From assembly GCA_900258555.1 (NCBI GenBank), contig LT984854.1:1642646-1690733 (forward strand): a stretch of DNA of 48,088 bases, read 5' to 3'. Under the pieces are notes generated by a model. The model was not told where the DNA came from and ran no database searches. It saw only the letters and a program-made list of their open reading frames with translations. Below are positions 1-48,088 of this stretch, in pieces. The DNA comes from an uncultured Desulfobacterium sp. GTDB taxonomy: Bacteria > Desulfobacterota > DSM-4660 > Desulfatiglandales > Desulfatiglandaceae. Each line of letters begins with the position of its first letter. Within the stretch, counting starts at the first letter, position 1. Made by a program: the position numbers and the translations under genes.

Positions 1-83
1 TTGATCTCTATCCGAGAAGAAAACCAGCGGCATTCCAGGTCATCAATGCATGACCACAACATATTGGGGTCACCCACACAAAT

Positions 84-400
84 GTGCGATGCCCCAAAAT
101 AATTAAATCGGCACTTCATCTACGATATCGGCAGCTTTATGAATCGAGTCATGTTCGGTATTGCCGGAAACAGAGAAGTCGCCCTACAAACCATCGTGTA
201 TGCCCGGCATGGGCGTGAACTTATATGTGAAAGTTCCCTGTATGTAAATCCGGTTAATGTGTTAAACATATTAATCAAAATACCAGCAGGAGGCAAGGGT
301 AATATGCGAGTAGATATCTGAAGGAAGCATGAGCGCTAAGCTGTGAGCCGACGAATCTCTCCCCGTGCGGGCCAAAGAGCCCTGTCAGTAATTATGGAAA
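84..400 (+). mobile_element. Group II intron 5' remnant (domain I-like)
   Basis: The stretch starts with GTGCG at 84-88, the group II intron 5' end consensus. It carries ribozyme-like signatures: a GCCCGGCATGGGC hairpin around 201-213, GGCAAGGGT at 292-300 and ATCTGAAGGAAGC at 315-328, all familiar from domain I of bacterial group II introns. No reverse transcriptase frame and no domain V hairpin follow before the next gene at 561. This is therefore a truncated intron, not an active element. The 3' limit is approximate. The 60-residue open frame across 139-321 is then a chance reading of ribozyme sequence. Confidence 0.55.
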
Positions 401-560
401 TTGAAAGCCGGAATATCTGGGTCATTGATCAAAGACATCAAACAGTGCTATAAGACCGCAAACGCCTTAATATTCTTGACATAAATAGAAAAGTTGTGCC
501 ATGCAGTCATTATAGAACTTTTATAATAATATAAACTGGAAAAAATAATCGAATTTTAAG

Positions 561-863
561 ATGGCTAATATCCCGAACAGACTAATTTTTATCGGTCTCT
601 GGAGACGATTGATTGAGGATTTCAGACTCCTCTTCTGTTTGTCAAAAGATTATTGGAAAGGTGTTTACCGGGATGTGTCAATTTGGTCTATTATTATCTT
701 ATTCCTTGCCATAGCCTATATCCTTTGTCCCATAGATATATTTGCCGATGTCATCCCTGTGATCGGGCAGGTTGATGACGCTACGGTTCTTATTTTGTGC
801 CTATATTTCCTGGAAAAAGACCTCTATAAATACAGAGAGTGGAAGATCAGAAACCAGAAATAA
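561..863 (+). CDS. DUF1232 (YkvA-like) small membrane protein
   Basis: A 100-residue protein of the DUF1232/YkvA family, whose biochemical role is unknown. The family core is visible at about residues 50-85: a hydrophobic segment followed by CPIDIFADVIPVIGQVDDA, where the PxDxIPDxIPxxGxxDD pattern is diagnostic. One or two membrane segments are likely, with a basic N-terminal region and a charged C-terminal tail. It is the only plus-strand gene at this end and converges with the archaemetzincin gene on the other strand, 16 bp away. No strong ribosome binding site precedes the ATG. The family call is firm; nothing in the sequence tells its function. Confidence 0.85.
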   Translation: MANIPNRLIFIGLWRRLIEDFRLLFCLSKDYWKGVYRDVSIWSIIILFLAIAYILCPIDIFADVIPVIGQVDDATVLILCLYFLEKDLYKYREWKIRNQK

Positions 864-879
864 AAATGATGCCCTTCGG

Positions 880-1446
880 TTATTGGCGGTTATTTTCCCT
901 TAGCCTGTTTTTTTCATCTTCAAGAAGAACTGTGCAATAGCGGCAGAGCTGATCGGATTTCATGTCCACATCATCAATGGAACGGCAGTAATGCATGATA
1001 CAGGTGTGATCCTGGCAGTGTCTGAGTTTGAAGGTGTGACCCAACTCGTGTATTGCCTCTTTTGCCAGCCTAAAATGATATGACCCGGGGCTTATGGAAC
1101 CTATGCCGTCGTTGAGTCTGTTTGTGGAAATTATGCATGCCCGTCCACCCAACTGGGCCTCTCCATAAACATAGGTAAGGATAGGGATGAAAAGATCTAC
1201 ATCAGTGAGTGCAATGATTTTGACCGCATCAGGCGGGGCAAGAGAGTCGAGTTTTTCCAGTATGCGGGTTGAGTGATATTGATTCCTGGAGACATCGAGG
1301 GCAAAGTCCAGGTCATCCAGAAGGGTAATAACATCGGTCCTAAAGCCGAATACCTTGACGATTTCCTTTGAAATCGGTTTGATAATCTCATTATCTACAT
1401 TTCCGACAGGAGAAATAACGATGTTATATTCTGAAAGGTCAGCCAA
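880..1446 (-). CDS. amzA: Archaemetzincin-like zinc metalloprotease
   Basis: A 188-residue protein of the archaemetzincin family (M54), small metzincin-type zinc peptidases found in archaea and some bacteria. The zinc helix HELGHTFKLRHC lies near residue 132 and is followed by a Cys-x4-Cys-x-Met stretch and a C-terminal CRYC pair, matching the family's extra structural zinc site. The usual metzincin glycine after HExxHxx (HExxHxxGxxH) is lysine here, which is odd. The start is TTG, 2 nt after the stop of the sigma54 regulator, so the gene probably ends the minus-strand regulatory operon. No signal peptide is seen, so it should be cytoplasmic. Family identity is firm; the substrate is unknown. 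Confidence 0.85.
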   Translation of the reverse strand: MADLSEYNIVISPVGNVDNEIIKPISKEIVKVFGFRTDVITLLDDLDFALDVSRNQYHSTRILEKLDSLAPPDAVKIIALTDVDLFIPILTYVYGEAQLGGRACIISTNRLNDGIGSISPGSYHFRLAKEAIHELGHTFKLRHCQDHTCIMHYCRSIDDVDMKSDQLCRYCTVLLEDEKNRLRENNRQ

Positions 1447-1448
1447 GA

Positions 1449-2789
1449 TTATTTCTGGATCTCAAATTGCCTGATTTTTGTATAAAGGGTCGAGCGATTG
1501 ATGCCCAGGATTTTTGCCGTCCTGGCAATATTCCCGCCATTTTCATTGAGAATACGGATGATATGAACCTTTTCGATCTCCCTGATGGAATTATCGGATG
1601 GAAGGGAGGGGAGGGCTTCACGATGAAAGATCGGTAAGTCTTCAGCGGAGATATTGCGCCCCTTTCCTACGACTACCGCTCTTTCCACTGCATTTTCAAG
1701 TTCCCTGACATTACCTGGCCAGTCATAGATCATCATTTCATCCAGGGCCGCCCTGCTGATATTTTCAATGGGCTTGTTGGTTTCCTGTGAATAACGCCTC
1801 AGGAAATGTTCTGCCAGCAGAGGAATATCTTCCTTGCGCTCACGTAACGGCGGCATTCTAAAGGATATTACATTTAAGCGATAATAGAGGTCTTTTCTGA
1901 ATGTCCCCTCAGTTATGGCCTTTTCCAGTACCCTGTTGGTTGCCGCGATCACCCTGAAATCCGCTTCAATGGGCTGCGTTCCTCCTACACGGTAAAACAC
2001 ACGGTCTTCCAACACACGCAGAAGATCAATCTGCATCCTCATGCCGATCTCGCCTATTTCGTCCAAAAAAAGTGTCCCGCCGTGTGCAAGCTCAAGACGA
2101 CCCTTCTTGGTCTCTTTTGCATCTGTAAACGCCCCCTTCTGATGGCCGAACAGCTCGCTTTCCATGAGATGTTCCGGGATGGCCCCGCAGTTTACTACAA
2201 CAAAAGGTCCTTCAGATCGCGGACTGTTGGAGTGTATGGCCTTGGCCGCCAGTCCCTTTCCGGTACCGGTCTCTCCGGTTATCAGGACGGTAGAATTCAT
2301 TGGAGCCACGTCGGTGATCAGATCGAAGATATCCTGCATAGGTTTTGACTGCCCGATCATACTCTCAAATCTGGTCCTTTCCCTGTACTGTTCCTTAAGG
2401 TACAGGTTTTCTCTTGCCTGGGCCTGATGGTGGATAATCTTTTCAATCAACACGCCCAGCTCATTGGGATCAAAGGGTTTGAGCAGATAATCCTGAGCTC
2501 CGTTTTTCATGGCCTCAATGGCAGTGGAAATGGAGCCGTACGCTGTAATCATCACAACCGCCACCTCAGGGTCACTGTCTTTAACGTATTTTAAGACCTC
2601 AAGGCCGCTTATACCTTCCATCTTTATGTCAACAAGGAGAATATCAAAATGCTCCTTTTTAAGCTTTTCCAAGGCCTCTTCCCCGCTTGGGGCGGTTTTA
2701 ATATCATGCCCGTCACGTTCAAGCCAGGCCGCAAGGGATTCACGCATAATAAGCTCATCATCTACAATCAGGATTTTGGTTCTACCCAT
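1449..2789 (-). CDS. Sigma-54-dependent NtrC-family response regulator
   Basis: A 446-residue activator of RNA polymerase sigma54. Residues 1-120 are a receiver domain (VDDE acidic pair, phospho-acceptor Asp in LLVDIKMEG near residue 55). Residues ~145-380 are an AAA+ ATPase with Walker A GETGTGKG, the sigma54-contact loop GAFTDA and Walker B FLDEIGE. The last ~50 residues form a Fis-type helix-turn-helix (GGNIARTAKILGINRSTLYTKI). It overlaps the upstream histidine kinase by 8 bp, so the two are a cognate pair and probably translationally coupled. The target promoters are not visible. Length and motifs are typical of a complete, functional protein. Confidence 0.96.
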   Translation of the reverse strand: MGRTKILIVDDELIMRESLAAWLERDGHDIKTAPSGEEALEKLKKEHFDILLVDIKMEGISGLEVLKYVKDSDPEVAVVMITAYGSISTAIEAMKNGAQDYLLKPFDPNELGVLIEKIIHHQAQARENLYLKEQYRERTRFESMIGQSKPMQDIFDLITDVAPMNSTVLITGETGTGKGLAAKAIHSNSPRSEGPFVVVNCGAIPEHLMESELFGHQKGAFTDAKETKKGRLELAHGGTLFLDEIGEIGMRMQIDLLRVLEDRVFYRVGGTQPIEADFRVIAATNRVLEKAITEGTFRKDLYYRLNVISFRMPPLRERKEDIPLLAEHFLRRYSQETNKPIENISRAALDEMMIYDWPGNVRELENAVERAVVVGKGRNISAEDLPIFHREALPSLPSDNSIREIEKVHIIRILNENGGNIARTAKILGINRSTLYTKIRQFEIQK

Positions 2790-4359
2790 TAATGTCTCCT
2801 TTGTTGCCTACTGTATCAGATGATGGTTTGAGAGGAAGACCGATAATGAAGGTGGTACCCTTGCCTTCCTTGGAATTGACATATACTGAGCCGCCATGCT
2901 CTTTTATTATTCCGTATGCGACTGACAGGCCCAGACCGACGCCTTTTCCCTTTTTCTTTGTAGTAAAAAAGGGTTCAAATAGTTTGGAAAAATTTTCCTG
3001 TGGTATTCCTGCGCCGGAATCCTTGAATCGAATACTGATTTTTTCATCCTCTTTGGAATAATCGGTCTCAATGAGCAGGACTCCACCTACCTTCGAGGCC
3101 AGGGCTTCAGCCGCATTAGACATGACATTCATAAATACCTGCTGGAGTTGGTCCTCTGAGCCTACTATTGCCGGAAGATCCGGTCGTAATTTTTCACGAA
3201 TCTTTATGCCGTTGATTTTAAAGAGGTTGGAATTTAACAGCAGCGTTTTTTCGATCAACCTGTTGATGTTTACCTCTTTCAGCTCCAGCTTTGTTTGTCT
3301 GGAGAACACAAGAAGGTTTGAGACAATACGGCTGATTCTTCTGGTCTCAGTCTCCATCAGGTCAAGAAACTGACCGATCTGATCAGTCTGTTTCTCCCCG
3401 ATGGAATCCTCTTTTATTATCCGTTTTATCAGCATGGTAAGGTTAAGTATGCCCGCTATCGGATTATTGATTTCATGTACTACAGACGCGGATAGTTTTC
3501 CAAGGGATGCCATCTTATCCTGATGGAGGAGTTTATCATGGGTTTCCTTAAGCTGTTGAGTACGTTGTTCCACCATCATTTCAAGGCGACGGGTGATCTC
3601 TTCTTCTTCTCTCTTGCGTTCAGTAATATCCCTGCTGATTTCGATAAATTTAGAGATCTTTCCGTCTGATTCCCATATGGGGAAGATGGTCAGTTCCCCA
3701 TATTGTAATTCGCCCTTTTGGTTAAGACGTGTCAGGACGGCCTGGTGAGGTTTTTTATTCTGTACAACCTTTTCAAGCGGGCAGACAAGATGGCAGTTGC
3801 TGCTTTTTTTTGTGACTCTTTGAAAGACCTCGTAACACTTGTGACCGACTACGTCATCTCTTGAGTAATTCATCTGTCTCAAAAATGATGCATTTACATC
3901 AACGATTTCTTTCTCAGGCGTGATTACCAGAATGAAATCCTGTATCCCGTCGAGAATTGTCTCCATTTCCTCATTACGATCTCTGAGCTTTCGCTCTTCA
4001 AGCCGGATGGCCTTCCAGAACAGCTCGAATGCCTCATATGACAGAACACGTATGTGAGAAGGTTTGGATTTCAGTATATCTGCCAGTATATCACGGTCAG
4101 GGGTAAGGATGATAATGAGGTTTATATCGTATTTTGGGTCGTAGAGCTCAATGGGGCTATCTAAAGTAAGCAGCCCAAGACTTCTACCAAGCACAATTCC
4201 AGGACTGCTCAAGTCCGGATCAACAACGGCCTTGAAACGGGCCTTCAGGCCCTTCAACTCCTTTACGTACTCAGTTGAGGTCTTCTCCAGGATCTCAATG
4301 CAATATTCACCGCCGCCGACCAGGGCGATGTTTGTGAAGGAAGATGACTTGGCAGGCAT
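2782..4359 (-). CDS. PAS-domain sensor histidine kinase with Rossmann-like N-terminus
   Basis: A 525-residue kinase, presumably the partner of the NtrC-type regulator it overlaps. Residues 1-120 look like a Rossmann-type nucleotide-binding fold: NIALVGGGEYCIEIL glycine-rich loop, then FKAVVDPD ending a second strand. They are followed by a PAS domain (~130-245) containing a CxxxCP segment, a HisKA domain with the H-box SASVVHEINNP near residue 292, and a HATPase domain with the N-box NVMSNAAEAL and G-boxes DSGAGIP and GVGLGL. No membrane segments are seen, so it is a cytoplasmic sensor. The N-terminal domain hints at sensing a nucleotide or redox ligand, but that is inference. Confidence 0.92.
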   Translation of the reverse strand: MPAKSSSFTNIALVGGGEYCIEILEKTSTEYVKELKGLKARFKAVVDPDLSSPGIVLGRSLGLLTLDSPIELYDPKYDINLIIILTPDRDILADILKSKPSHIRVLSYEAFELFWKAIRLEERKLRDRNEEMETILDGIQDFILVITPEKEIVDVNASFLRQMNYSRDDVVGHKCYEVFQRVTKKSSNCHLVCPLEKVVQNKKPHQAVLTRLNQKGELQYGELTIFPIWESDGKISKFIEISRDITERKREEEEITRRLEMMVEQRTQQLKETHDKLLHQDKMASLGKLSASVVHEINNPIAGILNLTMLIKRIIKEDSIGEKQTDQIGQFLDLMETETRRISRIVSNLLVFSRQTKLELKEVNINRLIEKTLLLNSNLFKINGIKIREKLRPDLPAIVGSEDQLQQVFMNVMSNAAEALASKVGGVLLIETDYSKEDEKISIRFKDSGAGIPQENFSKLFEPFFTTKKKGKGVGLGLSVAYGIIKEHGGSVYVNSKEGKGTTFIIGLPLKPSSDTVGNKGDING

Positions 4360-4412
4360 GAGAATGACTCCAGGAAAAAGCAGTTATTAATTCAATGGGA
4401 TTGTATAACTAT

Positions 4413-4544
4413 AGACTTCAAGAAAATGATTTTGGCAAGGCCAGGGGGAGGGATCAGCGGAGGCGTATTATTAATATCCTGCCTGCGGCGGTACTCAAGG
4501 AATTCCGACCGATAACGCACTCCAAAATCTTTCTATTGAAGTCT
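4413..4544 (+). repeat. MITE-like element, copy 1
   Basis: A 132-bp non-coding element with imperfect terminal inverted repeats of about 23 bp (left AGACTTCAAGAAAATGATTT, right complement AGACTTCAATAGAAAGATTT). An inverted copy of about 85-90% identity by eye lies at 20946-21076. It sits in the gap upstream of the sensor kinase and downstream of the ACT-domain gene. TA-rich flanks fit insertion at a TA target, as for IS630/mariner-derived MITEs. There is no coding capacity. Confidence 0.75.
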
Positions 4545-4562
4545 TTACCTGACAAGTCAGGA

Positions 4563-5594
4563 TTAACTCTGCCTCTTATAGGTTTTCATGATAACCGACG
4601 GCACATCAAAACATTGTTTTATAACATCAGTCGTTAACTCGATCTGGTCGGCTGGAACCACCCCGTTTATTGAAGCAATGGCGCAGCCTAAGGCAAGCAG
4701 TTGCACTCCGGCCCTGTTAATAGCAGTCAAAAGCTCGCTGGCGATGCCATACCTGTCACCGAAATGCGGACCATTCATGGAAAAGACCGCCACAGGCGAT
4801 ATTTTTTTGGGAGCAGTTCCACAAGATGTATTAGTTAAGTCCGGAGAAGTCCTCTCGTCTTGATTCGGAATACATATGAAAAGGTCCATGCATTGTTTTC
4901 CGGATGCCGGGGTTGAAGTAAGGAAAGGCAATTGATAGCCTTGAATAGAAAAATCAACCAGCAGATTTCCCACAGAGCTTAAATTAGAATTGCTCATTTC
5001 AAACAAAAAAAGATTTTGCCCTGTCAGCCATTCCAGGCTATAGACCTTGGGCCGCTTTTCCTGGTAAGAGGCAACAACTTCTTTATAAAGTTCTTCTTTT
5101 CCTTCTTGTGCTAATTTCCAGTCTGCAGGGGTCCTGTAGGCGCTGAATTGGAATGGCTCGAATAAGGCGCTGCTGGTGATATCAATAGCCCCTTCCTCCA
5201 ACATAACCGAGATGGCGGAGTTCGAATATGCAAGCGCCTCAGGTTCAATCCCTGTGACGTCCAGTACATGAAAAAGCGAGCCTGCTATGGATGGGTCACA
5301 CCTGTGTGGGAAGAGTGAAAGGATGCCGCTACTGGTTGATCGATAAGAAAGGTCCGGAAAATTTTCCTCAATTAACTCAATGGCCCTTTCTGCGCATGCA
5401 AATTCAATAGCGATATTAATACCCCATCCCCGACCCTTCTCTCCGCAGGTGAAAAAAAGGAGGTTTATTCCTTCAGATGCCATCAGCCGGCAGAATTTCG
5501 CTGGAAATCCTTCAGCATTGTCAGATTTAACCAGCGAAATCCTGACCACATCTTTCAGTATCTTGAAAGCGCTGAGTCTTTTTTGAGATGACAT
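4563..5594 (-). CDS. ACT-domain protein of unknown function
   Basis: A protein of about 343 residues with no catalytic domain I recognise. The N-terminal part (VVRISLVKSDNAEGFPAKF then MASEGINLLFF) and the C-terminal part (VAVFSMNGPHFGDRYGIASE then INRAGVQLLALGCAIASINGV) resemble ACT small-molecule-binding folds of the aspartokinase type. The middle is not recognised. I prefer the ATG at 5594, 14 nt after the receiver gene stop. A GTG at 5639 would add 15 residues and overlap that gene by 31 bp. Lying between a CheY-like receiver and a kinase/NtrC pair, it may be a ligand-responsive regulator; that is inference. The MITE-like repeat follows its 3' end. Confidence 0.65.
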   Translation of the reverse strand: MSSQKRLSAFKILKDVVRISLVKSDNAEGFPAKFCRLMASEGINLLFFTCGEKGRGWGINIAIEFACAERAIELIEENFPDLSYRSTSSGILSLFPHRCDPSIAGSLFHVLDVTGIEPEALAYSNSAISVMLEEGAIDITSSALFEPFQFSAYRTPADWKLAQEGKEELYKEVVASYQEKRPKVYSLEWLTGQNLFLFEMSNSNLSSVGNLLVDFSIQGYQLPFLTSTPASGKQCMDLFICIPNQDERTSPDLTNTSCGTAPKKISPVAVFSMNGPHFGDRYGIASELLTAINRAGVQLLALGCAIASINGVVPADQIELTTDVIKQCFDVPSVIMKTYKRQS

Positions 5595-5608
5595 TTGGGA
5601 CTCAGATC

Positions 5609-5992
5609 TTATCCCAGCAAGTCGTTTACAACCTTCCACAGACTTTCTGTATCTATAGGCTTGGCGATGTATTCATCAGCCTCAGTGGACATGCCGTCGG
5701 CATGGGTATAAGTGGTTGTTGGCACTGCCTCTCCTACGGCTGTCAGGAGAACAATTGGGATATTCCTGGTCTTTTCGTTAGCTTTTAATTCCGCACAAAG
5801 GATATAGCCGTCCTTTCTGGGCATCATGATATCAAGTACAATAAGATCCGGTCGGCGTTGCTTGATGGATTCTTCAGCCTCGACGCCATCATAAGCGCGA
5901 CCGACTTCACAACCCTTGCTTTCCAACATCAGGGCCACTGTTTCCACGAGATCAGGGTCATCGTCAACCACCAGTATGTACTTATCAGACAT
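5609..5992 (-). CDS. CheY-like response regulator receiver
   Basis: A 127-residue stand-alone receiver domain. The acidic pair is in VVDDDPD near residues 8-10, the phospho-acceptor Asp in LIVLDIMMPRKDGY near residue 54, the conserved Thr/Ser in VLLTAVGE near residue 84, and the conserved Lys in EYIAKPIDTE near residue 110. There is no output domain, so it must signal by protein contact. It heads the minus-strand cluster of ACT protein, kinase, NtrC regulator and archaemetzincin. A 152-bp gap separates it from metF upstream, which leaves room for its own promoter. An AGGAGG-like site lies just before the ATG. Confidence 0.93.
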   Translation of the reverse strand: MSDKYILVVDDDPDLVETVALMLESKGCEVGRAYDGVEAEESIKQRRPDLIVLDIMMPRKDGYILCAELKANEKTRNIPIVLLTAVGEAVPTTTYTHADGMSTEADEYIAKPIDTESLWKVVNDLLG

Positions 5993-6144
5993 AGAGAAAC
6001 CTCCTTACTTATTCTTCAATACCGCAACTCTGGATTAATCATTTTTAAAAGCATAAAATATCCTACTTAACTTAACAACTTTTTGCAAGTCCCGCGGTTA
6101 ATTTCTCTAATTAAGTCCAAACCTCATTCCCTAAAAATTTAAGA

Positions 6145-7077
6145 TTATTCCACCTTTGGTCTTGGATAAAGACCCGCGGCCTCTACAATGCCTGGAACCT
6201 TGTCCTCCCACTCAATGGCCATTATGTGAAAACCCCTTACGCCCTCACACTCTTTGAGCCTCTGGATGGTCTCAATACATATTTTGATGCCTTCCTCGGC
6301 CTGTTTTTCCTTTGGCACACCCTTCATGCGTTTGACCACCTCATCCGGCACATCCATGCCTGGGACCCTGGTCTTCATATAATTGGCCATACCAGCGTTT
6401 TTAAAAGGTGTGACCCCTGCCATTATATAACACTTCTCATGCAGGCCCCGATCCCTGGCAAGTCTCATCCATTCCTCGAATTTGTCTAAGTTATAAATGC
6501 ATTGGGTCTGGATGAATTCCACACCTGCAGCGATTTTTTTAGCAAGACGGGGTACACGGATTTCAAAAGGGTCTGCAAAGGGATTTGCAGCAGCACCGAC
6601 AAACATCTTTGGCGGCCGCTTGATCTCTTCTCCTCCAAGAAATTTGCCCTCATCCCTCATATACCTTGCCGTCTGGATCAACTGCATGGAGTCAAGATCA
6701 AAGACATTCTGACCCTTTGGCTGGTCGCCGAAACTCTGGTGATCACCTGAAAGGCAGAGGATGTTGTGTATGTCAAACGATGCAGCGCCAAGGATATCAC
6801 TTTGAAGTGCAATCCTATTTCTGTCCCTGACTACCATCTGGAGAGTGGGTTCAATCCCCATCAGCTTTAAATGTATACAAGAAGCCAGGGAACAAAGCCT
6901 TGTTACCGATGTCTGATTATCGGTTATGTTAATGGCATCCACATGATTTCTCAGTATCTCTGCCTTCTTTTTAATGGCCTCCGCATCACTGCCTCTTGGT
7001 GGCCCGACCTCAGAGGTTACAGCCAGATGTCCTGCAGAAAGGATCTTTTCCAATTTGCTCGGTGTCTTTGTGCTCAT
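6145..7077 (-). CDS. metF: Methylenetetrahydrofolate reductase (MetF)
   Basis: A 310-residue flavoprotein of the MTHFR family that interconverts methylene-THF and methyl-THF in the methyl branch of the Wood-Ljungdahl pathway. The N-terminal VTSEVGPPRGSD carries the family's catalytic glutamate, and the TIM-barrel landmarks NITDN and LCLSGDHQSFGDQP (folate/FAD region) are present. The start overlaps the end of metV by 4 bp (ATGA), so the two are translationally coupled. That arrangement is characteristic of the MetF-MetV type of enzyme, which needs a zinc/iron-sulfur partner rather than NADH alone. The gene ends the HdrA-MvhD-MetV-MetF operon. A second metF-like gene lies upstream in the same operon. 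Confidence 0.95.
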   Translation of the reverse strand: MSTKTPSKLEKILSAGHLAVTSEVGPPRGSDAEAIKKKAEILRNHVDAINITDNQTSVTRLCSLASCIHLKLMGIEPTLQMVVRDRNRIALQSDILGAASFDIHNILCLSGDHQSFGDQPKGQNVFDLDSMQLIQTARYMRDEGKFLGGEEIKRPPKMFVGAAANPFADPFEIRVPRLAKKIAAGVEFIQTQCIYNLDKFEEWMRLARDRGLHEKCYIMAGVTPFKNAGMANYMKTRVPGMDVPDEVVKRMKGVPKEKQAEEGIKICIETIQRLKECEGVRGFHIMAIEWEDKVPGIVEAAGLYPRPKVE

Positions 7078-7742
7078 TGCCTTACATCCTCCCTCACCAC
7101 TTTTCTCGGACCGCCGGCCCTGTCTGTGGACCAGTCCTTAATAGGTGTCAAGTACTCGTAATCCTCCATTTTGTTGAGTTCCTTAAGGCGGTCAATGATA
7201 AGCTGCCAGGCGCACTTGATGTCTTTATTGATCTCGCAACTGCCTTTGGTTGAGCCTCCACACGGGCCGTTTAACACCCTCTTTGCACACCTGGAGACAG
7301 GGCAGATCCCCGCAGTTTTACCAAGTATACACTGGCCGCAGGCCTGACAGCGCTCTCCCCAGACGCCCCTTTCTTCAGCAGCCCCAAGAAAGCAAGTGTT
7401 AACACCTGGATATATCGGTTTATTAAAGTATTTTTCAGCCATGAACTGTACGCCCACACCGCAGGCCAGCGAGACTACCGCATCGTACATGTCCACATTG
7501 TTTCTAAGTTCTTCAAGATATTCGTGGTCGCATTGCCTTTCCAGCGTGACCTCATCTATTTTAACATCCCTTCCTTGGTTCATAAAATACATGCGCAGAG
7601 CGGATGCAAGGATCGCGACCTCTTTTTTCCCGCCGGCCTCACAAACCGTAACGCACTCATTGCAGCCGGCAATCAGTATCTTATTGTAGCTCTTGATACT
7701 CTCGATGATCTCTTCGATCGGCTTTTTTTCCGCAACAATCAT
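7074..7742 (-). CDS. metV: MetV, cysteine-rich partner of methylene-THF reductase
   Basis: A 222-residue member of the methylene-THF reductase C-terminal (MetV) family. Two cysteine groups are visible: CNECVTVC near residues 26-33, and a dense CQACGQC...CPVSRC...GPCGG region around residues 132-165, followed by more cysteines (SCEINKDIKC). These fit zinc and [4Fe-4S] binding and electron relay to MetF. In acetogens such as Moorella, MetV bridges MetF to HdrABC-MvhD; the order here (HdrA, MvhD, MetV, MetF) matches. It overlaps metF by 4 bp and lies 65 bp downstream of mvhD, with a GAGGGG ribosome binding site before its ATG. Confidence 0.92.
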   Translation of the reverse strand: MIVAEKKPIEEIIESIKSYNKILIAGCNECVTVCEAGGKKEVAILASALRMYFMNQGRDVKIDEVTLERQCDHEYLEELRNNVDMYDAVVSLACGVGVQFMAEKYFNKPIYPGVNTCFLGAAEERGVWGERCQACGQCILGKTAGICPVSRCAKRVLNGPCGGSTKGSCEINKDIKCAWQLIIDRLKELNKMEDYEYLTPIKDWSTDRAGGPRKVVREDVRQ

Positions 7743-7807
7743 ATGCTGTTACCCCTCTTTTATGGTTTTGGTGAAGGACAATTAAACGCCCCGTAAGATA
7801 CCCCTTA

Positions 7808-8233
7808 TCAAGCGGCCTTTTTTCTGAGCTTGATGGGGTTGGGCCCCATTTCCATGATTTTTTCGGTCATCTCTGTAGCAATTCTCGCAAACAAAGGCGC
7901 CTCGCTGGATGAGAGGTTGTACATCTTGACCCTTTCTCCTCCGATTCCTACACTGTCAAGGATCTTCTGCGCCTGTTCAACCCTTTTTCTCGCCCGGATA
8001 TTGCCGTTATTGAATTGACATGCACCCTCAAGACAACCTAATACATATACACCGTCAGCACCTTTTTCAAAGGATCTCAAGAGGTGTATAACATCAACCT
8101 TGCCTGTGCAGGGCAGCTTTATTATCTTGATGTTGCTCGGATATCTAAGTCGCATGGAACCTGCCAGGTCCGCTGCTGTATATCCTCAAAACTGACAGCA
8201 AAAGGCTATGATAATAGGTTTAAACTCGTTCAT
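7808..8233 (-). CDS. mvhD: MvhD/VhuD-type iron-sulfur subunit, selenocysteine at in-frame TGA
   Basis: A 141-residue MvhD-type [2Fe-2S] protein that passes electrons between a partner enzyme and HdrA. A naive ORF starts only at 8155, but reading on the same frame back to ATG 8233 gives [15 protein letters not shown], then TGA (8186-8188), then GYTAADLAG. Family members have Cys at this place (FCCNWCSYAGADLAG type), and the methanogen homologue VhuD is a known selenoprotein, so TGA is read as Sec16. A hairpin follows at 8157-8171. The ATG shares one base with the hdrA stop (TGATG), so the two are coupled. Other conserved pieces are CTGKVD and CLEGACQF. A frameshift or pseudogene reading is unlikely, because both sides align without gaps. 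Confidence 0.9.
8157..8188 (-). promoter_or_regulatory. Putative bSECIS element of mvhD
   Basis: On the minus strand, 14 nt after the TGA at 8186-8188, GGACCT and AGGTTC can form a 6-bp stem around a GGC loop. Position and guanines in the loop fit the bacterial SECIS type that binds SelB. The stem is short and includes one G-U pair, so structural support is weaker than for the other two sites. Confidence 0.6.
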
Positions 8234-11200
8234 CACAGGACTCCTTCCAGCAAGGCCTCAACCTTGCTCATAACCTGATCGTCTTCATACCAATTGAGCT
8301 GGATCACCTTTGCCGGGCACTCTGCCGCGCATATCCCGCAGCCCCTGCAAAGCGCCTCATCTATCTCGCTTACACCATCCTTGTTGATCTTCGGAACCCC
8401 ATACGGGCATGATCGGACACAAACCAGGCATGATGCGCAGTTTTGTTGATCCACCTTGGCGGTGACCACGGACAGAGTGATCTCTGTCTGGGAAAGAAAC
8501 GTCGCGGCCCTTGATGCAGCGGCAAGAGACTGGGATATGGATTCTGAAATCAGTTTCGGGCTGTGCGCTGTACCGCAGACAAAGATACCCTCACTTGGCG
8601 TGTCAACCGGTCGTAATTTGACATGGGCCTCCATGAAATACCCGTGCTGGTTGCGTGCCAGTTTAAGGATGTTGGCCAATTCGTCGGTGTCCTGAGGTCT
8701 GACCCCGGCGCTCAGCACAAGTGCGTCGGCGGTTACCATGAGATCCCTTTGAAGTACATGGTCTTTAAATGTAACTATAACACCCTCATCTGTAATTTCC
8801 ACCTGGGGGGGGACTTCCTTATTAAAACGAAAGAAGACCACACCCTCGCGCCTTGCCTCTCTGTAGTAGTTTTCAAGAAGGCCGTAGGCGCGGATGTCAC
8901 GGTAAAGGATGTATACATTGGCATCCGGGTTTTCAGCCTTTATGTGCAGGGCATTTTTTATAGCCGTCTGGCAGCACACACGGGAGCAGTTTGAAAAATC
9001 CTCATTTCTGGAGCCTACACATTGAATCATCACAACATTTTTAAGATCGGAGGCCCCTTCCTCTTCGAGGCGTTTTCCCATCTCTATCTGAGTTATTATA
9101 CGGGTGTCCGCACCGTAGGAAAATTCCGTCGGGCTGTATTCAGTTGCTCCTGTGGCGAGCACTACAACACCATGATCAATCTTTCTCTCATACATGGCCG
9201 GGCCGACGAGCACTTCAGTTGTGAAGTTTCCTTTGAACCCGCTGAACCCTACTATCAAAGACTCGGTAAGCACCTGTATATTTTTATTATGTGTGACGTT
9301 TTCAATCAGTCCTACAACCAGTTCCTGGACATCGTCGCCTTCAATGGTCTTGGTCAACTCCCTTGAAAGACCGCCCAAATGAGGTTCTTTTTCTACAAGC
9401 ACCACCTCAAAGCCCTGGTTGCCGAGGCTTAAGGCAGCGCTCATGCCTGAAACGCCTCCGCCAATAACCAGGGCCCTCTTGTTTATTGAAAGTTTTTTAG
9501 CCTTCAGGGGCGTCAACAATGAGGCCCTTGCAACCGACATCCTGACAAGATCCTTGGCCTTTTCCGTGGCGGCCAGGGCATTGTCACCATGGACCCAGGA
9601 ATTGTGATTCCTGATGTTTGCCATTTCAAAGAGATAGGGGTTCAGCCCGCAGCTCTTTAAGGTGTCCTGAAAGAGTGGTTCATGGGTCGTGGGCGAACAG
9701 GCCGCTACCACCATGCGGTTTAGTCCCTTTTCCCTGATCACATCCTTCATCCTGTCCTGTGTATCCTGGGCGCAGGTAAAGAGGTTTTGATCAGCATAAA
9801 CGACATGGGGTAAAGATGATGCATATTCCACCACAGAGGCCACATCCACCACGCCCCCGATGTTAGTGCCGCAGTTGCACACAAACACGCCTATTCTTGG
9901 TTCCTGTTCTGATACGTCTATTTCGTCTGGCACCTTAACGGTCCTGATCTCAGTGCCGCGGGCAGCGGCAAGATCAATGCTCGCCGCGCATGCAGCGGCG
10001 CTTGCCTCGGTTACTGAGGATGGGATATCCTTGGGACCCTGGAACGCGCCGCAGACGTAAATTCCTTCTTTTGATGTGGTGACCGGCTGGAAGGTCCCGG
10101 TCTTACAGAATTTATCGGAATTAAGTTCCACCCCCAGCCTTTCCGCCAATCTCTCCACCTCCGGAGGAGTTTCTATACCTACGGAAAGGACCACCATATC
10201 AAATTGCTCTTGGATGAATTCTCCCTCTTCAGTGGCGTATTTTAGAAGTAGGTCGTCCGTGCCGGCAACGGGGTCAATGGTGTGTACCCTGGATCGAATA
10301 TAACGGACCCCGTATTTTTCCCTCGCCCTGTCATAATAGTCTTCAAAATCCTTTCCGAATGTCCTCATGTCCATGAAAAATATTGCACAGTCAATATCAG
10401 GTCCGGCGTGTTCCTTTGCTATGACGGCCTCCTTGGTTGCATACATACAGCATACAGATGAGCAATAGCCGTGATCACATCTGTTGAGATCCCTTGAACC
10501 CACGCACTGGAGCCATGCAATCTTTTTGGGCTCTTTGTGATCAGACATGCGCACGAGATGCCCCATGGTGGGACCTGAGGCGGAAAGAATCCTTTCAAAC
10601 TCCATCGCCGTCATTACGTTCTGGTGCTTTGCATAACTGTAGGTATCGAACCTGGACGGGTCAAAGGGCTTGAAGCCTGCGGAAAGGATTATTGAGCCGA
10701 CATTCAATTCCATCAGTTGTGATTGTTCTTTATGGGTCTCTGAAGTGACAGCGCCGGCCTTACAGTTTTCTACACACTGAAAACATTCGCAGCAATAACC
10801 GCAATTAAGGCAGCGGTCTGCTTCAGCCTTTCCGGTATCTTCATCATAGCCCAGCTCCATTTCATTAAAGTTGCCCTTGCGCTCGGCAGGGCTCAACTCC
10901 GGCATCCTGGCCCTGTCTTTTTTGGGGATATCAACCGGTATGGGCCGATAAACAGGATTTTCCTTGCTGATGGGCTGACGGCCCTCAGCCATATCCCTGC
11001 CGTCAAGATATCTGACAATGGATTCAGCGGCCTCACGACCTGCTGCAATGGCACCTATAGCCACCCAGGGACCTGTCTGAGCATCACCTCCTGCAAAGAC
11101 ACCCTCTCTGCCGGTTGCATAGGTTATCGGGTCAACATCTACAGTTCCCCATCTTGAGAACTTGATCCCCATCACATCTTCTATGGACGATAAATCCGGT

Positions 11201-12684
11201 CTCTGACCGATAGCAGGTATGAGCTGGTCTATTTCCAGATCGTATTCGCTTCCCGGGATGGGGACAGGCCTTCTCCTGCCGGAGGAATCAGGCTCCCCAA
11301 GTTCCATTCTGATGCATCTTAAGGTGCATACCTTCCCGTCTTTAGCGATTATCTCCTGAGGGGCTGACAGATATGTAATCTTTACTCCTTCCTCCTCTGC
11401 TGCCTTTATTTCCTCCTCCCAGGCCGGCATCTCCGCCCTGGTGCGGCGATAGATGATGTTTACCTCTTCAGCCTTCAGCCTGACTGCTGAACGGGCGACA
11501 TCTATTGCGACATTGCCTCCTCCGATGATGGCGACCCTTTTACCAACCTTGGCGTTTCCGGTCAGATTGAGCTCTCTTAAGAAATCTACACCCTGCCTCA
11601 CACCTTCAGCTTTTTCACCCGGCACGCCAAGTTCAATGCCCTTATGTGCGCCGACGGCAATGTATACAGCCTTGTAACCGTCTGCAAGAAGATTATCTAC
11701 AGTGAGATTTGGTCCGAGCGGCGAATTCAATTTTATTTCCACACCCAGGCCTGTAATGATTTCGATCTCTCTGTCCAGCACATGCCTTGGCAGACGATGA
11801 TCCGGAATTCCCACCCTGAGCATGCCCCCTGCCTCAGGCAGGGCCTCAAAGATGGTGGAACGGATCCCTTTTTTAGCCAAATGATATGCGGCGGAAAGAC
11901 CCGCAGGCCCTGAGCCGATAATAGCCGCCTTTTCCTCACGCAAGGGGAGGCACTCTATGGAAATCTTTCTGGGATCAAACTGATCTGCTGCAAGTCGTTT
12001 GAGATTCCGGATGGCTACAGGCTTATCTACATCACATCTTCTGCACGCATCCTCGCAGCCGTGGGGACAGATCCTTCCCAATACACCCGGCAGGGGCAGA
12101 TCTTCCATAATTATCTTTAAGGCCTGTTCATATTTTCCCTCTTTTACCATCTGTACATAGCCCTGAACATTGAGTCCGGCAGGGCAAGCTAGACGGCATG
12201 GTGCCTTATCGGTCTTATGTATGGCGAATGCCCCTGGTATTGACTGGGCATATTTTTTGTATGTAGCCTTTCTGTCGCTTAGACCCTGGTCATATTCATT
12301 GGGTAGAGAGACGGGGCAGACCTTGGCGCAATCGCCGCAGGCGGTGCATTTGGAAAGATCAATATACCTGGGATCTTTACGCACAGATACCTTGAAATTT
12401 CCCTTGGAGCCTTCAACCTTTTCTATGTCCGCGCATGTGATCAGGTTGATATTTAAATGCCGGCCGACCTCGACCAGCTTGGGAGAAATTATTCACATCG
12501 CGCAGTCATTGGTGGGAAAAGTCTTGTCCAATTCGGACATTACTCCCCCAATGCCGGAAGATTTCTCAACAAGGTGCACATAATAGCCGGAATTTGCGAG
12601 ATCAAGGGCCGACTGCATGCCGGCGATACCGGCCCCGACAACCATGACAGATCCGGATAAATTTTGCGGATTATTCTTCGACAT
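8233..12684 (-). CDS. hdrA: HdrA-GltD-HdrA fusion, selenocysteine at in-frame TGA
   Basis: Read through TGA 12493-12495 as Sec64, this is a 1483-residue protein. Order: FAD Rossmann motif [12 protein letters not shown] and the HdrA signature TFPTNDCAM-Sec-IISPKL (~12-70); ferredoxin cluster [12 protein letters not shown] (~115); GltD-like FAD/NAD(P)H module ([14 protein letters not shown] ~162, [12 protein letters not shown] ~255, [12 protein letters not shown] ~385); cysteine-rich [13 protein letters not shown] (~635); rest of HdrA with CVGSR; then a second HdrA unit from ~960 ([23 protein letters not shown], second CVGSR); and a C-terminal 2[4Fe-4S] ferredoxin (~1420-1465). HdrA proteins bifurcate electrons on FAD; the GltD part suggests NAD(P)H as partner. 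No hdrB or hdrC is nearby. The ATG has a GGGAT ribosome binding site. An ORF starting at 12384 is only the part after the TGA. Confidence 0.93.
12459..12495 (-). promoter_or_regulatory. Putative bSECIS element of hdrA
   Basis: Starting 14 nt after the TGA on the minus strand, GCTGGTC pairs with GGCCGGC (7 bp with G-U pairs) around the loop GAGGTC. The GGTC loop sequence and its distance from the TGA closely resemble the SECIS of E. coli fdhF. This supports decoding of codon 64 as selenocysteine. Confidence 0.75.
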
Positions 12685-12701
12685 CGTTTATCCCTTTTAA
12701 A

Positions 12702-13577
12702 TTAGATTTTTGCCGCGTCCATAACCAGTGGAAGATATTTCTCCCAGCCGATGGTAGATATCAAGACACCTGCCATACCCATATCTTTTAAGCGCGCTAT
12801 GGTCTCTCCTGCTATCCGGATGCATTCCTTGCCCTTGTCAGGGGCCTTTTGAATATCTCTGATTATCTCGGATGGGACGGACATGCCTTTTACGTTTTTA
12901 TCAATATAGCGCGCCATACCTGCAGATTTCAGCAAAAGGACTGTAGGAATCAATTTGATTCTGGTCGTGTCAACACGCTTTAGAAACTGTTGAAAACGCC
13001 GGAGATCAAAAACCGGGTTGGTAATTACATATTCAACGCCCAGGGAAATCTTCTTTTTGAGGTTTTCAAGCTCGATATCCATAAGACCTCCGGAGACAGA
13101 GGTATCCATAGTGGACCCTACACAGAAATGCGGCACCCCGCGAAGTTCGATCCCGGCAAGGTCCCTGCCTGAGCTGAGCCTGTTTATAGCGTCCAAGAGT
13201 TCGGTTAAATCTAAGTCGTTTACGGTCCTGGCCTGGGGGTGATCTCCGAATTTAATCTCCTCGCCCGCTACCGCCATAATATTGGGAATTCCCAAGGCGC
13301 CGGCGGCTAAAATGTCCGCCTGCAACGCAAGACTGTTCCTGTCGCGGCAACATACCTGAAATACGGTTTCAATCCCGGCTTTTTGAAAAAAGGCGCACGC
13401 GCCGAGAGAGCTTGCCTTTAGCACGGCATTGGCCATTTCAGGGATAACTATTGCATCCACTCTTCCCCTTGATTGCATGGCGCTTTCGAGAAGAGAAGAA
13501 AAATCAGTCCCCTTTGGCGGCTCGAACTCTCCCAGGACTACAAATTTACCCGATCTAATCTTGTCTTGAAGGGGCAT
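12702..13577 (-). CDS. Second MetF-like methylene-THF reductase paralogue
   Basis: A 291-residue MTHFR-family protein, divergent from metF in the same operon. It keeps the N-terminal VVLGEFEPPKGTD (catalytic-glutamate region) and the folate/flavin-site landmarks QVCCRDRNSLALQ and AVAGEEIKFGDHPQARTVNDLD. I chose the ATG at 13577 because GGAGG lies 8 nt upstream; an in-frame start at 13652 lies well inside the preceding gene. It overlaps the receiver-like gene by about 23 bp and ends 17 bp before hdrA. Having two MTHFR-like subunits beside one MetV suggests a second active or structural subunit, or a protein acting on another C1 carrier; which one cannot be told from sequence. Confidence 0.85.
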   Translation of the reverse strand: MPLQDKIRSGKFVVLGEFEPPKGTDFSSLLESAMQSRGRVDAIVIPEMANAVLKASSLGACAFFQKAGIETVFQVCCRDRNSLALQADILAAGALGIPNIMAVAGEEIKFGDHPQARTVNDLDLTELLDAINRLSSGRDLAGIELRGVPHFCVGSTMDTSVSGGLMDIELENLKKKISLGVEYVITNPVFDLRRFQQFLKRVDTTRIKLIPTVLLLKSAGMARYIDKNVKGMSVPSEIIRDIQKAPDKGKECIRIAGETIARLKDMGMAGVLISTIGWEKYLPLVMDAAKI

Positions 13578-13968
13578 GTATTGAACCTCCGCAATGGTGG
13601 GGTGAATAATTAATGGCACTGGCAATTGCCATTTCAAGATCCTGTGATCCAAAGGCCTTTATATGATAGTAAAATATCCCCTGTTGTCTTGCATTGCCTT
13701 CGAATTCAGGGGTATTGACTTCAGCACAGACAATGATGCGTAAATTTTCTACAATCCCCTTAATAATGGATATAAATTCACAGCCGAACTCCAACAGGGA
13801 AGAATCCAGCAGAAGAATATCCACCCTCCTGCCCTGAAGAGTTATCAGTGTCTCTTTAAGGGTTTTAAGGTGGATTACGTCCAGACCAATCCCGGACAGA
13901 AATGGTCTCATCTCTGATAACAGGGCTTCGGTAGGTTCTGCAATAATAATGGTCTTTCCAGTTCCCAT
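13555..13968 (-). CDS. Divergent receiver-domain-like protein
   Basis: A 137-residue protein with the outline of a response-regulator receiver: first strand TIIIAEPTEALL, DILLLDSSLLEFG with the Asp at the phospho-acceptor place near residue 55, and a late HIKAFG that could supply the conserved lysine. The usual acidic pair after strand 1 is only a single glutamate, so normal phosphorylation is doubtful. There is no output domain. It is the first gene of the HdrA-MetF operon and its end overlaps the start of the MetF paralogue, which points to a role tied to that operon. The fold assignment is moderate. Confidence 0.7.
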   Translation of the reverse strand: MGTGKTIIIAEPTEALLSEMRPFLSGIGLDVIHLKTLKETLITLQGRRVDILLLDSSLLEFGCEFISIIKGIVENLRIIVCAEVNTPEFEGNARQQGIFYYHIKAFGSQDLEMAIASAINYSPHHCGGSIHAPSRQD

Positions 13969-14424
13969 AGGGACCTAAAGGAGATTTATCTCTGTCCTAG
14001 TCAAGGGATTTATTCCAAATCAATGTCTAAACAGTTCATTATTGTGTCTGAATAAAAAGCAAAAGCTGTACCATATGACATGACTCATTAAAAGATAATA
14101 AATTCCAGAAGTTATGCTAATTTTTCTCCTAATTAAATAAAAGTCCTGAGGCATTTGGTAGCGCTTAACAAAAATAATAATATCTAACATCTTGTTTTTA
14201 CAATAAAATGAATTGACAGGGAGAAAAGTAAGCTAAATGTTACAAAATTACTCACTTAACCTGAATTCCTGCAATAATTCCTGCAGAAATTATTAATTCA
14301 TAACCCCGTCTAAATCAAAAATATAGGCCTATATTCATTTGACAATTACAAGGGCTTTATATATTAAGCTTCATACCCATCAACTTCTATCGCTGTTTAG
14401 ATCTAACCCGAAAAAGGTGATTTT
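13969..14424 (+). other. AT-rich divergent intergenic region
   Basis: This 456-bp gap lies between the minus-strand Hdr/Met operon and the plus-strand phosphate genes, so it should hold promoters for both. A tandem AATTCCTGCA motif with the palindrome TTCCTGCAGAA lies around 14262-14288 and could be an operator. No open frame with coding character was seen. The plus-strand promoter is listed separately. Confidence 0.5.
14339..14367 (+). promoter_or_regulatory. Sigma70-type promoter for the phosphate genes
   Basis: TTGACA at 14339-14344 and TATTAA at 14362-14367 are separated by 17 bp. The site lies about 58 bp before the ATG of the DUF47 gene and points toward it. No clear Pho-box-like repeat was seen. 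Confidence 0.6.
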
Positions 14425-15072
14425 ATGTCCCTAGACAAGTTCTTTAAGTTCTTTACGCCAAAGGAGAATACCTTTTATCAATTGTTTGAAGAAGACGCGG
14501 ATAATCTGGTCAAAATCGCCCAATTGCTTTCTAAATTGATGCATTGCCAGGTTTCTTCAGAATGGTCTCCCATTATCAAGGAGATAAAAGATCTTGAAGT
14601 TGTAGGAGATGCGATTACAAACCGGATTTATGACCATCTTGACAAATCGTTTATTACCCCCTTTGATCGTGAAGAGATATATGCTCTTGCAACTTGTATT
14701 GATGATATTGCCGATTCAATTAACGCCGCGTGTAATCGAGTTAAGATGTATAAGCCTAAGGTCTTTATACCGGAGTTTACCCCGCTGGCGACCCTGATCC
14801 TTGAAGCGGCAAGGCTTATCAAAAGGGCAATAGAAGAGTTAAAGGATGTGTCCAGTTCTCAAACAGTGACTGAATTATGTCAGGAAATAAGCAAAATAGA
14901 ACATCTTGCTGATGAATTGTATCATATTGCCATCTCCAAGCTTTTTGAAAAAGAAACTGATCCCATTGAACTGATAAAGATAAAGGATGTCCTCGAGACA
15001 CTTGAAGGGGCTACAGATCATGCCAAGAGTCTTTCGGACGTACTAAAGACAGTTGTTATTAAACGCACTTAG
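14425..15072 (+). CDS. DUF47/PhoU-like phosphate transport regulator
   Basis: A 215-residue all-helical protein of the DUF47 (PhoU-related) family, whose genes usually pair with Pit transporters and modulate them. Typical landmarks are the N-terminal FFKFFTPKENTFYQLFEEDA, the helix with KEIKDLEVVGDAITNRIYDHL, the acidic segment TPFDREEIYALATCIDDIADS, and the C-terminal DVLETLEGATDHAKSLSDVL. The ATG follows an AAAAAGGTGA ribosome binding site. The pit gene starts 18 bp downstream, so the two form an operon behind the TTGACA/TATTAA promoter. The protein is full length for the family. Confidence 0.93.
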   Translation: MSLDKFFKFFTPKENTFYQLFEEDADNLVKIAQLLSKLMHCQVSSEWSPIIKEIKDLEVVGDAITNRIYDHLDKSFITPFDREEIYALATCIDDIADSINAACNRVKMYKPKVFIPEFTPLATLILEAARLIKRAIEELKDVSSSQTVTELCQEISKIEHLADELYHIAISKLFEKETDPIELIKIKDVLETLEGATDHAKSLSDVLKTVVIKRT

Positions 15073-15090
15073 TTTTCATGTAATTTTTTT

Positions 15091-16086
15091 ATGCTTACCT
15101 TAATAATTATTACAATCTCCATTGCCCTGATTTTTGATTTTCTAAACGGGATGAACGATGCAGCCAATTCTATCGCCACGGTAATATCAACAAGGGTCCT
15201 TTCACCAAAGATTGCTGTTGCATGGGCAGCGTTTTTTAATTTTGCTGCGGTATTTTTTTTCGGTGTCCATGTGGCTACAACCATTGGAAAGGGTATAGTT
15301 GATCCGGCTTTTGTTGATGCATACCTTATTCTTTCCGCTCTATTGGGCTCAGTGATTTGGACCTATTTTTGTACCCATTTCGGAATGCCCATTAGTGTAT
15401 CTCATGCACTGATAGGCGGCATGATCGGGCCTGCATTAATTTCATATGGCATGAAAGGCTTGATTATTGCGGGCATCACAAAGGTGATCATTTTTATAGT
15501 TCTTTCACCAGTTCTAGGATTTGTATTAGGGTACATCATCATGGTGTTAACACTTCATGCTTTCAAAAGTAGCACACCCAGAAAAGTTGACATTCATTTC
15601 AGAACACTGCAATTGCTTTCCTCAGCCGTATTAAGCCTGGCGCACGGCACCAACGATGCACAGAAGACCATGGGGATCATTGCAGTGCTTTTATACAGTA
15701 CAGGATACCTTGGGGAAACATTCCACGTTCCATACTGGGTGATTATCGCCAGCTACAGCACCATTTCACTGGGAACACTCGCAGGAGGGTGGAAGGTTAT
15801 AAAAAATATTGGAGTTGGCTTAACAGATCTTAAGCCGGTTCACGGCTTTTGCGCGCAGACAGCCGGGTCTCTGACCATCCTTGGGGCGTCCCTTGCCGGC
15901 ATCCCGGTAAGCACCACTCACACCATCACAGGCTCTATTATGGGGGTAGGTATAACCCGCAGACTTTCCGCCGTTCACTGGGGCCTTGCAGGCCATATAG
16001 TTTTGGCCTGGGTCTTTACCATCCCCGCCACGATGATTGTCTCAGGATTACTGTACCTGGTGATAAAGACGATTTTCGTACCCTGA
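15091..16086 (+). CDS. pit: Pit-family inorganic phosphate transporter
   Basis: A 331-residue integral membrane permease of the PiT family, which moves metal-phosphate or sodium-phosphate into the cell. The two duplicated signature segments are present: FDFLNGMNDAANSIATVIST near the N-terminus and LAHGTNDAQKTMGIIA in the second half, with PISVSHALIGG and PVSTTHTITGSIMG as the paired re-entrant motifs. About ten hydrophobic helices can be counted. It follows the DUF47 gene by 18 bp, the usual pair. No terminator was seen directly after it. Confidence 0.95.
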   Translation: MLTLIIITISIALIFDFLNGMNDAANSIATVISTRVLSPKIAVAWAAFFNFAAVFFFGVHVATTIGKGIVDPAFVDAYLILSALLGSVIWTYFCTHFGMPISVSHALIGGMIGPALISYGMKGLIIAGITKVIIFIVLSPVLGFVLGYIIMVLTLHAFKSSTPRKVDIHFRTLQLLSSAVLSLAHGTNDAQKTMGIIAVLLYSTGYLGETFHVPYWVIIASYSTISLGTLAGGWKVIKNIGVGLTDLKPVHGFCAQTAGSLTILGASLAGIPVSTTHTITGSIMGVGITRRLSAVHWGLAGHIVLAWVFTIPATMIVSGLLYLVIKTIFVP

Positions 16087-16147
16087 CAGTCTTACCAAAA
16101 AAATACATGTCTGAAATTTCCTTCGGTATTTAAGTCCCCTTCCAGCG

Positions 16148-16251
16148 GTTTGGCTGCTAACTATATCTGAAAAAACAGCCAGTTAAAACCACAAGAATAC
16201 TACGGCACACCAGTTGCATGACAGTCGAAAAACCTTCATAAGCAGCCAAAC
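16148..16251 (+). repeat. Inverted repeat in the leader of the InlB-repeat gene
   Basis: GTTTGGCTGCT at 16148-16158 is exactly complementary to AGCAGCCAAAC at 16241-16251, about 45 bp before the downstream ATG. An inner CAGCCA (about 16176-16181) could pair with the left arm instead. This could make alternative leader structures, but no known riboswitch class was recognised. Confidence 0.4.
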
Positions 16252-16296
16252 TTACGGCGTTTATTATTCAAGTGTTTGCAGGGGAAATGCCGCGTT

Positions 16297-18387
16297 ATGT
16301 CATTTAATAAAATTGAGTCTGTTTTAATCACGGTGATAATGTTATTTTGTATATTTATTTCTATGGATTCCTTTGCACTGGATATAACATTGTCATGGAA
16401 TCCCAGCCCAGGGGCTACGGGTTATAAAATATACTATTCCTCCTATTCTTCTAAAGCCGGTCCCCCATACAACGGCACCGGCGCTGATGAAGGGCCATCT
16501 CCCATTGATGCAGGAAATGTTACACAATTTACAATGCATAATCTTTCAGAAGAAGGTAACCGTTTCGCAATCACTGCCTATAACTCTTATGGTGAAAGCG
16601 GCTATTCCAGCGAGGCGGTACTTGCTCCTCAAAAATACAGTCTTTTTATCACAACAAGTGGGTCGGGTGCGGTCAGTCCTGCGGGCGGGACATATACCAA
16701 AGGAGCCACGGTGCAGTTGATGGCGACCCCTGCAACCGGATGGGTTTTTAGGGGTTGGAGCGGGGATCTTAACTCCACTGCTAATCCCTCAGCAATAGTA
16801 ATGGATGGGAATAAGACGGTGACGGCTACTTTTACCCAACTGCCGACTCAATACACCTTGTCAGTAAATACCACAGGACAGGGAAGTGTCAGCCCGGCAG
16901 GCGGGACTTATAGCAAAGGAGCCACGGTGCAGTTGAAAGCGACACCTGCCTCCGGCTGGGTTTTTAGCGGCTGGAGCGGGGGTCTTAACTCCACTGCTAA
17001 TCCCTCAGCAATAGTAATGGATGGGAACAAAACAGTGACGGCTGCTTTTACCCAACTGCCGGCTCAGTACGCCTTGTCAGTAAATACCACAGGACAGGGA
17101 AGTGTCAGCCCGGCAGGCGGGACTTATAACAGAGGTGCCACAGTGCAGTTGAAAGCGACACCTGCCTCCGGATGGATTTTTAGCGGCTGGAGCGGGGATG
17201 TCAGCGGAACTACGAACCCGGTAGGCATCCAAATGAACTCAAATAAAGTTGTAACAGCAAACTTTAGACAAATGCCGCCGGTGATAAATAAATTTGCTGC
17301 GATGCCGGAGACTATATGTGAGGGTGAGTCTGCGTTACTTATATGGGATATCAGCGGCGCAGAAAAGGTAACCATTGATAATGGCATTGGCATGGTTGAC
17401 AGAGTGCGAGGCTCAGTTCAGGTTTCGCCGGTTTTAAAAACAAAATATACCCTTACCGCTTCAAATGCAGCAGGCTCAAGAACAGGCAGTATAACGGTGG
17501 CTGTCGGTCCCTCCATTGTTAATGTCATCCCACACGATGGGGCTGGAGTTCAGGATAACTACCGCGTCCCCATCAATACCTCATTTGCCGTCCACATCTT
17601 TGCCAGGAACGGCATAGATCTGACTAAAAGTGATAATATTAAATTTATTATCTACAGTGGAAATCACTGTTATATTAGATCACTTAAAGACACACAGGTC
17701 GTAAAGGTTACGAAGCTTACAAATGAACCTGACACATGTGTTACAAAAATGTGGACTGTTTATCACAGGGCAGCAGATTCAATATTTAGCGAATATAATT
17801 TTGATAGAGTGATACAGATTGTATTTGAGGTCAATGACAAACAAATGGATTCTGCCCTACAGATAAACTATGAATTCAAAACAGAAACAGAGACGGAATA
17901 TAATAATGCAGTGGCCACCTCACCTGTAACAACAATGATCGCCCCTTCAAGTATTAGGAAAAAGGGCTATGATGCAGGCTTGATAATTTCAAGCGGGCAG
18001 CTCAAGTCCGCTAAAATTATTTATAATAGTAGTAGTGCTGTAATGCCCGAAGTGGGCCCGATCGAAGAAATACCCAATATGAATTTAGCTAAAACATCTG
18101 CAGTAGGTAAGCCTGTCAATTTGCAGCCACCTACGGTTTTTGAACGGCCTGTAATAATATACATTCCATGCCCTGGATACTCAAATGTCGGCGGCCTCAG
18201 CGTATTCATGTATAATGGAAAAGACTGGGTCGCCGCATTCGATACAGCGGGAAGGGTTCAGCCTGGTTGTGTCGGCTCTGTTGTCCCGGGCTCAAGGGTG
18301 AATCATAACAGCAGGAGTCTGTCCACCATAGAAGTCAGGATATATAGATCCGGCGGGTTTCAGGCCGGAAAGGTTACGACCTATTGA
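16297..18387 (+). CDS. Exported protein with fibronectin-like domain and InlB-type repeats
   Basis: A 696-residue exported protein. The first ~27 residues form a signal peptide ending SMDSFA. Residues ~28-115 resemble a fibronectin type III domain (ITLSWNPSPGATGYKIYY). Three repeats of about 66 residues follow, each with SPAGGTY, GATVQL, ATP and WSG, the divergent InlB B-repeat pattern of surface adhesins. The rest (~340-696) is a beta-rich region I do not recognise. I chose the ATG at 16297 because the signal peptide starts there; a TTG at 16276 would add 7 residues. The second and third repeats are nearly identical at DNA level, which suggests recent duplication. A strong terminator hairpin follows. 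Confidence 0.85.
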   Translation: MSFNKIESVLITVIMLFCIFISMDSFALDITLSWNPSPGATGYKIYYSSYSSKAGPPYNGTGADEGPSPIDAGNVTQFTMHNLSEEGNRFAITAYNSYGESGYSSEAVLAPQKYSLFITTSGSGAVSPAGGTYTKGATVQLMATPATGWVFRGWSGDLNSTANPSAIVMDGNKTVTATFTQLPTQYTLSVNTTGQGSVSPAGGTYSKGATVQLKATPASGWVFSGWSGGLNSTANPSAIVMDGNKTVTAAFTQLPAQYALSVNTTGQGSVSPAGGTYNRGATVQLKATPASGWIFSGWSGDVSGTTNPVGIQMNSNKVVTANFRQMPPVINKFAAMPETICEGESALLIWDISGAEKVTIDNGIGMVDRVRGSVQVSPVLKTKYTLTASNAAGSRTGSITVAVGPSIVNVIPHDGAGVQDNYRVPINTSFAVHIFARNGIDLTKSDNIKFIIYSGNHCYIRSLKDTQVVKVTKLTNEPDTCVTKMWTVYHRAADSIFSEYNFDRVIQIVFEVNDKQMDSALQINYEFKTETETEYNNAVATSPVTTMIAPSSIRKKGYDAGLIISSGQLKSAKIIYNSSSAVMPEVGPIEEIPNMNLAKTSAVGKPVNLQPPTVFERPVIIYIPCPGYSNVGGLSVFMYNGKDWVAAFDTAGRVQPGCVGSVVPGSRVNHNSRSLSTIEVRIYRSGGFQAGKVTTY

Positions 18388-18394
18388 TAATAAG

Positions 18395-18499
18395 CGGCCA
18401 GGAGGCTCTCCGAGAATACCATTTCCCCCAAACTCTTTATTATGCCTCGATCTTGGAAAAAATTGCTATTCTCGGACAGCCTCCTGGCGGCCTTTTTTT
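18395..18499. terminator. Long bidirectional terminator hairpin
   Basis: The left arm at 18395-18418 (starting CGGCCAGGAGGCT) pairs nearly perfectly with the right arm at 18467-18492 (ending GCCTCCTGGCGGCC) around a ~48-nt loop. A T run follows on the plus strand. It separates two convergent genes, and the last codons of the minus-strand ATP-grasp gene lie within the right arm. Confidence 0.75.
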
Positions 18500-19683
18500 A
18501 TTGCAAAAGGGCTCCTTTTTTCAAGCCGGAATCTCATGTCGCGGTCATATAAAAAGGTAATGGGTGTGAGAATGGTCCCAAGGACCGGCATTGGGTCACG
18601 TGCGGAAAAGATGTCATGGGCGGTAGTCGGATCCAGGAAATTAAAAAACCCGGGCAACAGGTTTCTTCGATCAGGATTGTAGATGAAGTGGAGCATATCC
18701 CCGGGCAGGAACCACCGGCAGCGCATTCCGATCTGATATGTTTCCACAGGCTTAAAGTCTTCGCCTCTGGCCATACGGTAAAGGAGATATGGAAAATTAA
18801 CCCCTGATTCTATTGCAAGGGCGAGCGATCCCCAGAACCTGGGATTTATCTCCATCAGTTTAGGGATGCCATCACGGGGATCCACCTTGAATTCCACCAT
18901 AGCAACGCCAAACCAGTCCAGGGCCTTTAATAATGTCATGGACATATCGCGGATATCAACGCGTCTTACACTTTCTCTGAGTGTACTCGCTCCTCCGGTA
19001 ATCGGGTACTCTCTCAGCCGTTTATGGACAAAGCTCGCCTTTACTCTTCCACCTTCATCAATCAGAAAAGAGGCGCCGTAACCCTCTCCCTGTTGCGGGA
19101 TGCGCTCCTGTATGATTGGAAAGGGAAATCTTTTGTGGGTCAGTATATATCGGCTCTTTAATTCCTCTTGGGTCTCCGGATAGGATATTCCCACAGCACC
19201 TGCGCCGGTCCTTGGCTTTATTACTACAGGGTAGGGTAGGGCGGCGGCAATTTGATTGAGCTGGGACAGGTCAGTTACATACCATGTCTTAGGGATGGGT
19301 ATGCCTAGATTCTCAGCCAGTTGAAGGACCTTGTCTTTCCTCTGGGCCATAAGGAGCTTATCATGGGTCACTGCCGGAAAATAGCACATATGTGACAATT
19401 CTTCATGATGCATGGACAAAAGGCCGAGAGTCTCATCTTCCATGGGCAAAAGCATTGTATAGGAGTTGCGAGTAAGTTCTCTGAAGATGAAATCAATAAA
19501 CTCATGGGGCCTGAAAAATGGAGAGGGGTATACAAGCGAGCGCTTACAGTATCTGGAAAAGGCGGATGCGTTAAGTCTGGTGCTCTCCCCCACAGTAACC
19601 GGGATGCCGTTTCGGCCAAGTCCCCTGACGGCAGCCAATGTCTTTCTCCAGTGGCCGTCGGTTATAAATGCACCTGATCTCAT
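18466..19683 (-). CDS. ATP-grasp family ligase of unknown substrate
   Basis: A protein of about 405 residues with the ATP-grasp fold, an enzyme type that joins a carboxylate to an amine or thiol using ATP. The N-terminal pre-ATP-grasp part starts AFITDGHWRKTLAAVRGLG. The ATP-binding core has PYPVVIKPRTGAGAVGISY near residue 155, and the metal-binding region FGVAMVEFKVDP then LMEINPRFWGS lies near residue 270-300. The nearest relatives I can suggest are carbamoyl-phosphate-synthase-like ATP-grasp proteins. The ATG at 19683 matches the domain start; a TTG at 19719 adds 12 residues. It is a single gene that converges with the InlB-repeat gene and shares its terminator. The substrate cannot be told. 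Confidence 0.82.
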   Translation of the reverse strand: MRSGAFITDGHWRKTLAAVRGLGRNGIPVTVGESTRLNASAFSRYCKRSLVYPSPFFRPHEFIDFIFRELTRNSYTMLLPMEDETLGLLSMHHEELSHMCYFPAVTHDKLLMAQRKDKVLQLAENLGIPIPKTWYVTDLSQLNQIAAALPYPVVIKPRTGAGAVGISYPETQEELKSRYILTHKRFPFPIIQERIPQQGEGYGASFLIDEGGRVKASFVHKRLREYPITGGASTLRESVRRVDIRDMSMTLLKALDWFGVAMVEFKVDPRDGIPKLMEINPRFWGSLALAIESGVNFPYLLYRMARGEDFKPVETYQIGMRCRWFLPGDMLHFIYNPDRRNLLPGFFNFLDPTTAHDIFSARDPMPVLGTILTPITFLYDRDMRFRLEKRSPFAIKKGRQEAVRE

Positions 19684-19816
19684 AAGATAAGCATATAACA
19701 GAGCTGGCGAACGAAGCAAATGAAAAGCGGTTTATGACTCAATGTCATTACCTTAATGATTCTTAATAGGCGAAAATACGCGGATTCGCAGTCGTGAAGG
19801 AAATATTTTGAACCGC

Positions 19817-19914
19817 AGAATATCGTCCAAGGAATGTCGAATTTGGAAGTAATGAATCTTTTTTTATATCTTCAGCTCTACATTGGAAATTCCTTGTTTG
19901 ATATTGGATATTCT
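19817..19914. repeat. Imperfect palindromic repeat
   Basis: AGAATATCGTCCAAGGAAT at 19817 onward is roughly mirrored by ATTCCTTGTTTGATATTGGA near 19889, running to 19914. It lies in the gap between the ATP-grasp and rhomboid genes. It resembles degenerate dispersed palindromes seen between genes of many bacteria. There is no coding function. Confidence 0.4.
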
Positions 19915-19950
19915 ATTAATGAGTTGAGATTCTTACAAGTATATAGATCT

Positions 19951-20922
19951 CTATTCTTTTATAACGATCTTCAAGAGGAGATCACCTCGGGTGTTGTCAG
20001 GCGCCCTTTTGCCAAGACCGGCAAGGCGCAGGGTGGTTGCCTCGGTAATACCCGGTGGCACGTTGACCCTGAAGAGGCGTTTTTGAAATCCCCACGGGAT
20101 ATTGACCATCTTCGTAGTGCCCGTAAAGGCCTCTTGTGGAGTGATGGCCATTGCGCCGTAAAGGTGATAGTCGCGGTCTGAACCAATGGTCTGGATGACC
20201 TGTAGCTTGGGGGTTTTTGTCTTGTAGGTCCTTCGGTTCATCATATCTGAGATGCCTGTCTGTGGCAAATTCAGCAGGAGCTTCAGAAAGATTATTCCGA
20301 ATATGAATCCACCTATGTGGGCCCACCAGGCGATGCCGCCTGCCTGTGAAGATGCCCCGGCAGCGCTGAAAAATTGAATCAGAAACCATATTCCAAGAAA
20401 AAAATAGGCCGGGAGTTCAACAAAATAGGGGATGAATATGATAGGGATAAGCGTTAATATCCTGGACTTGGGGTAGAGGATAAAATACGCGCCCATAACG
20501 CCTGCAATGGCGCCGCTGGCGCCGATTGTCGGAACTTGGGATTCCAGATTGAAAAAGAGATGACACAGGCCTGATGCAAAACCGGACAGAAGATAGAAAA
20601 CAAGGTAGCGCATAGGTCCGAGACGATCTTCGACATTGTCACCGAATATATATAAAGACCACATGTTTCCTAAAAGGTGCAAAAAGCCCCCGTGGAGGAA
20701 CATGAATGAGAGAAATGAAAAGGCCTGCTGGCCGAAGGTGAAATGGTCCGATATAAACGGGACTGAATACCGTGCCGGCACAAGACCGTACAAAAACAGG
20801 AAGCGGTTTAATTGATCTCCGCTCGACATCTCAATCAAGTAAGCGAAAACATTTACCGCAATGATAGTAATGTTAATGACCGGATAGCGTCTGGACTGGA
20901 CTGTATCGCGGATGGGGATCAT
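19951..20922 (-). CDS. Rhomboid protease fused to a DnaJ-C-like domain
   Basis: A 323-residue protein. Residues 1-220 are a rhomboid intramembrane serine protease: six to seven hydrophobic helices, the HGGFLHLLGNMW signature, the catalytic serine in TIGASGAIAGVMGAY near residue 136, and a histidine in WWAHIGGFIFG near residue 200. The last ~70 residues (ITPQEAFTGTTKMVNIP, VNVPPGI, LRLAGLGKRAP, GDLLLKIVI) match the C-terminal peptide-binding domain of DnaJ/Hsp40. Rhomboids cut membrane proteins; a chaperone-type substrate-binding tail on the cytoplasmic side would be an unusual way to present substrates. The fusion is in one uninterrupted frame. Its neighbours give no hint of the target. Confidence 0.9.
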   Translation of the reverse strand: MIPIRDTVQSRRYPVINITIIAVNVFAYLIEMSSGDQLNRFLFLYGLVPARYSVPFISDHFTFGQQAFSFLSFMFLHGGFLHLLGNMWSLYIFGDNVEDRLGPMRYLVFYLLSGFASGLCHLFFNLESQVPTIGASGAIAGVMGAYFILYPKSRILTLIPIIFIPYFVELPAYFFLGIWFLIQFFSAAGASSQAGGIAWWAHIGGFIFGIIFLKLLLNLPQTGISDMMNRRTYKTKTPKLQVIQTIGSDRDYHLYGAMAITPQEAFTGTTKMVNIPWGFQKRLFRVNVPPGITEATTLRLAGLGKRAPDNTRGDLLLKIVIKE

Positions 20923-20945
20923 TAAACGATGCGCCCTCTATTTAT

Positions 20946-21076
20946 AGACTTCAATAAAAAGATTTTGGACTGGTTATCGGTCGGAATTCCTTGTGTCCCG
21001 CCACAGGCGGGATATTGGAAATACGCCTCCGCGGATTCCTCCCTCTGGCCTTGCCAAAATCATTTTCTTGAAGTCT
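20946..21076 (-). repeat. MITE-like element, copy 2 (inverted)
   Basis: A 131-bp element whose reverse complement matches 4413-4544 along its whole length with scattered differences. Its ends AGACTTC and GAAGTCT are flanked by TATA-like bases on both sides (TAT before, ATA after), as expected for a TA target duplication. It lies between the rhomboid and PurF-like genes. Confidence 0.75.
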
Positions 21077-21095
21077 ATATATTGTGGTTACGGGA

Positions 21096-22574
21096 TCAGG
21101 CCTGACGGTAATGGAGAAATTTCTCAACATCCCTCTTCAGCCAATCAGGCCAGAATTCCTGTTCAATCGGGTAACTGGCATCCAGGGCCTGGAACGATCC
21201 ATCTCCTGCCACCCTCTGGATCCTTTCCTTTACATTGTACCTTACCTCATTAACACCGACCAATTTGGCAACGGCCTTGTTGATTTCGTCGAGTGTTTTG
21301 TCATAGGGGTTATCATCCTTAAATGCCCTTTGGACCGCAAGCTCATGAAGACAATCCTCGCCCCTGTGCCATTCCTTGAATGAAGGAAAGAACATCGGGC
21401 CATAGGATATCCAGAATTCAATGTATCTTGCCCCGGCATTGTAAACCACCCAAACCGAGCCCCCTTCGCTGACGCTGCCTCTGACGATGCTGTCATCTCC
21501 CATGGCGATATTTTTGCCGCTTAAAAGGGAATCCACACCCCCGAATTTGAGCCCCACCTCTTTGGAACGGGTATCACTCTTTCCCTCCTGAAACGTCCTG
21601 ACGGCCTGAGGCAGTTTAATCAAGGCGGGAAACAATTGTTTTTTTAACCCTTCGGCAATCCCTACTGTCACACCCCAGCCTGATTCCGGGTTGGGAATAA
21701 CTATATCGGCGCTGGACTTACCGTAATAATCTGTCAGTTCCAGTCCCAGTTCCCTTCTTATCTGAAATATCTCCTTGCCCCTGAACATTGAGGCCACGTT
21801 TCCAAAATAGACACCCTGGAAGATGTCAGGCATCATAGGCTCATCAATCAGCCTCTTTGTCTCAGTCCCGCCCGGCGAACAAATGGTCATCTCAGCGCCG
21901 TCGTATTCCTTTTCAGTAAAGCCGTGCAACCTCCTGTGGGAACAGGACTCGGAACTGGCTACAAATGCGCCGTCAATGGTGGCGCAGCAGAACGGTTCAA
22001 ATGCCTTTGGATCATTGAGTGCTAAAAGATAAATGTCCTTTCCGTCGTGGACAAGGGCGGTCAGGGCAAATGTGGCCCTTCCGCGGAGTTTGTCCAAGAC
22101 CCTTTTGCCTGCATCAAAGCTGATACCCTCCTGGCAGATATATTTGTGCAAAAAGGCGCCGACAACTTCTGTCTTATTCGCCGACTGAAAGCTGTATTCG
22201 CCTTCAAGTTCGGCCTTCAGATCATCCTCTTTGATCAGATAGCCGTCCATGGTAATGGCCAGGCTGTATTTGGATCTTAATTTTGGTATTATTTCAATTG
22301 GTTCTGAATTTGTCTTTTCCGCTATTTTTCTCTTGGTATATCCGATATTGCCGATGGCCGCTGTAGGTTCAAGATCCTGGAATGTCCTGATCAGGTTGTG
22401 GTCAATGACATCAGCGATCCTCCCCAGCCCCTTGTAGATATAAATTCCCTTGCTGTTTCCCACGGCCAGGCCTGTGCTTGCCTTCCCCCTGTGTTGGCAG
22501 GCGCCGGTAGCAAGAAATGTTTTGGCGACCAGGTCGTTATCACCCGGACCATAGATTCCAACGATGCCGTCCAT
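21096..22574 (-). CDS. PurF-like protein lacking the catalytic cysteine
   Basis: A 492-residue homologue of amidophosphoribosyltransferase, the first purine enzyme. It has the N-terminal glutaminase layout (GIVGIYG, then CQHRGKASTGLA) and a phosphoribosyltransferase half with the PRPP loop GDDSIVRGSVSEGG. The residue after the initiator, normally the Cys nucleophile (MCGI), is Asp here (ATG GAC GGC ATC), so glutamine hydrolysis by the usual route is not possible. It could use free ammonia or act as a paralogue with another job. There is no other purine gene around it and it is flanked by the MITE on one side. The start is fixed by the conserved N-terminus. Confidence 0.85.
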   Translation of the reverse strand: MDGIVGIYGPGDNDLVAKTFLATGACQHRGKASTGLAVGNSKGIYIYKGLGRIADVIDHNLIRTFQDLEPTAAIGNIGYTKRKIAEKTNSEPIEIIPKLRSKYSLAITMDGYLIKEDDLKAELEGEYSFQSANKTEVVGAFLHKYICQEGISFDAGKRVLDKLRGRATFALTALVHDGKDIYLLALNDPKAFEPFCCATIDGAFVASSESCSHRRLHGFTEKEYDGAEMTICSPGGTETKRLIDEPMMPDIFQGVYFGNVASMFRGKEIFQIRRELGLELTDYYGKSSADIVIPNPESGWGVTVGIAEGLKKQLFPALIKLPQAVRTFQEGKSDTRSKEVGLKFGGVDSLLSGKNIAMGDDSIVRGSVSEGGSVWVVYNAGARYIEFWISYGPMFFPSFKEWHRGEDCLHELAVQRAFKDDNPYDKTLDEINKAVAKLVGVNEVRYNVKERIQRVAGDGSFQALDASYPIEQEFWPDWLKRDVEKFLHYRQA

Positions 22575-22713
22575 TTTGTATCTACCTCAAGTTTTTCTCT
22601 GGCAGGAGTTAATAAAATGCGGACAATAATAGGGAAGGGGCTCTAATCAGTCAAGGACAAAGCAATATCACTTTCAATCGCAGTGACCTTTTTAAGACTT
22701 CATCAATTCTATC

Positions 22714-23559
22714 TCAGGACAGGAGCTCTTTGACCCATTCATACATACCTGGAAATCGCTTTTCCAGGTATGAAATCAAGGTGTCGTAAATTCCTTTGCG
22801 TCTTTCTTCAATGGATAAGGCCCTGCCCTCCAATTGGGCCAGGAGTCTTTCAGCCCTTTTGCCCGGAGCCGGGTGACTTGCTAGAAAGGAATGGTTGTCT
22901 CCCAAGGCGGCTAGTTTTTTAAGGGCCGAGACCGATCCTTTAACCTCATAGCCCTTGGCTTTGAGAAAAGAAAGGCCATGGTCATCCGCCTCTTTTTCCT
23001 CCAGTTGTGAAAATTGCGCTGCCGTCAGTCTCTCTACAAATCCGCCGAGTTGAGAGCGGGCAATGTCGCCTGCCGCATTATTCTGTGAAGCAATGCCCTT
23101 TCGGATAGCGCTTGCAGCATAGGCGAGCTGCATCTTTTTACGGATATGATCCTTTGCCACATGCCCCATCTCATGACCGATGACAAAACGCAATTCCTCA
23201 TCGTCGAACATATCCATAAGTCCGCTGTATACACGGATGGTACCGTCGCCCATGGCAAAGGCGTTAACTTCCTTTGCAAGATAGACCTTGTAATTGTACG
23301 AAATCCCGCCTTCCTCAAGATGAGATCCAACAATAGACTGCAGTCTCTCGGCATATTCATTATGGGCCGGGGCAATATGGTTTTTATTGTCTGAATATTC
23401 TGCGGATTGTTGGGAAATCCTCTTTACCGCCTCATCTGAAAGGGTTATAGCCCTGATGCCATCAAGGCCGGCCTCTGCAGCCAGTTGAAGGTCAGTATCC
23501 TCGCAGCCGGCAAGACACACGAATAATAAAATGACGATTATGCTAAGTCCCTTGAACAT
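22714..23559 (-). CDS. M48-family metallopeptidase lipoprotein
   Basis: A 281-residue zinc peptidase of family M48 (Oma1/BepA-like). The N-terminus is a lipoprotein signal (VCLAGC lipobox with Cys near residue 19), so it should be anchored in the envelope facing the periplasm. The zinc motif VIGHEMGHVAKDH is near residue 135, and the third ligand region EEKEADDHGLSFL lies near residue 190. A conserved histidine-containing segment ASHPAPGKRAERL follows, as in other periplasmic M48 peptidases. Such proteins usually take part in outer-membrane protein quality control. It is a single gene, transcribed divergently from sat. Confidence 0.92.
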   Translation of the reverse strand: MFKGLSIIVILLFVCLAGCEDTDLQLAAEAGLDGIRAITLSDEAVKRISQQSAEYSDNKNHIAPAHNEYAERLQSIVGSHLEEGGISYNYKVYLAKEVNAFAMGDGTIRVYSGLMDMFDDEELRFVIGHEMGHVAKDHIRKKMQLAYAASAIRKGIASQNNAAGDIARSQLGGFVERLTAAQFSQLEEKEADDHGLSFLKAKGYEVKGSVSALKKLAALGDNHSFLASHPAPGKRAERLLAQLEGRALSIEERRKGIYDTLISYLEKRFPGMYEWVKELLS

Positions 23560-23968
23560 GGACCGATTTTAACTGTTTTTATTTGTCAATGGCAATAAAA
23601 AAGAGAACTTATTAACATTGCTCTTAATTATTTCATGTGATGATTTTTTATAATAGGGCAGGAAAATTTTCCAATTAAAATAGCTGATAAATAATATGTC
23701 TTTTTGTGTAAAATTAACAACTCTGACTTGACATGCAGGATAACTATTGGTATTAAATCCCGTCCAATAAATATAGCTTAAGATATCCTGCTTCTGAAAA
23801 GTCAGGGTGGGAGTTCTTAGGGTGTATAAAATGGCGCTGGTCATCGAGGCCTTTTTGGCGCCCCCATTAGGGGTAAAAATCTCGATTAAACTTTAAATTT
23901 CTTAAGCTTTTTTTGTAGGTCCTTTTCACTAAAGAGAATAATTAACCTAATCTGAGGAGGCAAAAATT
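23560..23968 (+). other. Intergenic region and leader upstream of sat
   Basis: This 409-bp gap separates the divergent M48 gene and sat. It holds one clear plus-strand promoter (listed separately), which would give sat a leader of about 205 nt. Within the leader, GGCGCCCCCATTAGGGGT could form a small hairpin. AGGAGG lies 9 nt before the sat ATG. No gene was seen. Confidence 0.5.
23728..23756 (+). promoter_or_regulatory. Sigma70-type promoter for sat
   Basis: TTGACA at 23728-23733 and TATTAA at 23751-23756 have a 17-bp spacer and point toward sat. The same hexamers and spacing occur in front of the phosphate operon. Confidence 0.6.
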
Positions 23969-25153
23969 ATGATTAAACCCCATGGATCTGACAAACTTAA
24001 TCCACTTTATGTACAAGATGCAGCCAAGAGAGCCGCTCTGGTCAAAGAGGCCGAAGGTCTTCCCTCTATTGTTGTGTCTTCTGCTGCCGCGGCAAACGCC
24101 GTCATGATGGGCGGCGGTTACTTTAACCCCCTAACCGGCTATATGAATGTCGCTGATTCCATAAGCGTAGCAGAAAACATGAAGACCACCAGCGGGCTTT
24201 TCTGGCCCGTACCGATTGTCAACGTGGTCAAAGACGCTTCCCCCATAAAAGGTGCCAAGAGAATCGCACTTAAGGACCCGAATGTAGCTGGTAATCCCGT
24301 TATTGCCATCCAGGATGTTCAGGCTATTGAAGAATTCACTGACGCCCAGATGAAGATGATGACCGACAAGATCTTCCGCACCGATGATCCGAAACACCCG
24401 GGCGTAAGTGCCTTCAATTCAGTGGGGAAAACCGTTATCTCCGGTCCAATCCAGGTCCTTAACTATTCTTACTTTGATAAGGAATTCCCTGAGACCTTCA
24501 GGACCGCTTATGAAATCCGCGACATGATGGCAAAATTGGGCTGGGAAAAGATCGTAGCTTTCCAGACCAGAAACCCCATGCACCTTGCCCATGAGGAACT
24601 CTGCCGCATGGCCAAAAAAGATCTGAAGGCCGACGGAATCCTCATCCACATGCTTCTTGGAAAGTTGAAAGAAGGCGATATCCCTGCCGACGTTCGAGAT
24701 GCCTGTATCCGCAAGATGGTTGAACTCTATTTTGAGCCAAACACAGTTCTCATCACCGGTTATGGTTTTGACATGCTTTACGCCGGCCCGCGTGAGGCAC
24801 TGCTCCATGCAGTCTTCCGTCAGAACACGGGTTGCACACACCTGATCGTTGGCCGCGATCATGCAGGCGTGGGCGATTATTATGGCCCGTTTGATGCACA
24901 GACCATCTTTGATGAAATTCCCAAGGGTGCATTACTGCTTGATATTTACAGGGCAGACCATACAGCATGGTCTAAGAAACTCAATAAGGTCATCATGATG
25001 AATTCAGTAACAGATCATACAAAAGATGACTTTGTAATGCTTTCAGGAACAAAGGTGCGCGAGATGCTGGGCGCCGGCCAGAGACCGCCAAGGGAATTCT
25101 CACGTCCCGAAGTGGCCGACATCCTGATTAATTACTATCGTTCCAAAAAGTAA
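23969..25153 (+). CDS. sat: Sulfate adenylyltransferase (ATP sulfurylase)
   Basis: A 394-residue homo-oligomeric ATP sulfurylase that makes adenosine phosphosulfate from sulfate and ATP, the activation step of dissimilatory sulfate reduction in the cytoplasm. It has the ATP-site motif QTRNPMHLAHE near residue 200 and the GRDHAGVGDYYGPFDAQ region near residue 290, and lacks the APS-kinase domain found in some assimilatory fusions. Length and N-terminus (MIKPHGSDKLNPLYV) fit the sulfate-reducer type. A strong AGGAGG site precedes the ATG, there is a sigma70 promoter upstream and an intrinsic terminator after it, so it is a monocistronic unit. No aprAB or qmo genes are in the window. Confidence 0.97.
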   Translation: MIKPHGSDKLNPLYVQDAAKRAALVKEAEGLPSIVVSSAAAANAVMMGGGYFNPLTGYMNVADSISVAENMKTTSGLFWPVPIVNVVKDASPIKGAKRIALKDPNVAGNPVIAIQDVQAIEEFTDAQMKMMTDKIFRTDDPKHPGVSAFNSVGKTVISGPIQVLNYSYFDKEFPETFRTAYEIRDMMAKLGWEKIVAFQTRNPMHLAHEELCRMAKKDLKADGILIHMLLGKLKEGDIPADVRDACIRKMVELYFEPNTVLITGYGFDMLYAGPREALLHAVFRQNTGCTHLIVGRDHAGVGDYYGPFDAQTIFDEIPKGALLLDIYRADHTAWSKKLNKVIMMNSVTDHTKDDFVMLSGTKVREMLGAGQRPPREFSRPEVADILINYYRSKK

Positions 25154-25188
25154 ACTTGCGGACCTTTTAAGGCCTGTTGGTGAGTTAT

Positions 25189-25224
25189 TAAAAAAGCCTG
25201 CTCATTCTGAGCGGGCTTTTTTTA
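25189..25224 (+). terminator. Intrinsic terminator of sat
   Basis: GCCTGCTC and GAGCGGGC pair around a short ATTCT loop and are followed by seven T residues. The A run before the stem would make it work on the other strand too. It lies about 35 bp after the sat stop codon. Confidence 0.85.
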
Positions 25225-25290
25225 TTTAAAAATCATCTTTGCCGGGAAATAATCCTGTTCTTTACAAAACCCATATAGGTCCGACTTGAA

Positions 25291-26055
25291 ATGCAATTAA
25301 TTGTCCTTGGATCAGGAACAAGCATACCAATAGGTGACAGATCATCACCGTCCCTGGCCCTTATTGTTGAGGGCAGCACCATTGTTTTTGACTTGGGGCC
25401 AGGAGCCCTGTGTCAGCTTGCAAGGGCCGGACTGGACTATGAAAAAGTGGAGAGAATTTTCATCACACATTTTCACCCGGATCACACGGCAGACATCATA
25501 CATTTTCTATTTGCAAGCAGAAATCCAACAGTGTTAGGCAGAAGGCTCCCATTCGTCATCACCGGCCCTAACGGCCTGAAAGGCCTCTTGACTGATATTC
25601 AGAACGCTTTTCAGAACTGGCTCACTCTTACGCCTGATGCCATGAAAATTGATGAACTTGAAACGGGAATAACATCTAAAAGGGAATATGAGTGCTTCAG
25701 TCTGATTGCCTGCCCTGTTGACCATACACCTCACAGCCTTGCGTATCGAGTTGATGCAAGATCTGGAAAAAGCCTTGTATACTCAGGTGATACAGGCTAT
25801 TGCGATGATATAATAGAAATCGCCTCAGGGACTGATCTTCTGGTCCTTGAGTGCTCTTTTCCTGATGGAAAAGAGATGCCAGGACATCTTACGCCGTCAC
25901 AGGCAGGAAAAATCGCAAGTATGGCGAAGGTAAGGCGCTTGTTGCTCACCCATTTTTATCCGGAATGCCTTGAAACCGACATTGAGGCCCAGTGTCGTAA
26001 GACCTACCAGGGCGAAATAATACTGGCAAGTGATCTGTTGCGTGTTTCCGTTTAA
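25291..26055 (+). CDS. RNase Z-like metallo-beta-lactamase-fold hydrolase
   Basis: A 254-residue protein of the RNase Z / ElaC branch of the metallo-beta-lactamase fold. The N-terminus LIVLGSGTSIPIGDRSSPS is typical, and the metal motif THFHPDHTADI lies near residue 65. Further ligands are expected in CPVDHTPHSLAYR (~150), YSGDTGYCDDI (~170) and LLTHFYPE (~220). It is somewhat shorter than classical RNase Z and the tRNA-binding arm is not obvious, so a different phosphodiester substrate is possible. It sits after the sat terminator and overlaps the convergent small gene by 4 bp. Confidence 0.88.
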   Translation: MQLIVLGSGTSIPIGDRSSPSLALIVEGSTIVFDLGPGALCQLARAGLDYEKVERIFITHFHPDHTADIIHFLFASRNPTVLGRRLPFVITGPNGLKGLLTDIQNAFQNWLTLTPDAMKIDELETGITSKREYECFSLIACPVDHTPHSLAYRVDARSGKSLVYSGDTGYCDDIIEIASGTDLLVLECSFPDGKEMPGHLTPSQAGKIASMAKVRRLLLTHFYPECLETDIEAQCRKTYQGEIILASDLLRVSV

Positions 26056-26249
26056 TTCAGGGAATGCCTTATACCTTTATATTCAAAAAGAACTGAAGGA
26101 TTAAATGTGTTATAGCTGAGACATTGGGCAATTGCTCCTGCATGCTTTTTCAGCCATAAATGATAATTCCTTTGCAGAGCTGGATCACTAAAAGTCCATG
26201 TCTCTCCCAATGACTTCAATTCCTCAATCACGCGCCAATACAGGTGCAT
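26052..26249 (-). CDS. Small protein of unknown function behind a cobalamin riboswitch
   Basis: A 65-residue soluble protein that I do not recognise. It starts at the ATG 26249 with a strong GAGGAGG ribosome binding site 5 nt upstream; an in-frame ATG at 26270 lacks one. Tryptophans and aromatic residues are frequent (MHLYWRVIEELKSLGETWTF, NYHLWLKKHAG) and it has a single cysteine. There is no signal peptide or membrane segment. Upstream on the same strand lie an intrinsic terminator (26281-26315) and a complete cobalamin riboswitch, and no other gene follows, since the next gene converges. It is thus the only gene this riboswitch can control nearby. A link to B12 is inferred from this context alone. 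Confidence 0.7.
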   Translation of the reverse strand: MHLYWRVIEELKSLGETWTFSDPALQRNYHLWLKKHAGAIAQCLSYNTFNPSVLFEYKGIRHSLN

Positions 26250-26280
26250 ATTATCCTCCTCAAGATACATTCCTAATAAA

Positions 26281-26315
26281 TAAAAAACCCCGGACCGAAT
26301 AACTCGACCCGGGGA
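26281..26315 (-). terminator. Intrinsic terminator between riboswitch and small gene
   Basis: On the minus strand CCCCGGGTCGA pairs with TCGGTCCGGGG (11 bp including two G-U pairs) around GTTAT, then TTTTTT. It is placed as the expression platform of the cobalamin riboswitch, 32 bp before the start of the 65-residue gene. Confidence 0.85.
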
Positions 26316-26380
26316 TTTCCCTTTATATCCACAAGATCCTTATAAGGCCTCTGTCCACGAAGGCAAAAGTTCTATTATGT

Positions 26381-26557
26381 TCAGGCAGGTCTTCTGACTT
26401 ACGGATCTGCAGACACGAGGTCTGCTCCTACTCGCCGCGCCTTCCCGTTTCGATAAAACTAAACAGTGGCGTCTTGCGGCATTCGTCCCCGATCACAGCG
26501 GCGGGCCCGTCCCCGGTTTGCACGGGGTTCCCTTTTATGCTCTGACTGAGCGCCTGA
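26381..26557 (-). ncRNA. Cobalamin riboswitch
   Basis: Read on the minus strand, the sequence has the cobalamin aptamer landmarks in order: AAAAGGGAA, an AACCGGGG-type hairpin, GGGCCCGCCGCTGTGA, the B12-box region GCCACTG then GGGAAGGCG, and the end segment AGTCAGAAGACCTGCC. The outer helix P1 forms from TCAGGC and GCCTGA at the two ends. A promoter lies directly upstream and a terminator downstream. Repression by adenosylcobalamin or a related corrinoid is the expected mode. Confidence 0.93.
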
Positions 26558-26565
26558 GACTCTAA

Positions 26566-26594
26566 TTTTTAAAGATGATAGAGTTTAAAGTCAA
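26566..26594 (-). promoter_or_regulatory. Promoter of the cobalamin riboswitch transcript
   Basis: On the minus strand TTGACT (26589-26594) and TAAAAA (26566-26571) are 17 bp apart. Transcription would begin right at the first bases of the aptamer. Confidence 0.5.
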
Positions 26595-26753
26595 TAAATA
26601 ATAAACAGTGATTAAATGCAATTTCTGCCCTTGACAAGAGTCCTATGGTGTTAATAAGGTCTGCTGTGTCTTAAGAAATCAGGATCAGACTCATTTTGTT
26701 TATTTCTCTTTATAGACAAATAACCTTAATGTCATAAAGGAGATTATTATGCC

Positions 26754-28307
26754 ATGAACACACCGATTTCCAGTGACAGTGGCTCATTCCAGGCAGTAGA
26801 AGCTATCTCCATTACTGAACAGCACTTTGATCGGATAAGACGAACTGTAAGCCTTTTTCTGGGTCCCATCGTATTCCTTGTTTTGTTGTCTATGCCCATG
26901 CCTTCCTTGTCTGATGAAGCCCATCGACTTTCAGCAGTGGTAGGGCTGGTGCTGGTTTATTGGGTGGGAGAGGCTTTGCCTATCCCTGTTACCTCTTTAC
27001 TAGGACCGGTGCTCTGTATCGTAATGGGCATAGCCACGCCGGCCTCTGCATTTGCCCCCTTTGCAAATCCGATCATATTCCTATTTATTGGAAGCTTCAT
27101 CCTTGCACAGGGAATGATGGAACAGAAATTAGATAAACGTATTGCATTGGCCATACTGTCTTTTCCGTGGATAGGCGACAGCCCGTCGCGTCTGCTTGTG
27201 GCCATTGCAGTTATTCCGGTCCTCACCTCAATGTGGATCAGCGACAGCGCTACAACTGCAATGATCTACCCCATACTAATAGGGATAATCTCCGCCTTTC
27301 GTTCCCTGGCACATGACGCAGATAACAAGCTCGCCTCCGCAAAATTCAATTGTGGTCTACTTTTGACCATAGCCTACGCCGCACTGATCGGCGGCGTAGG
27401 CACACCCATTGGGACACCCCCCAATCTCATAGGCATCGGAATGATTGATAAGCTCTTAAATATAAAAATCCATTTTTTTAAATGGATGATGCTGGCTGTT
27501 CCTATAATGCTTGTAATGTGGACGCTGATGGTCCTTTATATGCGCATGATCCATCCTCCGGCAGTAAAAAAGATCCCAGGTCTGGTGGATTTCCTGCGTA
27601 AACAAAAGGCCCACCAAGGTCCTTTTACACGAGGCCAGAAAAACGCCCTATTTGCATTTATTGTTGCAGTTGTCCTTTGGGTCTTTCCCGGTGTTGTCGC
27701 ATCATTTTTGGGTACTGAAAGCCAGATATACAAATTCTGTGAGTCTCACTTACCCGAGGGTGTTGCTTCTCTGATTGCGGCTATCCTACTTTTTCTTCTG
27801 CCGGTTGATTGGAAGGAAAGAAGATTCACACTTGCCTGGACATCGGCGGTCAAGATAGACTGGGGGACTGTCCTGCTTTTTGGGGGAGGACTCTCTCTTG
27901 GCAGTCTGATGTTCTCAACAGGTCTCGCCAACATTATTGGGAAAAATCTAATATCTTTCAGCGGGGCATCTTCTTTATGGACCATCACCGCCATTGCCAT
28001 AGCCCTGGCTATTGTCAGCACTGAAATGACCTCAAACACAGCCGCAGCCAATATGTTGATTCCGATCATGATCGCCGTGTCTCAGGGCGCAGGGGTAAGC
28101 GCTATCCCTCCTGCAATAGGAGTATGTTTTGGCGCAAGCATGGCATTCATGATGCCTGTATCTACGCCATCAAATGCAATCATATACGGATCAGGGCTGG
28201 TCCCCATCACCACCATGATAAGGGCAGGGTTAGTGTTGGACATCGTGAGTTTTTTCGTAATATTTACAGGTATGCGGATGCTCTGTCCATTATTGGGATT
28301 AGTCTAG
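26754..28307 (+). CDS. SLC13/DASS-family sodium:anion symporter
   Basis: A 517-residue integral membrane transporter of the divalent anion:sodium symporter family. About a dozen hydrophobic helices are seen. The paired Ser-Asn-Thr type motifs are WISDSATTAMIYPI in the first half (~residue 165) and STEMTSNTAAANMLIPI in the second (~425), the latter being the SLC13 signature. GTPIGTPPNLIGIGM is the re-entrant loop. Substrates in this family are C4 dicarboxylates, citrate or sulfate; which one is not decided by sequence, though sulfate would suit the neighbouring sat gene. A TTGACA at 26631 may be part of its promoter. Confidence 0.9.
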   Translation: MNTPISSDSGSFQAVEAISITEQHFDRIRRTVSLFLGPIVFLVLLSMPMPSLSDEAHRLSAVVGLVLVYWVGEALPIPVTSLLGPVLCIVMGIATPASAFAPFANPIIFLFIGSFILAQGMMEQKLDKRIALAILSFPWIGDSPSRLLVAIAVIPVLTSMWISDSATTAMIYPILIGIISAFRSLAHDADNKLASAKFNCGLLLTIAYAALIGGVGTPIGTPPNLIGIGMIDKLLNIKIHFFKWMMLAVPIMLVMWTLMVLYMRMIHPPAVKKIPGLVDFLRKQKAHQGPFTRGQKNALFAFIVAVVLWVFPGVVASFLGTESQIYKFCESHLPEGVASLIAAILLFLLPVDWKERRFTLAWTSAVKIDWGTVLLFGGGLSLGSLMFSTGLANIIGKNLISFSGASSLWTITAIAIALAIVSTEMTSNTAAANMLIPIMIAVSQGAGVSAIPPAIGVCFGASMAFMMPVSTPSNAIIYGSGLVPITTMIRAGLVLDIVSFFVIFTGMRMLCPLLGLV

Positions 28308-28362
28308 GTTGTTTTCTTTGAAAGACGGGGGGGTTCTCCCATTCTACGAAGGATACAATAAA

Positions 28363-28401
28363 GCCGCATCATTCAACCCATACAAGGTCTATTGATGCGG
28401 C
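28363..28401. terminator. Hairpin after the SLC13 gene
   Basis: GCCGCATCA and TGATGCGGC form a perfect 9-bp stem with a 21-nt loop, about 55 bp after the stop codon and about 90 bp before the end of the convergent gene. Only CTTAT follows, so it may be a weak terminator. Confidence 0.45.
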
Positions 28402-28493
28402 CTTATCAAAACTAATTGTATCGTGGGAAGATATTGCTAAATCAAATATCAAACACCTCAATAAAATTACAACGTGCTGTGAACCTGTGTTCG

Positions 28494-29849
28494 TTAATGG
28501 GAAAGTCTCATATCATTAACAATTATATCTACCAGGGTGTTTATTTTATCCTTGAGTCCATCCAACTCGGTAAAATCAAATGTTTGATACTTGGTTTTCA
28601 ACTTTCCATAGCTCTTATCGTATGCATCATTTGCCTTGCCAGAAGCTTTATCAAATGCAGTGCCGGCCTTACCAGTGTCTTTGGCCTTGCCTTTGACATA
28701 TGCGCTTTGGGCTTTAAGTTGAGCGCTGCATAACTTGCCTGAGGCTTTCAATATGCTACTGCGAAGCTTGGCAGCATTTTTATCTCCAGAGCCTATTTCA
28801 GTGTTGATTATACCATAAATCTCATCAAGTGCTGAACTTATATCAGAAATAATCACATCTATTGAGCCGGTATCACAATTTGTGTTTTTCTTGTCCTTGT
28901 CGGCCTTTGCCTGCGCTTTATCCCAGGCTCCCAGTTTATCAGGATTACCTTCAAACTTGGCAGAAGCCTTCCCGTTACAGTCATCGACCCCTTTTCCCTT
29001 GGCTTCGCAGTTTATCAGGCCAGAAACATAGGCTGCTATTGCCTTGAGCTTAGCACTGGCACATACGGAATTAACTTCGCCCACTGTATCACCTAGTACC
29101 CTATACTCATTCCATATGTGGACATCTGCAAAGGTTGCACCTGCCACACTGCCGTATGAGTCATAACCTCGTTCATGGTTGTCCCCAAAACCGAAGTTGA
29201 TTCCACTTGGTGGGTAGTCCATTCCCCAGGGGAAGGAATACCCCGATCCCCAGTCTCTTGCTGAAACCAGAACACCGTCAACCCAGATCTCAAAGTCATT
29301 GTCCGGGCCGCCCCAGGCATAACCCACATTGTACCAGCGGTCATACTGTAAACGGTTGGTATTGTCGTAAGGATAGTCCCATATGCTATTCCACCACGCA
29401 CTCCACGAAAGCATTACGCCATCATCCTTTTTATAGGCGTGGCTACCAAAGGTTCCCTGGCCATGATAAAATTGGTCAAAACCATAATTATCCCCTAACA
29501 CCCATCCTTGGCAAAATGTAGCGCTGTCAAACCTGACCCAGAAAGAAAATGTTCCATGGTTTCTGAAATTGCTGCGCTGAGTTGCATTAGAGATTACCCA
29601 GTTGATTATGGCGTTTGATCGGCCATCAGTCTCTGTACTTGTGAAGGTTGTGCCCTGGGCGGAGTTGACGATCCCCAACACATGGGGAGATGCACCATGC
29701 CCGTATATGCCGTCCATGGTGTCAACAGCCGTTCCTCCTCCATAGTCACCGTTCCGCATAGAGGCGCTGAACAGCAAGTCGGATTGAGCGCTTCCGCTGA
29801 AACTTCCCAGAAGTATAACAACAGCAAAAAACATAACTAGTTTCTTCAT
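28494..29849 (-). CDS. Exported LamG/concanavalin-A-like protein
   Basis: A 451-residue exported protein. A signal peptide (KKLVMFFAVVILLGSF) is followed at ~25-260 by a beta-rich jelly-roll that resembles LamG-type lectin domains (FSFWVRFDS, RWYNVGYAWGG, FEIWVDGVLV, FADVHIWNEYR). Residues ~265-451 are a lysine- and alanine-rich helical region with repeated KAK, GKA and KAS groups and four to six cysteines, which I do not recognise. There are no catalytic residues I can name, so a binding or surface role is more likely than hydrolysis. Its start is supported by a GGGAGAA site. It is a lone gene between the SLC13 transporter and an AT-rich gap. Confidence 0.75.
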   Translation of the reverse strand: MKKLVMFFAVVILLGSFSGSAQSDLLFSASMRNGDYGGGTAVDTMDGIYGHGASPHVLGIVNSAQGTTFTSTETDGRSNAIINWVISNATQRSNFRNHGTFSFWVRFDSATFCQGWVLGDNYGFDQFYHGQGTFGSHAYKKDDGVMLSWSAWWNSIWDYPYDNTNRLQYDRWYNVGYAWGGPDNDFEIWVDGVLVSARDWGSGYSFPWGMDYPPSGINFGFGDNHERGYDSYGSVAGATFADVHIWNEYRVLGDTVGEVNSVCASAKLKAIAAYVSGLINCEAKGKGVDDCNGKASAKFEGNPDKLGAWDKAQAKADKDKKNTNCDTGSIDVIISDISSALDEIYGIINTEIGSGDKNAAKLRSSILKASGKLCSAQLKAQSAYVKGKAKDTGKAGTAFDKASGKANDAYDKSYGKLKTKYQTFDFTELDGLKDKINTLVDIIVNDMRLSH

Positions 29850-30383
29850 TCACTGGTTCTCCCTTTTTTTGAAATAAGTACTTTTTAAATTTTGTATCAC
29901 AAGTAAGCTACGCAATATTTATACCAAACATTGAAGCATTGATATAAATTATATTTAATGTTATACTACCAAGTTACCGTACTAAATGAAAGTTTTACAT
30001 TTATATATGTAAAAATATACCATCAGTAATGTATAATTCGTTACTACTTAATGGTAGATCTTTTCTCACCATACACCTTAATAAAGATTTTGCCTACCCG
30101 CCACCGCTGCCCCGTTGCGTGTATCACCAGGTGATTGTTTGTCTTGTACCTTTGACCCCCATCCGGATCAGTATAGCCCCCATCATTGATATGAATATCT
30201 AAGAAGTTCAATCAATTTTTTCTTGTACAAAAAGTAGAAAATCCCCAGGTAAAGGCACTTGAAGATCCGGAAGAGTTTCAAACGAGCCAATTATCAATTG
30301 AATACTAAGTCCCTGTCATGCTATAGACGGATTATAGATAATCTTGGCATGTTGCAGGAGGCGATTATTTCATATATTAGCAA
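29850..30383. other. AT-rich gap with a possible gene fragment
   Basis: The 534-bp gap is very AT-rich at 29900-30050. On the minus strand, 30044-30208 stays open for about 54 codons (including INDGGYTDPDGGQRYKTNNH) with only a weak TTG start and no ribosome binding site. This looks like the tail of a decayed gene, but I cannot name it. Nothing else was recognised. Confidence 0.35.
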
Positions 30384-30998
30384 ATGGCAGAAATAAAAGT
30401 TCTAATCACAGGCCATCATTCAAAAGACAGTGAGAAAAGGCCATACATAGGCTCAACCGTTACCTTGATAAAAGGACAAAGCAATATAATAGTTGATACA
30501 GGCTCATTCCTTGATAAAGACAAACTGATTAAGGAACTAAAAAATGAAGGATTGAGGCCTGAAGACATCTCCGCGGTTATCATCACCCATCTCGATCTGG
30601 ACCACATCGTCAATACATATCTGTTTAAGAATGCAAAAGTATTCTGCAAATTCAGGGGAGGTGAATACCCAGGGCAAACCCACTTTCCTTCCGAAGGAAG
30701 GCTTCAAAGGACAAATCTTTTAAAAAAGGACCTTGTAGACAAAGATGTGGAAATCATACTGACCCCAGGCCATGCAGAGGATCTGATCTCCGTGATTGTC
30801 AACACGGCAGAAGGAAAGGTAGTTATTGCGGGAGATGCCATTCCCAGCAAAGAGTGGACTGATTTTAAGAGGCAGCCAAGCCCGTTGATCACAGATATCG
30901 AAAAGTTCAACCATAGCAGGAGGAGGATAGTGGAAGTGGCGGATTATATCGTCCCAGGCCATGGTGAGATGTTTAAGGTGAAAAAAAGTAACCTTTAA
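30384..30998 (+). CDS. Metallo-beta-lactamase-fold protein
   Basis: A 204-residue metallohydrolase-fold protein. The metal motif near residue 72 is THLDLDHI, an HxDxDH variant of the usual HxHxDH, so one metal site has Asp instead of His. Further ligands are ILTPGHAEDL near residue 132, IAGDAIP near residue 155 and VPGHGE near residue 195. The variant motif occurs in several subfamilies with changed metal use. No good ribosome binding site lies at normal distance; an AGGAGG is about 22 nt before the ATG, with a stop codon in between in this frame. The substrate is unknown. It converges with fdhA. Confidence 0.85.
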   Translation: MAEIKVLITGHHSKDSEKRPYIGSTVTLIKGQSNIIVDTGSFLDKDKLIKELKNEGLRPEDISAVIITHLDLDHIVNTYLFKNAKVFCKFRGGEYPGQTHFPSEGRLQRTNLLKKDLVDKDVEIILTPGHAEDLISVIVNTAEGKVVIAGDAIPSKEWTDFKRQPSPLITDIEKFNHSRRRIVEVADYIVPGHGEMFKVKKSNL

Positions 30999-31010
30999 AA
31001 AATGTTGGGT

Positions 31011-31047
31011 GCAGGCGGGCAGGGGTGGGGGGCCAGTGCCCGCTTGC
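31011..31047. terminator. Hairpin between convergent genes
   Basis: GCAGGCGGGCA at 31011-31021 pairs with TGCCCGCTTGC at 31037-31047 (10 of 11). On the minus strand, after fdhA, a T run follows at some distance. A weak terminator is likely. Confidence 0.4.
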
Positions 31048-31055
31048 AAAGGCGT

Positions 31056-33821
31056 TTAGGCCTTTTCTATCTGCACCGCGCAGGCCTTGTATTCCGCAGT
31101 CAGCGTTTCCGGATCGAATGCTGCATTGGTCAGCCAATTGGCGCATCCCTCCCTGAAATGAAAGGCCATCCACACCATGCCCTTTGGGACTTCGGGCGTG
31201 ACCCTGGCCTTAACGATTACCTCACCCCGTCTGGATTTGACGCGGACCATTTCATTCTGCGCAACACCCAATAGCTCTGCGTCCTCCTTCGATATATCCG
31301 CTGTTTCCTCCCCGAGCAGATCGTTCAAGCCAATGCAATTACCGGTTTGTGTCCGTGTATGGTAATGGTAAAGCCGCCTGCCCGTGCTAAGTACGAACGG
31401 GTAATTGCCATCCGGGACCTCTGCGGGCGGCGTCCATTCCACGGCCTTGAACAATCCCTTGCCGCGGGTGAATTTGCCGTCTTTGTGCAGATATTCAGTG
31501 CCCGGGTGGTCCTCCGTGGGACAAGGCCACTGGAGACCGTTGTTTTCAATGCGGCTGTATTTAATACCGGCAATACTGGGCGCCAACACGGAGATTTCAT
31601 TATCCCACAAATCCCGGCCGCTGTTGGAAGGCCATTGATGACCGAATCGTTTGGCGATCTCCTTGAAGATCCACCAGTTGGGTTTTGCATCGCCAGGTGG
31701 GGTGCTTGCCTTTCTCACACGGCTGACCCGTCGTTCACTGTTTGTAAAGGTACCGTTGTTTTCGCTCCAGGCCGCCGCAGGAAATATCACATGGGCAAAT
31801 CGGGTGGTTTCGGTCTGAAAGATATCGTTGCATACGAGAAATTCCGCGGAAGCAAGTTCGTGTTCAACCTTGTGTATATCAGGTTCCGTATTGGCCAGAT
31901 TTTCACCGAATATATAAAACGCCTTTACCTTACCGTCTACCAACCCCTCCATCATCTGAGGGATCATCAGACCTACCTTGTCCGGCAAATTTTCTACTCC
32001 CCAGGCCTTTTCAAACTTCTGTCGCGCTGCGGGATCTGTTACCGATTGATATCCGGGAAAGACATTGGGCAGGGCACCCATATCGCAGGCGCCCTGGACA
32101 TTGTTCTGCCCCCTCAAAGGATTGACCCCTGCGCATTCCACGCCTAAATTGCCCAAGAGCATCTGGAGATTGGCCACTGATATGACATTATTTTTGCCGC
32201 AGGTATGTTCCGTGATCCCCAGCGTATAACACAACATGACAGGCTTTACCGAGGCCATCCGTCGTGCGGCATCCCGGATGAGATCAGCGGGGATTCCGCA
32301 TATCTCGCTCGACCACTCAGGCGGATATTGCATTACCTTTGCCTTAAGTTCTTCAAAGCCCTCACACATTGATTCCACGAAGTGGTGGTCATACAAATCC
32401 TCGGTGATCAAGACGTTCATCATGGCGTTTAATAGGGCTATATCCGATCCAACCCGGAGCGGCAGATGTATCTCTGCAAAATCCACCAGGCGGTGTTTCC
32501 TCGGATCCGCCACAATCAGCCTGGCGCCATTTTGAACCGCATTTTTCAGAAAAGTTGCGGCAACGGGATGTGCTTCGGTCATGTTGGAGCCGATCACAAA
32601 AAACATTTTCGCCTTTGAAAACTCTTTAAAAGAGTTGGTCATTGCACCTGATCCGAAAGATGTCGCCAGCCCGGCGACGGTGGGGGCGTGTCAGGTACGG
32701 GCGCAATGATCTATGTTATTGGTTTTAAAAACAGACCTGAACAGTTTTTGCATCTGATAGGAGTCTTCACTGATACTGCGGGCGCAACTTACTCCGGCAA
32801 TTGCATCCGGTCCGTGTTCGGCGATAATCGCCTTGAATTTATCGGCAACCAGGTCCAGTGCTTCATCCCACGATGCCTCCCTGAAGCCGCCGTTTTCCCT
32901 TATCAAAGGGGTCTTAAGCCTATCCTTTGAATATATAAAGTCATACCCGAACCTGCCTTTGACGCACAGCCGTCCTTTATTGGGAGCTCCATCCTCTACG
33001 CCCGTCACTTTAACGATTTTGTCATCCTTTACATGGAGATTGACTTGGCATCCCACACCGCAATAGGGGCAGGTGGAACGGACCTTTTGGATTTCCCGGG
33101 GCCGCCAGTGAAATCGTGCCTTTTTTTCCACCAGGGCGCCCGTGGGGCAAGCCTGAATACATTCCCCGCAAAAAACGCAGTCCGAATCTTTCAATGGCCG
33201 ATCACCGGGGGTGACGATCTTTTTAACCGGGCCGCTATCGCCGAATGCAATGGCGCGATTGACCTGAATTTCATTGCACGCTGCAACACACCTGCCGCAC
33301 AAGATACATCGTGAAAAATCACGAACAATCAAGGGATTTACCATCTCCATGGGAAACTTGCTTTCAATTCTGGGTTCGCCTCCGCCCTTAACCTGATATT
33401 GATAGGCTAAATCCTGAAGCCGGCAATCCCCCCAGGCCGGGCATAACTGCTCTGCGTCATCAGCCTTCATCGTTCCCATCTGAAAACTGGTCCATCTACT
33501 TTCCTGGGTTGATGCGATGGCGCAGTTGTGATTGCCGGTGGCAAGCAACATGGCAATGGTGTCTTTTCTAGACGCTATCACCGCGGGAGACTCCGTTCGA
33601 ACAAACATATGATCCGAGGCAATTGTGCTGCAGGCGGAAAGGAGTTCTTTTGAACCTTCCACCTCCACCACACATATCCCGCATCGGCCCGTGGGGGTGG
33701 TGCCTTTGAGATAACAGAGGGTGGGAATCTGTATGTCATGCGCCTGAGCCACCTCAAGAATGGTCTGATTCCCTGAGAAAGAGCATTCGTTACCGTTGAT
33801 AAGGATAATTGCCTCAGTCAT
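31056..33821 (-). CDS. fdhA: Selenocysteine formate dehydrogenase alpha subunit
   Basis: A 921-residue Mo/W-bis-MGD formate dehydrogenase, read through TGA 32691-32693 as Sec377. N-terminal region: 2Fe-2S ferredoxin domain (CYLKGTTPTGRCGICVVEVE), a His/Cys cluster region, and two [4Fe-4S] motifs CILCGRCVAAC and CVFCGECIQACP. The catalytic part starts with CPYCGVGCQ; the active site is NIDHCART-Sec-HAPTVAGL, the exact place of Sec in known enzymes. The C-terminal MGD-binding domain ends the protein. The ATG at 33821 has GGAGG 8 nt upstream; an in-frame start at 33890 is less likely. The N-terminal layout is of the cytoplasmic NAD(P)- or ferredoxin-linked type, with no Tat signal. It lies downstream of a TupA-like gene. 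ORF callers would split it in two. Confidence 0.95.
32662..32693 (-). promoter_or_regulatory. bSECIS element of fdhA
   Basis: Starting 12 nt after the TGA on the minus strand, GTCGCC pairs perfectly with GGCGAC around the loop GGGCT. Distance, stem length and loop guanines closely match known formate dehydrogenase SECIS elements. Confidence 0.85.
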
Positions 33822-34017
33822 TCGGAAATCCTCCGTATATTTTAATGGTTGGTGTATTATGATTTGCGACAGGCATATTTTTTTATCCAAAGAAAATAAA
33901 TTTCAGCTTTTAGCACCGTAATAACGCTATGTCAATATTGTCATAAGGATTTAAATTTGACTTCAGCGGGTCAATCTTAAGACCTCAATCTACTTCTCCT
34001 GAGTAGTCCCTGAAATG

Positions 34018-34896
34018 TTAGTTATCCCATGTCGTGGCAACTTCAGCGTCGTTATAAAGGGCTGTTCCGAATTCATTTTTCCCGTATTCTTTGAAGATTT
34101 TTTGCCCTTCTGGTGAGCCCATAAATTCCAAAAACTTGACTGCAAGGCTGCAATTGACTGAGGGCCTTTTTTTCTCTGAGGCAACAAGGCCATGGTAGAC
34201 ATTTACCAGGACAGGATCTCCTTTGAATAAAACCTTCAGGTTCTTTATCTTTGAGGCCTCTGCAATATAGGTGCTGGAATCCACCATAAAGTAACCAAGC
34301 TCATTATCTGCGCGCTTAAGTGTCGGCCCCATAAAGTCGTTCGTTACAATATACCATGAGCCCGCTGGCTTTATCCCTGCAATTTCCCAAACAGCAATTT
34401 CCTTTCTGTGCGTGCCGGAATTGTCTCCACGGGAAAAGAATTTAACCTGGGACCGCGCGACCATCCTATAGGCCTCTATTGCGGTTGTGGCCTTGCTGAT
34501 CCCTGCCGGATCTGATTCAGGACCGAGGATGTAAAAGTCATTACAACCCAGTAGAGTCCTTGCTTTCGCCCAGCCCTCTGCCACGGCCTTTTTTTCCGCA
34601 TCAGGGGAATGGGTCATGACCATGTCCACCTTGCCTGACTTTAGGGCCTCAAGGGATTCGCCGCTTCCCATGTTGATCCAGTTGACCCGACACTTATGTG
34701 TGCTGCAGAAGGGTTCTGCCAGGGCCTTTAGAAGCCCAAGCGACCCAGGACTACCTGTAGCTACACAAATGGATTGATTTCCTTTTCCGTAAGTTGCGTC
34801 ATATTTCTGATTATCTAATGCGAAAACTTTGTATTCAGAAAAGTTTAACATCAGGCAAAACAATACCAGGACACCTAACCTAATTTTGAGAAGCAT
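34018..34896 (-). CDS. tupA: TupA-like tungstate-binding protein
   Basis: A 292-residue periplasmic solute-binding protein of the TupA family, which catches tungstate for an ABC importer. A signal peptide covers about residues 1-26. Oxyanion-site regions are visible: ATGSPGSLGLL near residue 45, MGSGESLEAL near residue 78, MTHSPDAEKKAV near residue 92, and FFSRGDNSGTHRKE near residue 152, the most characteristic TupA motif. No tupB or tupC genes adjoin it. It lies just upstream of fdhA on the same strand, which suggests that the formate dehydrogenase uses tungsten; that part is inference. Confidence 0.85.
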   Translation of the reverse strand: MLLKIRLGVLVLFCLMLNFSEYKVFALDNQKYDATYGKGNQSICVATGSPGSLGLLKALAEPFCSTHKCRVNWINMGSGESLEALKSGKVDMVMTHSPDAEKKAVAEGWAKARTLLGCNDFYILGPESDPAGISKATTAIEAYRMVARSQVKFFSRGDNSGTHRKEIAVWEIAGIKPAGSWYIVTNDFMGPTLKRADNELGYFMVDSSTYIAEASKIKNLKVLFKGDPVLVNVYHGLVASEKKRPSVNCSLAVKFLEFMGSPEGQKIFKEYGKNEFGTALYNDAEVATTWDN

Positions 34897-35077
34897 CTTT
34901 TCCTCTTCAATAATATTATTCTTTGAAATAATCTGATCACCTCTATGCGTACTTGCGACAAATCCTTTGATGAGTCATTGTACTTGTTGATATAATAAAT
35001 AAGACCATGACACGTAGTTGACAGGGTAGCCTCATGAACATAGCGACAACTCAGCGAAAAAGCGGCAAGTAAACCGG

Positions 35078-35842
35078 CTATTTCAGGTATTTTTCTTTGT
35101 ATTCTTTCCAGGAAAAATCAGGGGCCTGTGTCACCTCAAATATCTCTTTGTCGGGTGCAGTCAAAATCTTATTGCTGATACACTTGCCCATCCTGGAAAC
35201 CAGGGCCTTTGCCTCAGGATCTGTATCCTTTTTTGCCTTTGCCTCTTCAAATTCCTTAGGAAACTCAAATTTGTTATTGAGCTTTATCGCCTTTCCGCTG
35301 GTCATGCTCGCAAAGATATATGAAGAATTGCCTATGGTTTCATCAAAGGCAAGGTTGCCGTTAAAAGCCCCATTAGAACCCTTCGAGTAACGCGCCCCGG
35401 TAATGAATGATACTGCATCCGCAGGACAAGCCCTGGCAGTGCCGCAGACCACAAACTGGTCTCCTCGGGGTGCTATCTCACCCGGATAAAGATTCGAAAG
35501 GGCAATCTGACAGGCCCTGTAACCCAAGGCTACACCTGGACAGACCTCACCGTGGAATTTTTTAATATCCTTGATACCAAGTGTGATGTATGAGCCGCAC
35601 GACTTACCGCACCCTTCCTTGCCTTTTCCGCACGGCTTTTCATTCTCTTTCTTTTCACAGTTCTTCATGCATTCATTTTTGCAGGACTCGCCGCCTTTAT
35701 TAGGCAGTTTCATCGTTATGATCGGTGCCCCGTCCCAGCCTTTACATCCTGCAAGTGCATGGTCCCATGCCCTGAGAGCAATAATACAAAGTACCAGGCT
35801 GCCAATGATAAAACCAATCTTAAACAGCTTATTTCCATTCAT
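35078..35842 (-). CDS. Exported FmdE-domain protein
   Basis: A 254-residue protein with an N-terminal membrane segment or signal (IGFIIGSLVLCIIALRAW), a cysteine-rich linker at about residues 50-85 (CKNECMKNC, CGKGKEGCGKSCG), and an FmdE-type domain with FHGEVCPGVALGYRA near residue 97. FmdE domains occur in formylmethanofuran dehydrogenase subunit E and in many proteins encoded near molybdenum or tungsten enzymes. The later FmdE motif is altered (CGTARACPADAVSFITGAR). Placed just upstream of the TupA-like gene and fdhA on the same strand, a role in metal or cofactor handling in the periplasm is plausible but not proven. Confidence 0.8.
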   Translation of the reverse strand: MNGNKLFKIGFIIGSLVLCIIALRAWDHALAGCKGWDGAPIITMKLPNKGGESCKNECMKNCEKKENEKPCGKGKEGCGKSCGSYITLGIKDIKKFHGEVCPGVALGYRACQIALSNLYPGEIAPRGDQFVVCGTARACPADAVSFITGARYSKGSNGAFNGNLAFDETIGNSSYIFASMTSGKAIKLNNKFEFPKEFEEAKAKKDTDPEAKALVSRMGKCISNKILTAPDKEIFEVTQAPDFSWKEYKEKYLK

Positions 35843-35898
35843 CTCTATCCTCCTCTAGATTGTTTATTTATTACTCAGGCAATCAAATACCCTAAGGC

Positions 35899-35961
35899 CG
35901 TTATTCCGGCGAAGGCCGGAATCCAGAAAAACACTGGATGCCGGATAAAGTCCGGCATTAC
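35899..35961 (+). repeat. Palindromic intergenic repeat, copy A
   Basis: A ~63-bp unit (GTTATTCCGGCGAAGGCCGG ... CCGGCATTAC) with internal inverted CCGG-rich arms. A same-orientation copy with about 6 differences lies at 39607-39670. It sits immediately after exbD. It is of the REP-like type common between genes in Desulfobacterota and other proteobacteria. Confidence 0.75.
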
Positions 35962-35973
35962 AAGGTCAGTAAC

Positions 35974-36381
35974 CTACAAATCCTTTTCTGTAGCAAGGCA
36001 TAGCCTTCCGGCCCCTGCTGACTTTGCCACGTCCATAATTTTTACCGCCTTATTTAATATAACAGTTCTATCTGCCCTGATCACCACCAGCTTGTCCTTA
36101 TCGTCCCCTATCATTTCCTTGACCCTTTTAAAGAGATCTCCCATATTGATCTCCTGCTCGTCTAAAAAAGGCCTGCCATCCCTGTCAACAAAGATCGTTA
36201 TCGTTTCTTCAACTTGCGGCTTGGAGGCCTTGGCCTGAGGGAGTTTGATATTTATCCCTTCGTCCACTATGAAATTAGTAGTCAACAGAAAATAGATCAA
36301 CAGCATGAAGACGATATCTATCAGCGATGTCAAAGGCATTGTTACCAAATACGGTGTCTTTTTTTTACGCTGGATTATCAC
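35974..36381 (-). CDS. exbD: ExbD/TolR-family biopolymer transport protein
   Basis: A 135-residue inner-membrane protein with one N-terminal transmembrane helix (LTSLIDIVFMLLIYFLLTTNF) that carries the conserved Asp needed for proton use in ExbD/TolR. A periplasmic domain follows (INIKLPQAKA, KLVVIRADRTV). It works with ExbB and TonB to energise outer-membrane receptors. The gene is directly after exbB with 1 bp between them, at the end of the TonB block, and is followed by repeat copy A. Confidence 0.93.
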   Translation of the reverse strand: MIIQRKKKTPYLVTMPLTSLIDIVFMLLIYFLLTTNFIVDEGINIKLPQAKASKPQVEETITIFVDRDGRPFLDEQEINMGDLFKRVKEMIGDDKDKLVVIRADRTVILNKAVKIMDVAKSAGAGRLCLATEKDL

Positions 36382-36382
36382 T

Positions 36383-37000
36383 TTATCTCTCGTTTCTAAG
36401 GGATGATAAGGTCTTCAAAAAAACTACAGTACCTTGCTGTATCCTTGCCTCATAGCTGTCCACACGGGAAAGAAGATAGCTATGTCCCACCACAATTGGA
36501 AGGGCCACTGCAAGCCCAAAAGCAGTGGTCAGCATCGCCTCCCATATGCCGCCTGCAAGGACTGCTGCATTTACCTTCCCGCCCATTTCCTGTATCACCA
36601 TAAACGCCTTGATCATGCCGAGCACTGTGCCCAAAAGCCCCAGCATGGGGGCAACATTTCCTATGGTAGCAAGGGCTTGTAGATAACGGGAAAGGTCCTG
36701 GACTTCTTCCTCGGTGGCATGGACTATAACGGTTTCAATGGTGTCGCGGTCCTGGTCTTTGACCTCCAGGGCCTTGACCAGAACCCTGCCTACGGGGGAA
36801 TTACTTCTTGAGGCGATCTGTAAGGCCTCTTCATCGTTGTTGATCTTCAGCTTTTCCGTAACCCTGATCTCAAGATTTTTTCCCCGTTTCAGCATGCGAC
36901 CGAAACGGATAAATCGCTCAAGAAAAATAGCCAAACCTACTACTGAGCATAACAGGATTGGCCACATGCATATACCGCCCTTTACTAAAAACTCTAACAT
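36383..37000 (-). CDS. exbB: ExbB/MotA-TolQ-family proton channel
   Basis: A 205-residue inner-membrane protein of the MotA/TolQ/ExbB family with three transmembrane helices: near the N-terminus (MWPILLCSVVGLAIFLERF), around residue 110 (LATIGNVAPMLGLLGTVLGM, the family signature) and around residue 160 (LTTAFGLAVALPIVVGHSYL). I chose the ATG at 37000 for its GGAGG site 5 nt upstream; an in-frame start at 37027 is inferior. With ExbD it supplies proton-motive force to TonB. It overlaps nothing and follows the 23-repeat protein by 19 bp. Confidence 0.92.
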   Translation of the reverse strand: MLEFLVKGGICMWPILLCSVVGLAIFLERFIRFGRMLKRGKNLEIRVTEKLKINNDEEALQIASRSNSPVGRVLVKALEVKDQDRDTIETVIVHATEEEVQDLSRYLQALATIGNVAPMLGLLGTVLGMIKAFMVIQEMGGKVNAAVLAGGIWEAMLTTAFGLAVALPIVVGHSYLLSRVDSYEARIQQGTVVFLKTLSSLRNER

Positions 37001-37019
37001 ATTTTCCTCCCTTTCTCCC

Positions 37020-38858
37020 TCATTCACCTGCCCCCTTATTCACCTGCACTCTTTCGCCCATTCCAGCCTTTTCGCCTTCATTCTCTTCAACGTCGGGTAG
37101 GCCATCGAAGTCAATATCTCTCGACCTTTTAATCATGGCCTCAGATTCATCATACTCTTCCCATATATCCGGTCTGCCGTCGTTATTTGAATCTTCTTCA
37201 ACTCTCGAGACTCGGCCCTGCTCGTAATGGTACCACAGGTCGGCCGTTCCGTCGCCGCTGGCATCCTTTTCAGCATTTACTGCCTCTTCCTTTTCGTTGT
37301 AATACCAGACAGTGTTTATTTTTCCGGTATCGCCGTTGTCTTCTTCACTCTTTGTCAGTTTGCCGCCTTCATTATAATATTCCCTCAGATCAGGATTTCC
37401 GTCTGCATCATCATCTATTTCCTTAAGCTTAAGGAGCCCTTCTTTATAGTAATAACGCACATCAGGCCGGTTGTCTGCGTCAACATCCGTCTCTATGACC
37501 ACAGACCAGTCAGGTTTGTTGAACCACTGGGTTGTCTCAAACCTGCCGTCATGGTCCTGATCCATCAGGAGTTTTATCTTATTTTCGTTGTTATCAAAAA
37601 ACACCTTCTGATCAACATCCCCGTTTTCGTTTACATCCTTTTCCATCCTAATGATCTTTTCGGACTGATAGTATTGCCAGGTATCGGTTTTTCCATCATA
37701 GTCGGTATCACTTTCAACCCTTTCCTTTTCTTCTTTCCTGTTAAAAAAAATGATTATATCAGGCCTTTTGTCCTTATTATCATCAAGGGTCTGAGTAGAG
37801 AGCCTGCCTTCTTTAAAAAAAGATATCTGATTTAAATAACCGTCACCTTTTGTGTCATACTCACACTTAACCTGCTCACCCTTTTCAAAGTAACTTATCC
37901 TGTCAATACGTCCAGCGTACCTGGTGTCTTCGCGGATCTTCATGGGTTGACCACTGGAGTCAAAATCGCAGAAATAATCCCTTGTACCGTCAAAGTTGGT
38001 ATCCTTTTCCTGAGATGCCGGAACACCTGCCTTAAATTTTAACCACACGTCAAATGCCTTATCATTGTTGGTGTCTTTTTGTTCTTCCAGGGGTTTTTCA
38101 TCTTTGTATGAGGTTATGACCTCATACCATCCATCAAGATTCATATCCTTTTTTTGCTCTGCGATTTTACCCCGCTTGAAGGATCTAAATGTATCCATGT
38201 TACCGTCTTTATCTGTGTCCAGCCTACACTCTTTGGGGAGTCCTTCTTCATCAAAAAAAACAATTTTTTCTATCTTGTCGTCAGCGTTCAGATCCTCTTT
38301 TCTTTCAACAGGTTTATCGTTACGGTATGTCTCCCGGATGTTTATTTTACCATCCTCATCTGTGTCTCTTGTGGAATTGGAGAGTCTGCCTTCCACATAG
38401 TAATAGAAGGTATCAAAGTTATTGTCTTTAGTGGTATCTCTTTCTATTTTCAAAGGTCTTTCTTTTTCGTCAAGGAGCAGGATGTAATCAATCTTCCCAT
38501 CGCCTGTGTTATCCCGTTCCTGACGCCGCCTTTTTCCCTTTTCAAAATAGTCCCAGCAATTTATTTTGCCGTTGTAATCAGTATCACTTTCAAGCCTGAT
38601 AATCTGCTCCTTTTCATAGTACTGGAACCGATCCATGTTGCCGTCGCCATTGCTGTCAACATCCATCTTGACCAACCGGCCGTGATCAAAATGTGAAATC
38701 TGATCCACTTTACCGTCATTATTGGTATCCCGGGTCTTGGTGGTGTCATCGGACCAGGTGGTGACAGGACAAAACAAAATTGCAGTAAAAATGACAAGGC
38801 TTATAAAATTCCTGTTTAAATGCATGATTGGCTGTCCATGTTTCTTGTTTATCATCAT
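37020..38858 (-). CDS. Exported protein of 23 acidic EF-hand-like repeats
   Basis: A 612-residue exported protein built almost wholly of repeats. After an N-terminal signal segment (NFISLVIFTAILFCPVTTW) I count 23 units of about 23-25 residues, each starting with a D-x-[DN]-x-D-G-x-x-D type loop (for example DSNGDGNMDR, DTDYDGKTDT), then an aromatic strand and a short turn. The Asp-rich loops resemble calcium-binding dockerin/VCBS loops, so calcium-dependent folding or binding in the periplasm or at the surface is likely. The start ATG overlaps the tonB stop by 4 bp, which ties it to the TonB-ExbBD block. I know of no assigned function for such a gene inside a tonB operon. Confidence 0.82.
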   Translation of the reverse strand: MMINKKHGQPIMHLNRNFISLVIFTAILFCPVTTWSDDTTKTRDTNNDGKVDQISHFDHGRLVKMDVDSNGDGNMDRFQYYEKEQIIRLESDTDYNGKINCWDYFEKGKRRRQERDNTGDGKIDYILLLDEKERPLKIERDTTKDNNFDTFYYYVEGRLSNSTRDTDEDGKINIRETYRNDKPVERKEDLNADDKIEKIVFFDEEGLPKECRLDTDKDGNMDTFRSFKRGKIAEQKKDMNLDGWYEVITSYKDEKPLEEQKDTNNDKAFDVWLKFKAGVPASQEKDTNFDGTRDYFCDFDSSGQPMKIREDTRYAGRIDRISYFEKGEQVKCEYDTKGDGYLNQISFFKEGRLSTQTLDDNKDKRPDIIIFFNRKEEKERVESDTDYDGKTDTWQYYQSEKIIRMEKDVNENGDVDQKVFFDNNENKIKLLMDQDHDGRFETTQWFNKPDWSVVIETDVDADNRPDVRYYYKEGLLKLKEIDDDADGNPDLREYYNEGGKLTKSEEDNGDTGKINTVWYYNEKEEAVNAEKDASGDGTADLWYHYEQGRVSRVEEDSNNDGRPDIWEEYDESEAMIKRSRDIDFDGLPDVEENEGEKAGMGERVQVNKGAGE

Positions 38859-39550
38859 GTCAATTCAAAGACAACTACCACCTTCACAGGAACAGGGCCT
38901 TTAAAAATGGTCAAAGGCGGTCTTGGAAACGGTGATGAGGCCTGTATAGCCTTTATGGCGGCCTGATCAAGAAGTTCGTGCTGAGGCGTAATCACCTTTA
39001 CATCCTCGGCCAGTCCTTCAGGGGAGATAACAAAGCTTACAGGGACACGGCCTTGGATCTGACGCTCCTGGGCCATCAGGGGATACCTCTTGTGCCGCTC
39101 AATTCGGAGCTTTACCATTTCAAGATAACTCGCAGCAGTTGAAAACACCTCTGCGCCGTCATTGAACATATCCGGCTGCCATTGGCTTACAGATATATTA
39201 GAAGTTTCACCTACATCGGGCGATGGAATACTTTCTCCAATGCGGCTATCAGGTTCATCAGGGTGCACGATTTTTGGGGGAGCCTGCTGCGAAGGCTGTA
39301 TTCTGGTAAGTTTCAGCACGCGGGGATTTTCAGCCTTTGGAGGCGATTTTAGACGCTGCGGCGGTCTTAGTATATCCCTCGTCCAGGGTTTGCTGATATC
39401 TTTTAATTCCAGCTCGATATAATGTAGTGATTTCCAGTTATAAAAGCCGGATATATGGATCAGTATAATTAGATGTATCCCTAAGGATATGCAAAGCAAA
39501 ATACGCAACATCCAATTGGGGCCTGATTTCTTTATCGTTACATCTCCCAC
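38855..39550 (-). CDS. tonB: TonB-family energy transducer
   Basis: A 231-residue TonB-like protein: a single N-terminal transmembrane helix (LRILLCISLGIHLIILIHI), a proline-rich periplasmic linker at about residues 60-110 (RPPQRLKSPPKAENP), and a C-terminal TonB domain (HKRYPLMAQERQIQGRVPVS, DQAAIKAIQASSPFPRPP). It contacts outer-membrane receptors and is powered by ExbBD. It is the first gene of the tonB, repeat protein, exbB, exbD block, starts 56 bp after repeat copy B, and overlaps the next gene by 4 bp. Confidence 0.93.
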   Translation of the reverse strand: MGDVTIKKSGPNWMLRILLCISLGIHLIILIHISGFYNWKSLHYIELELKDISKPWTRDILRPPQRLKSPPKAENPRVLKLTRIQPSQQAPPKIVHPDEPDSRIGESIPSPDVGETSNISVSQWQPDMFNDGAEVFSTAASYLEMVKLRIERHKRYPLMAQERQIQGRVPVSFVISPEGLAEDVKVITPQHELLDQAAIKAIQASSPFPRPPLTIFKGPVPVKVVVVFELT

Positions 39551-39606
39551 ATCCCAGCCTTCCGGAAAAAGCCAATTATTAACCAGGCAATTAAATATAC
39601 CAACTT

Positions 39607-39670
39607 CGTCATTCCGGAGAAGGCCGGAATCCAGAAAAGCACTGGATGCCGGATCAGGTCCGGCATGACG
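39607..39670 (+). repeat. Palindromic intergenic repeat, copy B
   Basis: Same repeat and orientation as 35899-35961 (GTCATTCCGGAGAAGGCCGG ... CCGGCATGAC), with about six base differences. It lies in the gap between the exported tetrapyrrole-methylase-like fusion and tonB. The two copies bracket the four-gene TonB block. Confidence 0.75.
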
Positions 39671-39745
39671 ATAGTTGTTTATTCACAGTTGCGAAGTTAA
39701 TAAATACTCATCTGAGCTCCAATGAGCACCTGATAATGTGCAATG

Positions 39746-41551
39746 TCACGGAAGCCGGGGGGAACCGGCTCCCGGTTGTTTTCCACAGCACTCATCCTTT
39801 TTGGTTTCAAGGCAAGGCCCCACATAGATCAGTCCAAGAAATTTTTCAGGGTGTTGCGCAGCTGCGTGTTCAAGACCATCCAGGGTCGTCTGCACCAGAT
39901 CTTCGCTTCCGGAATAGCCCGACTTGTAGACAAGGCATGCAGGGGTATCTGTCTTGTAATGGATCTTAAATTGGGATACAAGTTCAGGCAGGTCCTTAAG
40001 ACCCATAAAAATCGCCATTGTCTCACCTTTCTCGGCTATTGCCTTTATCAGGTCAGGGTTTTCCTTTATGCCTCGCGGTGTAGCCAGGACAATATTCCCA
40101 TTACATCCGATGCGTTCGCTTATCATTGCATTGGATACATTAAAAGAGCTCAATCCAGGGATAACTTCAATCCGGTCTGCCTTGAAATAATCCCTGGCCC
40201 AACTCCAGCCGCTCCAGATCGTGGGGTCTCCATAATCCAGAATGGCGACTGTCCTTTTATTATCCAATTCGGTCCGGATCTTCTGTGCGGCCTCTTTATG
40301 CTTCTGATCTAAAATCCCTTGAATCTGATCCTCGGATAACCCCGGATTTGCCTTTCTGACCTTGGGCGGGGCGAATTCATAGATATCGAGGAGGACCTTT
40401 TTCCCTCCCAGATATTTTTGAAATCGCTTTGTGATATCTTCAGGGGCCACAAAGACATCCGCCCTGGCCATATAGGAAATCGCCTCAAGGGTTATCAGAT
40501 TGGTGTCTCCGCAACCGATACCTATAACGTACAGCTCGGGCTGTCTGTGCAAAGAAATGATTTCAATCTTTTCAAGCGCCTTTACATCCCTGTCAGACAT
40601 CAGGTCATCCGGCGGAACCAGCACGAATTTTCCGCCGTTTTCAATGTCTTCGTTATTGATCTTATCCGCAACAAGCATCCGATCACCTGCCGGGTCCAGG
40701 TAGATCTCACCGTACGAAAACAGGGTTCGATACCCGTCAGGCGCTGATGCAAGAAATACCTGGCTTAGGTCCGGTTTTACATCTACGTTTTCCAGTAGTG
40801 ACTTCAGATAAGTACCTTGATAATTATCTATTCCGTGAAAACCCTTTCCCTCACCAATGTGCTTTACGGTCATTTTGGTCTTTGGAAAACCGGAAAGCTT
40901 CTTGATGGTCTTTGGCTTGATGTCAGGTCCGATGATGGAAAATTCCTTCGAAAATATCTTCTCCGACTTCTGTGATGGCATCCTAGGTTTTAAGTCTACC
41001 ACCTCAATTGATGTGACACCGTCTAGACACCGGTCTGCAAATGTATCACTGTTTACTACAAGCTTTGGAAAGGAAATGCTCCTCTTCAACTGATCCATCC
41101 TTGGCTGGTATTCTTCAGTAGTGTGACAACCGGCACAGGAATGTTTCGGCATGATCGGCTGGGCCGACGTGGCAATAACTATTCTGCCAGGATTTCTGTA
41201 AAACACCTCTCCCCAGGAAAGGGCAATCTCCTTGCCGTTCTCACCCCGGACCAGAATGGCCAGATCCACCTTTTTGTTGAATGCGCTTTCTTCCTTTTCA
41301 ATGCTTGCCAGCTCCAGCAGTGTTTTTAACGGGACGCCCTTGTAGCTAAAGACGCCCCGAAAGCTCCCATCCTGCATGACCTCGTTTAACTGAACATTAA
41401 TTGCCTCAAAGCCTGATAGGTCTTCAAGAGACAGATTTAAGGGCTGTTTGACGAGTCCTACAATGCCCAATTGAGATGGAGCGGCAAAGAGGACACCTGA
41501 AGCAAATGCCCATATCACTATGGAAATCAGAAGAACAAACTTATGTCTCAT
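39746..41551 (-). CDS. Exported fusion: Mo-domain-like, CxxCH, tetrapyrrole-methylase-like
   Basis: A 601-residue protein with a signal peptide (residues 1-24, ending GVLFAA). Residues ~30-330 hold two segments resembling sulfite-oxidase-type Mo-cofactor domains (YKGVPLKTLLELA, YQGTYLKSLLENV); the first contains CAGCH (~residue 139), a c-type heme motif. Residues ~340-590 look like a tetrapyrrole (cobalamin/siroheme) methylase: LYVIGIGCGDTNLITLEA (usual GxGPG is GCG), the GDP motif DYGDPTIW, VIPGLSSFNVSNA and FMGLKDLPEL. Exporting a methylase fold is strange, because S-adenosylmethionine is cytoplasmic; it may bind rather than methylate a tetrapyrrole. It lies between a TonB-dependent receptor and tonB, next to cytochrome c maturation genes. 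Confidence 0.75.
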   Translation of the reverse strand: MRHKFVLLISIVIWAFASGVLFAAPSQLGIVGLVKQPLNLSLEDLSGFEAINVQLNEVMQDGSFRGVFSYKGVPLKTLLELASIEKEESAFNKKVDLAILVRGENGKEIALSWGEVFYRNPGRIVIATSAQPIMPKHSCAGCHTTEEYQPRMDQLKRSISFPKLVVNSDTFADRCLDGVTSIEVVDLKPRMPSQKSEKIFSKEFSIIGPDIKPKTIKKLSGFPKTKMTVKHIGEGKGFHGIDNYQGTYLKSLLENVDVKPDLSQVFLASAPDGYRTLFSYGEIYLDPAGDRMLVADKINNEDIENGGKFVLVPPDDLMSDRDVKALEKIEIISLHRQPELYVIGIGCGDTNLITLEAISYMARADVFVAPEDITKRFQKYLGGKKVLLDIYEFAPPKVRKANPGLSEDQIQGILDQKHKEAAQKIRTELDNKRTVAILDYGDPTIWSGWSWARDYFKADRIEVIPGLSSFNVSNAMISERIGCNGNIVLATPRGIKENPDLIKAIAEKGETMAIFMGLKDLPELVSQFKIHYKTDTPACLVYKSGYSGSEDLVQTTLDGLEHAAAQHPEKFLGLIYVGPCLETKKDECCGKQPGAGSPRLP

Positions 41552-41616
41552 GTCATACTCCCTTATAAAAGCACCACAGCCCTATCGTGTTAAAGAAGGC
41601 CTAGGAGATGTTAACA

Positions 41617-43629
41617 CTAAAAACTGCCCCGGATGCCGCAGAAGGCCTCACGTCCCTCTCTTGGAAATCCGTAGCTGGTCTCATAGTTCTCGTCAAATAT
41701 GTTTCTAACTCCGACTTCAAATGTAGCCATATCATAGAGGTCCGCCATGGCCTTCAAATCAACAACCCAATAGTCATCCAGGTCTACCCAACTTTGGTCT
41801 CTTTTTTGTGCCCACTGCTTTCTGTTATACTCTGCTTTGGCATACAGGGAAAACCAATCCGTAACGGTAAGCAAATCGCTCATGTATAGCTGATATTTGG
41901 GTATTTCGCTGAGGTGCGAGCTGGTTCGGTCGTCTGAACGGTTTTCGGAATCCAGATAGGTGTAGTGGGCCTCGAGGGTATTTAAAGGCAGACCATTTGT
42001 CTTGGCGCTGAGTTCAAATCCACGGAATCTTGACTGCCCAATGTTTTCTGTAATAGTAGTTCTGTCAGGCAATGTTCTTCTGTTGATTAGATCCTCTACG
42101 TCGGAATAGAAAAGAGTAAAGCCAGCAATGCTTTCCCATGGCAGTGGTCTTTGTATTCCTGTCTCGTAATTTACTGATTGTTCCTTTTTTAAATTAGGAT
42201 TGGGAGTAACAGAGCCCAGATAAGATGAGTAAAGTTCATTCAAGGTTGGGAACCGTGTTTTTTTGGCTACAGAAAAATGGAGCCTCGTCGCGTCTTCAAA
42301 AGTATAGTGTGCACCCCCTAAAAGATTCCATGCCTCCTCATTGGACCTCACTTCATCTCCATTTGCATATTTAGGGTCTTGAACATCGTAGCTGGTTCCT
42401 AAGACAAACCCAAAATTATCAGTAAGTTTAGTTTCATTTTCAAGACCATAGGAAAACATTTTGGATTCATACCTTTCCCATGACGCCCCATAGTCGTCCT
42501 GTTCCTTATGCGTATCTTTTTTGTAATGGAATGAAGCGCTGGTAGTATTGTCCTCAATATACTCTGATTTAAGGACTATAGAGCCTCCGTCTGTGTGATC
42601 ATCATAGGTACTGTGAAAGGCGTATCTGGCATTCTGAGTGGTAAAGGTTTCGTCATCATAGGCATCAAGAACATTAAAGTATTGATCATGATACAAGCGT
42701 GTCTTGGCCGATAACTGGTCTGTTATCCTGCTGTCTCCTATAAAGTAATATGTCTTTTTTTCCCAATCGGCAAATCTTCGATACATCACACTTTCACTTG
42801 GATATACATTTGTAGGCCAGCCCTTTTCGTCGCTCCTTACATGATGGAAACCCACCGCATACTCATGGCCCTCTGAAGGCACAATACCCATTTTCAATGT
42901 CTCTGAAAGGCTTTCTATGTCTGAATTATCTCTCTTATAACCGTCCTCATACCAGCCATCTCTATTTGCGGGTTTGGGTGAGTAAGCATGCGACATCCTG
43001 TAATCACCATAATCAAGACCAGATACACCGCCCATAAAATAGAATTTGTCCATCTTCGAGCCTAGATTCAGATTCCCGAGATAGCCGCTTCTGTTGGCTT
43101 CTGCACCATATGAGCCCTCAAAGGCCTTTTGAGGTTTCATGGAAATAATATTAATAACTCCGCCCATGGTATTTGGTCCATACAGCACGGAGGCAGCCCC
43201 TTTGGTCAGGGTAACCTGAGAGAGATTACCAGTAGGAATCTCGCTTGAATCAACATAGCCGTCATTAGGGATGTACCAAGGAATGCCGTCATAAAAGATA
43301 GGGACATATTTCTGATTAAAACCACGGACATTCAGATATGCCTCATTTCTCTGACCCGTTGCGACATGAACACCGGGAAGTGTTTCAAGCGCGGATGAAA
43401 GATCCGTGGAATTTGTCAGGTCCAGTTGCTCCCTATCTAGCGTCTCAACTGTGGCCACTTGTGATATAATTGAAGACTCTCCTGAAACCACTACCTCGCC
43501 TAAGTCAAAAACATTGCTTTCCTTTTCGGCATCACCGACTTTTTCTTCAGCCCAGCCCAGGCCAACAAAGGTTGAACATAACAGGATTAATAAATAAAGA
43601 ATTGCCTTTGTCTTTAATCTTGACCTCAT
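41617..43629 (-). CDS. TonB-dependent outer-membrane receptor
   Basis: A 670-residue outer-membrane receptor. A signal peptide (LLILLCSTFVGLGWA) is followed by a TonB-box-like DLGEVVVSGE, a plug domain (SALETLPGVHVATGQRNEAY, LNVRGFNQ, LYGPNTMGGVINI) and a long beta-barrel of alternating aromatic strands that ends with a terminal Phe (CGIRGSF), the assembly signal. The plug is of the BtuB/CirA class, but the substrate (cobalamin, heme, siderophore) is not decided. It is followed by the exported tetrapyrrole-methylase-like fusion 65 bp on and preceded by resB. There is no riboswitch in front of it. Confidence 0.93.
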   Translation of the reverse strand: MRSRLKTKAILYLLILLCSTFVGLGWAEEKVGDAEKESNVFDLGEVVVSGESSIISQVATVETLDREQLDLTNSTDLSSALETLPGVHVATGQRNEAYLNVRGFNQKYVPIFYDGIPWYIPNDGYVDSSEIPTGNLSQVTLTKGAASVLYGPNTMGGVINIISMKPQKAFEGSYGAEANRSGYLGNLNLGSKMDKFYFMGGVSGLDYGDYRMSHAYSPKPANRDGWYEDGYKRDNSDIESLSETLKMGIVPSEGHEYAVGFHHVRSDEKGWPTNVYPSESVMYRRFADWEKKTYYFIGDSRITDQLSAKTRLYHDQYFNVLDAYDDETFTTQNARYAFHSTYDDHTDGGSIVLKSEYIEDNTTSASFHYKKDTHKEQDDYGASWERYESKMFSYGLENETKLTDNFGFVLGTSYDVQDPKYANGDEVRSNEEAWNLLGGAHYTFEDATRLHFSVAKKTRFPTLNELYSSYLGSVTPNPNLKKEQSVNYETGIQRPLPWESIAGFTLFYSDVEDLINRRTLPDRTTITENIGQSRFRGFELSAKTNGLPLNTLEAHYTYLDSENRSDDRTSSHLSEIPKYQLYMSDLLTVTDWFSLYAKAEYNRKQWAQKRDQSWVDLDDYWVVDLKAMADLYDMATFEVGVRNIFDENYETSYGFPREGREAFCGIRGSF

Positions 43630-43662
43630 CTTTCACTTTCCTCCTTTTAAATAATAACAATT

Positions 43663-44472
43663 TTAATTTTCCTTTTCCGGCCTCTGCCACGTCATGACCA
43701 GATGGACACCTATCCCCAATATCATCAAGGGATAGATGATGAGAAACACCTTTAGAATCGGGTTGCAGGCAATAGCTACCATTACACCCGGAGTTGTGCT
43801 TGATGATGAGGGATCTGCCTCAGGGGGAGTGAATCGTTTTAAAGTGACCTGTAAATTCCCATGGTGAAACGGTTCCAAAAGATACACTCGACCATGGGTC
43901 AGAACCTGATTCGCCTTTTGAAGCGCAACCTCAACAAAATTTTCCTTGTAATGGAATTCGCCGTTCTTGATGTCCCTGCGGGTCTTGTTCAGTACCTGGG
44001 CATCATCTACAAAATGGACTTCCAGCAACTTTAGCTGGAGATCATCTTCGAATGAAAATGTTTCCCCTTTTTTAAGGCCTACATCATCATACTTGTACCC
44101 CAGCATGAACCCCCCCAGATGGCCCAGAGCCACCAGTCCGAAGATTATGTGGACAACAAGCATAAAGAGCATCGCCCCGCTGAAGCGATGGCGCATGATC
44201 TTGAGTATCCGGTTCCACGAGCAGAAGACCAGGTTTATACCCATGACAACCATGATCAGGCAAAGACCGATAAACCAGGCCTTTAAAAACGTCGAGCCGT
44301 GTCCTTGATTGAAAAGCCAGTCCCTGGTCAGGGTCATGTTCATTTCCCTGAATGCGGCAAAAAAATTTTGATTAGCGCAAAGGATTGTTCCAATGACGAA
44401 CCAGAGGAAAAGTGTTACAAGTGTCCATGTGGCAAAACCTAGGGAAGATAACTGCTCTGTGACTCTGCTCAT
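43663..44472 (-). CDS. resB: ResB-like cytochrome c biogenesis protein
   Basis: A membrane protein of about 269 residues of the ResB/Ccs1 type, which works with CcsA to carry heme across the membrane and attach it to apocytochromes. It has three or four transmembrane helices, three in the first half (TWTLVTLFLWFVIGTI, FIGLCLIMVVMGINLVF, MLVVHIIFGLVALGHLGGFM) and one near the C-terminus (FLIIYPLMILGIGVHLV), around a periplasmic loop. I chose the ATG at 44472, which overlaps the ccsA stop by 4 bp; an upstream in-frame start at 44649 would run 177 bp into ccsA. It is shorter than classical ResB. Confidence 0.8.
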   Translation of the reverse strand: MSRVTEQLSSLGFATWTLVTLFLWFVIGTILCANQNFFAAFREMNMTLTRDWLFNQGHGSTFLKAWFIGLCLIMVVMGINLVFCSWNRILKIMRHRFSGAMLFMLVVHIIFGLVALGHLGGFMLGYKYDDVGLKKGETFSFEDDLQLKLLEVHFVDDAQVLNKTRRDIKNGEFHYKENFVEVALQKANQVLTHGRVYLLEPFHHGNLQVTLKRFTPPEADPSSSSTTPGVMVAIACNPILKVFLIIYPLMILGIGVHLVMTWQRPEKEN

Positions 44473-45230
44473 AAGGTGCTCCGGTAGGCGATAAGCGCCA
44501 ATATCAAAAATCCGCTGATAATGCCGAGCCTGGGCCGCCAGTTCCCTTGGCGGTGATTTGATCCTGGCACATGAACGGCAAGCATGAATAACAACACAAT
44601 GATGGTGGACTGGAAAAAGCCAGGGCCCCACTGCCAGAAATCTCCCCATCCCCTAAGGCACCATCGGATCCCTGTATATTCCGCAGTAAGAAAGAGCATG
44701 GCGCCCAGCAAAAGAAAATTCCTGCCTTGGTGGGCGCGGTTTATCGCAATAGAATTGCCTCTTTTGATATCTAATCTTGATTGGATATAAAGTGCTGAGG
44801 CAAACAGGGTTATGGATATAACTGCAACACGAAGCCCGTGGAATAATACAATAGTAGGGTCGTTATAATCATAGCCGAAAAAAGACGGCTCCTTAACTGA
44901 AAAGGCGGCAAGAGCCATGATCAGAAGCATCTCAAGCCAGACCCAGAATCTGACATCAGGGAGTTTTTCCTCCTGGCTGCTGAAGAGCAGGCCAATAATG
45001 GCAAGCAATGCGGAGCCAAGCATCAAGGATTCAAAAAGCCTGAATACAGGTGCATGGCGGGATATCGTCACAAGGATAAACAGACCTGCAATGTTGGCGA
45101 TCAAACCGGCTATCGCTCCTAAGCTCTCTGCTCGCCTTTTTCGGAGTAACGTGAAGAGGAAGGTAAAAGCGTAAAAGAGAAATGTAACCCAGAAGATTAT
45201 GGCCAAAGGCGATTTCATAACACAAACCAC
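44469..45230 (-). CDS. ccsA: CcsA/ResC-like cytochrome c assembly protein
   Basis: A 253-residue integral membrane protein with about eight helices. The tryptophan-rich segment GWGDFWQWGPGFFQS near residue 205 matches the WWD heme-binding signature of CcsA/CcmC proteins, and conserved histidines lie on helices near it (LFHGLRVAV). With ResB it forms a system II cytochrome c synthetase. The start is GTG at 45230; an ATG at 45218 is equally possible. It is the first gene of the minus-strand envelope locus. The exported CxxCH protein three genes downstream could be one of its substrates. Confidence 0.85.
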   Translation of the reverse strand: MVCVMKSPLAIIFWVTFLFYAFTFLFTLLRKRRAESLGAIAGLIANIAGLFILVTISRHAPVFRLFESLMLGSALLAIIGLLFSSQEEKLPDVRFWVWLEMLLIMALAAFSVKEPSFFGYDYNDPTIVLFHGLRVAVISITLFASALYIQSRLDIKRGNSIAINRAHQGRNFLLLGAMLFLTAEYTGIRWCLRGWGDFWQWGPGFFQSTIIVLLFMLAVHVPGSNHRQGNWRPRLGIISGFLILALIAYRSTL

Positions 45231-45920
45231 ATTACCTTTGACCGATATGTCGGTTGAGGTAAAGACTAAACATTTTGATAATAAACATACTTAACTCGCT
45301 GAAATATTAAAATAGTTACTATGTTATATTTTTTAATGCCGATATGTACGCAAAAATATATCGGGCTGTGTCAAGAATTATTTTCATAGGTTTCTGAAAT
45401 CCAGGTTATCTCCGAGATTTTGATATGTCTTTATAGGCATAATGAATTTCACTCAAAAAGCGCAAAAAACGCTTAAAACCATCAAACGGGGCGAAAAGAA
45501 CACTTTTGGTTTGTAATTGTCAAGTAAAATTTCATGTGCTTTAACTTATAAAAATAATTACTTATTATCTTGAATATTTACTCAAAATAACTTTTATATG
45601 GTCTCCGACCGAAGATATACCGGATTTATAAAAAGGGAGCTTAACAGGCCTTGTGGTAGGAGGGTAAGATTGACGCTGCGATGATTGACATGATATTCAG
45701 GCCACTCAAGACCCTGATAATCTCGTAAAAAGTCAGAAATCGCCTTTTTACTCAGTTTTAGGTTTTAGGTGTTATGTTTTAAGAGGTTAAAATCAAAAGG
45801 CAATTTAAACATAAAACTTAACACTTAAAAACTGATGAATTCGCCTTCTTACGAATTCATCAAAACTTATTCCATGCGAATCTATAAAACCTTACAGATA
45901 AAACAGAGTTATTGAAGATA
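45231..45920. other. Divergent intergenic region with inverted repeats
   Basis: This ~690-bp gap separates ccsA (minus) and the permease (plus). It is AT-rich and without a gene. At 45753-45834 an imperfect inverted repeat occurs (CAGTTTTAGG... and ...CTTAAAAACTG), and at 45834-45861 a perfect 10-bp palindrome GATGAATTCG/CGAATTCATC with an 8-nt loop. Promoters for both flanking operons should be here but none is clear. Confidence 0.55.
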
Positions 45921-47306
45921 ATGGAAGAACAGACAAACGGACTTAGAAGGCAGATCGGGTTTTTCTCCGCAACCATACTGGTTGTGGCCAATATGATCGG
46001 CACAGGAATATTCACCACCTCGGGTTTTATCATTGAGGAGCTTGGGGGCCCCGGGGCCATGCTTTTGTGCTGGGTCACAGGCGGCATCTTTGCCCTTTCA
46101 GGGGCGCTCTGTTATGGGGAGCTTGGTGCCATGTACCCTTTGGCAGGCGGTGAATATGTGTACTTGAGGGAGGCCTTTGGAAGACCGATGGCGTTTCTTT
46201 CCGGATGGATTTCCCTGATTGTGGGCTTTTCCGCCCCGATCGCCGCGGCATCAATTGCATTTGCGACCTATTTTTTCCGCGCCTTTCCTGCTCTGCTGCG
46301 CGGTGACGGAAATTTGCATTTTTTTGAAGGCATGGGCATTACAATATCCCCTATAAGTTTGGCTGCATTGGCTGTTATCATTTTATTTTCTCTTGTACAT
46401 TCCTACAGCCTATGGTTCGGAAGCAGGGTGCAAAATGTCCTTACTATCTTTAAGTTTACTTTGATCACCGGTTTTGTGATTGCGGGCCTCTTTCTGGGGA
46501 AAGGGGCTATGCCGGAATTGGTTAATGGTCCTTCTTTATCATTGGCCTTTTCAGGAAAATTTGCGGTCTCCCTGATATTTGTATCTTTTGCCTACAGCGG
46601 CTGGAATGCCGCCTCCTACCTCGGAAGTGAGATCAAAGATCCGGGCAGAAACATCCCCTTGGCGCTCGTAGTTGGCACCTTTGTTGTAATAGTTTTATAT
46701 CTGCTTTTGAACCTCACCTACATATTCGCCCTGCCTCTGGATAAGATGAGCGGGGTTTTGGAGATAGGCACGATGGCGGCTATCAGCCTTTTTGGTGAAA
46801 ACGTCAGCCATTGGGTCTCCGGGGCAATCGCCATAGGCCTTCTTTCGGTGATAAGCGCAATGATCCTGGCAGGTCCCAGGGTCTATTATGCCATGGCAAG
46901 GGACGGGGCCTTTGTGGATGGTCTGGCAAGGCTCAAGGGAAGGCACCAGACCCCTGCATACTCGATCATGTTGCAGGGGCTATTGGCAATTGCAATGGTA
47001 TTAACCGCATCATTTGATGAGCTTTTAATCTATATCGGATTTACCTTGTCGCTTTTTGCTATGTTAACAGTGTGCGGCCTGCTCCTGATAAGGAAACGAA
47101 AGAATGCCCCGGTTGCGGCTTACAGGACGTGGGGCTATCCAGTGACACCATTGATTTTCATCGCAGGCAACCTCTGGATAATCTATTACTCAATCATGAT
47201 CAAGCCCCTTGTCTCAGCCGTCGGCCTTTTAACCATTGGCATAGGTATTTTGATATATCTCTTGATCAAACGGCTGCATGCTACAGAGAACAGAGGCCGG
47301 AAGTAA
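45921..47306 (+). CDS. APC-family amino acid permease
   Basis: A 461-residue amino acid/polyamine/organocation permease with about twelve hydrophobic helices. The N-terminal VVANMIGTGIFTTSGF is the family's substrate-binding unwound helix (GxGIF), followed by ALSGALCYGELGAMYPLAGG, the second signature. FASYSGWNA-type residues in SFAYSGWNAASYLGSEIKDP mark helix 6. The nearest match is the amino acid transporter (LAT-like) branch. I chose the ATG at 45921; a TTG at 45912 adds 3 residues. It stands alone and its end lies 12 bp before the convergent truncated transposase. Confidence 0.9.
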   Translation: MEEQTNGLRRQIGFFSATILVVANMIGTGIFTTSGFIIEELGGPGAMLLCWVTGGIFALSGALCYGELGAMYPLAGGEYVYLREAFGRPMAFLSGWISLIVGFSAPIAAASIAFATYFFRAFPALLRGDGNLHFFEGMGITISPISLAALAVIILFSLVHSYSLWFGSRVQNVLTIFKFTLITGFVIAGLFLGKGAMPELVNGPSLSLAFSGKFAVSLIFVSFAYSGWNAASYLGSEIKDPGRNIPLALVVGTFVVIVLYLLLNLTYIFALPLDKMSGVLEIGTMAAISLFGENVSHWVSGAIAIGLLSVISAMILAGPRVYYAMARDGAFVDGLARLKGRHQTPAYSIMLQGLLAIAMVLTASFDELLIYIGFTLSLFAMLTVCGLLLIRKRKNAPVAAYRTWGYPVTPLIFIAGNLWIIYYSIMIKPLVSAVGLLTIGIGILIYLLIKRLHATENRGRK

Positions 47307-47318
47307 ATTCCCCCTGCC

Positions 47319-47987
47319 TTAGATCCTGCCCTTTTGAATCTGTATGATTTTTAATGGCTCTCCGTCTACCCGTTGGTAGACTGATGTCACAGGCCCGATC
47401 GGAGCATTTAAAATCTCTTCCTCCCCCGGCTGAACAACCGGACGATTGCACCGCGAACAAAATGCCTGATCATGCAGATATTGGGTGGCAACGGTAGCAG
47501 GTTGAATAACAATATCTTCTTGAATATGTTCGTAAGTTCCTTCTATAGGCTTCAGATTATTTTTCTGACAAAAGGGACAAACCGTCGGGGCAGGCACATG
47601 AATGGTTCTGTCAATACGTTCAGGCTTAGGTCTTACCCACCCCGGATGCTCCATGGGCGCTCCCCGTTTCTTTTTCTCCTGACTGGCAGGTGGAATACTT
47701 TCCTCTCTTTTCACTCCGCTGTTGTCTTGTTTCTTGTTAGACTTAAATTGTCGTTGGTGCAATAACTTCAGCTTGGCCTTCAGCTCAGCGTTCTCCTTTT
47801 CTAAGGTGCGTATTAGATCCCTCTTGGCTTGTAAATCATTATATAAATTATCGACGATCTTAAGGTGCTCATCGTATACGTAATCTGCCCGTTGGTATGC
47901 CTCCAATGCCCACTTTGCAGACATCCACTCCAGATGAGGGCAGGCACTTCTATAGGGGCACTTAAAATCATGGGGCGGATAGAGCAT
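47319..47987 (-). CDS. Truncated IS66-family transposase (N-terminal part)
   Basis: A 222-residue protein with the N-terminal layout of IS66 transposases: Cys-rich start (CPYRSACPHL), a coiled coil at ~45-80 (LIRTLEKENAELKAKLKLL), a basic linker, and the zinc-finger CPFCQKN (~137) paired with CSRCNRP (~178), ending in LNAPIGPVT. Full IS66 transposases continue for about 250 more residues with the DDE catalytic domain; here the frame ends after about 20 unrelated-looking residues, and the permease gene follows on the other strand. The element is therefore probably truncated and inactive. The ATG lies 1 nt after the stop of an upstream partial gene. Confidence 0.7.
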   Translation of the reverse strand: MLYPPHDFKCPYRSACPHLEWMSAKWALEAYQRADYVYDEHLKIVDNLYNDLQAKRDLIRTLEKENAELKAKLKLLHQRQFKSNKKQDNSGVKREESIPPASQEKKKRGAPMEHPGWVRPKPERIDRTIHVPAPTVCPFCQKNNLKPIEGTYEHIQEDIVIQPATVATQYLHDQAFCSRCNRPVVQPGEEEILNAPIGPVTSVYQRVDGEPLKIIQIQKGRI

Positions 47988-47988
47988 A

Positions 47989-48088
47989 CTATTTGCTCTC
48001 GACGTTGAGCAGTTCCCAGTTTACCTTAGAAAGTTTCTGAATAGTCAGCCAGAGTCCATTGTACCTTTTACTCATCTCCAAGGCCTTC
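47989..48088 (-). CDS. Partial upstream gene, C-terminal end only
   Basis: The last 32 codons of a minus-strand gene that enters from beyond the window end. The visible end has MSKRYNGLWLTIQKLSKVNW and stops with TAG at 47989-47991, 1 nt before the truncated transposase starts. It may belong to the same insertion element. Too little is present to name it. Confidence 0.5.
   Translation of the reverse strand, partial: KALEMSKRYNGLWLTIQKLSKVNWELLNVESK

Follow-up and report, generated by a model that had tools for sequence, protein, structure and literature searches.

The DNA analysed here, which we call the window, is a 48,088-nucleotide stretch from an uncultured Desulfobacterium sp., and the gene at positions 39746–41551 of its minus strand encodes an exported TP_methylase-fold protein of 601 residues in which a signal peptide, two domains with the sulfite oxidase (SUOX) fold and a TP_methylase domain follow one another. 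The signal peptide occupies residues 1–23 (41483–41551, minus strand, as for all features of this protein) and was assigned from the sequence, its hydrophobicity and its relatives; it reads MRHKFVLLISIVIWAFASGVLFA, with APSQ following a cleavage site estimated by eye, and its maximum hydrophobic 12-residue window is 2.9. The AlphaFold model and a fold match define SUOX-fold domain 1 (residues 27–186; 40994–41473), which contains CAGCH (residues 139–143; 41123–41137), a CxxCH motif like those that carry c-type heme. Domain 2 (residues 204–334; 40550–40942), assigned by Pfam, fold match and alignment, holds the motif GxGxG[FY]HG. Pfam, profile and model agree on a CbiF-like TP_methylase domain at residues 338–583 (39803–40540), with a Pfam match (PF00590) over residues 340–559 at E 5.7e-34 and 118.4 bits against a gathering cut-off of 27.8; Oxidored_molyb is matched at E 5.8e-8, best over residues 229–333, and the AlphaFold model, with a mean pLDDT of 86, contains two domains of that type. 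The first-pass annotation had placed an export signal and a cobalamin/siroheme-type methylase domain in this frame, and both hold. The signal peptide is of a standard kind, fused relatives with an intact N-terminus likewise carry one, and the next Met after the start is residue 57, within SUOX-fold domain 1, so that no alternative ATG start yields a complete cytoplasmic protein. The same annotation had reported the SAM motif GxGPG as altered to GCG; the loop is indeed changed, but less drastically, since it reads GIGCGD (40505–40522) and replacement of Pro by Cys347 is the sole departure from GxGPGD.

The gene lies, as was pointed out at first pass, between a TonB-dependent receptor (TBDR; 670 residues, 41617–43629) and TonB (38855–39550), both recognised by Pfam and both on the same strand. 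The plug, or N-terminal part, of this receptor has BtuB as its closest solved structure (E 9e-18). The order along the minus strand is a CcsA-like cytochrome c assembly membrane protein (44469–45230; 25.5 bits, below cut-off, although a relative in locus L099 passes), a membrane protein (43663–44649), the TBDR, the methylase-fold gene, TonB, an exported protein of many DxDxDGxxD repeats (37020–38858) of a kind that recurs beside ExbB in these loci, ExbB (36383–37027), ExbD (35974–36381), an FmdE-domain protein with a signal-anchor-like N-terminus (35078–35842) and a TupA-like substrate-binding protein (34018–34896; 116 bits, under the TupA cut-off of 400). ExbB, ExbD and FmdE are Pfam assignments, and the FmdE-domain protein may belong to the uptake system. 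The membrane protein has no Pfam match, is called ResB-like only on account of its CcsA-like neighbour, and probably starts at about 44469. An APC-family permease gene (45912–47306, plus strand) is divergent from this row. As a separate observation, the repeat protein shows a weak match to Lsa25.6.

Two Mo-oxidoreductase-like segments with CAGCH had been described for the N-terminal part of the protein. Two SUOX-fold domains and a CxxCH motif are present, but the Mo label is misleading, because the Mo-ligating Cys is missing. In an alignment to SorA that is weak (E 0.09), the fused proteins and the single N-part proteins have Val, Ile, Leu or Ala at the Mo-ligand Cys position of domain 1, and inspection by eye finds no Cys at the corresponding position of domain 2. 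On this weak alignment, these proteins lack the ligating Cys that marks Mo enzymes of the sulfite oxidase family (PF00174). Among the fold matches of the N-terminal part are sulfite oxidases, the best at Z 16.5, and, at Z 14–15, the pterin-binding PruR proteins. PruR is a periplasmic pterin-binding protein that also lacks the Mo-ligating Cys (PMC13259868), and the query shares with it the SUOX fold, an export signal and the absence of that Cys. The modelled N-terminal domains resemble PruR. They differ from it in being two tandem copies, in the inserted CxxCH, in the fusion to a methylase fold and in their linkage to TBDR and TonB genes instead of DcpA regulators; no DcpA-type regulator was recognised among the neighbours.

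The CxxCH motif, its middle residues variable, recurs in 11/16 fused relatives and 3/4 single N-part proteins, beyond chance, and His239 in the GxGxG[FY]HG motif of domain 2 is nearly invariant across the fused set. As in c-type cytochromes, the CAGCH of the query belongs to a protein that carries an export signal, and to judge by sequence the CxxCH of the query and its fused relatives is probably a site of c-type heme attachment. CcsA-like genes are present in several of the fused loci.

Comparison of the methylase domain with CbiF and CobA, which had been suggested at first pass, finds the same fold. The AlphaFold model of the query superimposes on CbiF (1cbf) with Z 17.6 and an rmsd of 2.7 over 228 aligned residues, a standalone relative reaches Z 21.1 against the same structure, and the nearest structures overall are CbiF, SUMT and CysG. 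CbiF/CobM, the precorrin-4 C11-methyltransferase, and CobA/SUMT (PF00590) are also nearest by sequence profile. Unlike these enzymes, the query has an export signal, adjoins a TBDR and scores far under the equivalog cut-offs (70 bits against the CbiF/CobM model TIGR01465, whose curated cut-off is 259.65). A search of plasmids gave CobM/CobA-like matches alone, at 21–30% identity, among the matches listed. OphMA and SonM are further fold matches (Z about 14–17), with a weak profile match to SonM (E 9e-4), which could point to a borosin-like alpha-N-methyltransferase acting on a peptide or other small molecule. This seems highly improbable, as the query resembles CbiF and CobA much more closely, in sequence as well as in fold, and the mapped neighbourhoods contain no recognised precursor-peptide-like partner.

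A search for the same architecture covered 61 related genomes. Within the order it turned up the full fusion in eight genomes, counting the query's own, the other seven proteins being 43–82% identical to the query; a scan of genome contigs found the same-genus relative alone. We then used a profile of the methylase domain on 297 genomes of the phylum. Full-domain matches scored above about 150 bits and were followed by a gap, below which the cytosolic enzymes reached no more than 128 bits. The relatives analysed comprise 67 members in 61 loci of Desulfobacterota, mostly sulfate-reducing bacteria, and occur as fused proteins like the query, as standalone proteins of about 275–340 residues, as tandem doubles (L034, L037, L080–L083 and L088) and as a fusion to DUF4198 (L090). 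In the tree the exported and cytosolic domains part in one step, with a branch support of only 55, and the fused branch has a support of 99. Searches of the literature and of family libraries found no named family and no paper describing an exported TP_methylase-fold lineage.

A signal-peptide-like N-terminus is present in 61/67 members. Of the six exceptions one is a split gene (L092), and the other five (L110, L126 and L115–L117) truly lack the signal and adjoin ABC-importer genes, so some members would act in the cytoplasm. These five are the grounds for supposing that the signal peptide of the query is non-functional and that the protein works in the cytoplasm as an ordinary methylase, but they are nested in the exported clade as two separate groups. 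The prevalence of the signal, the lack of an alternative start giving a complete protein, and CxxCH and SUOX/PruR-like domains that suit the periplasm all argue against this possibility, to which we assign very little weight; the query is predicted to be periplasmic.

Linkage to TonB receptors extends across the family. A same-strand TBDR lies within 1.5 kb of 53/67 members, where a TBDR density of 3.0 per Mb, taken from nine of the member genomes, leads us to expect about 0.9% for each. Treated as independent, the members give a P of about 1e-95; they are related, so this value overstates independence, though the effect is plain. The lineage, which combines the TP_methylase fold with export signals, probably serves TonB-dependent metal uptake as a binding component.

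The residues around the SAM site have decayed. We use CysG numbering, and take P225, G226, D227, G301, D303 and M382 to be the positions that contact SAM. In the alignment, cytosolic relatives have P225 and G226 in 32/32 and D303 in 31/32. In the fused domains P225 is kept in 2/17 and replaced by Cys in 13; in the query P225 is Cys and G301 is Tyr, with GDP, D227 and M382 intact. In what we call the GPAG clade, GPGD has become GPAG, with G226 lost and D227 changed to Gly in 22/25 each, and GDP has become GNP in about half (D303 to Asn in 13/25). The domains of the TAND_b group retain GPGD and GDP and have lost M382. An Arg and a Glu found in 16/16 CbiF and CobA sequences occur in 0/75 family domains, the Arg being replaced mostly by Leu, Ile, Met or Val and the Glu by Trp in 53; both are also missing from about half of a wider cytosolic set, so their loss alone is no proof of inactivity. 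These degenerate loop residues, and the missing Arg and Glu, set the family apart from CbiF and CobA/SUMT.

Cys is rare in the family domains overall (1.2%), yet subclades have it at fixed positions of their own: 347, 369, 483 and 580 in the fused proteins, 444, 469 and 538 in the GPAG clade, and 402 and 411 in the tandem proteins. No single Cys position is shared by every subclade, and some members have none. Decay of the SAM site, at residues invariant among the cytosolic relatives, took a different course in each subclade, with Cys a frequent replacement. This pattern may be read as a loss of canonical SAM use, with the cleft lined anew, perhaps to suit a soft metal; alternatively, the recurrent Cys residues could form disulfides. 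Methylation has probably been lost in the family, although this is one of the weakest links in our interpretation. The fused branch retains D227, D303 and mostly M382 and so may still bind SAM.

These retained residues speak for a methylase that still uses SAM after export to the periplasm, as does the APC permease that adjoins family members in 28/61 loci and could perhaps supply cytoplasmic SAM; an exported nucleoside-hydrolase-like protein (IU_nuc_hydro+FmdE), present in 7 loci, would clear the products. The Pro, Gly and Asp of the SAM loop have decayed differently between subclades, none of the 75 domains retains the Arg and Glu typical of CbiF/CobA, and we consider such activity unlikely. 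A SAM pool is not known from the periplasm, which also counts against it. The particular case of methyl transfer onto an imported metal complex by the exported protein, with SAM perhaps exported by the conserved APC permease, appears very unlikely. As an observation on its own, the IU_nuc_hydro+FmdE fusion, found at 7892–9397 of locus L125 and in its relatives, often has His right after its signal peptide.

The nature of the cargo, another of the weakest links, is suggested by the genes around the family. DUF4198 adjoins members in 22/61 loci, the L090 fusion included, and one of these partners matches the solved structure of a Ni-binding DUF4198 protein. DUF4198 (PF10670) is a secreted family that binds Ni with a Kd of 18 nM and is also found beside TonB receptors (PMC12537917); it is a genomic partner of the methylase-fold family and not the same protein, and it is absent from the window's own locus. 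CbiM and CbiQ adjoin the member in L082, and FmdE, TupA-like, FecCD and Peripla_BP_2 genes recur near members. A cluster of 25 small partner proteins includes 21 with the pattern His-x-[ILV]-W close to the N-terminus, all 21 of which, selected by that pattern, have His directly after the predicted cleavage site. Consensus scans for NikR and ModE over 1.15 Mb gave no convincing site at family operons. From the Ni binding of DUF4198, CbiM and CbiQ, the recurrent metal-linked genes and the lone B12 riboswitch described below, nickel or cobalt is the best guess for the DUF4198-containing loci and probably their cargo; the window's locus is without DUF4198.

The first-pass annotation had proposed a corrinoid or heme as the ligand, and in a broader form the methylase-fold protein would bind a tetrapyrrole (corrinoid, heme, siroheme or a Ni or Co tetrapyrrole) imported by the TBDR. 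The nearest structures CbiF, SUMT and CysG and the BtuB-like plug of the window's receptor would suit this idea, as would the B12 riboswitch at the start of the L088 operon and the CbiB/CobD/CobS-like genes, named by eye from sequence, that adjoin the fused operon in the downstream half of loci L030 and L031. In the query's genome no CbiF exceeds the cut-off, and CbiF is present in only 2/13 fused-type genomes, although the p value of 0.02 for this depletion ignores phylogeny. There is also a precedent in CbiK-P, a cobaltochelatase that the sulfate reducer Desulfovibrio vulgaris exports to its periplasm and that is homologous to an enzyme of cobalamin synthesis (PMC4063343, PMC10320005); a title cited in PMC10320005 describes it as heme-binding. 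It belongs to a chelatase family, has no methylase fold and is unrelated to the proteins studied here. Against a tetrapyrrole, the B12 riboswitch occurs on 1 of the about 60 related operons checked, and we rejected it as a general regulator of the family. Over all members there is no association with the corrin pathway, CbiF being found in 13/34 member genomes vs 124/263 others (p = 0.36), and the commonest partners are metal-linked (DUF4198, CbiM/CbiQ, FmdE, TupA-like). The corrinoid or heme proposal is not supported, and we hold a tetrapyrrole ligand to be possible but doubtful. The window's methylase-fold operon carries no B12 riboswitch; elsewhere in the window a cobalamin riboswitch (26367–26572, minus strand) precedes, as its nearest same-strand downstream ORF, a reading frame of 72 residues (26052–26270, minus strand).

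The explanation that we favour, with a probability of about 0.55, is that the protein is a periplasmic component of the TonB-dependent uptake of a metal or metal complex, in which the methylase has been repurposed and methyl transfer has probably been given up. In this mechanism the neighbouring TBDR would release a metal or metal complex, and the TP_methylase-fold protein would receive it in the periplasm. The cargo may sit in the old inter-domain cleft, the former place of SAM and tetrapyrrole, which in several subclades appears from the alignments to have acquired conserved cysteines. In the fused branch, the SUOX-fold domains without Mo ligand and the CxxCH, probably bearing c-type heme, may make up another module, possibly redox-active, that could assist in reducing or releasing the cargo. 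The earlier suggestion that the methylase fold was recruited to bind or hold a ligand therefore gains support from the SAM-site decay and the TBDR linkage, and the protein is a putative binder. If so, a fold of the corrin/siroheme-methylase type has moved out of the cytoplasm and become tied to TonB receptors, some of them probably selenocysteine-containing, and to a Ni-binding partner. It would offer a testable candidate for a step of trace-metal uptake that takes place in the periplasm of sulfate reducers, and would exemplify the decay and re-use of a cofactor pocket.

Fifteen of the partner TBDR genes, all beside standalone members, have an in-frame TGA (L038, L046, L084–L086, L089, L093, L094, L110, L120–L123, L125 and L126). 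The break falls at RLPCP[TGA]DYYWWARC in 14/15 loci, and L122 has two in-frame stops, RMP*I*D. Two of the receptors were tested as read-through sequences and scored 1287 and 1129 bits against NCBIfam NF049947, whose cut-off is 800, which places these two among the selenocysteine TonB receptors of the PCPU motif type; the window's own TBDR differs from this type in having no in-frame TGA. Selenocysteine TBDRs have been reported previously (PMC12013277, PMC13188914), and in the literature we found no report of their cargo or of methylase-fold partner proteins. The receptors with an in-frame TGA are probably selenocysteine receptors. A tRNA-Sec gene and a SelB-like gene adjoin one of them (L154/L086). 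In the window itself, the formate dehydrogenase alpha subunit (31056–33890, minus strand) has an in-frame TGA within HCART-U-HAP and is a probable selenoprotein.

A terminator-like hairpin lies 90–360 nt upstream of TBDR starts at about 20 loci (for example L046, at about 6773, L110 and L115–L117). Only the terminator stem aligned in these leaders, with no larger conserved aptamer, and the hairpin corresponds to no Rfam family. It has a conserved stem, CCACGAAGGC...CTTCGTGG, followed by a T-run, and changes in the stem are compensated (C-G, A-T, G-C), making it a candidate attenuator.
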